DNA of 64,000 nt from Ehretia macrophylla. Its lineage: Eukaryota > Streptophyta > Magnoliopsida > Boraginales > Ehretiaceae. The position numbers and the translations under genes are program-made. Positions within the stretch are counted from its first letter, which is position 1, and every line of letters begins with the position of its first letter. Below, piece after piece: positions 1 to 64,000 of the stretch. The stretch spans positions 33,547,732 to 33,611,731 of the forward strand of contig CM075775.1 of NCBI GenBank assembly GCA_037974665.1, written 5' to 3'. The notes under the pieces are model-generated. The model had not been told where the DNA came from, searched no databases, and saw only the letters and a program-made list of their open reading frames with translations.

Positions 1-2162
1 AACTTCAACATTTATCTCGGAGATCAATAACCAGATTAAGTTAAAGTATGTGAAGTCTAATTAATATGCTTTGCATTATATAGTTTCTTGGAGTCAATAT
101 CACATATACCATTTCTTTGTGAATCGTAGGATCAACTAATTGATCATTATCTCAAAAACACAAACAACTTTTGTGCATTACAAAAAGATATTCTTATATT
201 CTTTTAAAGAATGAGACACACTACTAGATTTGTAAAGATCTTGTGTGATGACACATCTTGGGCCTTATTGAATAGATTCATTACTTTGATCTAAGTGCTT
301 TTATAGCTTTAGAGGATACGTCCTCAATTTCTATTTTATTAGAAAGTAACATCTTCTTGAACAAAACATTTTCTTCAAGAAAGATTACAATATAATAGAT
401 CAATAGACATTGATCATTAAATATAAATTATATCCTACAGGACTAGGATATACTATAAAATTACCTTTAACCAAAACTCCCACTAGTCCTTTAAAAATTT
501 TTCAATAAAAGTAGGACAAACCAAAATTAACACATTTAATACTTGGTTGCTATCCAACTTATATCAAATATAAAGTTATAACAATAGTAGAAATTTACTA
601 TTCAACATAAAATTAAATTAAGGAAAGTATGACCCACAAATAAATATAATGATTAGTCAAACTAATCAACAATTGTACTATGTTCAAACAAAGCACAGTT
701 TCTTCACTAAGAAAACCCTATTTAATTGTGGTACGCTGGACATTGTTAATTTCGATACTATATCAAAATTTTAGGATACTCAAACAAAATAGTACTTAAG
801 TATTTTACTTTCATGATCTAATCATAAGGCACTAATACATTTTTCTATACGAGCCTATTCACAAATAGCTCTAAATACATCAACATGTACTAATCCAAAT
901 AGCCTAGTAGTTTTAATCCTTTATCAAACAAAGGATGACTTGGTTATAATTCTAATAAATAAGATGTATAAGTTGATCAAACCAACCTAATCATCATCTT
1001 ATTATTAGAAAAACCGAATCATGTAGAAACTATAATTAATTTGGATTATTTGAGTAATCTTAAAATTTGGTGGATGGTTATAACTGTTTACAATATATTT
1101 GCAATACATTCTTTCATCCATATCAAGATAGTAAAGATTACACCATAATGCGCTTTTACAAGCTTTAGGAATATACATTTTTATTCCTAATATCATTTAA
1201 GGTATAATCCTTAAAATACAAAATATGTCCAGAAGGCATCCAAAACAAATTGTCTTTAGCTAACGCAACAACCTTTGTTTCATTTGCTAACACTGAAAAT
1301 ATTCCACGCTTCCAAAAGCGCACTACTGTGATTAAGATTCTATTCTTGAACACATACACTAATGTTTCACTAGAATCTAAAACTCAAAGTAGTACCAATC
1401 ATAATAAAAGAAGATCTATAATTCATAGTAGCTTTACAACCTTGACATTCAAGCTATAAAGATACCTTGGATTAAAACCTCTTTTAATATCCGGTTTTAA
1501 GGCTATGAAAACATCTTTTACACATGCCTATACAATCCTTAATTTTTCTTCTTAGACGTGCTCCCACTAGCTAATAGAAATCATCTTTCTTTGCCTTTCT
1601 TCTTTGCATTACCACTAACCAAAGAAGAAATACAAATACGAGAATGAATTCCATTTATATTTAATATCATGACATTAAATATGCTTATCACACAACCATT
1701 TGTTAGTTTAGAATTATACTCTTTACATCTTGCATACTTATATGCAACCTATGGAAGAATACAATTCTTTAGCATATTTAACTTGTTTTACTTATCAACC
1801 ATAAGTACTACAACTTTTCGTTTTGATACTTTATCAAGATGAAAAATACCAAAGCATACAATTCTAAGAGTTGATTAAGTTTCTAAGAACCATTCTTAGA
1901 TAAAATAGTTAATTCAAAAATTTGGTCCGATTACGCGATATATAGTCTAGTTAATTAAAAATGGGTTCATTGTTGTAGCCATAAACGTATGCAGAAAATA
2001 AGATCGCAAGTTGATATAAACTCGTTAAAACATTTAATTTTGGCCTTTAATTAAATGATATCTCCCACTAATTTTATCGAGTCCTACACTTCCTAAATGA
2101 GATCGTGAATCTAATTAAAGATTCATTAGTAGGTGACCATAGTTCTCTTTAATATGAATGCC

Positions 2163-2373
2163 CCTCAGCTTTGGTGCATTATTGGAATATACATACAAAA
2201 AGTTAGCAACGATTACTATCTATATCACTATATAGGATATGGCCATTTTGCCCCTAAATCACCGTAACCTCAGCTTTGGTGCATTATTGGAAACGTGATC
2301 TAGTTAGATTACACCCACCGTCACAGTGTTGCGACAATTTGAATCCCGAACCTCAGCTTTAGTGCGTTATTGG
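2163..2373. repeat. Three dispersed copies of a 23-bp motif inside the left retrotransposon
   Basis: CTCAGCTTTGGTGCATTATT and near-copies lie at 2163-2185, 2268-2290 and 2351-2373. The third has two substitutions. The sequence between them is unrelated, so this is not a simple tandem array. Confidence 0.7.
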
Positions 2374-3882
2374 CCTCGTGATATTGGAACAACACAACAT
2401 CACTATGCTTGCTAGGTAAATATAATACTTTCATGAAATATGTCTTCCTACCTTTGGGTTAGCCAAGACATATCCAATCGAGAAAATATAACCTAGGATA
2501 GTGGAGGGCAACGATAAACACTTTTGCCGCTTTACAATCTAATATGTTTGCACGTAGGAAGATTTTGAATTTAATTAGGTCTCACTTTGCACATTAGTTC
2601 ATTTACAAGCATACATCATATATAGGCAAATAAATAAACAAACATACAAAATTATACATCATGGTGGATCATGGACTTGGACTATGAATTAAATCAAGAC
2701 AAAAATAAAACCTAAACAAGCACATCTTCATGTCTTCTCTGGTCTTGTCTTCTTGATTTTTCTCAATGATCCAAAGCACCTCCAACTCCTTGAAAGCCGC
2801 CAATGGTCTTCTTGCAAACTTCTTGTAGAAATTACATACATTATGCCTTACTACAATTTTCTCTCAATTGCAAGAAAGTAAAACGAGACTTATGCCTCAA
2901 TTATATCCTAATGAATGGTAAAATTAGTTACAACACCATCTAACCGTGCACTAACCAAGTCCATGATCAAATTCACCATCCAACATCAAATATCACAATG
3001 TAAGATAAAGCTCATAAAGCTAAGTAAATGCATCATATACATAAACACAAAAAAAGCTAAACAAGCAAGCTAACATAAACTAATGTATCTTATACATAAA
3101 ATAAATGATAGCAAATTTGCAATAAGTTTCATATCTTGACCTTTTAACATCTCATGTTAAACAACACACAAAAGAACTCAACAAAACCAATTTTAAACAC
3201 ATACTTGTTGAATAAGGCCCAACATAAATCCTTTGTTAATTTCATGGCCCAATTTGAGTTCCAAGGCTTATTTTTAACACTAAGAAAAAACTTCATCTAA
3301 TCTTATTAGACTTAAGCCCACTGATTTTTATGCCCATTAGGCTTAACCAAAATCCAATCATTTAGCCATGACATTCAAATTTATGACCCATCACAAACTT
3401 ACTGCACATGCACTAAATATATTGATTCTGTTCGCCTACCTACTGTTCTCCAAAAATTCTAAAATTTTACAGAGACGTAGCTCTTCGAGTGTAAATAGAT
3501 TTAGAATCAAACGGATTTCAATTTGGAGTTCAACTCACTGAGTTATGCCTCTCGGAGCAGACACTATGCAGTCTGTCCAGAATAGTGCGAGAATCAGTGA
3601 GGTTACTGATTTTGCTAAAAATGAAAATCTTAACCACGAAATTAGGAGATGCATATTAGATGATGAAATGTTCTACTATCTCTATAGCATAACATATCCA
3701 AAAATCAGTCCCAAACAACAACATTTGCTATGTCAAAACAGTAACGCAAAAACAGTGTGCAGAAACATTTTTCAGAAAACTTCTAAGCATCAAACATGCA
3801 AGTATTGCGTTCTAGTTCTTTTGTGCTCAAAACTCTTGAAACATTAAGCATATATATGTGACTACATGGACTACACAAACAA

Positions 3883-3895
3883 GGCTCTGATACCA
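3883..3895 (-). other. Primer-binding site, initiator tRNA-Met type
   Basis: The minus strand reads TGGTATCAGAGCC, the classic complement of the 3' end of plant initiator tRNA-Met. It lies two bases inside the LTR end and fixes the orientation of the element. Confidence 0.8.
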
Positions 3896-3897
3896 CT

Positions 3898-6220
3898 TGA
3901 AAGGATCGTGCTTACAAGAGGTGAATCACAACATATAGTGAGCTAGGTGGAAGCAAAAACTTGATTTCAAAAATTTTTCAGCAACACATATCATTTGTAT
4001 TCACCATAATACTTTATGTCTAGTCCATGTAATCAACATATCTACTACATATATAAACATATATATGAATGAACAAGAGTTATCAAGGTATACCTCTTGA
4101 AGATCTAGCCAAAGGAATGAAGAAGCACCACAAGAATGATGACCAAGTCTTTCACACGTGCAAAAGGTCTAGTTCGTCCACACGAGCATCCAAGAGCTTC
4201 TTCTCCACAAACCAAATCTTTGTACTAGCCATTTAGGTGGGTTGATGAGCTTACACAAGTGTTGAAAGCATGAGAAAAATTCTGCCCAAGCTCTCTAGCT
4301 ATGGCTGAAAATATGAGAGAGAAAATAGAGAGTGAAGAGAAAAATTAATGTGCAGAATTTTTCCACTCATCTTTTGTTATATCTCTCTTCATATTTTCTA
4401 TGCATATATTTTTCCTATGCAAACTTTGTGTCTTGTGCATTACATACATATATGTCTCCAATGCATCCTAGTGTCTTGTGTATTCCCAACATATATGTCT
4501 CCAATGCATCTATGTGTCTTGTGCAACAATATAATACAAATATATTGGATAGTGAAAAATTATGAAATTATCCATTATTCTTGCCACAATAAATCCTAGC
4601 CATAGATCTAGTCAAGATCAAATATTGGCCTTAGATTATAATTAATCATAATCAATATTAGATTAATTAATTGGAAACTAACTTTTCATATTTATACTTT
4701 AGCCCCAATACTTTCAATAGTTACACTTTTGGCCCATTACGTTTTAATGACCAAACACAATAACGTTAACTCTTTAACGTTTTCAAACTTATTGTAATGT
4801 GTAGGCATATAATATATATATATATGTATATATATATGTATATATATATGTATATATATGTATATATATTTTGTGTTGTATTCGTTAGTGGAACAATATG
4901 TAATTCTCTACTAACTTGCCAATTAAATCTTAGTCATGGAATTCAAATAAGATCAAATCTTGGCTCTTGGATTATAATTAATCCTAATCAATATTAGATT
5001 AATCAATTGCAAACTAACTTTCCATATTTATACTTTTGCCCCAACACCTTCAATAATTATACTTTTGGTCCATTACTACTTAATGACCAAATATAACAAC
5101 GTTAACTCTTTAACGTTTCCAAACTCATTATAAGCTCATTATAGAAACTTTATCCATGATACTCAAACGTGTGTGACTCTCTAGATTCACCACCGTATAG
5201 CAATGAGGGACGATTAAACACTTTCAATCTATTCCGAAAATGTCTCCGTCATTCTCGGAATACCCTCACGTTCTAGAGTGACGCCTAGTAAGAGATCAAG
5301 ACAAAATATACGGTAATGAAGTCAATTTCTTGTTAATCTATTTATAGTCGCCGATTATCGTGCAATCTAATCCTTCCATTAATTGTCCCGTCAAGTAAGA
5401 ACCATGATACGATTAAGTTTATAAACTCGATACTATGCATAAATCTAATTGGTGTAATGAGATATAACACATGGAAAACCCTTTCTCCATCATTAATACC
5501 TTGGCCAAGGATTTCCTCATTAAATAACCAAGCTTAGATTGCATAGGCCCTCGTCTAACGCCGGAGGTTAATGGATCCTCTCTTGACCACTACCTGTCAA
5601 TCACTATACCAGACGAATGAAACTGCGAGAGGACGTATCTCATCTCGTTTGTCGAAACAATCATTGTCCAAACGCTAGAATCAAATCCTAATACATATGA
5701 CAGCCGTAATGTCTCAAGTCTAAGGATTACATGCACAATCGCAACGAATAACAAATTATTAATCCAAAGTCATGTAATTTGTTATTCACGTCACATTCAA
5801 TGATCTATTCAACTAATAGTCATCCACATGTTTGTTAGTCGCATCGCTATGCTGTTATGGCACGTGGCTCACCATCCTTTATCATTAACATCCCTATGTT
5901 AATCAAAGGTAACAACACATGTGATAATCCGTAATTGATTATTAAAGTCCCGATCAAATAATCAGAGGATTATGAATATTTTAAGTATTTTTATCATATT
6001 AAGGAAATACGCCAACATATTCTAAACACTTTTAGAATACATTTCTCTAATGAAAATACTATGGACTCATTCATACACGTAACGAAGGAGAATATGAATG
6101 TCATAATTATGTCAATATGAAAACAGACATATAGACACGAATGCCATAATATATAAGTAAATGTCAAAATGCCCCAATATATGTCATCCAAATATATAGC
6201 ATTAGGGCATATCTCTAACA
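3898..6220 (-). repeat. 5' LTR of the left-edge retrotransposon
   Basis: Reads TG...CA on the minus strand, bounded on the inner side by the primer-binding site. At about 2.3 kb it is long. It contains an imperfect direct duplication (about 4600-4790 and 4935-5130), a TATG/TA microsatellite (about 4812-4868), and a short repeat around 4440-4520. The bases outside the right end (6221-6225, ggtag) would be the target-site duplication. Confidence 0.6.
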
Positions 6221-7516
6221 GGTAGGGGATGGGGGTATAGAACACGGGGGTAGAGCAGGTGTTGGAAAGACTTTTTAGGTGACTGGACGGGGCATAGGGA
6301 TAAGTGCACCCCTCCCCCCAGACTCACACCATTGCCATTCTTAGAATATATTAGACCAACTCCAACAACAACCATATTTGTTTCCTTACCCTACATGTAG
6401 GGAAAGAGATAGTGCAAATGAGCTCCAACAGTTTCCCTAGGTGATCCCCTAAACTTTAAGGGATCCTTAAACTCATTTTCAATGTCTCTACATTTGGAGA
6501 ACAATACACAATCCCTATCCCATCTTCTATTATGAAATGTAGACAAGCTGTTAGAGTAAAACTAAAATGAAGAATTGATTAAATATAAAAAAATTGTTGG
6601 GTTTAAACTTAAATACAAAATCCCTAAATATTGTAAAAATACTTCAATCCCTACATATAAGGAAATTTTTTTTAAAAAAAGGTGTTAAAGTTTACCTAAC
6701 AATGCTCTTCTTTGTAAGAATCAAGGTATGAGTAGTCTATTTTGAAGAACAGAAATTATTAATTTGTGCAAAATAGTTTATAAAACACTTGATTTCTTTG
6801 TTATGACATCCAAAAACGGATACTGAATGAGATTGTCCAAATATTTAAACTTATTATGATCTTATACATGGAATAGACCGCCACCAATTCATCAGCATTT
6901 GAAAAGCCTGACGATGCTGAGCAGATGTGAATTCGAAGATATATATATAGATAACAATTATCTCAGTCTCAAATCTGCATTGTGGGTGGTTTAGGTTCTA
7001 GGAACTCGAATTTGAACACCTTCGTCACATTACACAGCTAAGGTAAAAAGATTTGGACAGTCTAGCCTCATTAAATCTCCTTTCAATTTGCTTTTCTTCA
7101 TTGTTGGTTATTTTGTTTATTTATTCCCGTTAAAAGCATGTGGGGTGTCACCCTTACATGGCGTTATCTCATTGGTTCCCGACAGACAGATGAAATAATT
7201 TTCCCTAGCTTTAGGACCTAAATTTAAGTTTAATGCCTCATCCTAATACTCAACTGTAAAAGCAAAGGGTAATCAACAGAGATATACTGATTAAAAACGT
7301 CTTTTAAGTCGAACTTCATATTAAAGATCATTCAAGTACATTCTCCATGTGTGGGCAAAAATAAGCAAGCACAAAATGATTTTTACACAAACATATATTG
7401 AAACACCTCAACCAATGCAACAGCAGCAAAAACAACCACAACAACAACAACAACAAAAAAAAAAAAAAGCGAACACCAATATAATACAAATAGATCCATA
7501 GCCCTTCGAACCGCGT
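6221..7516. other. Intergenic, downstream of SYP71
   Basis: No gene seen. 6221-6345 is G-rich and ends with a CCATTGCCATTC-type sequence, resembling the G-rich repeat near 21.5 kb. 6350-6560 contains CTCCAACA motifs seen in plant MITEs, but I cannot fix the ends. 7427-7468 is a CAA/poly-A run. The SYP71 3' UTR must occupy part of 7100-7516; an AATAAA-like signal on the minus strand near 7115 is a possible poly(A) signal. Confidence 0.5.
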
Positions 7517-10500
7517 TTACTTCTTCAGTACGCTGCAAGATTAAGAACAAATCGAGAATTATAACTGTGCCTAGGCTTTTGAAAAAAAGGCAGTATAACT
7601 GAGTACTTAACTGTTGGAACTGTTTCTATCGTGTTCCAGAACTTTTGGAATAAGAGGGAAAGGGTAGTTGAGGAATTCGCTAAAGTTTTGAGAGAGAACT
7701 CACTTGTATAAATAAGCTGCAATTCCAAGAATTATACATAGCAAAATGATGTCGATGCAGAAGTTTCGACTAGATCTCAGCTGCAAAGAAACCAAATCCA
7801 TCAACACAAAACGAAAATGCTACAGATCCATCAACACAAACTATAGAACTTCAGTTACCTGGTTAACAGTGTCCTTGAGCCTGACGTTAGTATTCTTGAG
7901 GTCAGATGTGGCTTTGTCTACCTGTGACAAGCAAAAAAGAAGCCATTAGCTTAACCTGTTGCTGCTTCAGAAACTACGACAAGCCAGGCCAAAAAATCCA
8001 ACCTTAGTGTCAATTTCATCCATCAGCGGAACTTGCCTGTCGAATTCCTGCATGCATCGCATGATATGTATACTTAGTCCATGGACAATGGAAAGCATTA
8101 GACAGAAGGCAGAAGACAGCAAACCTCATTCATATCATGGGCCATGTTTTTAAGTGTATCCAAACCTTCTGCTATAACATCCAGACCTTCGTCCTGTGTG
8201 AAGGTTAAATTCGTTAAATTCATCCATGAACGAAAAATTCAGCAGCACACAAAAAGTAGAGCTTGCATCAATATAAAGAAGATGTACTATTCCCAAAAAG
8301 CACATGCCTGTCTCATTTTCCGCATTTCATATTCTTGCCTGAACTGACTTGACTCTTCAGTTTGCTGGAAATATTCATTGTCAAACCGTCCATCTGGAGT
8401 TCAAGCAGAACATGCAAGTGAACCACATATCTAACTGAATCCCAACAGATGTGACATTAATTAAATAACTGGTCAAATTAATGTGCCTCTGCAGTCAAAC
8501 AATCACCTGAATCAAATTTTATTTCTGAACGAGGAGCTGAAGATCCCCAAGCTCCAGATGGTTTGGGGGGAGCTGCTGCACCATCTGGTATAGCTTGAAT
8601 TCTATCAGGCAATGCAAGGACCAAATCATTACGGGCAGTAAGTTCCTCTGTTGAAAGCCCTTTAACCTGATGCAGAAAGTGTCACCACTCTAGCAGGTGA
8701 ACCATACAAGTCACAAAAGTGCTTGTTTACCACAACTGACAATTAAAGCATGCAACCAGAAACCATCGTAAGATAAATCAGCATCCATCAGATGATTAAT
8801 ATATGCCTCATGACAACTGCTCTGTAGTGTAACTGACACTCAAGCTGACGTCTTATGGTTTAAGCCTAGCACAGTTGAATATGTTAAACTTGTCCCCAAG
8901 TGGAAAACAGTTTCCCTTTTCTTACTTTTCCTCTTTTTTATGCCCTTTCCCCAACCAAAACCCCCCCCCCCCCCCCCCCCCCCCCCCACCCTTTTCCTTT
9001 TCTCTCTTTTCTGGGGAAGAAGAATCTTCTAATAGTTCTTTTCACTGGGTAGCAGAATGCGAGGAAATGCATCATTGGCACGTAGAGGGAGGAGGGAGAG
9101 AGAGAGTAGAAGATCATTTAGTGTTTTACACAACTCGTCTCCCTACTTAATGATGGAGGCATCAACTTACACACAACCAACGGGGGAAGATGTCTGGACC
9201 CAGAATTTTGTAGTTGAAAGGGCAAAAGCAGATATAAGTCAAGACACAGGTAATAATTGGGAAAAAGAGAAAGGAAAAAAGAATAATAATTATTGTAAGG
9301 TAGGGATGCTACTTTTGCTTCTCTGAGGTTTAGCTTTCAGCAACAAAATAGTGCACCTAACAATTTAACAATTACTCCCAAATCTGCAACAATAAATTCC
9401 CTTAATTAGGCTTAAACATCTAAGCCCATGAAGAGATAACTTAATTCTTCTTGTGGTCTCATGGATCAACTAAGAAAATCAGATGTATCCCCCCTCTAGG
9501 AGAAGCACATATAAATTAATGAAGAAGTAGTCTGAATGCCCATGTGGTAAGAAAAGAATCTTAAGATTATCTCTTAGGTAATGAGCAAAAGCACTGAATG
9601 CATTTACCCTCTCATACTAACCAGTCCATAACTTAGGTTGAGACATCTGTGCCAGGTGAGTCTCAGTTCTATCTTTTAAAGTAACAATTATAATTGCTAA
9701 GTTTTTCTAATAAGCAAAGTCAAAATAAACAAAAGTTTAAAGTAGGGCTAATAATACTAGTAAGATGTAATACACCACATGGTAAATCATGAAAGGAGAA
9801 CTAGACATTGAATGTAGGTCAGAGGAAGTATTCTAATAAGTAATGCGAGGTTAAACAACAAAACCCCTCAAATTATTAGGAACGACTTGCTTCTTAGTGC
9901 TCCGTTGGACAGGGACTTAATGCAATTTGGTGAGGAAAATGAAAAGGAACTGACAAAGAAATCCTCTTGTAATTGATTCTAATAGAAAACAAGGTAAATG
10001 AAACTATGGGGAAACCCATTGTTAGACCTGTATAGTTCTCAGAAGAAAAAGAAAAGATTTCCTAGAAACAAAAGGGTTAGGAAATTTTTAAACAAGGGAA
10101 GAATTCCCAATGGGCTCAAATAGCGTGGGACACCCCTCATTTCAAAATGCATGTTCTCAGAATGCCATCTTCTTCTTCTCTTGTAAATTGGCGTCCAAAC
10201 AAAATGAAAAGCTACCCTCCTTTTTCCTTTTTTTCTTTTCCCTCGCCATATCCAAGGATCCAAAAAAAAGGGTATGAAACCTAGCAGTACTCAACTCAGC
10301 AGCTAACATTACAACACTAATGCTATGTATCACAGCACAAAGCATCACCCATTCGTCACCACTGACGCGAATGCCTACTTGGCATGCCAATTAGCAAGAA
10401 ATTAAGAAAGACGCTGTCTAACTAGCATGCCAAATAGGCATACACATCAGCAGTGAAGAACCACTGATGCTTTCTTTGATGATACATAGCATACCTCCTG

Positions 10501-11309
10501 TTACATAAATTCCGCAAAAACAAACTTAACACTTAGACAGCATGCCGTTTGTGCATGTTCTTCACTCTTCAACATCACTATTTTCACTTCCTAATACTCC
10601 TCTTTTCAACACACATAACCAATAATCAACGGCAAACAAATCAGTTTCAAATATATCAATAGAAAAAATTCAGTGGCTTCTACATCTTCACATACAGTGC
10701 AAATGCCTCAATATGCAATTATTTAGTTATAACTCATATCTAAAATAATTATCTTCATATCCAAAATAAGTGCATTTTCTCCGATAAAATCCATAAAGAT
10801 CATACTTTTTACTTCAATTAAGTAAAATAAAATGCATGATCGTGCTCCAAAAAGAGAAAATCTTTTGATAAAATCAACGGAAATTAGCAAAATAAATAAA
10901 TAAAACAAACCTTCTTCACAGCTAATCTCTGCAATTTGGGAACTTCCTCGAGCAACCTCGCCTTCGTTCTTCGAATCTCCGCGTTGATCGCTACAGCCGA
11001 TGCCCTACTCTTCTCACTCTTTGCTGTCTCCGCTTTCTAATAATTCAAAATCCAATTTCTCAGAAAAATAAAATAAAAATTCAAAATTCAAAAATTCAAA
11101 AGAAAAACCCTATAATTGTGGTGATTTAAGCCGAAAAAAATTAGAAATTGGACCTGAAGAGCGGCTTCGATGTCGGACTCGACGGCGGCGTAGAGGCGAG
11201 CGAAGGCGTCGTCGCCGGAGACATTGGAATCCTTCTGCTTTTCGACGTCGTATTTGTCGTATTTCTTGCAGATCGTTTCGACGCGAGTCAATATGTCGAT
11301 CACACTCAT
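7517..11309 (-). CDS. SYP71: SYP71-type Qc-SNARE (syntaxin of plants 7 family)
   Basis: A membrane-anchored Qc-SNARE that contributes one helix to the four-helix bundle driving membrane fusion at the ER and plasma membrane. Coding exons on the minus strand are 11154-11309, 10911-11036, 8507-8666, 8308-8393, 8125-8193, 8003-8047, 7859-7921, 7704-7780 and 7517-7532. They total 798 nt and encode 265 residues; Arabidopsis SYP71 is of similar length. The N-terminus MSVIDILTRVETICKKYD is diagnostic of the family. The SNARE motif covers about residues 170-235, with the zero-layer glutamine near 204 in the segment FDRQVPLMDEID. A C-terminal anchor spans about 243-260, followed by a short NVLKK tail. 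The eighth exon splices inside an Asn codon, and reading through would stop early after YLYK. The fourth intron (8194-8307) starts GC rather than GT on the coding strand. The 5' UTR is pyrimidine-rich. The gene looks intact. Confidence 0.95.
8961..8987. repeat. Run of 27 C in SYP71 intron 2
   Basis: An uninterrupted C tract on the plus strand, so a G tract in the SYP71 pre-mRNA. Such tracts are length-variable and prone to sequencing error. The 91-residue plus-strand frame through it is proline-rich nonsense. Confidence 0.9.
10320..10492 (-). repeat. Imperfect 79-bp inverted repeat in SYP71 intron 2, candidate hairpin RNA
   Basis: Arms 10320-10398 and 10414-10492 pair without gaps around a 15-nt loop. 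Perfect blocks include ATGCTATGTATCA, AAAGCATCA and TTGGCATGC. By hand alignment the mismatches in the first 75 positions include 11 transitions. Ten of these become G:U wobbles if the RNA is read from the minus strand, the strand on which SYP71 is transcribed; only one does on the plus strand. The size and shape resemble a plant MIRNA foldback. A small foldback MITE is the main alternative. No clear target-site duplication was seen. Confidence 0.6.
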
Positions 11310-11384
11310 CTTTCTGATTCACAAAGAGAGAGAGGAGAGAGAAAGAGAAAAAAACAGTAGAGAGAGAGCCTGTAACAATGCTTA

Positions 11385-11700
11385 GGGTCGTTCTCCTGTG
11401 CGGGGTGCGGGGAGTACGGGGTAAACATACTTTTTTCTTTTTTTTTTATTTAATGCTACTGTGTAATTACAAATTTATCCTAACTGTATTTAATGGTTGT
11501 AGGACCCACATAGCATTTGACAGATTTGATGTTCAATATTTTTTAAAACATTAATTTTATTTTAATGCGTAATTATTTTATTACCCCTAGATTCGTTAAT
11601 ATCATTGGGACCCACATTGCACTAATAATACCAGCATATAAAGGGTTAAAATGTCTATTGTGCCCTTAAAAATGGTCAATTACTAAATTGTCCTTGACAC
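11385..11700. repeat. MITE-like sequence just upstream of SYP71
   Basis: Begins TTAGGGTCGTTCTCC and runs into a G-rich stretch (gcggggtgcggggagtacgg). The following AT-rich body has repeated phrases such as gggacccaca and tgtctattgtgccc. The sequence at 32140-32397 has the same organisation in inverted orientation (CGGGGTGCGGGATACG on the minus strand). I read these as two members of one terminal-inverted-repeat family. The far end of this copy was not found. It starts only about 75 bp from the SYP71 start codon. Confidence 0.4.
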
Positions 11701-12460
11701 TTAAAAAAATTTTGAAAACGTGAAATTACTTTTACACCCTTATTTGTATTCACACACACAAAAAAAAAAAAATACTTACCTCTCCCCTCTTCATCGTCTT
11801 TTTCACTGCAATTGTTCCCATAAGCTTCTCAGACACACTTTCCATTGGCACGACAACTTTCTCCCTAAACTTTATCTCTTTATTTTCTTCAAGAAAAAAA
11901 CTTCATCTTCTTATCTTCTTTAACCATCAGTTCAACGTCTTCGTCTCATCGTCAAGCATCATCGTTGTCGAGCATCCCCATCACCGTCGTGGAGCTTCAG
12001 GCTCGTCATTTCACGAAACAAATGTGAGTTTATTAGTATCATTCAACATTCAAGAGACGGAGAAATTAAAATAGATATATGTAGCTTTTTGTTCAATGTT
12101 CTTCACAACCCCCTAAAATTTATCACTTTATCCTCTTTCATTTCCTTAAATCACTCTCTCCTTCAGTCTCCTTCATCTCAGGTGCGTGTTTGTGTGTGTT
12201 TATCCAAAACTCTTTCACAATTTTTCTCAAAGATTCCCTTTTTTTTTTTTTTTGGAAAACCTCAATTTTTTTTATTAGGAAATTATTAGTTTTCTTGTAG
12301 GTTTCTTCAACCCCTCTAAGCTTAGATTTGCACTTGTATTGAGTGTTGATAGATCTGATTTAAATTAAAAAATACCCACTTTTTATTTTTTTGACATTTG
12401 TGTAGTTTTGGCGTAAATATTAGATTTTAACTAGATTTAATATGCTCTTTTGGTGTGTTT
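11701..12460. other. Intergenic, no gene recognised
   Basis: AT-rich, with long T and A runs (11760-11771, 12238-12255). A pyrimidine-rich stretch resembles a plant 5' leader but no coding exon follows that I recognise. Confidence 0.4.
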
Positions 12461-12686
12461 CTGTGCAGAAGCATTTTGTCCAAGTCTATCTTCATAATAT
12501 GTGAAGTGCAGATTCTCATTCATAACATCCCACACGATAATATCGCCAGAATATCGCGAGACAACTGAACCAACACGCCGGGCAACTTCTTTTTCTAGTT
12601 CCCTGACAGGTAATGCTCTAACCCCATTCTTGATTCATTCTCGGATTATCTCACAAAATGTTGTGACCTCTGATGAAAATCGGGTT
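12461..12686 (-). pseudogene. GH10 endo-1,4-beta-xylanase fragment
   Basis: Minus-strand translation gives NPIFIRGHNIL, a stop, DNPRMNQEW, a one-base frameshift in a G run, then VRALPVRELEKEVARR and SRYSGDIIVWDVMNENLHF, followed by YYEDRLGQNASA. This matches the middle of plant GH10 xylanases, which degrade xylan in the cell wall. The WDVxNE motif carrying the acid/base glutamate is present. The stop replaces the tryptophan usual in the family, and with the frameshift it makes this a dead fragment. No other part of a GH10 gene was seen nearby. Confidence 0.8.
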
Positions 12687-12989
12687 ATAGATCCATAGGG
12701 CTTGAGAATTCAAGCTTTGGTTGAATAATCTTGAATTTTTGTGGTATTTATTTATTTATGGATATTTGGTGAAATTCTTGGTTAAATATCATATTTTTTA
12801 TGGATTTGATCAGCTTTTTGGGTATGTTTCTGTGACCCTTTTTGGTTGAATATCCAAAGAGCTTGACAATTCAAGTTTTTGATGAAAAAGCTTGAAGCTT
12901 TGTGATTTTATTGTGGTTGTTGAAGGGTTGATAGAAGAGAAAAAAAAGAAGAGAGAAAATGTTGAATTTTTGGAAGCCTTTTTTGATTC

Positions 12990-13190
12990 ATGGGTAATCG
13001 TTGTGTTGTGCCATTTATTTCTGATGAGAAGAAAAATAAGAAAGATAAGCCAAAACACTTTTATATTGATTATGGTGGTAAAGTAACATATGGTAATGGA
13101 GGATCCAAGTCATATGTAATAGATAATCCAATTGGGAATGAAATTGAGTAGAGGTATGAGCTCGGGCGTGGTAAATTTAGGGTTACATAT
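12990..13190 (+). pseudogene. CDPK N-terminal fragment, copy 1
   Basis: Starts MGNRCVVPFISDEKKNKK (MGN is the N-myristoylation start usual in calcium-dependent protein kinases). It continues through DKPKHFYIDYGG and SYVIDNPIGNEIE to a stop, then RYELGRGKFRVTY, the degenerate start of the kinase glycine loop. Intact CPK7/8/32-type kinases have an extra ELGR-like segment before the GRGEFG loop; this copy and copy 2 both lack it, so they share a damaged ancestor. About 240 bp upstream is also shared with copy 2. Confidence 0.8.
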
Positions 13191-13687
13191 AACAATGCAC
13201 TTCTAATCTTCCACTGGATGATGTTATCTTTGGTTTAAAAATATTCTATTTTTCAGTCCAGTCGACCTAAAAGAACCTAATATACTCGAAACATAATTCA
13301 TATTTTATACTTAATTAACATATTTGATCCTAAACAATTTTCAAGATTGCTTACTTTTTGATATTGGGAATTCAAATCATAACAAAGTTGAGAACAATGA
13401 AATGTATTTGCAAGTTTTGATTGACTTTTCGTTTCTACTTCTTTTTGCCTGCTAGTGCTTTTATGCCAAATCATCAAGTTATCATTAATCATCCATTACA
13501 TAATTGTGTACTATGCTAACTTAAATTAGCTGTGAATTCTGCAAGATATGTGTATCATGATTAGTTTTCTAAAGTTTTTCTTGTTTTGGGATTTTTGTAG
13601 CTTTTGTTTTTTAAGGCTCTTCTAAAATCGTGGTTCATCTTATTTTGTGAATGAATACCTTACATCCACATTACTAATTACTTAAAG

Positions 13688-13826
13688 GTGGCAGCCAAAA
13701 CCATCTGACTCCTCTAATCAAGATGGATTAAAGGGAATTTACCGAGTAGATGTTGATATTCGAGCTGAGGATTGGGCGTGCATCACCAATTTCTATGATG
13801 TTCTAATTTTCAACACTGGTCATTGG
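13688..13826 (+). pseudogene. TBL/DUF231 (trichome birefringence-like) exon fragment
   Basis: The frame reads WQPKPSDSSNQDGLKGIYR then VDVDIRAEDWACITNFYD and VLIFNTGHW, ending at a GT donor. TBL proteins are Golgi polysaccharide O-acetyltransferases, and the YRVDVD...NTGHW segment is characteristic. Splice-site-like AG and GT flank it, so this is one exon taken with its intron edges. Neither the upstream GDS-containing exons nor the downstream DxxH exon is present. Confidence 0.75.
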
Positions 13827-14619
13827 TAATTTCTGATCTTTTTAGCTTCCATTTGCTAAATTGTAAGAAAATTAAATTTGACATTAGGTTTTTGTTCTGC
13901 GTATTTGATATCCATAATGCCCGATTTTGAACAATATGAAGTCAGCTTAACACTATTCTATAAAAAAATGCTCATGGTATCCACAGTTTTGTGAGTGAAA
14001 CGTTATTTTTATGCCATGACGTTTATTCTTCCTTGGAGCTAGTGGAGATTTGGTCTATTAGATGGCGTTCTAATGTTGTGTTAATTAGTAAATTTCTGGT
14101 CTTGATGCTGGTAGATTGTTTCTGTCATCTTTCTCGTTCAATATTACAATATTGTTTTAATAACCAAAAAAAAAAAACAATATTGTTTTGATAGCAATTA
14201 GCAATTGAAATGAAAGAAGATTAATTTCTTATGCTGGCTAACTAATTATGCTTCTCATGGGTTAAATAGAGTCCATGAAATTGATATACATTGCTTGTCT
14301 ATATGAGAGGGATTGGACTCAGGTATCTACTATAAAGGAGGAGAAGAGTGTTTTTAATTGTTTGCCTGCTAAAGGATTTGATATTGTGTTGATAAGTTGT
14401 AATTCCATCTTAGTGCAGGGTGGGGGCAGGGAAGGGGGAACAGCATCTGTAAGGAGGAAGAGACACGATTGTCTTACATTGGAAAATCTGGGGCAGGACT
14501 GCTTTTGACTGGCATAGAGTTTTTAGTTTTTACATATTCATTTATGACAACTTCTTTTGTCATGTTATATCCTGATGATACTGTCTCTTTTGTTTTGTCT
14601 ACCTGATCTACATTTTTCA

Positions 14620-15076
14620 ACATTCTTGGATTATTATGATATCCCATACAAAGTTCTGGAAGTGAATCCGATCAGCAAAAAGGAAATCAAATGGTCTGAT
14701 TACAATAAAGTTCCTACACTGATGGTTGATGGTGATTGGTGAATAGATGGTTGATTCATCAGATAAGATTTTAGCATTTTATTTTACATTGCTTGACAAG
14801 TTTGAAAATATGTATCGTGTTACTATGGAAATTCTGTGGCCATTAAAGTAATTAAGAGCTTATTTCTCATAACAAGTAATTAAGAGCTTAATTTATTGTT
14901 CTTCTTTTCCTCTTTTTTTTCTGGGAAGAGGTTTTACTGTTTTTTGTAGATTAACCTTTTAATCTTTTGGTGCAATATGTTTGCAGCTATAATTGACAAA
15001 TTGTCTAAAAAAATTGCCCTGGGGCCTCAGCTCGTTCTACTTCAAAAGATGATGATGAAGAGAAAAAGTGGCGTGG
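14620..15076 (+). pseudogene. Prostaglandin E synthase 2-like fragment (two exons)
   Basis: The first piece (about 14620-14742) reads TFLDYYDIPYKVLEVNP then ISKKEIKWSDYNKVPTLMVDG, the glutaredoxin-like domain of plant membrane-associated PGES2-like proteins. After a break and two stop codons the expected MVDSSDKIL continues in another frame (from 14746). A second exon (14988-15076), with AG and GT splice edges, gives IIDKLSKKI, then after a frameshift KDDDEEKKWRG. This matches the linker before the GST-like domain. Frame breaks make it non-functional. Confidence 0.75.
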
Positions 15077-15796
15077 GTAAGATCTTTTGCCTTTGTTTTA
15101 CTAATTCAGGACTTGGCGAATATTGTCTTGATTAAAGTTAAAAATTAGAAAGTAAGAACGTTCTAGATACTTGAGAAAGCTCATAAGAAATCAAAAATAA
15201 GAATGTTGGAGATACTTAAGAAAGATTATAAGAAATCAAACAATGGAGAGATGATGGCATATCTATTGACGATTCATTAGATTTTTGTTTCTTACACTGA
15301 TATTTTATCATTCCTCTACAAGCATCTAATTATGATTGCCACAAACCCAAGAGTGATGATTATGTGACTATGCAAACAACCATTTTTTATCTCATTCCAT
15401 GGAAATGACAGTTCTTTGTATCATGTATTGTTAAATTTACACAACAGCACCCACAAAGAAACATTAACATCTATAATGATGTCATATTTACAATGAACTA
15501 ATATATTTTACATGATCTATGGTTCTTTTCTTTTTTTTTTTTTCATTATTGATTTATGCTGGGTGAGTAACTTATCCCAGAAAAGGAAAAAAGAAGAATC
15601 TGATATACATGCCATTGGATATGAAAATTTATATCTTCATTTAGAGTCAATAGATGATCTATTCTTTTTAGCACTCGCCTCTCTACTGATAAAGTTGAGT
15701 CAGAAAGAAGATTTCTATTCTAAAGAATCAGTATATTTTCTATACAAAAGAAACATGTTTATTAGAATGTTAACCACTGTTGGTAAAGTAAAGAAA

Positions 15797-15894
15797 ATTG
15801 TTATTTATCTCTAATATTGATACTTGGAACATTGTTGTTTACCTTTAATATTGATACTTGGAACATTGTTGTTTACCTCTAATATTGATACTTG
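15797..15894. repeat. Three tandem 34-bp units
   Basis: Units start at 15797, 15831 and 15865 and share TAATATTGATACTTGG with a few substitutions. Confidence 0.85.
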
Positions 15895-16181
15895 GGTTTG
15901 GATTGGTAGTGCAGAGTGCCATCCCTGAGGGCTTTTATTTTTGGATATTTGGTGTAGTTCTTGATTAAAGATCAGATTTTTTCTAGATTTGATCAGCTTT
16001 TGGGGTATGTTTTTGTGACCATTTTTGGTTGAATATCCAGAAAGCTTGACAATTCACGCTTTTGGTGAAAAAGCTTGCAGCTTTGTGTTTTATTGTGTGG
16101 TTGTTTAATGGTTGATAGAGGATAAAAAATAAAAAATAAAATAAGAGAAAATGTTAAATTTTTGGAAGCTTTTTTTGAATC

Positions 16182-16446
16182 ATGGGTAATCGTTATGATG
16201 TACCATTTTACTTCTGATGAGAAGAAAAATAAGATAGATAAACCAAAACACTTTTCTATTGATTATGGTGGTAAAGTAACATATGGTAATGGTGGATCGA
16301 AGTCATATGTATTAGATAATCCAACTGGGCATGAAATTGAGAAGAGGTATGAGCTCGGGCGTGGTGAATTTGGGGTTACATACTTGTGTACTGATAAAAC
16401 AAATGGGAAAAGTTTCCTTTTAAATTTGGGGTCAACTGTGACTTAG
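16182..16446 (+). pseudogene. CDPK N-terminal fragment, copy 2
   Basis: Begins MGNRYDVPFYF then hits a frameshift. In the next frame it continues SDEKKNKIDKPKHFSIDYGG, then SYVLDNPTGHEIEKRYELGR and GEFGVTYLCTDKTNGK, the start of a CDPK kinase domain, before losing similarity. It is better preserved than copy 1. About 240 bp of upstream sequence (from about 15940) is shared with copy 1 (from about 12750), so the duplicated unit was at least 430 bp. Confidence 0.8.
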
Positions 16447-16934
16447 GCCACAGTAATGGATTTTCTTCTATCAAAGCTGATCAATGTCCTTCGATCTATG
16501 TCTTATCATGCTAGGTAATATTTGTATGTTGGTCTGGAGCTCTTTTTTCATTTGAATTTGGGCAAACTCGAAGCTTCATTGATAATTATGGCCTAGCCTG
16601 TAGATTTTTTTTCACATGCTTGTCGACGTCAATTAATCGGCAAACCTTAGTGTATGTTTCATTATATGAAATTTCAAATTATGTTTATCTCATTTGTGGT
16701 GTGTTAGGAAGTCATTTTATATCATAAGGTGTAATATTTTCAAACTCTACTTTAGGCTAGTAAATTGGTTTCCTACTTAATGCTTCACTTGGTAACAATG
16801 TGATTATGTTTCCATTTTTCCTATCTTTCCTGTTCGAGTAATTGTAGACAAATTGATGCAGTTACTGCAAGGTATCAAAATTTCAATTCATTCTTTGGCA
16901 TTTCTTTTTCTGCTTGAATTGTTTGAAATAATTC

Positions 16935-19900
16935 TGTGACGCCCGGGAATTTCATCATATATTTTAAATAACTGTTGCATAAACTACTTGTGCATCTTAC
17001 GTGCATTTCTTATCTTATTTAATTGTTTATTTCTGAGGTACTATTCATAAGAAAATTTATTGTCTCAGATATGCGATTCAATATTTTTCATAGGTCACAT
17101 GACATTTAAAAAGAGTCGGAATATGGTAGTTTTGAACTTTAGGGATCGGGAGTATGTGTTTGAAAAATATTTTACTGCTTCATATGAATAGTGTTATGTA
17201 TGTAAAAACATTGTTTTAAATTAGTTAGCATTACAATTGGAATTAAGCCCATTTGATCAAGACTTTTCTTAGTATTTGACATAACAAAACATAACTTACA
17301 CATATATTTACACAATATAACACCATTTATGCATACTACTCAAGAAAACAAAAGCCAAAATTACAAAAATACCCCCCCAAAAATCGTGAACCCTAGGAGA
17401 GGAAAAGGAAAAAAATTTCTTCAACTTTGAGCAAGAATTGGTCCTTTGGCTTGGCCTAGGAGGAGATTGCAGCATTAGGGGGCATCTACAACTTGTCTTC
17501 ATCTTAAATATTGTGAGGGAATTACATATTTCATAATTTTAAAGTTGATGCATATATATTGAATTTCTTGTCTTGTTGAATTTAGCTATTTTGCTTGTTA
17601 TAAATGCTTGTTATATGATCTTTGAAGCCTATAGAACTCTCTTTTGGAGCTTGGTTGCAATTGTAATGGTTTGGTTTTGAGAATCAAAGTTGTAGGAGAA
17701 GATGAATAGTGCAGTGAATAGTAAAATTCAAAAATTTAATGTTTTTGATTTATTTTGTTAATTAGATTGAATTGAGGCTTCCCTTAGGTGCTTTAGACAT
17801 TAGTGAAACTAGAAAAAGGCTCACGTGAGGTTGAATTGGCCGAAAATGAGTTAAAATGCAAAATTTGTTAACTTTAAAAAGGGAATTTTTCACGTAATGC
17901 AATCCGGGCACGTTTGAGCTTTAAATTAGGTATCCTTGGGGGCATGGAAGCACTTATGGTGCTTTCGTTGCGTGGAATTGGGGTCCGGATAGGGTAGTCG
18001 TAGTTAAAACCCACTTGGTGCCTTTCCGAGCTTTTGCCTCCAAAGCGGGTTTTCATGGCTTTAATAGGTGACTTTTGATATCCTTAGGGATGTAGTATGG
18101 TGGGTTTATAGAATCGGAGTTTTGAATTTCGTATGAAAGTAGAATTATCTAGTTGAAAAATGGAACTTTGGAACAAATGTTTGAATTTGTCATGTTTGAT
18201 AGCTAGATGACCTTAGACATGTTAGGAAGCCTCTAAAATGTATTTATGACGTGGTTTGGTTAATCGAATTAGGTAACTGTAGTTCAAATCTCTTAAGGAG
18301 CTTTTTGGTATTTTTGTATAATCATGCTTGGAAATGTGAGTTCATGGCATTTAGGTGTCTCAAAATGTGGCTAAATGGGATTGGTAAAGTTAGTTTTGAA
18401 GTTTCATATCGTACGTGAAGTTTAGAACCTAATTTGTAAGCAATTGGAAAAGAGTTTTGTTAGAATTTATATGAATTGGTTGAACTTGTTGTTTAGTTAG
18501 TTAATTGGACTACTTAATTGATATATTTGATTTTTAATTGAGTTATATATGATGTATTGAGTAAATAAGCATGATAATGACTTTTAGAACATGTTATAGT
18601 TGAATTATATTTAAGTATTAAAGTAGTTGTCTTGATTGGAAGTTTAACTTGATATTCCTTGTGGTATAAACGAAGTTAAGTTAGTTAGAAAGTTTAACTT
18701 GTTAGATTGTAACGTAGCTAATGCCCTTGCAAGACTAAGGAAATGCTTTAGAGTCATTTGTGTGATTTCTTGGGCTATGTGACAATATGATATAAATGTG
18801 ATTATATATAACTTCTATTGTTGTGGATTGAGTTAAGCAAAAGTTAAATTAAGTTAGAAATTAATATAGATAATTGCTAAAGTGTTAAACTCATATGAAC
18901 ACGCTAGGGTACATATCCAAGCTAAATCGAGGAGGTTCGGGTAATCAAAGCTATTTTCTTGCATATTTAGTTGTATCCAAGGTGAAGGAGTCTTTATCTC
19001 TTTTGTGCGTCTTAACTTAATTTATTGTTTCTAGATTGTATTCATTAGTAATTGATAAAGTTTATATGCGTTATTTACTTGTTATCTTGTGTCTTTTCAT
19101 GTTATCTGTGATTAACTGCGAGGACGGCCTACTTTGTCATTCCTCTTATGTGATATTTGGTATACTTGGCTCTCGTGGTATTGACCCGGGGTTCCGCAAC
19201 CTTTTCGAACATGGTAGCGTCGAGAAACACGGGTGGCGTCGGGCTTGACGTACTCCCTCGACTACCATGGTGCCTATTCCCTTCTCGCTGAGGCATACTC
19301 CACTACCCAGAGGCGTGGTTCACCTGCTGGGCATAGACCTATCTCAAGAGAAAGGGTCATAAGATCGGGATACATCCGGAGTATCCCAACTTGTTGGAGT
19401 AAGGGTTTGCCGGCAATTGCGTGAAGTTCGTGGTTTGTAGCTTGTGATTGAAGACAAAGTGGAACCGTATCCTTTTAATGTGGTTAACTACTTGCTATTT
19501 GATCTTGTTGTTTATGTTATATATATATATATATATGATTTCTTGTATCTGCATATCATTTTGCACGCCCCAGTATGTTGCATCACCTCCCTCGCTGGGC
19601 AACATTGTTGCTCACTCCTCATTTAAACGTGTTTCAGGAGAAGCTGAGAAGAATCCCCAGTCGATAGCAGTAGAGGAAGAAGAAGAAGTATATGTATATC
19701 AGAATCTTTGATTCCTGTGTGATAAGGTTGATTATGTGTGCAGTTTGTTTGAAGTTGTTGGTTGTTGTGCTTTTGAGACCTTGTGATCTTCTGTATAGTT
19801 GGTGAATGTAGTATCTTGTAATCCTATGTGATGGATGACTAAGTTAGATGGCATGTAATAATGAATCATAGTTTACTTTTCTTATTGCATGCTTGGGTGT

Positions 19901-20242
19901 TTGTTAACTTGATAAGAAACCTTGGTTATAGTCATCTCCAACTACTTATAGTTAAAATTAATTTTGTCTTGCATGCTTGTGTGCTATAAGTAGACTTTGT
20001 TGTTCCACGGCTCGGATGGCCTTGAGGAGCTGGTTGGCTTTATGAATCTTAAAAGCTAGGATGTATGAATGGTTGATTGTGATTCAAGACTTGTATGTGA
20101 CTGTTGACAGGTTTCTAGATAGACCTATATATAGGGGAAACTCCTTCCGTTTTTCCTAAAATTTTGTGCCCGGGTTTGGATTTGGGTTGAGTATAGTTTG
20201 GTTAATAGAAGTCCCGGTTCCGTGAGGGATTGGGGCGTTACA
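16935..20242. mobile_element. Solo LTR (3.3 kb) with 5-bp target-site duplication
   Basis: Starts TGTGACGCCC and ends GGGCGTTACA (10-bp inverted ends, one mismatch), with TG...CA termini. The flanking 5 bp are identical, AATTC at 16930-16934 and 20243-20247. The body has no long reading frame, no primer-binding site and no internal duplicate. The TG...CA ends with a 5-bp duplication indicate an LTR left after recombination of a retrotransposon; the large size suggests a Ty3/gypsy lineage. A TA run lies at about 19518-19536. It sits in an intron of the decayed CDPK fragment, between copy 2 and the kinase exons. Confidence 0.75.
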
Positions 20243-20300
20243 AATTCACCTAGTAAACTTTCTTTAACATGTGAATTAACTCTCTGTTGTTGTGTTGTAG

Positions 20301-20599
20301 ATATGCCATAAACATGGCGGGATGCATTGGGATCTCAAAGAAAACTTTTTTATTTGCAAACAAGAAGGAAACTGCAGCATTGAAGACTGTTCATTTTGGG
20401 TTGTCGGTATTTTTTAAACCTAGTAATTCCTCTTTTACAACTATTAGCCTATCTTATTTTACTATTTTTCTTATTGGCTAATCCTTTTGTAATTTTGTAG
20501 GTCAAAGATTTAATGAAAATTGTAAGAAGCCCTTACTACATGGCACCTCCTAAAAAGAAACTATGTCCAGAAGTTGATGTCTGGAGTGCTGGAGTAATT
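20301..20599 (+). pseudogene. CDPK kinase-domain exons, decayed
   Basis: Exon 20301-20422 reads ICHKHGGMHWDLK, then ENF, a one-base insertion in a T run, LFANKKETAALKTV and HFGLSVFFKP. The HRD motif is HWD, the proline of the KPEN motif is lost, and the DFG aspartate is histidine. Exon 20501-20599 reads QRFNEIVRSPYYMAP then PKKKLCPEVDVWSAGVI, and similarity stops abruptly. Splice edges are still visible. Catalytic residues are destroyed, so no kinase could be made. This is probably the continuation of copy 2, separated from it by the solo LTR. Confidence 0.85.
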
Positions 20600-21488
20600 A
20601 GCTTACCAACCCCGCCCTTCCCCTTCCACCCCGAATGGAAACATAACTTGAATTTAATCCTTTTTGTGATGCATATATGTTGTTAATGCCACTGATAGAA
20701 ATAGTATATACTTATATCTGAAATCGAGTTACACGAACTCTTGAAGAAACCTTCATTGAGCGGGATTTCTTTGCTTGTCCTTGGAAACAAAATTGAAAAG
20801 TAAGAAGCCCTTACAAAGTAAGCATTGGTGGATTGACAAGGATAAATTGGTGATGCAAGAGAATTTCATAACATTGACAAGGATTCTCTTCTTTTTTGGT
20901 CAATAGATTCACATAATATTAGTGTACCATTAGCAGTTGCAATCTTGATACATAAGTACAACATTCGAAAGTATAATGTTCACTAGGAAATAGTCTTATG
21001 ATAAATACTAGAAAATTGTTACAATCACATCTTTGTCCCAACTTTTGACTAAAAACAAAAAGACAACTAGTTTTTTATGCATAAAATTACAAAGTTAGTT
21101 TTGGAATTAATTTCCCAATTATAATCACATTTTTGTCCCAGTTGAAGAGAAAAAGCTATAAGTTATTTATGCATGGAGTGTCGATAACTTCAACTTGTCA
21201 CAAACAAAACATAGGCGTCTAGTGAGGATTGAACTAATAAGCTCATCACTTGGTCCCATGCTATGCTTTATTTGAACCAAGTTTCAAGCAACTTCTCCAA
21301 TGTTAATAGTAATGAGTAAAAATTATGGTTAAAATGCATTACCTAGGGAAATCAAAATTGAAGATCCATTTAACAAAATTCAATTGCAAATGAAAATTTA
21401 ATTTCCGCTATAACTATATTCAAGTAGATAAATAAAAAATAAAAAATAAAACCAAGTTCTCACAATTATGAAACTCAAGTACTCACAA
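20600..21488. other. Intergenic, no gene
   Basis: AT-rich. Contains a loose direct repeat (about 21020-21160, tcacatctttgtccca). Nothing coding recognised. Confidence 0.4.
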
Positions 21489-22400
21489 TTAAGGATGACA
21501 ATGGGGACAGGGATTGCAAGTACCTGCCCCGCCCCTGCCCCAAATGGAGTGGGGATTAAGGCGGGAAATGGGAAATGGGGCGGGGGATGGGGATTAACTT
21601 TTAATCCCTACACGGGGCCTGGCCGGGGCGCGGGGATAAGCATTTCCCACCCCGCATACATAGATAATTATTTTTATTATTTTAGTATTATATATGTATT
21701 AAAATTATACATATAAAAATATAAAAAAATAACATTAAACAAAGTATTATAAAATAGATAAGAAAAAATAGATTATTTGAAAGGATTTTATAATTATTCT
21801 TAAAACCACTGCATGCCATAACTTGAGATTTGCTATCATTTGACGTAAATATCTCAATTTTACTATTGATCATAGTGAATTAATATATTTATTAGTTATT
21901 TCAGTTGCACTTCAAAAAGCTTCCAATAACATAACTAAAGATGAATTTTAAAGAATCGCAACTAATATTATATGTAACATGCGATAAGAAAAAAATTACA
22001 ATAATCAATGCAATCTCACTAACACAAAGAAATATCCTTTTACAATTATAGTTCTCATACGCAATGGTTAAGTAAAAATTTATATTAAATACTTGAGACT
22101 CAATTACTATAATATTATTTTTACTATTTAACTCCAAGAATAATTAATATTAGATTTATATTTATCATTAGTATAACTTTAATTTAGATTTTAAAGTTCC
22201 ATGATTTAAACTAACTTTAATTCTTAAAGTTTAAAAAGAATAATAAAAACTCAGTGGGTAATCCACATTCCCCATGGGGATTCGGGGGCGGGGACGGGGA
22301 CGGGGACGGGGGCGGGGACGGGGTGAGGGATGGGGGTGTAGATTGCGGGGATAGGGCGGGGGATGGGGGGACATTTCGAGTGGCAAGGCAGGGCATGGGG
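21489..22400. repeat. G-rich repeat element, possible hAT-type non-autonomous transposon
   Basis: Starts aggatgacaatggggacagg, a start typical of a common plant repeat family with GGGACGGGGAT runs. It has C/G-rich blocks at 21520-21650 and 22255-22400 (gggacggggacggggacggg) around an AT-rich core. A clean second terminus and a target duplication were not found, so the limits are approximate. Confidence 0.4.
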
Positions 22401-22755
22401 ATAGCTCCTTGTTAATCCTTTTTTTTTTTATTATCAGAGATACCTGAGTAAATCCAATACTAACTGACTGACCAACTCCCACCAAATAACCATAATAGTA
22501 GTCTTTGATCACAATTTAAAAAACCACAGCCATATTATACCAGCAAATTTTCTGGAAAATAATTATTGAATCACCATTATAGTATCCGTTATATTTATTT
22601 TTTTGCTTATTTACCCGAAGAAATAAACTTCATTGAAAATAAAATTTGGATATTTGCTCTGTTAATGCCTTTTGATAAATTCATGTCATCATAATCACAA
22701 AAAGAACCTATGTTATCTCTCTCCTAGAGAAAACTTGCTTTACTGCATTGATTTG

Positions 22756-24352
22756 TGATCGCATCGTTTTGCGCTAAAAAAGACTAAGGTTAAATGATTG
22801 GAAATATTGCTTACCTTGAATTACCTCTAGCTGTGGCAAGTAGAGGGTCGATCCACGAAGATTGAATTAACGGTTTCAAGTTAAGAATTTAGTTTATAAT
22901 TTGTTTGACTACCTCCCGTCACGGATAAGTTTAATTGACTCCAAAAGTCCAAAAGTACGGTAAATTAAGTCCAAGAAAAGTTCAAAATGTCCATAAAAGA
23001 TCCAAAGGTACGGTACTAAGCTAACATAATTTAATCCAGAAGTGGTTAATTCAATTTAGCAGGTCCTTGATTTGGAATGATAAATTCAATCAAAGTATTT
23101 AAGTGTAAAATTATAGATTTAAATTATAAGAATAAATCATTCAAAAAAATATGGCTACAAGCTCCCACTTTTGAAGTTAGCCTTAGATATGTAAGTAATA
23201 AGACTAATTAATTAACAAAACTGAATATGTTGGTACAACCTAACAATATATAACCTCTCAATTAATATTCTTACTTACGTACCCCGGAAGTGTTGGTACA
23301 ACCTAACTAATTCCGTCTGAAGTAGTCACGTATTGCCATTGGTTTACAAAACTGGGCATATATGTATTCTTGATTAATCATATCATAACTACAAGTATAC
23401 GTATAATTAATAGATAATACTAAGTAATTAAAGAATACGAGACTTGAATTAATCTAAATCTAAATATATACAAAAATATCCTCACTTATTTATCATTCCA
23501 AAAATAAGGGTCTAAAATGCCATAATTAGATTTACAAAACGGAAATCGAAATCAAGAATAAAAGTTATCAAATTTAAGCACATCTTGATTTAGCCGGCTC
23601 GATTTCTCCGAAGCTATGGCGTTAATCCATAAGCCCGACCCTTAATTTAGGACCCTAACTAAACTAAACTAACCTACTCCTAAGATAAAATATGAAGAGA
23701 ACTTATTATATACAAAGAAAAAGATGAAAAATCGCTTCTGCCCACTAGAGAGGCAGAAACTTGGCTAAGATGAGAAAAATTGGTGCCCTTTTGTTGCTGC
23801 AAAATCGCGACTTTTATAGGCAAAAATTCAGGGAGGTGCTCGAGCGCCTGAAGGGGGTGCTCGAGCGCCCTTCTGTACTTTTGAATTTTTTATTTGTTCT
23901 ATCGTTTTCAATCTGTACTCTGCCGCTCAATTGTTGGTCTTTTTCAAAAAAGTGGTGCTCGAGTACGGAAAAGGGGCGTTCAAGCTCCCTTCTGGCTGTG
24001 GTAGGTGAACTTTGACTCCGAACTTTGACTTTGACCAGCTCAGTTGACTTTGACCGTTGACCAAAAAGTTGGCCAGGTCTATTTCAAGATTTTTCAACGT
24101 CCTGAATCCGTTTTCGCACTTGGTTTGGCCAAATTCAATCTCGAATTGTTCGTTTTGAAGTTGTTCTACTATTTTCCTTTAGTGTTACGCTGAATATTCT
24201 CTCCAAATGTTGGTTTTTATGGCCGTTTTTTCTCTTTCTTCTTTAAAACCTATATTGCACTAAATTTGTGTAAAATATACAACTAAACTTGAAATAATAA
24301 TGCAATATACACGATTTAAAGGGTTAAAGTTACTAAAAATACGGATTTATCA
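22756..24352 (-). repeat. 3' LTR of the non-coding retrotransposon
   Basis: Minus-strand TG...CA ends (TGATAAATCCG...GCGATCA). Contains a TATA box (minus CTATAAAAG near 23815), a GCTCGAGCGCC pair at 23838 and 23859, and six TTGAC cores at 24009-24062. Confidence 0.85.
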
Positions 24353-26826
24353 ACCTTCTTAAACCCATTCTTTGCTTGTCCTCAAGTAAAGGCATAAATT
24401 ACTTCATAGATTCAAAAATATTAAATTTAAGCAGTCAATGTATTCATACAGATATATTTTATAAAATACAAGATTAATAGTGAGTTTGTCTTCCAAACAA
24501 TTTCACCCCAAGAAATCATTTTATATCTAGAAGAAATGAAACTAACTTAATTACAAAAAAATCATTTGAGCCTTTTTAAGCACTTGTAACTTAATTAAGA
24601 GGTAAGAAAATTAATCACGCAAAATTTGTAAAATTGAAAATATTTTCTATGGATGGTCATGAAATGTTAAAACTCAACTACCTTCCAAATCATATAATAC
24701 TCCCTTAGATTTTTTTATATATTTTTTATTATGAATAAATGACTCGAATGGTAGATGTTGGTTGATTCAAAGACTTTCTTGAATTATTGCCTTTCTTTGG
24801 TTGAATTATGTTTGGTGAAAGAAGGCTTGTCTAGCAAGATTTGTATTAATAGTTTTTTCATAACAAAAATGGTTAGAAGAAAGTATTTTGTTATGAGTTT
24901 CTTTTCTGCCTCTTTTTGCTGAATCAACACTTTTGATATTTAAATGATATTGAGTGAGTCATCTAAATATTTTCTTCTTTTTTTTTTCAAAGGAGTATAC
25001 CAATCTAGAAAAATAAGTTAAATTTTAATAAAACATAACATTTTCACATTGAAAACACCTCAATTTAATCATTTTTTGATAATTAATCAAAAATTTATAA
25101 TTGAATTATGTGACGCTGTTGAGATGTAATAATAGTTAACAAGGTTTCAAAAAAAATTAGATACAAACTCAACTCTTAGCGGCTAATCATTTTTCCATTT
25201 CAAATTCACAATTAATTCAAATATTTTATCACAATCTAACCATATTTCTACAATTAACCACTCAAATTTAATTATTATGAATAAATAAAGCAAGAAAATT
25301 TAAAAAGTTTGAAAAAATTTTAATAGGTGGTATCGACTATTTTCTCCTACCTCGTCAAACCCGAACCTTACATTGCCCTAAATGTAAGAAAGTGATGCAA
25401 TGCATTGCAAATTAAAACAAATAGATACAACCTGTTAAACATTCAAAGCATTGTTCCTCAAATGGTTCTGAAATAATATTTGTCATTAAAAGCTTCAAGC
25501 ACCAACGTTAGTTATGAGGATAAAAACAAAAGTGATACAAAACGAAATTTAAAACTCAATGATATATACAAATTGGTTTCGCAAGGACGAAAATTTTTTT
25601 TAAATAGTTTTTTTTTTAATTTATAAAAGAGAAAAATTTAACATACCAAATTAAAATATACACAATAAATCTCCTTTAATGGTTTGCTAACAAATGCATT
25701 GGAGGAGACTCAGAATATATACACTAATGAATGTATAACCATAACAGTTGCTGAAAATTATGTAGTGAGGGTTGAAATCATACCAGATTACTGAAGTCGT
25801 TAGAAGACCTTAGTGGTAAGATTAACTAAAGACATTCTCGAGACATATCAACAATTCAACCCATAGATCTAATATTCAGAAGAATTAAATCCAATTTTTT
25901 TGTTTTAATTTTTTTTTTTTTGTTTTTTTTGTGCTACTGCCGCCAGGGCTTAAGTTATAAGTCCCGACTGCAGTTTGGCGCTCGAGCGCCTTCAAGGCAT
26001 GCTCGAGCGCCTTGCTGAAAACCTGTTTCCCTTTTTTTTGTTTTTTTTTTCAAAATTATAACATTAATGTTAAAAAGGGAAATAAAAGAAAAGTTGTAAT
26101 CTTACTATATATACATATAGATATATACATATACAAATATAAATACTATAAATACATAAACCATAAAAACAAACCACACTATTTTATTAAACATAAAGAC
26201 AATACATAAGAGGAAATGAAAAAATACAACAACATAAGACTATCTCTTAAACTTGGAAATACATGATTGACTTCAATCATTTCTAATATACCTATAATCC
26301 CACTTGATAAAGAGATAAATAAGAAAAAGGTAAAGGATGAAAATGCTTGCAAAATAGTACACGACCATGGAAAATTGAGCAGGCGTAAGAGTTCTGAACA
26401 TCATTGTGTTTAATGCAGCAAAATAGAGAAATGAAAGAAAAAATGTTAGAGAGAGAGAGAAGAAAGAGGCGGTGAGAATGAATGAAGAGAAGAATAAGGG
26501 AAACAGGGTTTTAAAACCCGTATGTTATGGCTAACGGCGCTCGAGCAGGGGATCAGGCACGCTTGAACGTGGTTTTCCAGACTTTTTTTTTTTTGGAAAG
26601 GTAAACAACAAACATTCTAGAAAATAAATAAAAATCTTTTTAAATTTTTTTTTTTACCCCTTTTTTGTTTTAAATTTTTTTATTTACAAAAAGAAGAAAA
26701 TAAATACAAGAAATTAAAACAACATAGTATATACAAAACTAAAAATAATAATTATATATACAAAGTTACAAGGATAAAATTATATACAATAAACTAAACT
26801 CTTACATGAAAAAAATTGAATGCTAG

Positions 26827-26844
26827 TCCCCGACAACGGAGCCA
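26827..26844 (-). other. Primer-binding site, tRNA-Asp type
   Basis: TGGCTCCGTTGTCGGGGA on the minus strand, six bases inside the 5' LTR. It differs by two bases from the tRNA-Asp-complementary TGGCGCCGTTGCCGGGGA known in Athila-like elements. Confidence 0.75.
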
Positions 26845-26850
26845 AATTTT

Positions 26851-28461
26851 TGATCGCGTCGTTTTGCGCTAAAAAATAGTAAGGTTAAATGATTGGAAAT
26901 ATTGCTTACCTTGAATTACCTCTAGTTGTGGTGAGTAGATGGTCGATCCACGGATATTGGGATTAACGGTTTCAATTTAAGAATTTAGTTTATAATTTGT
27001 TTGACTATCTCCCATCACGGATAAGTTTAACTTAGTCCAATAGTCCAAAAGTCTAAAAGTACAATAAATTAAGTCCAAGAAAAGTCCAAAAGGTATATAA
27101 AAGATCCAAATGTACGGTACTAAGCTAAAATAATTTAATCCAGGAGTAGTTAATTCAATTTAGCGGGTCCATGATTTGGAATGATAAATTCGATCAGAGT
27201 ATTTAAGTGTAAAATTATGGATTTAAATTATAAGAATAAATCATTCAAGAAATAGGCCTACAAGCTCCCACTTCTGAAGTTAGCCTTAGATACGTAAGTA
27301 ATAAGACTAATTAATTAACAAAACTGAATATATTGGTACAACCTAACAATATATAACCTCTCAATTAATCTTCTTACTTACGTACCCCGGAGGTGCATGT
27401 ACAACCTAACTAATTATGTCCAAGGTAGTCACGTATTGCCATTGGTTTACAAAACCGGGCGTATATATTTTCTTGATTAATCATATCATAACTACAAGTA
27501 TACGTATAATTAATAAATAATACTAAGTTATTAAAGAATACGAGACTTGAATTAATCTAAATCTAAATATATACAAAAATATCCTCACTTATTTATCATT
27601 CCAAAAATAAGGGTCTAAAGTGTCATAATTAAATTTACAAAACGGAAATCGAAATCAAGAATAAAAGTTACCGAATTTAAGCACATCTTGATTTAGCCAG
27701 CTCGATTTCTCCGAAGCTATGGCGTTAATCCATAAGCCCGACCCTTAATTTAGGACCCTAACTAAACTAAACTAACCTACTCCTAAGCTAAAATATGAAG
27801 AAAACTGATTATATACAAAGAAAAAGATGAAAAATCGCTTCTGCCCACTAGAGAGGCAGAAACTTGGCTAAGATGAGAAAAATTGGTACCCCTTCGTTGC
27901 AACAAAATCGCGACATTTATAGGCAAAAATGCAGGGGGCGCTTGAGCGCCTGAAAGGGGTGCTCGAACGCCCTTCTGCACTTTTGAATTTTTTATTTTTT
28001 CTGTCATTTTCGGTCTGCACTATGTCGCTCAATTGTCGGCCTTTATCAAAAAGTAGTGCTAGAGGGAGGAAAATGGGCATTTGAGCTCCCTTCTGGCTGT
28101 GGTAGGTGAACTTTGACTCCGAACTTTGACTTTGACCAACTCAATTGACTTTGACCATTGACCGTTGACCAAAAAGTTGACTAAGTCTATTTCAAGGTTT
28201 TTTAGCGTCTTGAATCCGTTTTCGCACTCGGTTTGGCTAAATTCAATCTCGATTTGCTCGGTTTGAAGTTGTTCTATCATTTTTCTTCAGTGTTGCGCCA
28301 AATATTCTCTTCAAATGTTGGTTTTTATGGCCATTTTTGCTTTTTTTTTTCTTAAAACCTATATTGCACTAAATTTGTATAAAATATACAATTAAGCTTG
28401 AAATAATAATGCAACATACATTATTTAATAGGATAAAGTTACTAAAAATACGGATATATCA
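26851..28461 (-). repeat. 5' LTR of the non-coding retrotransposon
   Basis: Starts TGATATATCCG on the minus strand and abuts the primer-binding site on its left. TATA box is minus CTATAAATG near 27917. Eight TTGAC cores lie at about 28110-28182, roughly 200-260 bp upstream of the TATA in the transcribed direction, the expected U3 enhancer position. Confidence 0.85.
28110..28182. promoter_or_regulatory. W-box cluster in the retrotransposon 5' LTR
   Basis: Eight TTGAC cores in about 75 bp, several as TTGACC/TTGACT. This is the core bound by WRKY transcription factors. The sister LTR keeps six of them. Function is inferred from motif and position only. Confidence 0.5.
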
Positions 28462-28466
28462 ATTTG

Positions 28467-29397
28467 CAGGAACAAGGCGTAAAAAAAATGGGTAGATATA
28501 TTACAAGAAAAATAAGAAAAATCTCATTTTTCTCTAGATACTACAAGAAAAAAATAATAAAAATCTCATTTTTCCTCACAGAATGTGGCACTATACATCA
28601 ATCAACATGGAGAGTTAACAGAAAAATTAATTAGTACATTTTTTGCTACTTTTAAAGAACTTTTGGTCACACTTTTACACAACTGATATTTCTCTATTAC
28701 GCAACATAGGATGTGGTTAACAAAGAAAAAAGAAACAAATGCACTGATTTCGAACAAATGGTGCATCATACCTCTTCAATGGAGCAACTTTCACATTTTC
28801 AAGCTTTAGAGAAGATTCATAACCACCAGCCCTTTGCTACACTTCTTTTCTGTCTGGTCAATAGAAAATGGTGCGGTGAGGTTGTATATATGCCATGGAG
28901 CTTAAAAAAACAACACAATGCAGTGAAAAATCGCATAAAACTTGCGCTAAAAAACTTTTAACAAACAACTTACTGATACGGAATGAGAGAGAACCATAGA
29001 ATTATTCTAGCTAAGAACCGTGGATGATATAGATCTAGAATATAAGAAATGCCTTCTTTTGTCTGAGATAAAAGATGATTCTAGGACATTCATTTAATTT
29101 ACGGTTTAGATTTTCTTTTGGTTTTTTGTGCAAGATCTTAGCCATTGGATGGCGTAGTGCTGTCAAATTCGACTACTTTAATTTAAAGGTTCAAATTTAC
29201 TTGGTGGTTTGTTGTGGAAAGTCTTTAGCCGTTGGATGGAGGCAGGATGATGTCAAACTCCACTAACCAAAAAGGGTATCATGGTCATTTAAAGAAAACG
29301 CACAATGATATTACCACATAGTACAATACCATTAATGCAATGACAAGCTAAACATTTATCTTTTTAGACAATTTTAACCCTTTATATCCTTTTATTA

Positions 29398-29433
<36 letters not shown>

Positions 29434-29542
29434 GAAATAGAGATATGAATAGATGGATTACGATTATAGATGTAAACGTTTTTTTAGATACTATTTCATT
29501 TCATCTCTTAATTATCACTTTCTTTTGTATGTATACTTATAA
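28467..29542. other. Intergenic, no gene
   Basis: Contains a two-copy repeat of about 50 bp (28500-28575), a loose duplication with a GCCATTGGATGG-type phrase (29130-29245), and a TA microsatellite (29402-29430). No recognisable coding sequence. Confidence 0.4.
29402..29430. repeat. (TA)n microsatellite
   Basis: Uninterrupted TA dinucleotide run. Confidence 0.95.
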
Positions 29543-29969
29543 GGCTCTGTTTGTTTGCCGTAAAATAACTTACTTGTAGAAAATATTTTCCGTATAAAAT
29601 AAGATATTTTACAGGGCTCCGTTGTTTACCGTAAAATAACTTGTTGGGAAAAAATATTTTTCTGGAAAATAGAATACTGGAAAATATTTTCTGGTGTTTG
29701 GATATACCGTGAGTTCCATAAAATATTTTCTTCTCCTAAAGGAAATGAAAACATTTTTCATAATTTTGTATTAGCCGTAATATTGATCGAAAAATATTTT
29801 ACAGTTGACTAATTTTTTGATGTTACCAAACACTTTAAAATTAAGCAAAGAAGCCGTAATTTTTGAACGGAAAACATTTTACAGTTGACCAATTTTTCGG
29901 TGTTACCAAACATCGTAAAATTTGAACAATATTTTTTGGGAAAATATTTTACAGCAAACAAACAGAGCC
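29543..29969. mobile_element. MITE with GGCTCTGTTTGTTTG terminal inverted repeats
   Basis: 427 bp. The left end is GGCTCTGTTTGTTTGCCGTA and the right end is its near-perfect inverse. Flanking triplets are TAA and TTA, both fitting the TWA target of PIF/Harbinger-type (Tourist-like) MITEs, though they are not identical. The inside holds repeated accgtaaaat and gttaccaaaca phrases. Confidence 0.75.
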
Positions 29970-29972
29970 TTA

Positions 29973-31486
29973 GTTGGTATGACAAAATAACAAAGTTTTG
30001 TTTTTTTTTTCTCTCTTATTTTTACATGTTAAATAACCATAAACATAGAACATGTAAATAAATATTGAAAATATGGTGATAAATGAGTAATATGATTCAT
30101 ATTATGATTCTGAAGATATTATATTAGCTTATACTTGAAAATTAAATTTATATTCCGAAGATAATTTAAATTAAACATAAGAATTGAAAACCGTCCAAAA
30201 AAAAGAGTTATTGAAAACTCTATTGGATATTGAACTCAACCTAGATTTATAGTTAGTGAAGATTGTTTTTGGAGAAAATTTGAAAACAAAAGAAAATAGT
30301 ATATAATTATAAGTTAAGTTTTCTTATTTATGAACTTATGCTAAATTTTTGATATAGAATATGAGCGTACATCTAAACAAAATTAAACTTGGACTTAAAA
30401 CTCTACGTCAATGGATCATTAGTCTTAGTCGATCCACTGATGCAAGGCTATATATTTGTATATATCAATGAGAAATCTACATCTATACCCATAGATACCC
30501 ACTTTGGTTATTTGTAGGTACCATTCAATTTTATTAATTTCGCTTTGTTCATTATCTTTTCTATCATATTTTCCATTTCTTTCTACTTGCATTAAATGGT
30601 GTTTTTTTATTGATATTTGAACATCATTTCATTTTCTAACTATCAACCCATAAAGTGTAAAGAACCCTAATAACGATGGCTTATGAAAATAATTTATTAT
30701 CTGCTAACATTACTACCACAAAATGCAATTCAATTATAGGATGTGTTGTTATACCATATTTTTTTTTCCGTTAAGGTATAATATTCACAGTACTTAAGAT
30801 AAACTAGTTTTGTGTATGTTAAGTGCAATTAAATGATTATTAAGTTTAATTTTATAATACTTACTTTAATTATGTCATGATTTAAGGGACATACTCAATT
30901 CTTTACTTTGAAATTAATTTTTTTTAAATGCGGTAACTAATCGAATCGTGACATACTATGACATCGTTGATCGACCCCTTTGCTAGATGTAAAATCTAGT
31001 ACGACCCACTCATTAATGCTCGAAGTCATTAGATGTACTAAAGAGTCTTATAGTGCTAAATGTGGATCAAATACAAGAGATTGTGTAGGGTGTTTTCCTC
31101 ATCATTGACCACATATGATACTTGACATGTAGTACGTTCCTTATTACATGTTAGCTCCATATATGTTAAGTGTTATTCAAAGCGATTTTAAACTTGAATT
31201 CATAATTATTTACTTTAATTACGTCGTCTTCTAATTTACGAGAGATATTCAATTTTTTACTTTCATAAATGACAAAATATGTTACGGTGTAATCATGCAT
31301 GCTCATGCTCTTTGGACGCACTTATTGGCATATAAGTTTCAATTTGGACCTAATGTTAGATTTTATATACAGTAATGTCAAAAAAATAATAAATATAGAT
31401 GATACTTCACTTATAATATGTTATTTCATTGCCCTTTCTATTGGATGTGGGGGAAGGGTTCTCCAAATTTGAGTGCAAGAAAAATG
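29973..31486. other. AT-rich intergenic, no gene
   Basis: No domain, no long frame and no clear repeat recognised. Confidence 0.4.
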
Positions 31487-31959
31487 TATAGTATAACCTC
31501 TTTAAATTAATGGAGACTACTAAATTCTATTGATTTAACGATATATCAGTTTATCGATAAATTAATATCTATTAATATATCAATATATTTTTAGTTTTTT
31601 TGGCTTAATAGTAAATATATTATATTTATGGCATCTTTTTTGAAATGTGAAACATATTTTTTTTAGTCAATTTGAAAAGACAAGTAAAAAAGTATACTCA
31701 GAATAAAAGATAAGAATATATTTTAGTAGGGTTAGAACAAGTTTAACTAATCTCATAGTCAATTTATTATATAATTTTTAGTTAATTATGAAATTATAAA
31801 ATATTTAGATCGATAAAATATAAAAAAATATTTTAAATATATTATCTTATAATTTTATCAAAATTATTAATTTTTTACTCTTAAGTCGGGACCAGACATT
31901 TTTATTATATAAAGAGATTATTAATTTATCGTGTATTAATTTAAAGAAGTTCTACTATA
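31487..31959. mobile_element. Emigrant-like (pogo/mariner) MITE
   Basis: 473 bp. The left end TATAGTATAACCTCTTTAAA and the inverse right end match over 25 bp with two mismatches. It resembles the CAGTAAAACCTCTATAAATT ends of Arabidopsis Emigrant, a pogo-derived MITE that duplicates TA. The body is about 80% AT. Confidence 0.75.
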
Positions 31960-32139
31960 AAACTTTATTTCAAATTTTGTAATTTTTTACGTTACTATTT
32001 GTCCATTTTTGTCATTTTGCCCATCTTTTGTCTTCATTCATTTGGTCATTTTGGTCATTTGCACAATTATTCCTTTTTATTTACTTGTCCTTTTTCGTAC
32101 TTTGGCATTATTTTGTCTTTACTCATCAATATTTTAAAA

Positions 32140-32397
32140 TATATATTGGGAGGGCATAATGGACATTTCGTTTATAATATGAGGGTATAATGGATATTTT
32201 GTCTTGCAATCATATCTTTTCAATCTTATATTATTAAATGCTAAGGACCCCACAATACCATATGTACAAGGGTATAACAGAGATTTTCTTAACTTTTTAT
32301 TTTTGTATGAATTAAATGCTGTGGGGCCACTTGCCACATGTCGCGTTCTTGACCACTTTCGTATCCCGCACCCCGTATACTAGACGGTCCCTAATGC
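32140..32397. repeat. MITE-like terminal sequence, inverted relative to 11385-11700
   Basis: On the minus strand it reads TTAGGGACCGTCTAGTATAC then a GGGGTGCGGGATACG block, followed by an AT-rich body with ATTATACCCTC and TTATGCCCTCC phrases. It matches the organisation at 11385. The opposite terminus was not located. Confidence 0.4.
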
Positions 32398-33592
32398 TTA
32401 ATGCTTAAACACAGACAAAACTTGTTTATTACAGCTAGGTGTTTATTCTTGCTTAACGTGGGGACACGTTTCAAGATCCATTTTTGATAGGGTGTAATGA
32501 TATAATATTAACTTATAAAGTATTTCTTTAAATATAAAACAAATACATATTCTGGTTTATTAATTTTATTTGTAATATTGTTTAAGATAAATTTTATTAA
32601 TATTTGTTGATATATATTTGGATTTTTTAGATATTAGCTAGTGTTTTACAAAATTTGTTAAGTTATTCCCTCGATTATTTTTTCATCAAATTTGAATACT
32701 TTTATAATGTTATAATATTGTCACTTAGATTTTCAAGTTAGTTTTTAAATGTTTATTTAGATTTTTAAATTAAATTTTCGGGAAATAGCATGTGCGTGGC
32801 CAAATGATCATACTCTTTTTGAGTTTTAACAGAAAAAATAATGATAAAATCTAGGGAGAATTATATAAATATTCTTGTTTCAAACTATTCAAATTAACTC
32901 ACTTTACTTCTAAAAAGTGATCAATTTGGTACGTGACGTCAAAAATAGTGTTAAATTTAAAGAAAATGAACAGTAACACATGGGTAAATTAGAAAAAAAG
33001 TATTATAATATTTTTATAAAAAAATTAATTTAACCCCTCATTTAAAATATAAAAAAAAATCAACTTAGTCTCCATACTCACAGAACATTTCATTTTCATC
33101 TTTTTTCTCCTCCTTCACCTCTATCAATATATACACCTCCCATTTTGATATACCCTTCCCACCCTCGCCCCTCCTACCCCTTGTAGGCTTGTACACACAT
33201 ATATAAATATACAACACACAAAAAAATACACATATATACATATATACACACCACCTTGACTAAAAAAAAAAAAGCACAACACACATACAACACCATGCGC
33301 GCACACACCATGTGAGGATGGGCGATTTAAGGGTTGGTGACAAGAAGGGGTACAGGCGAGAGGGTAAGAGGTTGGTGATGGGAGTGGGTGAAGCTGTGGT
33401 TGTGGGGTAGTTGTGGAGGTGCAATCGTGAGGGTAAGATGGTGGTGATGACGACAAGGACAACGTATGGGGGTAGGGAATAGTGGTGACGACTAGAAAAA
33501 CGTGTGGGATAGAGGGTGGTAATAAGGACGGGATAATATTGCTAGATACCATCCCATTTTTATCCATTATTTATCACCTCTTATATGTATAT
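32398..33592. other. Intergenic, no gene
   Basis: AT-rich with short CA-rich runs (33190-33300). A proline/serine-rich minus-strand frame of 147 codons at 33124-33567 looks like low-complexity chance. Confidence 0.4.
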
Positions 33593-33595
33593 TTA

Positions 33596-34033
33596 GGTTC
33601 TGTTTGATTTAATTTTTTGACACTTAAAAGTATTTTCTGTAAGTTTAAAAGCTTATATCACTTATTTGGCCCATTTTTTAAAGTGCTTTTAGCTAAAAGC
33701 TGAAGCTAAAAAACAAGAAGTTCCAAATTAGAACTTTTTAGAATAGCTTTTGTGAAACTGTTTTTATATAATGTAGGAAGTTTTTTTTTTATTTCTCAAA
33801 TATACCGTTTCATATTTTTTAAAGTACAATATTATTTTTTTTTCTTTCTCAAATATACCGCTTCATATTTTTTAAAGTATAATATTATTCTCAAAATTTT
33901 TAAAAGCTCAATATTTTTCAATATAGGCCAAATAATCAACGACTTTTATTCAACAATATTTCTAACCAAAACTCTACTTTAAAAAACTCTACAGTTCAGA
34001 ACCTAAAATTTCACAGTTAAATCAAATAAAGCC
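33596..34033. mobile_element. Tourist-like (PIF/Harbinger) MITE with TTA duplication
   Basis: 438 bp. It starts GGTTCTGTTTGATTTAA and the inverse of the right end is GGCTTTATTTGATTTAA. It is flanked by TTA on both sides (33593-33595 and 34034-34036), the signature target duplication of Harbinger MITEs. Confidence 0.8.
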
Positions 34034-34036
34034 TTA

Positions 34037-37000
34037 ATTGCCTACATAACTATATTTTTTCTTTTTTCTTTTTTTAACTTGTTAACTAAGTATACATATA
34101 CAAGTTAATAAATAGATTAAACATACATATAAGAGATGGTAAATAAATAATAAAAATAAATTGACATCCAACATTTATCTTAAAATAAAATAGTTAAATA
34201 TCAACGTCTTTTGAAAAATAAATTTCAACAAAAACAATAAAAATGAAGTTTTCGTGGCGGAAAAATGATTGTATGATAATTGCCGTGCTTGTGTAAAGTG
34301 GGATAATATAGTTGTTTTTTTTATTAGTTATTTAATTTTTTAGAACATAAGTATAGGGTGTAGGCGCAAATGGGGTGTGATTGAATGTTTATTATCAGAC
34401 TTTCATGGATTGGGCGGGCTCAAGTTTTGCAAGGGGCATGGCGTGGGCCACTTTTCCTTTTTTTACTTTTTTTTGTTAACTGTGGCGTGGGCTTCAAGCA
34501 ACGGTTTCTTTTGTGGTCTTTATGACTGACGTCTTACCACTTGCTTAGATTCATAGTCCAGGAATTAGCGACTTATTCATTTAGCGACTTTGGCACTGGA
34601 TATTTTCAATAAAAAAAAAGGACTTTGAGTAGTGTGACAAATTTTGACGTCGATTTTTAAAATGTGTAACATATTTTAAAATAATGTAAGATTAATTTAG
34701 GACTCCTTTTGTATTAAAACAAAAAAAAAAGGGAAATTCATCTTTTTTGTTTTTTCTTTTGGATGGCTCTTCTAGTTTAGATGTTTTTTTTATTCTTTTT
34801 GTGAGCCGAAAAAAATTGAAGAATTTAAGATTTTTTTAATGAATCATTTTGTTTCCCTCTAAAGGTGATGATTTGTGAAACGATAATATCACAAATAAAA
34901 GATTACTCCAACTCTCATAAATATTTTTGTATATGTAACTTTACATATAAAATTATCGTTCCTTTTCCTTCTCTAATTTAAACTAGAAACCATATAATCT
35001 CTTCCTTTCCTTTTAATTTTTCATTTATCATTCAGAACGACGAAATCTCATTTATTTTCATCTACCTCATAAGTCTTTCCTCTAACTTTCCTTCCTTTCC
35101 TTTCCCTTGTAAATCCAAACATATTGTGACATATAGCATGCATTGAATGGGTGATTGGATTCTAATGCGAGCATTGGGGATCAAATATATACTCTTACTC
35201 GCTTATCCAAATATTGGCCTACAATACACTAAAATTGTATAAGCTTTACCTTAAACAATTCATATTTGATTAAGATTAAGTTTTGAATTTTAACTATGGT
35301 TGGTTTTATTTTCCTTTGCAGGAGTTCGTGAAAAACCATTTGAATATGTTAGTTTTTTTTTTTTTTTTTTTCCTTCGTTGGTTTTCTATTTTTAACTCTT
35401 GATTATTTTCATTAATTCCCAAAGCACTTTAAATAATTAATTCTATAATTCCTATTTCAAAATACGTAAGTCATGGCTATTTTGAAAAAAAAAAAAAACT
35501 TTTGTTTTCAAAGTGAATGATGTTGCTATTAATAGTCATTACTCCTTTCAAAAATGCCTTTTAACATTCTCAAAGGATAGAGTTGTAAACTAGTGAGGTG
35601 GATCCAAACATTAAGTTGTTCAAATTTTATTTCATTTCTTATAGAGCTTGAAAAATATTATTTGAAACTTGATTTATAACTTAACCAAAACAATCTCGGG
35701 TGATTTTGGATTAGGCCAAATGTGAGCCAAAATCGAGTTGTTTGATGATTTTCTACATATGGACACAAATTAACTTATTGAATTAAGTTCAAAAAGAACC
35801 TTTCAAATTAACAGATATAAAAATCATGTTCAAAATTAATTCATATATATTTTAACTTTGAATGAGTTTCTAACCAACAAATCTTGAGCAAACTTTGAGA
35901 AGCTTAGTGCACCATCCTTATTGAAAATATTATATTTGTCATTTAAATTTTTTTTGGCCGAAGCCATTTAATCTTTGAGAGTCATAAAATCCATTCTATT
36001 TATAAATTAAGTATCACCATGCATGGCAATAAGTTTAACAATATATATATATATTTTTTAACACAACAATTTTTCAACGCTTCCAAAAAGTAGTGAAATA
36101 TGTTTAAAAACAAAATACCAAATAAGTCATCATTATTCATATAAACTATCTTCTCAAGAGGAAATCGAGATTAAAAAAAAAAAAAGAAAAAAAGAAAAAT
36201 GCACAAAAATCTTTAAAATGGTTGTTGTGTTGTGATGAAAAAAAAATCCTTAAAATGGTTGTTGTGTTGTGATGAAAAATTATTAATTTACCTCATTTAT
36301 AAATAAATTTTCACTTTCTTAAAAGACATAAAGGCAAGTAGCACAACACGTAGAATAAATTTAACATTTCTCTCCTTCCTTTTTGGTTACAATAAATAAC
36401 TTTATTGCTTTGAATTAGAGAGAAAAAAGAAAGTGAGGAAGAACGTAATTGTTGTATATTTTTTATGGTTATAAAATTTAAATTAAAATACATAAAAAAG
36501 TAGCAGAGCTAATATAACCTTAGAAATAAGATTTATTTCCTTACACAGGTTACATTACCCAATTTTTGAATTTAGATCCTCCACAATTAGAAATAGTTTT
36601 GGATATGGATCCTTACCAATTAGGGATAGATCCTCTAATAATGTTTTAAGAAATAAATAGTCAATTTGTGACACCTCAATGCCCACTTTTCATAAGTTTA
36701 TAAAACTATATTATTTTAGTGCTACAGATATAAATGTGTATTAAAATAAATAGTCAATTTGTGACACCTCAATGCTCACTTTTCATAAGTTTATAAAACT
36801 ATATTGTTTTAGTGCTACATATATAAATGCGTATAACATGGTAAATTACTTGTTTGGTTCCTCAAATATAAGGTGGATGACAAATTGATCACCACATTCA
36901 AAATAAATATTTTGGTCCCATAATTAAACTCGTGTGACGCTACTAGTCTCTAATCCAATTTCATCCAAAATTTGACGGTTTTACCCAAAACTGCATTCAA

Positions 37001-37760
37001 AATTTGACATGCATTTGTTATTCTCGTGCAAAAAATATAAATTTTTTTATAGAATTTGGGCGAGGACTGACAATGCAACAGTATTATAAGTTCAAGGATT
37101 AAAAAATTTATTTTAAAAAATTAGGGAACAACATGTCTACCACACTATAGTTGATGGACCATAAAAGTAACTTGCCTATATATATGTCATACAACAAAAC
37201 ATTATGACTGTGTTTAATGTTATTCATTCCTAGGATTTTCACACTGCTGGTCGAACTTCTTAAATTATTTTCACAAACATCATTTTTCTTTTATGGATAA
37301 GTATCAGCTTCTCAAATTAATTTTTTATGAAAATAAAATATTTTATTTTAGTGACAAATATAATTCAATAGCGAGGTATCACATACTTAATTGTGTAATA
37401 TATATTTGTTTAAAATCTGTTTTTTTTGAGACGTGAAAAACAAAATTGTTTTGATGTACGTGAATAGTAAAACAGTACAAATCCGTCTCTCTCTCCTTTA
37501 AAAGGTAATTAGTCTAGTGAGATTCATAAATAACCTAATACCAGCCCGGTCTGGGGAATGGAAGTAAAAAAAAAAAAAAAATGAAAAAAATAATTAGCCT
37601 CCTAATGTTCTCCCAAAATAACATTAATCCTCATTTCCCTCTCCCTTTTCCCACCTCTTTTCCTCGTTAACAAAATAACTATTTATTTATTTATTTATTT
37701 TTTCCCACAATTATTTAATAAAAAGCAATCGTGTTTCAATTGAAAATCCCAACCCAGCCG
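34037..37760. other. AT-rich intergenic, no gene
   Basis: Homopolymer runs and two small tandem duplications (about 36205-36275, and 36651-36836). No coding or RNA gene recognised. Confidence 0.4.
36651..36836. repeat. Tandem duplication, 2 x 93 bp
   Basis: Copies start at 36651 and 36744. Both carry AATAGTCAATTTGTGACACC and differ at a handful of sites. Confidence 0.9.
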
Positions 37761-37765
37761 CTCTC

Positions 37766-37935
37766 TCTATATATATAACTCCAAATTTCACCGTCTTCTT
37801 CTGTGAAACAACTACTTCTCTCTCTCTCTCTCTCTTTGCGTGTGGTGTGGGGAGGTCTACACCAACAATCAACTGGCTTTGATCATCATCATCCATCTCA
37901 ACGATATCATCAACCGATCATCCACCGTCGAAAAG
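37766..37935 (+). promoter_or_regulatory. Promoter and leader exon of the RING-H2 gene (inferred)
   Basis: A TATA-like stretch (37768-37779) is followed by a CT microsatellite (about 37817-37836), a usual plant 5' UTR feature. A likely leader exon ends AAAAG before GTTTCG (37935/37936). It would splice to the AG at 43945, 37 bp before the start codon. This 6-kb leader intron is an inference from splice sites and the lack of other genes between. Confidence 0.5.
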
Positions 37936-38218
37936 GTTTCGCTTCTTTGCACCCATCTTCGAACCTGTATGATCGATCATACTTTTATTCATCAAATTTC
38001 ACTTCAATTTTTTATTTTATTCTTCACCTGAATTTCCTGTTATATATATCTCTGTGTGTGTATTTAAATTCACGTTTTTTGGATTGTGTTTGTGTACAAA
38101 TTTATTCTTTAATTGTTTGATTATAATTTTTAATTTTTTATTTTAGAGATGATCGCGTTTTTCCTTTTTTTTTGTCTTTCTATTTATTGTTTTTAAATAT
38201 TTTTTTGTGCTTAACAGT

Positions 38219-38242
<24 letters not shown>
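38219..38242. repeat. (TA)n microsatellite in the leader intron
   Basis: TA run followed by a GCACACAGAG stretch. A 22-base T run lies nearby at about 38309-38330. Confidence 0.9.
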
Positions 38243-38251
<9 letters not shown>

Positions 38252-41200
38252 AGAGGTAGAGTCAGGTATATAACTGTGTGTTGAAGAAAATAAATAAATT
38301 AATAAACTCTCTTTTTTTTTTTTTTTTTTTAAGCTTAAAATTTATAAATTAAATTATTGATGAGGTAGTTAATTTATGTGGTATCGGAGTCTAAAAAAAG
38401 TTGGTCATCTTTTCGAGTCCAGCGCCACGTGTTTAAAAACTGAGAGTCCATGTGCCCCGTGTCACATGCTATGTGCAATTCTCAATGGAAAAGAATGATG
38501 TGGCATGCTAGCTGCATGTAGAGAGAGCGTGTTATAGATAATAAATAAATGAAAACTGATAGCTCGTAGATGAGTTGGTAAATTTTTGTCATCAGATGTT
38601 TATGGGTGTTTTTGTATGAAATTTTATTTAACTGATATTCACTATATCACTTTGCAGCTGCTATTGTGATGGCTTATATAATTAGTTTTTTTTTTTTTTT
38701 TGTCTTTTTAACTTTTCTGAATGGTTGTTTTCTGTGGTGATTGTAGCATTGTGTCATCCAATTTATTTCTTATCCTTTTTTTAACCAGCTCTGGTGACAA
38801 GAATGTCTGGTTTCCTTTTGCACATAGTTTTGGTAATTGTTGTTTATCTGTATAAGTAGCTTCTAAATATAGTAATTGAGTCAGTGGGATGGTGTATTAC
38901 TGCTGAATCAGTGTGTGACTGTGTCAGCTATAAGTAAAGTGTCTCGTGTTAGATTATTTGGGTACTTTTAATGTCTATTTCAACTGGTCATGTCACATTT
39001 GGTTAAGGGAGACTTGTGTGTCTTCATTTGCCAACCGATTCTTTCTGTTGAAGTATAGGCGTAATTTGTTTCTTCTGTCAGTTTTATCTGAAGATATCCT
39101 CTTGTACCTGTCATTCTTTGTGAATTTTCATTTGATGAAATGCACGTTTCATGTACTATTAAAATGGTTTCCAATTTAGTTTGGAAAGAATGTATTCTCA
39201 AAGGGAATCAATTTTGTTTTTCTGCGAGTTAGAAGGTTAAATGGATTTCAGATAAATATGCATTTGACAGGCACTATCTATTTTCTGTCTGCTCTTGCAT
39301 AAAAGGGATGACATGGGCAAGTTTATGGCACCTTTGATGGATCTATGGTGTATGTTTCATGTTATCATATGATTTGAAATAGTTATTAATTTTTATGACG
39401 GCCGTAAAACAGTGGAATCCTGCAAATTGTCTGTATCTATTCTGTTGTTGTATAGTTTCAAAGTAATGCGAATGATTTTACTTGACATTGTTACAGGGTA
39501 TGGCTCTTGGAGTTCTACCAATAGTTCATGGTGTAAATGTAATTGCATTAGTAATGCATATGTTCATGATATTCTAGTGATTGTAACCATGATAGGTATA
39601 TATCCAATAGTTAGTATAGAGAGGACTGTCACCTAATTTAGCCCATACTAAGTAAGGGCATCTATCTTCCTTGCAAACATAATAATTGATTTTACCCAAT
39701 GAAGTGGCTGCCATCATTTTCAAACTCACAGCATGTAAGTTTCGTTTGCCCCTCCTTGTATACATTTATTTTCCTCTAGAGTGTGAGCTTTGGTACCGTT
39801 TGTGGTACAGCTACTTTGATTATCTTCAGAACAATTAGGTTTAGATGGTTTTTACTATGCAGGCTGGGGATGCTGGTGGCTTATAAAGGAGGGCTGGTTT
39901 CCTAGTCTTTTAGGAATATTCCTTTGAGGCCTAATAAATCATAATTAGGCTTTCTATGTCTTCCCTTGTGCTTGAGCTTACCATGTCCTTTATGTTGACA
40001 TCTTGGATTTGGATTATGCGACTTAATGTCAAGGATCCACCATGAGGGTGTATGTACATCGCAGGTGAGTTTACTTGGAGCTTTATTTCCCTCTCTTGAC
40101 CTCCTTAAAATCCTTGATTTGTGCTCCAAACGCTTTAGATTAGATCACCCTTGGTGTTTGGCTTTTGCTTTAGTATCCACTATTTCTCAATGATGCAAAG
40201 TTTTCTCAGTTCAGGCCTTTTTTTAGTTATTTGTCAAGAAATGCAAGTTTTTTCTAAGTTCAGGCCTTTCTTTGGTCATCTCTAGTCATATCTGCAATAG
40301 GGATGATACGAGTTGTCTGTTTTATGCATATTTGTAGTTCAGTCATGCGTTATTTTCTAAGATAGGGATGCTTTTCGGCCACTAGTCATATTGGATAGAG
40401 ATTTGGTGATAGCTCGTTACCTTTATAATTTGCAGAATCTGAATCATAGATGGTGTTGCAGGCACTTATGGTCAATGACTCAATGTGGAAGACTGATGGA
40501 CAGATTTGAACCTGGTGTTCTCTTCAAGATTCATTAGATTGACTGCACTAGCAGTGTCTTACCTTTTGTCCATTCAATTGGAAGATCAACTGTAGGAACC
40601 CTGATTTCTGCAACTCTAGCAGAATCTTAAAAGATATCATTCTGTCGATTTTCCTCGTACAATTATTCGTGCTGCCCCATGACATGAGGCTTTGTTCCTT
40701 GATATTCTGTTCAGAAATTGCCCCTAACTTATTCTACTAATGATGCCAGATGGTGTGGCTCACTGAATATTCTGGTGGTTGGGGGCATTTTGGTTTTGGG
40801 AACTGATATAACTTGTCTTGTTGTCAGTTCATCATGCCAGATGAGGTTGTCTTTTGGACCCTTAACACTCCAAAAAAGTAATCCCCTTTGGCTTTCAAAT
40901 ATGATGTTAGTCAACTTTTCATCTAAATGCTATTAGGTTGGTCACAACCAGGAGCCGTGTGGCTGGATACATATTTAATGTTGTAATGGGACATCCAGTG
41001 CACCATGGAGAAAGAACCTTGTGGGACTGACTTTTGGGGATATACTATGTGCCTGTTCTGACTTTTGGGGATAAACTATGTGCCTTTGAAGACTTAAGCA
41101 TAGGTTTTCCATTGCTCCCTTAAAAATTGGCTGTTGCGGTTTGTGTTTGGATTCAGTTGAAAGCAGGTTCTCCATGATTCTTTTGGCGTGACGTAGGCTC

Positions 41201-41871
41201 TTCAAGATTAATCAAAGCCTGTCTCAGTCCTTGATGGACTAAGAGAACAATTAAGATAAGGAGTGGGTTAAATTCCTTTCCCAGATGTAAGAGAGTACAA
41301 CACCTGATGCTTTTATGGAGGCTGCAATTCCCACAGGATGCTACTTATTCTTTGGCACATTGACATCATGGTATGACTAGATGGAGAGCCATGTATATAG
41401 TTCACTGGAAATCTCATATCCATTTAATCGCCTGGGAAAATATCTATGGCCTGATATTGAAGGAATAGCCATAGTCAGATTAATGATGATTGGCCTATCT
41501 GCATGTTAGAGGTGTTCTTTACTGATATGCTTCATTCTACGCAGCCAAGCTTCTCTCCATGAGATAGACTTTCTGATACATGACACTTCTATTTGCTTAA
41601 AAGCATCCCCTTGGGTTCTTTGGGGAACATAAGTCTTCAGTTATGTGTTTATTAGCAACTGAACTTTTGTACTGTAATAGTTATTGTTGATAAACCAACC
41701 ATTCAATTTCTTTGATCCCTCTACAATTTCTCGTGGGATCTTCTTCCGTTGGATTGGATGAAGGGGCAGAAAACTTTTTCAATCATTTGTAAAACTTATT
41801 AGTTTATGTTCTCACTTAGAAATTAATTATTAAGGCTGGTGTATCAGATATCCGCATAACTCTCTCTTTCT

Positions 41872-42054
41872 CTGTGTGTGTGTGTGTCTATCTATCTATT
41901 CAAAATATACACACACACACACACACTCACATCATATATATAGTTTAATATAGTTTTACCTATCTATTGATCTATTTTTCGATATATCGTTCTACCTATC
42001 TGCCTTTCTCTTCTTCATTGCTCTTCCCAAGTCTCTCTCTCTCTCTCTCTCTCT
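41872..42054. repeat. Microsatellite cluster
   Basis: (TG)n at 41872-41887, (TCTA)n to 41899, (AC)n at 41908-41925 and (CT)n at 42032-42054, all inside the inferred leader intron. Confidence 0.9.
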
Positions 42055-42899
42055 TAATGCAACATAATTTTGTGACAGACTCTTGATGAGGAAAAAATTG
42101 GCTTAATCATCCTTCTAGACAAGTAACATTTTGCAGTCTTCATAACCATTCTCCTACTACTATAATTTTTCTCGTTCAAAATCTTTGTGACTTTGTTCCT
42201 TAGCCATTTCTGCTTTGGCCTATATCTCACTACTTTTTCCTGATGTTCTCATAAAATAGTATTCCCTGATTCTTCTCCTAGCTTCTTAGACTCGACCCTG
42301 TTCTAGGATTGGTGTTGTTGGAAGAAACTTTTGATTACTTTTGCTCTTTTTAATGAACTACTGCTTGGTATGTCTACAGCCTCTGTGAGTGCTGATCCCA
42401 GAAAGGTTTTGTTCAGGTTGTTGATGCGATAACAACAGACTCTACAATCAGATACTCCGTTGTATTAATTTGTGTTAGAGGACTTTGTTCCTGTCTATAG
42501 AGTTCCAAAACTTCCTTTTTTCCTTCTGATGGAATGCTGAATCATATTTTGCATGTGGTATTGTTTGCAATTCGCTCCTATCTGTGTAATTAATAGCTTG
42601 AGTTAGTAATAATGCAATAACTTGCTTATACATGGCTTTTGTCGTTTATGATTATCTCCTATTGTTAAAAGTCAGAAGCTTCTTTACACTGCTGATACCT
42701 GAGTTTTTAAAGGTTTTCAGGACCGACCCCTACCCCCTTGTTTAAGGGAGTAGGATGCTCCTTTTAACGCTTTGCCTACTTTCTATTTCCTTTTCTGGGT
42801 TCTATGAGGGATGGTGAGTAATTAAGTTCTTTATATGAGGACGACTTTCTATACGCAAGCTCCTTCTGCCCTGAATTCTACTCCTAATTGTTTATTGTT

Positions 42900-43022
42900 T
42901 TGGTGTTTTTTATTTGCTTTGTTTGGGGCAGTGGGGGCGGTGCGGGGGTAATTTTGGAGAATGGGTCTCAGAACCTTAAGTACAAGGTAGGACCCTTGAC
43001 CACTGAACCAATCTGGTAGTCT
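42900..43022 (-). mobile_element. tRNA-derived SINE, fragment
   Basis: Read on the minus strand, TGGTTCAGTGG (43000-43010) matches an RNA polymerase III A box, and GGTTCTGAGACCC (42963-42975) a B box about 25 bp further on. The limits are approximate; the 3' tail may run into an A-rich stretch near 42905. Confidence 0.5.
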
Positions 43023-43982
43023 TTCTAATATCTATGTCTCATTTGCATCTTCTTTAATGATCCACACAAGTTCTTACTACACAGATTCAGTACTCCGAAA
43101 TGGCTATCTCTCTATGTAGTTGTTGGAACGTTATATATAAGTTACATTTAGATATTCCTTTATATATTTAAGCCTACCACATGTCACAGATTAAGCAAAG
43201 CCTTCGCTTATTGCTGACTTTATAAATGTGTATATTACCTATCAACTAACGGAATTGTTGAGGTCCATCTTCGTTTTGGTTTTAATGTTAGTATGCGAGA
43301 CAGAAGTCGCTATATGCTAGGGTTACACTTGTTTTCTCATGTGTTCCACAGAGGGGTTATAATAATATGCTGAATAATTAAATTACTTCCATAATTCTTG
43401 CTTTCTATTGCTTATACATAAGTCTGCTTTGGAACGTAAAAACGAGTCTATATGGTTAAAATGCAAGATGACATAATTTGTAATGATTTTTGTAATTCTT
43501 GCTTCCTCTTGCCTATACATAAACTACTCTGAAGAGGTTGACAACTCGGTTTATCTAAAACTCAACCTTCTACTTGTGTGCAATGGATGGAGTGCACAAG
43601 GAGAATGGGGTTTCCTTGGGGTTTTCTTTTTTTCATTGAATGGATGTACAGAATTTGCTGTCCATGGCCTTAATCTTCTGACAAGTTTTTACATATTCAC
43701 ATGCTTCTGGGGCATATTTGTATTTTTTATCTTTTTTTTACTTTTTATGGAAAGCAAAAAGTTTGAAGTATAATGAGGCACAGAGCTGTGGATTATAATA
43801 TTGAACTCTCCAGTCATGCTTTATGTCGACGGATGATTTAATAGAAATGTTAGACTTGCATTTTATTGGATATCAGCTTAATCAGGTTGTCTATGTTATA
43901 GTGCAAAAAAATTGTCCAACTGAGATGCACTTTACCAATGTGCAGGCTTGGATCATAAGAATTGGCTGTTGTCCGCATAGCC

Positions 43983-46900
43983 ATGGGTCATAGACATTTA
44001 TTTAGTTCGTCCCAAATTATTGATGCAGACAACGATCAAGGGTGGAATCACTCAGAGCAAGGCTATATGCATTTGGGTATTGAATATTCGCATCTCTTGG
44101 CCTTTATAATTGAGTTTCCAATTTTTTAATTCTCCTTTCTTTTTGCGCTCTGTGAGTTCTTGCATATGGGAAAGAGGACAAGAATCAGTAACATGCTTTT
44201 ATGCGCATGTGTGTATGATGCCTTTCTGTACCGGGCTAGCAGCTTTGACCTCTTGTTCTTGTGTGCATTGGTAGTGGACAATGTCTTTCCCTTCCCATGA
44301 TCTTTATTTTTAATTGTTGTTATAATTATTCTTGTTAGAGGAGTGTTATCATCGAGTAATGATATCCTTCGGAGAAGGGTGCATCTATTTGCCAGTATAG
44401 GGTGTCCTGAACCGGGTAAAATAATACTTGTCATGTTCATATCTGAATAAGTAGGTCAAGATAATTGTGGATTAGTATTAAGCTTAGGCCCCCTAGGCTT
44501 TTAGAAATGTTCATATCTGAATAAGTAGGGCAAGATAATTGTGGATTAGTATTAAGCTTAGGCTCCCTAGCCTTTAGAATGAAAAAGAGTCTGTACATGC
44601 AAAAAGATGGTAGCTACTGCAGGGTAGTCTTTTCTTGTGTACGTTATCAATAACATTTGCTACTTCCAATTTTGTAATTTACAGCCAGGGCTGGTGCTCC
44701 AGAAGGCAATACTTCTGTTTATCCTGTGGAAAATTTGGTGGTTGATGGGGGAAACTTTGCATCCCAATGGAATCCTGCTCCAAGGTCAGGTGGATACTCG
44801 ACTGCTGGTCTAAATGTTGAACTGCCGCATTATCAACCTCAGGCTCCTGGTCCCTCCTATGATCCGTTCCTGCATCCATCTCCTGCTGAAGGTTTTCATA
44901 TTGTGCAAGACAATTATCCTCATCATGCATCTTCATCCAACCATGGTGGCCAAATATTCCATAGAGTTGATGGTGACCAAACATTCCATAGAGTTGATGG
45001 TGGCCAAACATTCCATAGAGCTGATGGTGGCCAAACATTCCATAGAGCTGATGGTGGCCAAACATTCCATAGAGCTGATGGTGGCCAAACATTCCATAGA
45101 GCTGATGGTGGCCAAACATTCAATAGAGCTGATGGTGGCCAAACATTCAATAGAGTTGATGGTGGCCAAACATTCAATAGAATTGATGGTGGCACTTTTG
45201 ATCTTACGGCAGTCAGTGGGAGAGGACCATTCAAGCGAAAAATCCCCGGTCTCCCTCCTGTGTGTGAGAGAGGAAGTACAAGCAGATACTATGATAATGG
45301 AAGTTCATCTAGTCTTGCCATTTCTGTTGACTCATGGCATGAGAAACAGGTTTCAGATTCTCACCAAACACCTTGGGACTTCCCACCTAGTTACAGTGGT
45401 CATAGCCTCACCATTCGTAGTGAAGATGCATCAAGAAATGTGAGAAGCAGAACTGCATTTGATTTGGAAGGCAACCCACCGAGGACCCATTTATCAGCCA
45501 GTCCAAATAATCCTATCGCTAGTCTGCCTGCTGTTCATTCTAGCTCAACTGAATTATGGGGTCAGAGTTTTAATACTTCAACAAGGGAATGGAACCAGAG
45601 TCTCGTCAATCCTGCTGGTCATGGAAGGCCGTTTATGTCAGGTGAGGTTCTTACTATGCTTTGGCTTGTACTCTTAAAGCTTTGCAAGGGTTCTTCATTT
45701 TATTCACTGTAGAGGCTAGAACCACTTTAATGCTATATATGGTAATCCTAGTGTTGCAGTAGAAATTGGGTATACCACAGTGATTACACCCTTAACTGAA
45801 ACTCTCTGTCTCAAATGTAAAAGGTAACTCAAGCCAATCAACGAGAGGAGTTCGAAGCAGTTATACACAAAGATCTATCCCAACTTTTAGGGCGTCTTCA
45901 AGCAACTTACATCCTGGATGTGCAGCTCCTTCAGATGAAGGTTTGCAGGTGGTTGCCGAGAGCCATCCTGCTCGACAATCAAGGCCATTTTCTTCTGTGG
46001 TGTTACGTGAAAGGAGGTCTAGAATCACTAGTGACAGATATAGATCTTTTCCTGATGAGGTGGTTCTCCGTGATCGACTAACATCTGAGGTGTGTTGTCT
46101 AGTTCTACTTTTTCCCTGACCTGCTTTTCTTGTAAGGTCTGACATAATATTACCCACTTTTCTGTGTCATTTTCAGTTCCATTCCTGAAGCTACTTCAGC
46201 CTCTTTGATCTATTTCACTTCTGAATCATTGAAATGCTTTCCGATTTTCTTAATCGAAATGAAACTAAGTTTGCTGATGCATCTATGGGGAAGAGCAATA
46301 ACGAACAGAGTAACAATTTTGTTAATTGATAACTATTGCATTTGCTTCATGAGATCATTCATGTTTTATCTTACTCGATATGATCGTCAAATGCATATAC
46401 ATTGTAACTTCGTGAAAATACAAAATTTATGAAAGTTGGGTATCTCTGCTTTTGTATCTTTCCAATGCCGACTTCTGGCAGAACTGTTTAAATACATACA
46501 CTTTCTTGTGGCCCACAATTGTATAGCCTTCTAATTTTTCATCCTCATTTTTCTCTTGACCAACCACTGAGACATGTAATGAATACGATATCTCTTGGTC
46601 TCTTTCCAGGGACTCATGATTGCGGGGCGCCCTGGCTTGTATGGAGCCAGAAGTCCGTTTGGTCAGCATAGGGACATGAGACTTGACATCGACAATATGA
46701 GCTACGAGGTAAACAAAACTTTTTAACTATCGAGATCACTTTAATATGGTGCTGCACTGCTGTTATAGCCCTATGCTGTTCTTTAATATGTTCAGGAACT
46801 GCTCGCTCTTGAGGAGAGGATTGGAAATGTGAGCACTGGCTTGTCTGATGATCTAGTCTCCAAATGCTTGACCGAGTCGATATTTTGTTCCTCTGACCAA

Positions 46901-47339
46901 TCGCAAGAGGAAGGAAAATGTGTAATCTGCCTGGTAAGAACACTGTTTGGTGAAACTTGAATATGTCAACTTAGGAATAGGATTGATCTACAACCGTGGT
47001 GTCTTGTTTGTTCGGTTGGGAAAGTAAAGTTTTTTCAACTGAAGTGAAATGCTGAACTTCTCTCACACTCAATGCATACTAGGAGTCCGTGCACCGAGTT
47101 ATCCTTTGAAGTGAAACGTCGAACCTCTGACTAGTTCTCTAAACATGTTATGTTTTGTTTTGTTTTTTTTTTTCCTTCTCTTGCAGGAAGAGTACAAGAA
47201 CATGGACGATGTCGGGACTTTAAAAGCATGCAGGCATGATTTTCATGTCGAATGCATTCGTAAATGGCTGTCGGTGAAAAACCTGTGTCCAATTTGCAAA
47301 GCTTCTGCTCTAGAAGACAAAATGAAGCAGAAACAATAA
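43983..47339 (+). CDS. RING-H2 E3 ubiquitin ligase (RHG1A/HIP1/MBR-like)
   Basis: Ubiquitin ligase that would bring a charged E2 to substrate proteins. Coding exons are 43983-44076, 44685-45641, 45824-46089, 46610-46708, 46796-46933 and 47187-47339, 1707 nt for 568 residues, all joins in frame. The N-terminus MGHRHLFSSSQIIDAD is typical of this plant family. The middle is low-complexity and Ser/Asn-rich. The segment YEELLALEERIGNVSTGL precedes a C-terminal RING-H2 finger with ligands C514, C517, C533, H535, H538, C541, C552 and C555 and the E2-contact tryptophan at 545. Residues 119-199 are nine tandem GGQTFHRAD-type units encoded by a minisatellite. Long minus-strand frames over the repeat are shadows. 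The start codon follows a splice acceptor by 37 bp, so the leader exon is inferred. The relatives MBR1/MBR2 act on Mediator subunit MED25, but this substrate is unknown. Confidence 0.9.
44433..44578. repeat. Tandem duplication, about 2 x 74 bp, intron of the RING-H2 gene
   Basis: Copies start at 44433 and 44507, sharing ATGTTCATATCTGAATAAGT and GTGGATTAGTATTAAGCTTA with few differences. Confidence 0.9.
44945..45187 (+). repeat. In-frame 27-bp minisatellite, nine units
   Basis: Encodes nine copies of GGQ(T/I)F(H/N)R(A/V/I)D in the RING-H2 protein. Units 3-6 are identical at protein level. Variation at the edges (I, D, N, V) is the usual pattern of an array growing from its centre. Confidence 0.95.
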
Positions 47340-47344
47340 TGCTA

Positions 47345-48073
47345 TCATGTTCATCATCTGTAATTTTATTCGAAACTTTTGTATATATTTCTACTTCACA
47401 AACTACCGAAATGAAAGAACTGGATATTTTTAGATTATTCTAAATCAAATGCAAGTATTATCAATCTTTTATATCGTCATTGCTGCTTTCACTGTATATT
47501 ATAAATTTTTTCTTGTGCTAGTGGCCTGGTGGTGGTGTATAATCATGTTTCAGGGATCAGCAAGAGTATAGCGGTGAGGCTTGAATCCACATAGTGAGGC
47601 TTGTTAGGATAGCCTTAACCAACTAGGTGTACACATACGGATTTAGATTCTTTCATATAGTTATATTTTATGATGGAGATAAATGGTGAAGTATGTCATT
47701 TTTCAGGGGTTAGCAAGCATGGCAGGGTGGGATGTGATTTGGATCTGGGTAATGATGCCGGTTAGAATAGTCTTTACCAACTAGTTGTGCGATATAGACT
47801 TAGATTTTTTTATAATTTTATAATTTTTCATAACCAACTTTATATTTCGTTATGGTATTATGAGTGAGATAAATGATGGTGAGATAATAATGCATTATTT
47901 GATTTTAACGTTTAACGATCTAATTATTTTATTACAATTGTATCATTATTTTATCATGTTCAATTTTTAACCTTATATCTCTTCAACGTATGGCATACTG
48001 TGAAATAAATAATAGTGAGATAAAACACGGTGAGAAGACATCAATAACCCCTCTCCACATAACCGCATCAAGT
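47345..48073. other. Intergenic; two diverged repeats
   Basis: 3' UTR of the RING-H2 gene, then two diverged copies of about 150 bp (from about 47545 and 47695) sharing tcaggg(a/g)t(c/t)agcaag and accaactag phrases. The first contains GGCTTGAATCC, near a pol III B box, so a SINE origin is possible. Confidence 0.4.
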
Positions 48074-48078
48074 TACTT

Positions 48079-48454
48079 TGTAATGATTAACTAATTGGAG
48101 AGCTTAATCACTACTAGAAAACAGAAAATTATAGAAGAGATGAACTGATTGTATTGAAAGTTGCAGGAATTCAATTGCAGAATTACAAGTGAGGCCAATT
48201 TTCGAGCAATTGGTGAGCTCCTAAGAAGAAGGAAGAGAGAGATGAGCCTAGGCAATTTGAAAATAATTTTCCGATGCCCTCTATCTGTTACAGCAATTCT
48301 ATTTATAATCTCCTCAGCGTCCTTCTTAATGCGTAACTGTCTCTACTCATACTTATATTGTTGTTATCGAGTCACTGCCACTTGTGAATCTATCTCAGCA
48401 TTTTTTTTTTCTAGTTCAGCACTTGACTCATCATAGCCTGGTTGAGTCATTACA
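48079..48454 (-). repeat. 3' LTR of the deleted chromovirus
   Basis: Direct repeat of 49878-50252. Confidence 0.9.
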
Positions 48455-48478
48455 ATGCCACCCTCTTGAACTGGAACC

Positions 48479-49852
48479 TTGTTCTCTTCTGATGTGGTCC
48501 ATATCCTCTCACGTAGCTTCTTTCCCAGGAAGTCCGTCCCACTTTACTAAACCTTGAGATACTAGTTGATTTTGGCGAAGAACTATTCGTTGAGTAATAA
48601 CAGCAACATGCCTCAAAATTGGTGATGAAGTATTGGATAGTGCAGGCAAAGGAACAGGTATAAGGTTACTGTTTCCCTTTAATATCTTAAGGAACGAAAT
48701 TTTCATTTCTTGACAAATACGACATCGTTCAACAAATAATTGAATGTCTTGGTGTATATTGTGCCAATAGAAGCTCGTAGTACGCCTTTGAAATGTGCGC
48801 AAGGTCCCATATCTGATAGCGAAAATTTGAAGGCGAGGACTATTCTGCAGTTTGTGAAAGAATATCATCTCTGATAACGGTTGATGACCGGCCATAGCAT
48901 GATATGAGATCGTCAGTACCTCTGAATCTGGAGTAAGAGAAGTATCAATTTGATTGTCGGTAGGTGTAAGAGAGGGTGGTTCATCATCATAGTCCATGAG
49001 TAACAACTTCGGAGCTGTTTCACACCTATGTGACGGAGACCATTTTTCATCACATGAGTAGCAGAGACCCTTCTCCCTTTTTGCTCGAATTTCTGCAGAT
49101 GAAAGTTTCTTGATAGGTAATTTGTGGGTGGTAGGAGGAAGTGATAAGGGTGTGTATGGGTTGGTATGAGTATGTGGATTTTTGGTAGCTGGGCTGCGAA
49201 TTGATAGAGCCATTAATACCGCTGTAGATGTTTGTGTCAGTTTAGCCAATGATTCGTAAGGGTTTTCAAATTTCAACTGTGCAAACCTGATCTCCAATGC
49301 ACACCTGAACTGAGTCCACGAACCAATTTAGTTGTTGCGTAGAAGCCATTGATACCACTGTAGAGCCACGCCGTCCATATGGAATGAGGCAATCATTTAC
49401 CGTTGAGCATCGTCAATTTCGTAGTAATCACATAATTGTTCTGCTTTAAACAACCAATCCATTGCATCGCTACTATCAAACCAAGAAAAATCGAGCTGAA
49501 GGGGACGAGCCAATGGTGGTGGACCACCAGAATTTGAATAAGTGGCCAGAAGAGGGGTTGAGCGAGAAAACGAGGACTCGCTAGAATGGACAACTTGAGT
49601 GAGTTTACCATCCAAATCAGTACACGGTAAACCCAACTGCTCAATAGATTTATGCTGAGTTGAAATCGCCGATTGCATCGAATTGCTAGTTCGCATGACT
49701 TGATTGAGTTTTCCATCAATGGTAGTGTATTGAAGAGCAAGTTGCCCTAGAGATTTCTGCTACGCATTGATGGCTGATTAAAGAGATTCAAGTATTTGAG
49801 CTTGCTGTTTGAGAGTTTCATCAATAACTTTGAGTTTGGTTTCATCCGCCAT
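48479..49852 (-). pseudogene. Fused gag-integrase-chromodomain remnant of the chromovirus
   Basis: The minus strand starts MADETKLKVIDETLKQQAQI (about 49852) and soon meets two stop codons. It continues with gag residues SWFDSSDAMDWLFKAEQLCD, then a CCHC knuckle CYSCDEKWSPSHRC (about 49064). About 50 codons later it jumps directly to integrase zinc-finger residues YWHNIHQDIQLFVERCRIC (about 48760). The C-terminus has VKWDGLPGKEAT, the chromodomain core, where the next tryptophan is a TGA (about 48507). The gag-integrase junction removes about 2.5-3 kb expected for protease and RT/RNase H. Several frame breaks make it inactive. Confidence 0.85.
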
Positions 49853-49877
49853 GTGTTCAGAAAAATGAAAGCACCTT

Positions 49878-50252
49878 TGTAATGATTAACGAATTGGAGA
49901 GCTTAATCACTACTAGAAAACAGAAAATTATAGAAGAGATGACTGATTGTATTGAAAGTTGCAAGAATTCAAATGCAGAATTACAAGTGAGGTCAATTTT
50001 CGAGCAATTGGTGAGCTCTTAAGAAGAAGGAAGATAGAGAGATAAGCCTAAGCAATTTGAAAACAATTTTCCAATGCCCTCTATCTGTTACAACAATTCT
50101 ATTTATAATCTCTTCAGCGTCTTTCTTAATGCGTAACTGCCTCAACTCATGCTTATTTTGTTGTTGTCGAGTCATTGCCACATGTGAATTTGCCTCAACA
50201 TTTTTTTTCCAGTTCAACACTTAACTCATCATAGCCTGGTTGAGTCATTACA
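49878..50252 (-). repeat. 5' LTR of the deleted chromovirus
   Basis: Direct repeat of 48079-48454. No clear primer-binding site is seen next to it; the gag start lies only about 25 bp inside. Confidence 0.9.
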
Positions 50253-50335
50253 TACTTATACACTAGAGAAGAAGCATGGTCCATAGATATGCCATTTCCT
50301 CATCCTGAAATCATCGTCGCAAACACATATTTTTG

Positions 50336-50679
50336 CTTGAAGTGCAATTTGATTCCCAGGCAATAGTCAATCTTGTGTGCAGCAGGACTTCGTCCCACCA
50401 TCCGTTAAGGTTGTGGTTGGATGATTGTAAATACCTTTTTGACCGGAATCCGGGATTCAAGTTCCGACATGTTTATTGCGAAACAAACCAGTGTGTTAAT
50501 TAACTAGCGAATTTTTGCTTGAAGCATTACTTTGGAGATCATATTTTGAAGCAAGTGCCACGGGGTCTTCTACCTCTGTTAGATAGAGATCGGATTGGTG
50601 TAATGACCCCTAGATGGGTGATGCTCTAGTGTATATACTTTTATATAAATTGGCTTTACCTCTAATCAATCAAAAAAAA
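50336..50679 (+). pseudogene. 5'-truncated LINE tail with RNase H-like C-terminus
   Basis: The frame 50336-50629 reads LEVQFDSQAIVNLVCSRT, then HHPLRLWLDDCKYLF and FKFRHVYCETNQCVN, a stop, LANFCLKHYF. This is the plant RNase H (RVT_3-type) pattern found at the 3' end of plant LINEs: DS, a HPL segment, HVxxETN and LAN. A 3' UTR and a short poly(A) (about 50671-50679) follow. The in-frame stop replaces the residue before LA. It lies right after the chromovirus insertion. Confidence 0.65.
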
Positions 50680-51352
50680 ATGACGGCCAGCAAATTTCAA
50701 CATTGATAAACTAATATTTGATCGTCTTTTCAACTTTTCCTATAAGAAACTAAAATGTAACCCACAAAAGAATTGACTTGAAAACGATTTGTCATTCTGA
50801 ACTATTAGATCCAAAATTTCAAAATTACATTTTGACCTCATGGGATTTGTTAGTCGTTCGGATAAGTTCAAATAACTGCATGGGCATAATAAATAGTTTT
50901 TTTTTTATTTTTTTTTATTTTTACCCCTAGCCTCACCTATTTTTCATACTCGTAAAATTTAAATCTCAATCTCTTAAATATTAAAACAAGTAATTCACTA
51001 TTAAAATCTCAAGCAAGATAAATAGTTGCCCATATAGGTTCGAATAGCTGCCTGATGGATTGAATGGCCATCCCAACAGATTAAATAGCCATTTAAATAG
51101 GTTTAATAAATGCCTAAACAAGTAAATAGCTACTCAAACAACACATTTGCAACAAAAGTACAAAGGCCATCCCAAAAAAAAAAGGGAAAAGAAAATTTAA
51201 GCCCAAGAAAAGAAGTCAACATCCAATTATAATTTGTCAGCACTTCACCAGAATATACGAGAGAGAGAGAACGATCCTTGCTTCACAAATAAAATTAATA
51301 AAAAATTATCAAATTCAAAACCAAAACCCAAACCGCCTTAAATAAGCGCTTT
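50680..51352. other. Upstream region of polyubiquitin
   Basis: AT-rich. Holds loosely repeated aatagctgcc/aaatagcca phrases at 51040-51135. No gene seen. Confidence 0.4.
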
Positions 51353-51392
51353 TTCCAGTTCCTTCTAGAACATACGTAAGCCCTCTATAAAA
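51353..51392 (+). promoter_or_regulatory. Heat-shock element and TATA box of polyubiquitin
   Basis: TTCCAGTTCCTTCTAGAAC (51353-51371) contains TTC and GAA blocks arranged as a heat-shock element, with a perfect TTCtaGAA core at 51363-51370. A TATA box (CTATAAAA) lies at 51385-51392. This fits known heat induction of plant polyubiquitins; function is inferred. Confidence 0.6.
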
Positions 51393-51530
51393 CCAACCAC
51401 TTCTTCTTGCGTTATTCTCATCAATAACAAAAGTTACAAAAGCGCTTCTCATCGTCATAAACCAATCTCTCATAAGCCCTTTTCAACAGCTTCTCTTTTG
51501 CTTGCTTTTCGCGTTTGTGAATATATATAG

Positions 51531-52685
<1,155 letters not shown>

Positions 52686-52823
52686 ACTAGTATTAGTCTG
52701 ATGTGTTCTTTCTACTCGTATCGTAGTTAAGGTGTTTCAGTTTATATGTCTTGGATTCCTATGCTGTTTAGTCGTGCGACTTTCATGGGAAATGCGGTAA
52801 ACGATGTACTGAAACCGAGTTTT

Positions 52824-52829
52824 AATAAA
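52824..52829 (+). terminator. Polyadenylation signal of polyubiquitin
   Basis: AATAAA 139 bp after the stop codon. Confidence 0.6.
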
Positions 52830-53600
52830 ATTGTGAACTTGTTTATGCGTAAGGGCTCTCTTGCTGTTTTGATTTCTGATGAATGGTATTAGGCATTTGG
52901 TAAGTTGTGTTGAATGTGTTCAATAGGTGACGAATGTATTACCTTAGTTAAGTACTTCTTGAATTGTGTCGATGGATGAAGACTTTTTGCTTCAAACAAT
53001 TAAGAGTACTATGTTATTAAATAAAACGGTTTGGATGCTGTGAGAATGTATAGTCAGCATCTCTTGTGCCTGTTTGTTTAAGATGAATAGCGGAATACCA
53101 AGGCATTTATTAATTGGATAGAATGATTTATTGCGCAGGATTGAAGCCATTTGACATTCTAGAGAATTGACGCCCGTGTCCTCATCAACATCAACTACGC
53201 AGCTGATGAAACACTGGAGTAATCAAAATTTTCTCTTTAGATTTGGAAACCATGGTTGTGTGCGAAAGACAGGAGAGACATGATCCGGCTACAGGTGTGA
53301 TTTTGTGACAGATATATGAAGAAACTATCTACACAGCAGGTATGGTATCTTCTGTCCTGAGCCAAGGTTCTGGAATCATTACGTATTAGCTTCTGTAATG
53401 AAGCAAACCCTGTAATAATAGTGTAATAATTTGATTAAGTTGCTCATATTTCAAGCCCATGTATGGCTGCCGGTGTTATTGTGCCATATATGTCTAAACT
53501 ATTGCTTTAGAAGCATTGTATATGAATATGATCATCTTACAACCATCTCCATCAACGCATAAGTTTCCTTGCTGATTTCTAGTGTTAGCTTCCTGAGAAG
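52830..53600. other. Intergenic between polyubiquitin and MLO (tail-to-tail)
   Basis: No gene. It must hold the end of both 3' UTRs. Confidence 0.5.
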
Positions 53601-56600
53601 TTAAACTCGAGAGCTTTTGTCCAATGAGAAATCTGTGAGCTGAATTTCATGCTGAAACAGATGACTTTGAGAGGGTTGATCATCTATATTTTGTTTCGGG
53701 CCCTTTCTCTCTGGGCCCACTTGATCATAACTTCTGGGTTTATCAGGATAAGGTGGAGCAGTAGAAGGTCCAGGTCCTTCAGTCTTCCATGGACGAGTAT
53801 CACAATTGGATTTCCTTGGTGGAGTGTGAACAGAATCAATTTCGTTTCTGTAGTAACGCAACAGATGGACGGGGGTTGTAACGTGTGTTGGAGTTGTTGG
53901 GTAGCTCGATCTTGCACTTCCTGCATGACTACTCTCTTTTACTTGCTTATGTGCAGTTCTGTACCAGCTTTTTAGTGCTTTAGCTACTTCTTCATTGAAG
54001 ATGGTTGGTTTCATAGTTGAACCCATCTGATTTACGAGAGATGGGAACATTAGGCATTAAACTATTGGATTAAGAGAATAGAGCAAAAGAGAGGAATGGT
54101 AGCTCACCTGTGTCACTAGCGCATAGAGGGGAAGGGTAACATAACTGCATATGATTTGTACAAGTATCCTGTCATACACCAATTCTTATACGTGTCAATA
54201 ACTTCTCTGGATCCATTTCCAGATGATCAACGTTTTAGATATACAGTGGACGGGGAAGAAACTCACCCCAATGATATCCTGATTACTATATCATCTGTTT
54301 TCGCGTGGAAGCAAGTTCGTAGGCCAAATGCATACTGTCAAACAAATGTACAAGAAAATAGGATCGGTCCATTATTTAGAGAGATCTTTAAGTGTGATCA
54401 TGATTGTGACAGTACGTCTAGCTTACCCAAGTCCATGCAAAGAAGGCGAGCTGAAATGCATTCTGCAAGAGTACAGCAATCATCAGAATATTGTTAGTAG
54501 GAACTGATGAGGGATGGGGCGACTGAGAAATGGTAATATGCTAGCAGAAGCACCTGAAAGAGCACAAAGTGGATTACGTAGAGTAAGAGCTGTGGATGGT
54601 TGAACCAGAAAAGATCATCTCCGAGCTGAACCACTGGGGTTCCTTTGACCACCTCTCCTCTTTCTTGAATTCGGACGCCCATCTTGGTTATTATGACCTG
54701 AAGTTTTGTTCCTACTAAAAGTATGATCTGCAGACGCAAATCACTGATTAATCTGGTAATTACTGGGAAAATTATGAAGATTTTGAGGATGATAATTGCA
54801 CTTACGATCAGTGGAATAAAGGGAAACCACAGATAGGAATGCCAACCTGCCACCAAAATTCACCTTGGTTAGTACTTTAAATTTCTGAAGACACTAAATA
54901 GATTTCGTTTCATTTCTTTACTGCTACTTAATATACATGCCTCCTTCTTGTAGTTATTCTTTTGAGTTGATTAATCGATTAGCTGCTGAAAAACTTGAAG
55001 TATATATTGTTACTGTATGTGGAAGTGGCTATTTTCATTTTTTTAATTAATTTAACTATGAGATTTACAGCCTTCAGTTCATGATTCAAAGTATATGCTG
55101 CAATCTTAGACTTTTGGTTGCACTTTCTTAGGTTCTTGTGTTATTGTTTACAAATTTAAGAGTGTTTCACACTGGCTAGCTAAGAGAATATCCACGTTCA
55201 GAATAGAATAGATCATCGTTTTTAAATCTGTTTCCATAAAATGAGTGAGACCAAGTGATTAGTCGCATGTACTCTAAATGAACAAGTTCAGGTTATCGAC
55301 AAGTAGTAGATTATAGATAGAGCCTAAAAGACAAAAATGGATCAAGAAGAGAAGGTAATCCTAACCAATAGGGATTACAACATAGAAAACTATAAATCTA
55401 TGCAGTGAAATGTTTGTTTTTTGAGGCAAAAATCAGGGGAAGGACAAAGGAAAGTGCGATTAGAACATAGAGACCTATAAATCTATGCAGTGAAATTTTT
55501 GTTACCCCTAACATGCAAAATCTAAGTTGGGTTTCGCAAAATGAGGTTCCTAGTTAGTGCTGATCATTGATACGACAATTATTAACTAATTTGGAAGATT
55601 TCCATAAAGTAAATTGGAGAGAGGTAATTTTCTTTCCATAAGACGTACCCAGCGAAAAAAAGACACTTACCATGAGTGTTAAACAGCAGGAATACCACTG
55701 CAAAGAGCCATATTAGTGGGCTGCAGAAATGAAATAAATTATTAGCCCGAGAATTGTTATAGATGATCTTATTTTTTCTTAAATTCTTTTTAAGTGTAAC
55801 ACTTTAGGTATATGTCTTTTTAGCAGAAGCATCCAAATGCGAATTATAACATGGTTGGATAACACAATATAAACTTGAGTTATGAAATAGACCCTTGAAG
55901 GGGCCATCGTTGCTTGGGACTTTGGTGGCCTGCTGCTGAATGCAAACTTGTATGATGATTAAGAAAAAGAAATTCTCCCAATAATTCCAAGCCCAATCTT
56001 TCCAAAAAAGTACGCACACTAATTTTGTGTTTCCGAGCCAAAGTTTTAGCACAAGAAAGTTGAAATATATACTTTATTTGATTATGATAGAAGATGATTT
56101 TAAGATTGTAACTATATACCTGATTTCTACAACAACTTTGAAGTCTTCCTCAAGTGACTTCTTTATGTAGTTCAGGAAATTGAAATTACTTTGGCTTCTT
56201 GGTTCTAGGTGTGCCTGTTGATAATCACATGAAATTTTGCACTCAGTTAATTACTTGAGCAAGTAAGATAATGAAAAAAAAGAAGTATTTTGATGTAAAT
56301 GTGTTGATCTTATTGAGGACTGACATTGATAAATCCGTAGCGCAGAGTCAAATAATCCACCTTGTGAATCGATCTTACGAATTGTCGAAAGAAGCAGACC
56401 TGTATACAGTTTTCAGAAGTAAAGGTGGTCTTAAAATATCATTTATTCATCAAGGTACTGATCTCTAAGTTGGCTAACAGTCTTCAGCTCTGATTCTTAA
56501 GAAAAATGACAAAAGAATAAAGATCTCATAAAGTGGTTCAGCAGCAAATAAGATGATAATTTGCGACAATTTTCAAAGACTCGTAAAAGATTTTCTGGTC

Positions 56601-58180
56601 TTACTATCCAAAGAAGGATGGGTGAACGACTCCAGAAACTCAAGTGCCTTCGTCCGAAGGAAGTATCCCTTGTGAGTCTGAATCTTTCCGGATCTGCAAA
56701 ACATACTCATTCCCTTCAGCATATCACTTATCTGGTCGCATTTCATAATGAGCCATGTACTATGTGGAATTACTTTCTCATATGATTTTTTCATCTCTAT
56801 ATATTTAATTGGATCATGTGAGCATATTAATAGAAAACTCTATGCACGTCTTAGGTGTGATGTAAGATGTAGTACTAAATGTTCTGCAATATGAAGGTAC
56901 TGAAAAGCTAAACAATAAAATATTTCTAATATTGGATAATTTTGTTTGTAGTTGCAAATTTCCCTGTGATAAATAACTACATACAAATATTGGTAATTCA
57001 GGTTTTCTGTCAGGCGAAGCCTACCATGTGCGGCCTGATACTCGGTTGTTCTTGTTTCTATTTCCCAAGCCTCCCACTTTCTCATCTGTGATTCAAGACC
57101 AGGAAAGTCAAAAAAGGCTATATGGTGCAGTATTAGAATTAGTATGCACAGAGAAGAGCGAGAGGGAGGTCAATACCTTGACTTGACCTAAGGCCAGTGT
57201 GACTATACAATACAGAACATGGAAAAGAGCTAAAACAAAGATGAATATGTGCAGTTGGTGGATGCCGTAAGCAGATACAAATGGAACCTTCCCCTGCAAG
57301 AAAAGGTGCAGCATCTCACATCTTGATTTAGTTATTTTATGTTCCAGATAAATAGCATTCCTCTGGTTCTTCTGATTCTCCTTTTTCAGAACTGATAAAG
57401 TTTACTTGCTTTGTTTCAACAACTATATTTGCAGTATTTAGATAAATCCATCAACAAAATGGAAAATCCCTAAAAAATATGCCTCGCGTGCATGGAGAAG
57501 ACTTGCCTTTTCTGCACATTTGTCATACCCTACAGCGGCTAAAACACGTCCATGATTTTCACTGTAGTCTTGAAAAGTAAGAAGTCCTCTCCTTCCACTG
57601 CTCTCCAACTTCTCTTTGTCCTTTCGGTATTTCTTTTCTTCTTGCCTCTTGTCACATGGATGCCAAGTGGCTCCAAGAGCTTTTGATATACATATTTCTG
57701 ATATTGTTCCTTGTAGCACTGTCAGGAGCAATGAAATAAACCCCAGTAGCATGAGCTCTGAAACAGGAAAAACAAGTAAGAAATGGAAAAAAAGGTAAAC
57801 TACTTATCAAGTTCTTGATGTTCCCAAGAGGTGGTTGCATTATTTCTCGATATTTATAAGATGGCTAAATGCCTCATGAGCCAGCTGACCTGACTTGATC
57901 TTCTCAAGTGCTTCATTCAGAGCTCCTTTATGATTCTTTGTTAACCACTGCAACGAACAAAACCTTATATAAGTTAGGTTCAAGCTAGAAGTGCTAAAAG
58001 ATGAAAAGGCTAATAGACTAATAGTTCTGAAGTATATGTACATCATGCTGAAAAACGACTCACCTTTCCAATCCAGTGAATAATGCGTTCAATGATAATT
58101 GATATTGCTACCAACACAAAACAAACAACTGCAACTGCCCAAGTCGGTGTAACTTCCAGAGATTGACCTTTTCCTGCCAT
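53601..58180 (-). CDS. MLO family seven-transmembrane protein, probably susceptibility clade V
   Basis: Plasma-membrane protein of the MLO family. Clade V members (Arabidopsis MLO2/6/12) are needed for powdery mildew entry. Coding exons on the minus strand are 58064-58180, 57890-57947, 57507-57757, 57177-57293, 57025-57085, 56605-56693, 56325-56399, 56120-56214, 55671-55720, 54806-54846, 54554-54727, 54427-54462, 54267-54334, 54108-54168 and 53601-54026, 1719 nt for 572 residues. Landmarks are the start [105 protein letters not shown] and [18 protein letters not shown] calmodulin-binding segment ([12 protein letters not shown]) follows TM7. The tail has [12 protein letters not shown] and ends near LTDFSLDK, like clade V. 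Intron 3 begins GCAAGT. No break was found. Confidence 0.95.
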
Positions 58181-59269
58181 CCTTTCCTTGTTCTTTTTAG
58201 GTTTTCCTGAAGATTGATATCAAATCTACCAAATATTGAAGCGAGAACTTGAACATAAAGATGACCTGGAAGTATCTTATGTTTATCAACGGAGATGATT
58301 ATAATCAATGTTTTAGACCTTATGGATCAATTTCTTTCTGTGGATGGGGATAATGTTAAATTTGTAAGTGGTAAAGAAAGGCCTCGCTTATTCCAATTAT
58401 GTATAGCTGTTCAGAATTTATAGATAGATCTAGTAAAGGTAGAAGAAAGAAAGATTACTAGTAACTAACTAACTCGCTACTTGGAAAAGAGTAGAAGACT
58501 ATGCTACGTAAGTCAAGCTGGTCTACAGAAACAGCGAAACTGACTCTTTCTTGTTGGAGAAATTTATATCTTGTACATGTGAGGGACCAATTGCAGAAAA
58601 TAGACCATAGTTAGTTAGCATTTAGAGGGATTTGTTAGTCCTCATGGCTTAATACAGTTGGTTTGTTTGCGTAATTAGACAGACAGTTGATACGGTTACT
58701 ACTTTGCTTCATTCTACGGTTGTTTGCTTTGCTTGAGAAGATTTACCATGACTTGTAGCAACTATAGTTGATTATCTTTGTTTTTTTTCCAGGGCCTTTT
58801 TACTTGCATACAACTTTACGTTACCATCATGTTGGCCACAATTGCTGTATTGAGCTTCGATAATTTAGTTCACTTTTTGTTGCAGATGACAGAATGGAAT
58901 TCCAAAGAGTTACAGTAGGATCCGAACATGATTTTCACTGATATATTCCGAGAGCCTAATCAGTGAAAGACAAATAACATCGTGTAAGATACCATCTGCT
59001 ATTTTTTCCGGTATGAAATTCTTATTGTTTATTTTCGTGTGACCTAAAAGTCACGGGTTAGAACCTTATAAACATATTCTTGCAAAATATAATGTAAGTT
59101 TGCATATGATGGACTTTAAATGAGTCAACCGTCAGACGCCATGCACAGTTGGAGTTTTGTGCACTGGGGTGTCCTCCTTTGGTAAGGAGCAACATAATAT
59201 ATGCTTGTAGGAATCCAAAACCTAGGTATCCTTGCTTTTCTCTTTTCTGGATAGTAAAATTGTTTAAAT
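58181..59269. other. Region upstream of MLO
   Basis: MLO 5' UTR and promoter on the minus strand; exact start not seen. A short exon-like stretch after TTGTTGCAG at 58885 (DDRMEFQRVTVGSEHDFH, then stop) may belong with the pieces at 59270-60050. Confidence 0.35.
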
Positions 59270-59280
59270 TTGATTCCTGA

Positions 59281-60050
59281 TTCATCTGAGAAACCATATA
59301 GTGCTTTTCAAATTTGTCCAGACACTATAGAATGTTCAGTGATTGATCCTCCAAACTTGGGGCGCTTTGTGACTAGGTTACTGGACTTGGTCATTAAGCA
59401 GATCAAAGTAAGTTTTATTTCATTAGGTGACGTTGGCTATAAGAATTCAACCATGTTACTAATTTCTATTGAGAGCTATCTTTTTTTGTAACTCCTTATT
59501 CGGACATTTGCAAAATGTAATATTGATGTCTAAAATCCATATGATTAACTTGACATGTATGTTTATGTTGGCTGTGCGTTATTTAGCACCTATCCGGTTT
59601 GGGACTGACAATGTCAGGAGTAAAATCCCTGACACACCTATTAGGTTTGGGACCGACAATGTCAGGGGTAAAATCCCTGACATATGCAGAGTTGGTTGTT
59701 AGACTTGGTCTTATAAGGTAGGATGAGAACTTGATTGTCACAAATTCTTCGAGAGTAAAAAGCGTTTAGAAGTCTCAGAAGTTTTGTCTATCCTTTTCCA
59801 GTGCGTTCATTTGCTTCACATCAGAGGAAGAAAAGCATCTTATCATATTTATAACGCCATTGACATGGAAAGGTTTGGACATAGTCGTGGCAAACGAATT
59901 AAGGCAACATTGCGCCTTGGTGGGTCTATTTCATCTTCACGTCAGCCCGTCACGATATCTATACAAAGGGTTGCGAATGGAAAATATTGAAACCATCCTT
60001 TCTAGTAGTATCGTTATTGTCTTATTTGCAGCTTTTGTTGTTGTCGGAAC
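59281..60050 (+). pseudogene. Unrecognised exon-like pieces, possible gene fragment
   Basis: 59281-59408 reads EKPYSAFQICPDTIEC then SVIDPPNLGRFVTRLL and DLVIKQIK, ending at a good GTAAGT donor. A TTTTCCAG acceptor precedes 59802, from which [18 protein letters not shown] can be read; another frame gives [16 protein letters not shown] then a stop. The regular residue composition and splice edges suggest a real coding ancestor, but I do not recognise the family. It could be the 3' end of a gene whose other exons are gone. A 48-bp tandem repeat sits in the intron between them. Confidence 0.3.
59589..59684. repeat. Tandem 2 x 48 bp, each unit a small hairpin
   Basis: Units start at 59589 and 59637. 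Each contains TGTCAGG(A/G)GTAAAATCCC followed by TGACA, an inverted repeat that could form a short stem. Confidence 0.85.
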
Positions 60051-60059
60051 TATGTGAGA

Positions 60060-63000
60060 TGACTTAGCAATTACCCTATCGAATTTTTAGGCATACTCGC
60101 TTTTCTGTTCAGAAACAAATTATTCCAAATATTTTTAGAAATTTTTGTTTCCATTGGACCATTTGTATCAATATGCATCGGGATTCTGACTCATGGATCA
60201 AACAAGAGGATTGAACCGTCCGCGCAATCTCCATGACTATTTTTCTTTCTTTTTCCACTTTCTCATTTTTAAATTCTCTCTTTTTTGACTAAATAATTTT
60301 TCGTTATGATTAGAATTAGTTGTCCGATGAGACATAGGGAGTATGAGTGTGCAGTGATGACGAACAAGATAACAATTAGGGTTGATGTGTTTTGGTGAGC
60401 TCATGGAGAAATCTTTTGCCTTTTTTGCTCTCTTTTTATTTTTATTTTTTCTTCCTTTGTTCCCTCGTTTTCTTGCTAATTTTTTTGCGAAATAATAATC
60501 TAAATAAACTAGACCAAACTTTGTCTTATTAAGAGGAGTTGGTATATGATTTGATAACGCTATTCATCTTTTTTTAGAGTTGTCTTCTTGGTTAGTTTTA
60601 TGTAGGAGAATATAACGTATCGCAAGTAGAAAATGTTCCAAAGATAATGTCATGATGTATTAAATTCATATATAAAGAAATTTAATATAAATATGTTATG
60701 TGTTGACTTTACTTTTATCTAGATATGAGACCTTAGAAATAAAACTCTGATAATTCGATTATTCAATATAGTTAGATGATATAACACATCTTTAGATGTC
60801 CTTAAAATTACCAGATAGAACATACTGCAGAAATCAAAATAATAACTGCCTCTTTCGATTACAATATGTTTCTTTGGCCATTTTAGTTGACATCATCTTA
60901 TGGCTAACTTATCTTCTTCAGAATCATTTTCTTAGGACCTGACATATACTGGAGCATCACTTTCATTAGAACTGTCAAATAATTGTTATAAAACTTGAGT
61001 TGTTTTGACTTTTATGATAATACGAATATATTTAAATAATTGTTGTTTTGTAACACTATAACGAGAATGCAATTTTTGTTTTTTTTAGGTGAATATGATA
61101 TTGAGATTTTTTTTGAAACGCGAGGATTTAGTGGATGGGGCGCATGAGTTAAAAAACATCATATTCTGAGGGAAAATTATTAGATCTGATGGAGAGTGAC
61201 CCACACAAGCATCAGGTACAAATGGGTTGATTTTTTAATACACATGTAAACAAAAATTATTATTTTTTGGACATAAATGCCCTTCCTCATCCAATTTTGA
61301 CCAAATTACGCTTTCAAAAAATTAAAACAAAAAAAGAAACACAAAAAATGCATTTTCTTCCAGTCAACACCCCCACCCATCCTACAACCCAACATTCATT
61401 CAGTTGTTGATTCATTCAGTTCTTAAATTGCAAATTTCTACAAACTTTTGAACAGATGCCATTATACCTTAGAAATGTTTCCTGGATTTATGAGACTGAT
61501 GGCATGATTTAACAACAGAGATAACAAGGATAGGAAAATTAAGGTCTTGGCCTTTCGTCAGAAAATCTTGGCAGTTGAACCAGAGGGTTGACTCTTGTAA
61601 CACCTTCCAATCTGGACTAGTTCTGATCTTCCATTGCCATACTCTCCTGATTTCCCTTTAGATATATATTTTCTTAACGTCCATGTACTTAATGACAACT
61701 TCTTTGATTAGTGACATTACAATTCTGAAAACATATTTTGATTGTAATCTTTAAACTTTAAAAGTGTTGAATACTTAACTCACATGAAGAAAAATTCTAT
61801 AAACTCTATATCTAAATAAAGAGACACTTTATGAATATGATCATGCCAAAACATAGCAATTTTCTCACTAATCAATTGCCCTTTTAGCCACTATAGTCAC
61901 TTGATAAATCTCTAACTTTTAGAATAAAATAAACTTTAAAGTTGATAGAAAAACCCTCACTATCACTCTCACTTCTTTTGAATTACAATTACCCATTTGG
62001 ACATGTAATTGCATATACTAATCTAGAGAAGCAAACATCTCAGAATTCTTATTAAATAATTTGTAGATTAACATAGAGATCCGCTTTGGCGCAACCATCT
62101 ACATTAATCCCAAATTATTTAACTGAGTTAATATCACTTTCATATCCATAGGTGTAAACGGATAATCAATAATGTTCAAAATTTTAATATCCACCATTAT
62201 GCACATGTATAAATAAAATAAAAAAAGCTTTAAAAGTGCATAGTGTCAATGGACATAAAATAAAATTGTAGTCGAGTTTGAGAACCCCACAATTCCAAAA
62301 CCCAGAACTAAGACCTTATCAATATACAAGTCTTAAGATTTTCATCCCTTTTGCTATTCAACATCACCCCAAGAGTAAGTATGAATAGCCAAATTCACCT
62401 AGTTCAAAATGCATTTTTCTCTAGACTTTATTCCTTAACCCATTTCCAAACGGAGTACCATATAACCTCTTTATGTTAAAAAGCGATAAGGTGCATATAG
62501 AGTAATGAGCCATTTTAAGTCTGAAAATAATCAGTGCATAGTTTCAAAACACTTTATATTGTGCACCAACTTTTAAGAAAAAATGATAATTTAATTAGTG
62601 CTCAAATAAAAGAATCTTTATATTTCACAGCCTCATGAATATATTGATCAGTAGCAAAAGACACATTGGTGACTATTAAACCTTCAATTATTTCAAGAGA
62701 ATCAAACAATTTCCCCCAAGTAGTGCGTCCAAATTCACGACATGTATTATCATGTCTAAAGTTAAGCTGCTAAGATAATAGTTAATAAAGCCTAATTTCA
62801 TCAGTACCAATTAGAGCTAAATTTTACAATATAAGTCAATGCTACAAAAAAATAGAGGTCCATCTTGCGTCGAATATGTCATTCGGAGAAGTTTTAAATC
62901 TTAATACAGACAATGCATAATAGATCAAGGAAATAAAAACTATTGTTGACTTGTCAGCTTAGATTCCATCCGACCTATCTTAACCATCATTACGATGAAA

Positions 63001-63810
63001 GAGTGAAGCTCGTTCTTCCACGATAATGGTACTTCATCAATGGATACGGTAGACAAGGCATAAAACTTGATTGGAAAAATTTTGTTAGTCTAATGCATTA
63101 ACATCAAGATATTAAGACCTTATTACTCGACCAATATAGGGTCTTGTCAATTTCTAATAATAAAAAGTCATGATCCATAACGTCTCAATAAATAATTAAT
63201 TGTTGGGTCCAGGGAAGGCAAGAGATCATATCCTAAAGAGAACTATGTCGTCAATTACACTGGGTCCAACGATTCCTTCAACAATTATATACTCACGGAA
63301 TTAAATAAAAACCTTGACTGGGTTGCCTTGGCGTAGTTATTTATAGGCTTCTTATACACGTAGTCAGATAAAAAACAAAGGAAAGGACTTGGTCATATTG
63401 GAATTGTATAAAAAAAGCTTTTTGCATTCATTAACAAGCATCAATAAAGCATGAATAAAATAATCACTTTCCTTACTTTAATAATATCAAAGCATTTATT
63501 GACGCTACCCTACTTATCAGGCCCCAAAATCACATATAGTTTTGACCTCACAGCTTAAGACCATTGTATACAGTTGGTTGATTGTTAATTCAACAGAGTC
63601 ATCAAAGTCGTGGAGGCATAGTTGGCTCTTTGTTTCAGGTAAGCATCGACATATGACTCAATCTTAAAAACAAAGGTCGCGAACAACTAAGAAGACATAA
63701 CACAGAGTTATGTGAACTTTTTCTTTCTTTGCTAAGCAGTTATGTGAACTTTTATGTTGCCTGGAATTGATCTAATTCATTAATCACACTGGTTTTATTT
63801 CTTATATTAG
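60060..63810. other. AT-rich intergenic, little recognisable
   Basis: No reading frame of 60 codons. On the minus strand a 56-codon open stretch (62602-62769), beginning after a TTAGCAG acceptor-like site, reads LNFRHDNTCREFGRTTWGK then LFDSLEIIEGLIVTNV and onwards to a stop. A minus-strand TATA-like GCCTATAAATAAC lies near 63345. I cannot assign either to a gene. Confidence 0.3.
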
Positions 63811-63811
63811 T

Positions 63812-63824
63812 GGCTCTGATACTA
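63812..63824 (-). other. Primer-binding-site-like sequence of a second retrotransposon
   Basis: The minus strand reads TAGTATCAGAGCC, one base off the initiator tRNA-Met primer site. If genuine, a decayed LTR starts at its right and runs off the window. The bases next to it lack a clear TG/CA boundary. Confidence 0.35.
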
Positions 63825-64000
63825 CTTCTTAGAATTTATAAGATCTAATACTAGAAATTAAAACACTATATTAAATACATATTAAACTTGTAAACTTGAA
63901 ACATACCTAAACTTCATGTCATATTACTTTATATGATGCAATATCTCTTGACCAATCTTCTTATGATAATCTTGAGAGGAAAACTTGAACGACATATTAT

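Follow-up and report, generated by a model that had tools for sequence, protein, structure and literature searches.

Pieces of three unrelated genes nested among repeated CDPK leader sequences in a decayed locus of Ehretia macrophylla

The 64,000-nucleotide stretch of Ehretia macrophylla DNA analysed here (the window) holds, between 12.4 and 20.6 kb, decayed pieces of four unrelated gene families: a GH10 xylanase on the minus strand, a CDPK, a TBL/PC-esterase and a PGES2-like protein. These fragments, first reported in an initial annotation of the DNA, are real and lie at about the positions given there, as supported by PDB and Pfam matches, relatives and translations. The locus is a dead composite upstream of a SYP71-like gene, and we infer that it has no function. 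The first exon of the SYP71-like gene gave no match in Pfam, and nothing in the window matched Rfam at gathering thresholds. Patchworks of this type are familiar from plant genomes, and on present evidence this one is ordinary pseudogene debris. The foreign pieces are nested among duplicated CDPK leaders, an arrangement that break repair fits slightly better than transposon capture. A composite built on a CDPK backbone by template-switching double-strand-break repair is our leading reading, held tentatively and at a little under an even chance.

The CDPK parts most plausibly represent the 5′ half of a single pseudogene that keeps its native order and orientation, and not a set of scattered captures. 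Kinase exon 2 (20301..20422, plus strand) covers the catalytic-loop to DFG region and is decayed and frameshifted, while exon 3 (20501..20599, plus strand) is truncated and carries one frameshift. Joined, they match best the PDB chain 9vhu, “Calcium-dependent protein kinase 3” (E=8.3e-16); taken alone, exon 3 reaches Pfam Pkinase at E=0.0063, under the cut-off, and exon 2 has no Pfam match. Exon 1 by itself gives weak matches (9vhu E=0.11; Pkinase E=0.2) and was assigned to the CDPK because of its CDPK-like N-terminus, which we take to be of the CPK7/8/32 type, and of its order with the kinase exons.

The CDPK N-terminus had been counted twice in the initial annotation, whereas self-alignment and shuffles identify the leader three times. 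Copy 1 is divided in two modules. Its degenerate module A (5′ leader, 12381..12465, plus strand) aligns at 76.7% to 15933-16017 (E 1e-10) and at 72.7% to 12747-12834 (E 5e-8), with scores of 44 and 39 compared to shuffle maxima of 28 and 26 (500 shuffles each). Module B (12683..12752, plus strand) aligns at 78.6% to 12844-12912, its scores being 34 and 39 and the corresponding shuffle maxima 23 and 19 (500 each). Copy 2 (12751..13189, plus strand) comprises the leader and the start of exon 1, with an ATG at 12990 and an in-frame stop. Copy 3 (15934..16446, plus strand; ATG at 16182) comprises leader and exon 1 and is gene-like beyond the end of copy 2, a continuation that is presumably CDPK-like given the weak match to 9vhu. 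Copy 2 and the segment 15934-16382 are 88% identical over 450 columns (~440 bp), with K ~0.12 between leader copies 2 and 3. The 15 differences found in exon 1 are distributed as 5/6/4 among the codon positions (67/67/66 sites), a small sample that carries no sign of coding constraint.

The GH10 xylanase exon fragment (12464..12676, minus strand; one stop and one frameshift) separates module A from module B in leader copy 1. Its 74-amino acid reading, with the frameshift bridged and an X at the stop, matches the PDB xylanase 7d88 (E=6.4e-8). A 58-amino acid piece by itself reaches E=5.3e-4 in PDB and E=3.4e-4 for Pfam Glyco_hydro_10 (PF00331), the latter under the curated cut-off, and a search for relatives of the exon returned no candidate. 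The longest word common to the two junctions (12466/12682) has 4 bp. The sequence TGTG is found at the left junction (12462) and recurs close to the right one, at 12662; the two could represent a short target duplication.

Leader copies 2 and 3 enclose the TBL and PGES2-like pieces, which are on one strand and less than 1 kb apart. The TBL/PC-esterase internal exon (13688..13825, plus strand) has relatives at E 7.2e-17 to 0.13 (24 of 24 candidates listed, E up to 10), 23 of them at E ≤6.1e-6; the best among the matches listed (E=7.2e-17) aligns along the whole query (100%) at 74% identity, and PF13839 is carried by three of the 24. Compared directly, the exon matches Pfam weakly (E=0.0018, under the cut-off) and has no match in PDB. 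Its acceptor and donor edges are both present: of the nine printed candidates among the 24 listed, seven end at the donor edge and all nine differ upstream of the acceptor edge, the query itself being cut at these edges. PGES2-like exon a (14623..14762, plus strand) has a frameshift near its end, AT instead of GT at the donor site, and a left edge that is not fixed. The PGES2-like region from 14623 onwards matches the PDB structure of PGES2 1z9h (E=2.3e-8, with the best stretch in exon a) and Pfam GST_N_3 (E=0.0073, under the cut-off). Exon b (14987..15076, plus strand), recognized by its translation, a TTTGCAG acceptor and a GTAAGA donor, is presumably also PGES2, from its likeness to plant PGES2. 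The non-coding spacers 13190-13687, 13826-14622, 15077-15933 and 16447-16934 could represent introns that belong to the captured genes, or additional pieces.

The pieces had been described both as partly spliced-looking and as copied from DNA. The first description is wrong, as the TBL, PGES2 and CDPK pieces still have introns or intron edges. Since splice edges are retained in these three of the four gene pieces, they were copied as DNA, and a processed (mRNA-derived) pseudogene origin is ruled out for them by the retained introns and splice edges. Copying from DNA thus stands for TBL, PGES2 and CDPK; the GH10 piece, a single exon stretch that cannot distinguish a DNA from an mRNA source, is uninformative in this respect.

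The interval 12461..20599, originally delimited as one island, does contain the fragments of four genes, but ~41% of it is a separate solo LTR of 3308 bp (16935..20242, unstranded; TGTGACGCCC...GGGCGTTACA), identified by self-alignment and by its target site duplication. The latter, AATTC, is found at 16930..16934 and 20243..20247 (both unstranded); five matching bases have a probability of 0.0016 by chance. No second LTR copy is present in the window. The segment 16935-20242 was accordingly rejected as a member of the fragment set.

The solo LTR arose separately. Leader copy 1 shows identities of 73–79%, below the 88% shared by copies 2 and 3, which makes it likely that rearrangement took place at two or more different times. 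Both observations are compatible with unrelated old insertions and local duplications having accumulated beside a CDPK pseudogene, the GH10, TBL and PGES2 pieces arriving by no common event. We consider this history unlikely: it leaves to coincidence, which is possible but less economical, that the TBL and PGES2 pieces sit so close on the same strand, with a copy of one CDPK segment on either side.

Capture by a transposon had been proposed for the whole island, together with the remark that a Helitron CTRR end and convincing long inverted repeats were lacking. Our own scans agree with this remark, and searches for inverted ends, target duplications and Helitron ends yielded nothing in support of capture. 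Target duplications are of 8–11 bp for MULE and of 8 bp for hAT elements. A combined scan for terminal inverted repeats and exact 8–11 bp repeats (left 11000-16900, right 13000-23000, at least 18/30 inner matches), which misses heavily decayed ends or target duplications <8 bp, gave one AT-rich, chance-like match at 11049/22451 (18/30 bases, 8-bp repeat). At three boundary pairs, the best inverted alignments did not stand out from those of 60 shuffles. Four boundary pairs checked for inverted repeats gave two marginal cases, neither with a flanking duplication when the flanks were inspected by eye: 13221-13256 with 15720-15756 (4 of 300 shuffles equally good) and 12296-12310 with 20741-20755 (14/15 bases; 1 of 300 shuffles). 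The GC-rich 11385-11425 and the C-rich 20605-20640, picked by eye as candidate terminal repeats, were discarded as their best alignment is AT-rich and lies elsewhere. A Helitron hairpin followed by CTRRT (stem of at least 6 with half G/C, a definition that degenerate ends would escape) was found at 0 sites on both strands of 11000-23000 (12 kb), where 40 shuffles average 1.65. Genic DNA of GH10, TBL, PGES2 and CDPK origin is present, and ends bounding it were not found.

A decayed Pack-type transposon or Helitron might nevertheless have captured the pieces and moved them as a unit, its ends having decayed or been lost, a reading to which we give roughly one chance in three. Decay of the locus, seen in the K of ~0.12 that separates leader copies 2 and 3, could have cost a transposon its ends; the marginal inverted repeats lie near the edges, and kept introns and mixed strands are also compatible with Pack-type elements. 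Pack-type elements can carry genic DNA of several loci (PMC8903248; review PMC13317346). The lone AT-rich match of the combined scan, the shuffle-like alignments at three boundary pairs and the lack of Helitron sites weigh against capture, as do the native order of the CDPK pieces and the duplication of the leader around the TBL/PGES2 run.

Break repair would account for the arrangement by a copying direction and an order of events that we infer as follows. The backbone would be a copy of a CDPK gene, reduced to its 5′ half (leader, exon 1 and exons 2–3 in native order and strand), which foreign pieces would have entered by DNA-level copying, most likely during template-switching repair of double-strand breaks. 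The ~210-bp GH10 piece would have been inserted between the two modules of leader copy 1. A ~2.7-kb run with the TBL and PGES2 pieces would have been copied in, after which repair would have resumed on the CDPK at a point upstream of the break, so that ~440 bp spanning leader and exon 1 came to lie on both sides; this flanking duplication could instead result from unequal exchange. A retrotransposon would have inserted into the intron before exon 2 and then been reduced to the solo LTR.

Several observations favour break repair: the native order and orientation of CDPK pieces around the foreign ones, the position of copies 2 and 3 on the flanks of the TBL/PGES2 run, the splitting of leader copy 1 by GH10, the kept introns and splice edges, the 5/6/4 codon-position spread, the single AT-rich match anchored by a target duplication, the zero Helitron sites, and the solo LTR with its own duplication. 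In addition, 80-base windows at the two ends of the TBL/PGES2 run (13190/15933) have no exact repeat of 6–11 bp in common. Tandem duplications at insertions are reportedly the subject of a 2014 paper by Vaughn and Bennetzen, going by its title as cited in PMC6097286. Placement of plant gene fragments by break repair is described in PMC3503983 and PMC3445842. Against break repair, the 210 bp and 2.7 kb far exceed the filler lengths given in PMC4423477 (rice transposon excisions, average 13 bp, 1–123 bp) and PMC2686159 (maize examples, 1–131 bp); the two marginal inverted repeats and the TGTG at or near the GH10 junctions also count against it. As the three leader copies start from roughly one T-rich boundary (12381, 12750 and 15933) and each foreign run adjoins one of them, the CDPK leader might even have been a repeated landing point for template-switching repair, seeding several rounds of fragment capture without a transposon, although we hold this to be very improbable.

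The locus is a readable example of how unrelated gene pieces can be combined at the DNA level with no transposon ends in sight. Should break repair be the true explanation, some of the gene mixtures annotated as captured by transposons could have arisen in another way. Helitrons, too, carry mixed, intron-containing fragments of several genes, but their hairpin and CTRRT 3′ end were not found here in 11000-23000 on both strands. The segment 16935-20242 shares with solo LTRs of LTR retrotransposons the TG...CA ends, the 5-bp target duplication and the absence of an internal region, and no differences from that class were seen. Pack-TYPE transposons (Pack-MULE, Pack-CACTA and others), as presented in PMC8903248, likewise hold fragments copied from the DNA of one gene or several, but no terminal inverted repeats accompanied by target duplications were found at the present locus. 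Compared with the fillers listed for PMC2686159 and PMC4423477, the pieces found here are long. With the plant filler DNA and SDSA cases, for instance in grasses, covered by PMC3503983, PMC3445842 and PMC2686159, the locus shares foreign pieces joined mid-gene, transposon ends that are not found, intron-bearing genomic pieces and a mosaic origin.

The 12461-20599 interval of the window holds pieces of a GH10 xylanase gene on the minus strand and of CDPK, TBL/PC-esterase and PGES2-like genes on the plus strand. It lies 5′ of a gene on the minus strand, the first exon of which, translated from about 11308 downwards, presumably encodes a SYP71-like protein; a Pfam search of this exon gave no match. 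An inverted repeat at 10320-10492, whose two arms of 75 nt lie 23 nt apart and are 76% complementary, is MITE-like and apparently sits in an intron of that gene. The simplest reading of the interval is a single CDPK pseudogene, represented by its 5′ half only, that encloses the foreign pieces. CDPK exons 2 and 3, separated by a 78 bp intron, match a CDPK chain with E=8.3e-16 when joined; exon 1 by itself is a weak match (E=0.11). The 5′ leader with exon 1 is present at 12751-13189 (copy 2) and 15934-16382 (copy 3), with 88% identity across 450 aligned columns. The CDPK N-terminus reported twice in the initial annotation corresponds to these copies, but a further, degenerate copy of the leader (copy 1) is found as modules A (12381-12465) and B (12683-12752). 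Aligned to copies 2 and 3, modules A and B give four scores of 34-44, each exceeding its maximum from 500 shuffles (19-28). Copies 1 and 2 are in tandem. The gene-like sequence of copy 3 extends past the end of copy 2, and exons 2 and 3 follow downstream on the same strand. The distance between the leaders of copies 2 and 3 is K=0.122 (213 matches, 27 mismatches). Their exon 1 sequences differ by 15 substitutions, distributed 5/6/4 by codon position (67/67/66 sites), with no sign of coding constraint in this small sample. A 34-bp tandem repeat in three copies (15793-15895) ends 38 bp ahead of leader copy 3.

The gap between modules A and B is filled by the GH10 piece (12676-12464, minus strand). 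Its reading, joined across one frameshift and with X for one stop, matches a xylanase chain with E=6.4e-8 over 68 of 74 residues, a stretch that takes in the RGH and WDV.NE motifs. The longest word in common at its junctions is 4 bp, one such being TGTG, which occupies the left junction and recurs at 12662. Leader copies 2 and 3 border the 2.7 kb that carry the TBL and PGES2 pieces. The TBL piece (13688-13825) is one exon edged by AG and GT. All 24 candidate relatives were listed, 23 of them with E ≤6.1e-6 and three with PF13839. In the nine printed, similarity begins at R-W-[QHK]-P, ahead of which the residues vary, and seven of these nine proteins end at G-H-W, the query having been trimmed at both edges before comparison. 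Because the AG and GT of the window coincide with these edges, the piece reads as an entire exon flanked by intron on both sides. PGES2 exon a matches a PGES2 chain with E=2.3e-8. The 224 bp intron leading to exon b, which we take to be of PGES2 as well, retains its acceptor and has AT in place of the GT donor.

A solo LTR (16935-20242; begins TGTGACGCCC, finishes GGGCGTTACA) contributes 3308 bp to the 8139-bp interval. It has AATTC at each side as a target duplication; two given places would agree by chance in five bases with a probability of 0.0016. As it separates the remnants of CDPK exons 1 and 2, the latter starting 53 bp past the end of the right AATTC copy, its insertion was into a former CDPK intron. 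Directly 3′ of the truncated CDPK exon, a C-rich stretch (20605-20640) resembles the GC-rich G-run elements at about 21491-22420 and 6220-6345, which share a similar AAG(G/A)ATG(A/G)CAATGG end by eye and are perhaps one MITE or hAT-like family. The stretch 22756-28461 is an LTR-type element that apparently has minus-strand orientation. Its terminal repeats (about 1.6 kb each, with target duplication ATTTG, both by eye) are 91.4% alike across the 1259 columns compared, the query having ended at 24000. It holds no stop-to-stop frame of at least 100 aa and is a non-autonomous, LARD-like element. Broken minus-strand frames at 48509-49759 presumably derive from gag and integrase of a Ty3/gypsy retrotransposon. 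For an E3-ligase (ZFP1/HIP1-like) open frame (44678-45712), at least ten relatives are listed, scored among the 7997 candidates sharing most words. Identity to it is 43-51% for the six asterid relatives (Penstemon, Coffea, Cinchona, Nyssa, Cornus, Davidia), five of which fill the first five places of the listing. The window, which is plant DNA, thus probably comes from an asterid without a close relative among these six. The frame contains an in-frame 27-bp repeat of about 9.3 copies (44943-45193). Since each of the four relatives printed (Penstemon, Coffea, Nyssa, Cornus) has a single unit of this type at the same place, the array seems to be an expansion of a 9-residue unit specific to this lineage.

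Mixtures made at the DNA level arise from break repair and from transposon capture alike. For the four-gene patchwork we lean towards template-switching repair of a double-strand break, because the foreign pieces lie within the sequence of one CDPK gene, its leader is duplicated around them and no transposon ends were found; capture by a decayed Pack-type element or Helitron is somewhat less likely. The absence of a Helitron CTRR hairpin end from the initial annotation was borne out on both strands of 11000-23000 (0 found; average of 40 shuffles 1.65) by a scan requiring a half-G/C stem and CTRRT, which degenerate ends would escape. A scan for inverted 30-mers that match at 18 or more positions and are bordered by exact 8-11 bp repeats gave one hit, which is AT-rich (11049/22451). 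The top inverted alignments at three boundary pairs (31, 26, 28) do not exceed the maxima of 60 shuffles (33, 34, 35). At four selected pairs, inverted repeats score 30.0 (equalled in 4/300 shuffles), 16.0 (139/300), 25.0 (1/300) and 31.0 (34/300). Those of 30.0 and 25.0, from four pairs tried and with no flanking duplication by eye, are weak evidence against repair. A further point against it is that the fillers in two papers are short, being 1-123 bp (average 13) for rice excisions in an excerpt of PMC4423477 and 1-131 bp among maize examples in part of PMC2686159. Also against repair, a passage of PMC3503983 names DNA transposons as the more frequent captors. Pack-type elements are treated in parts of PMC8903248 and in section 4 of the review PMC13317346. 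For the break repair that we favour, gene fragments moved in this way are described in grasses, in portions of PMC3503983 and PMC3445842.
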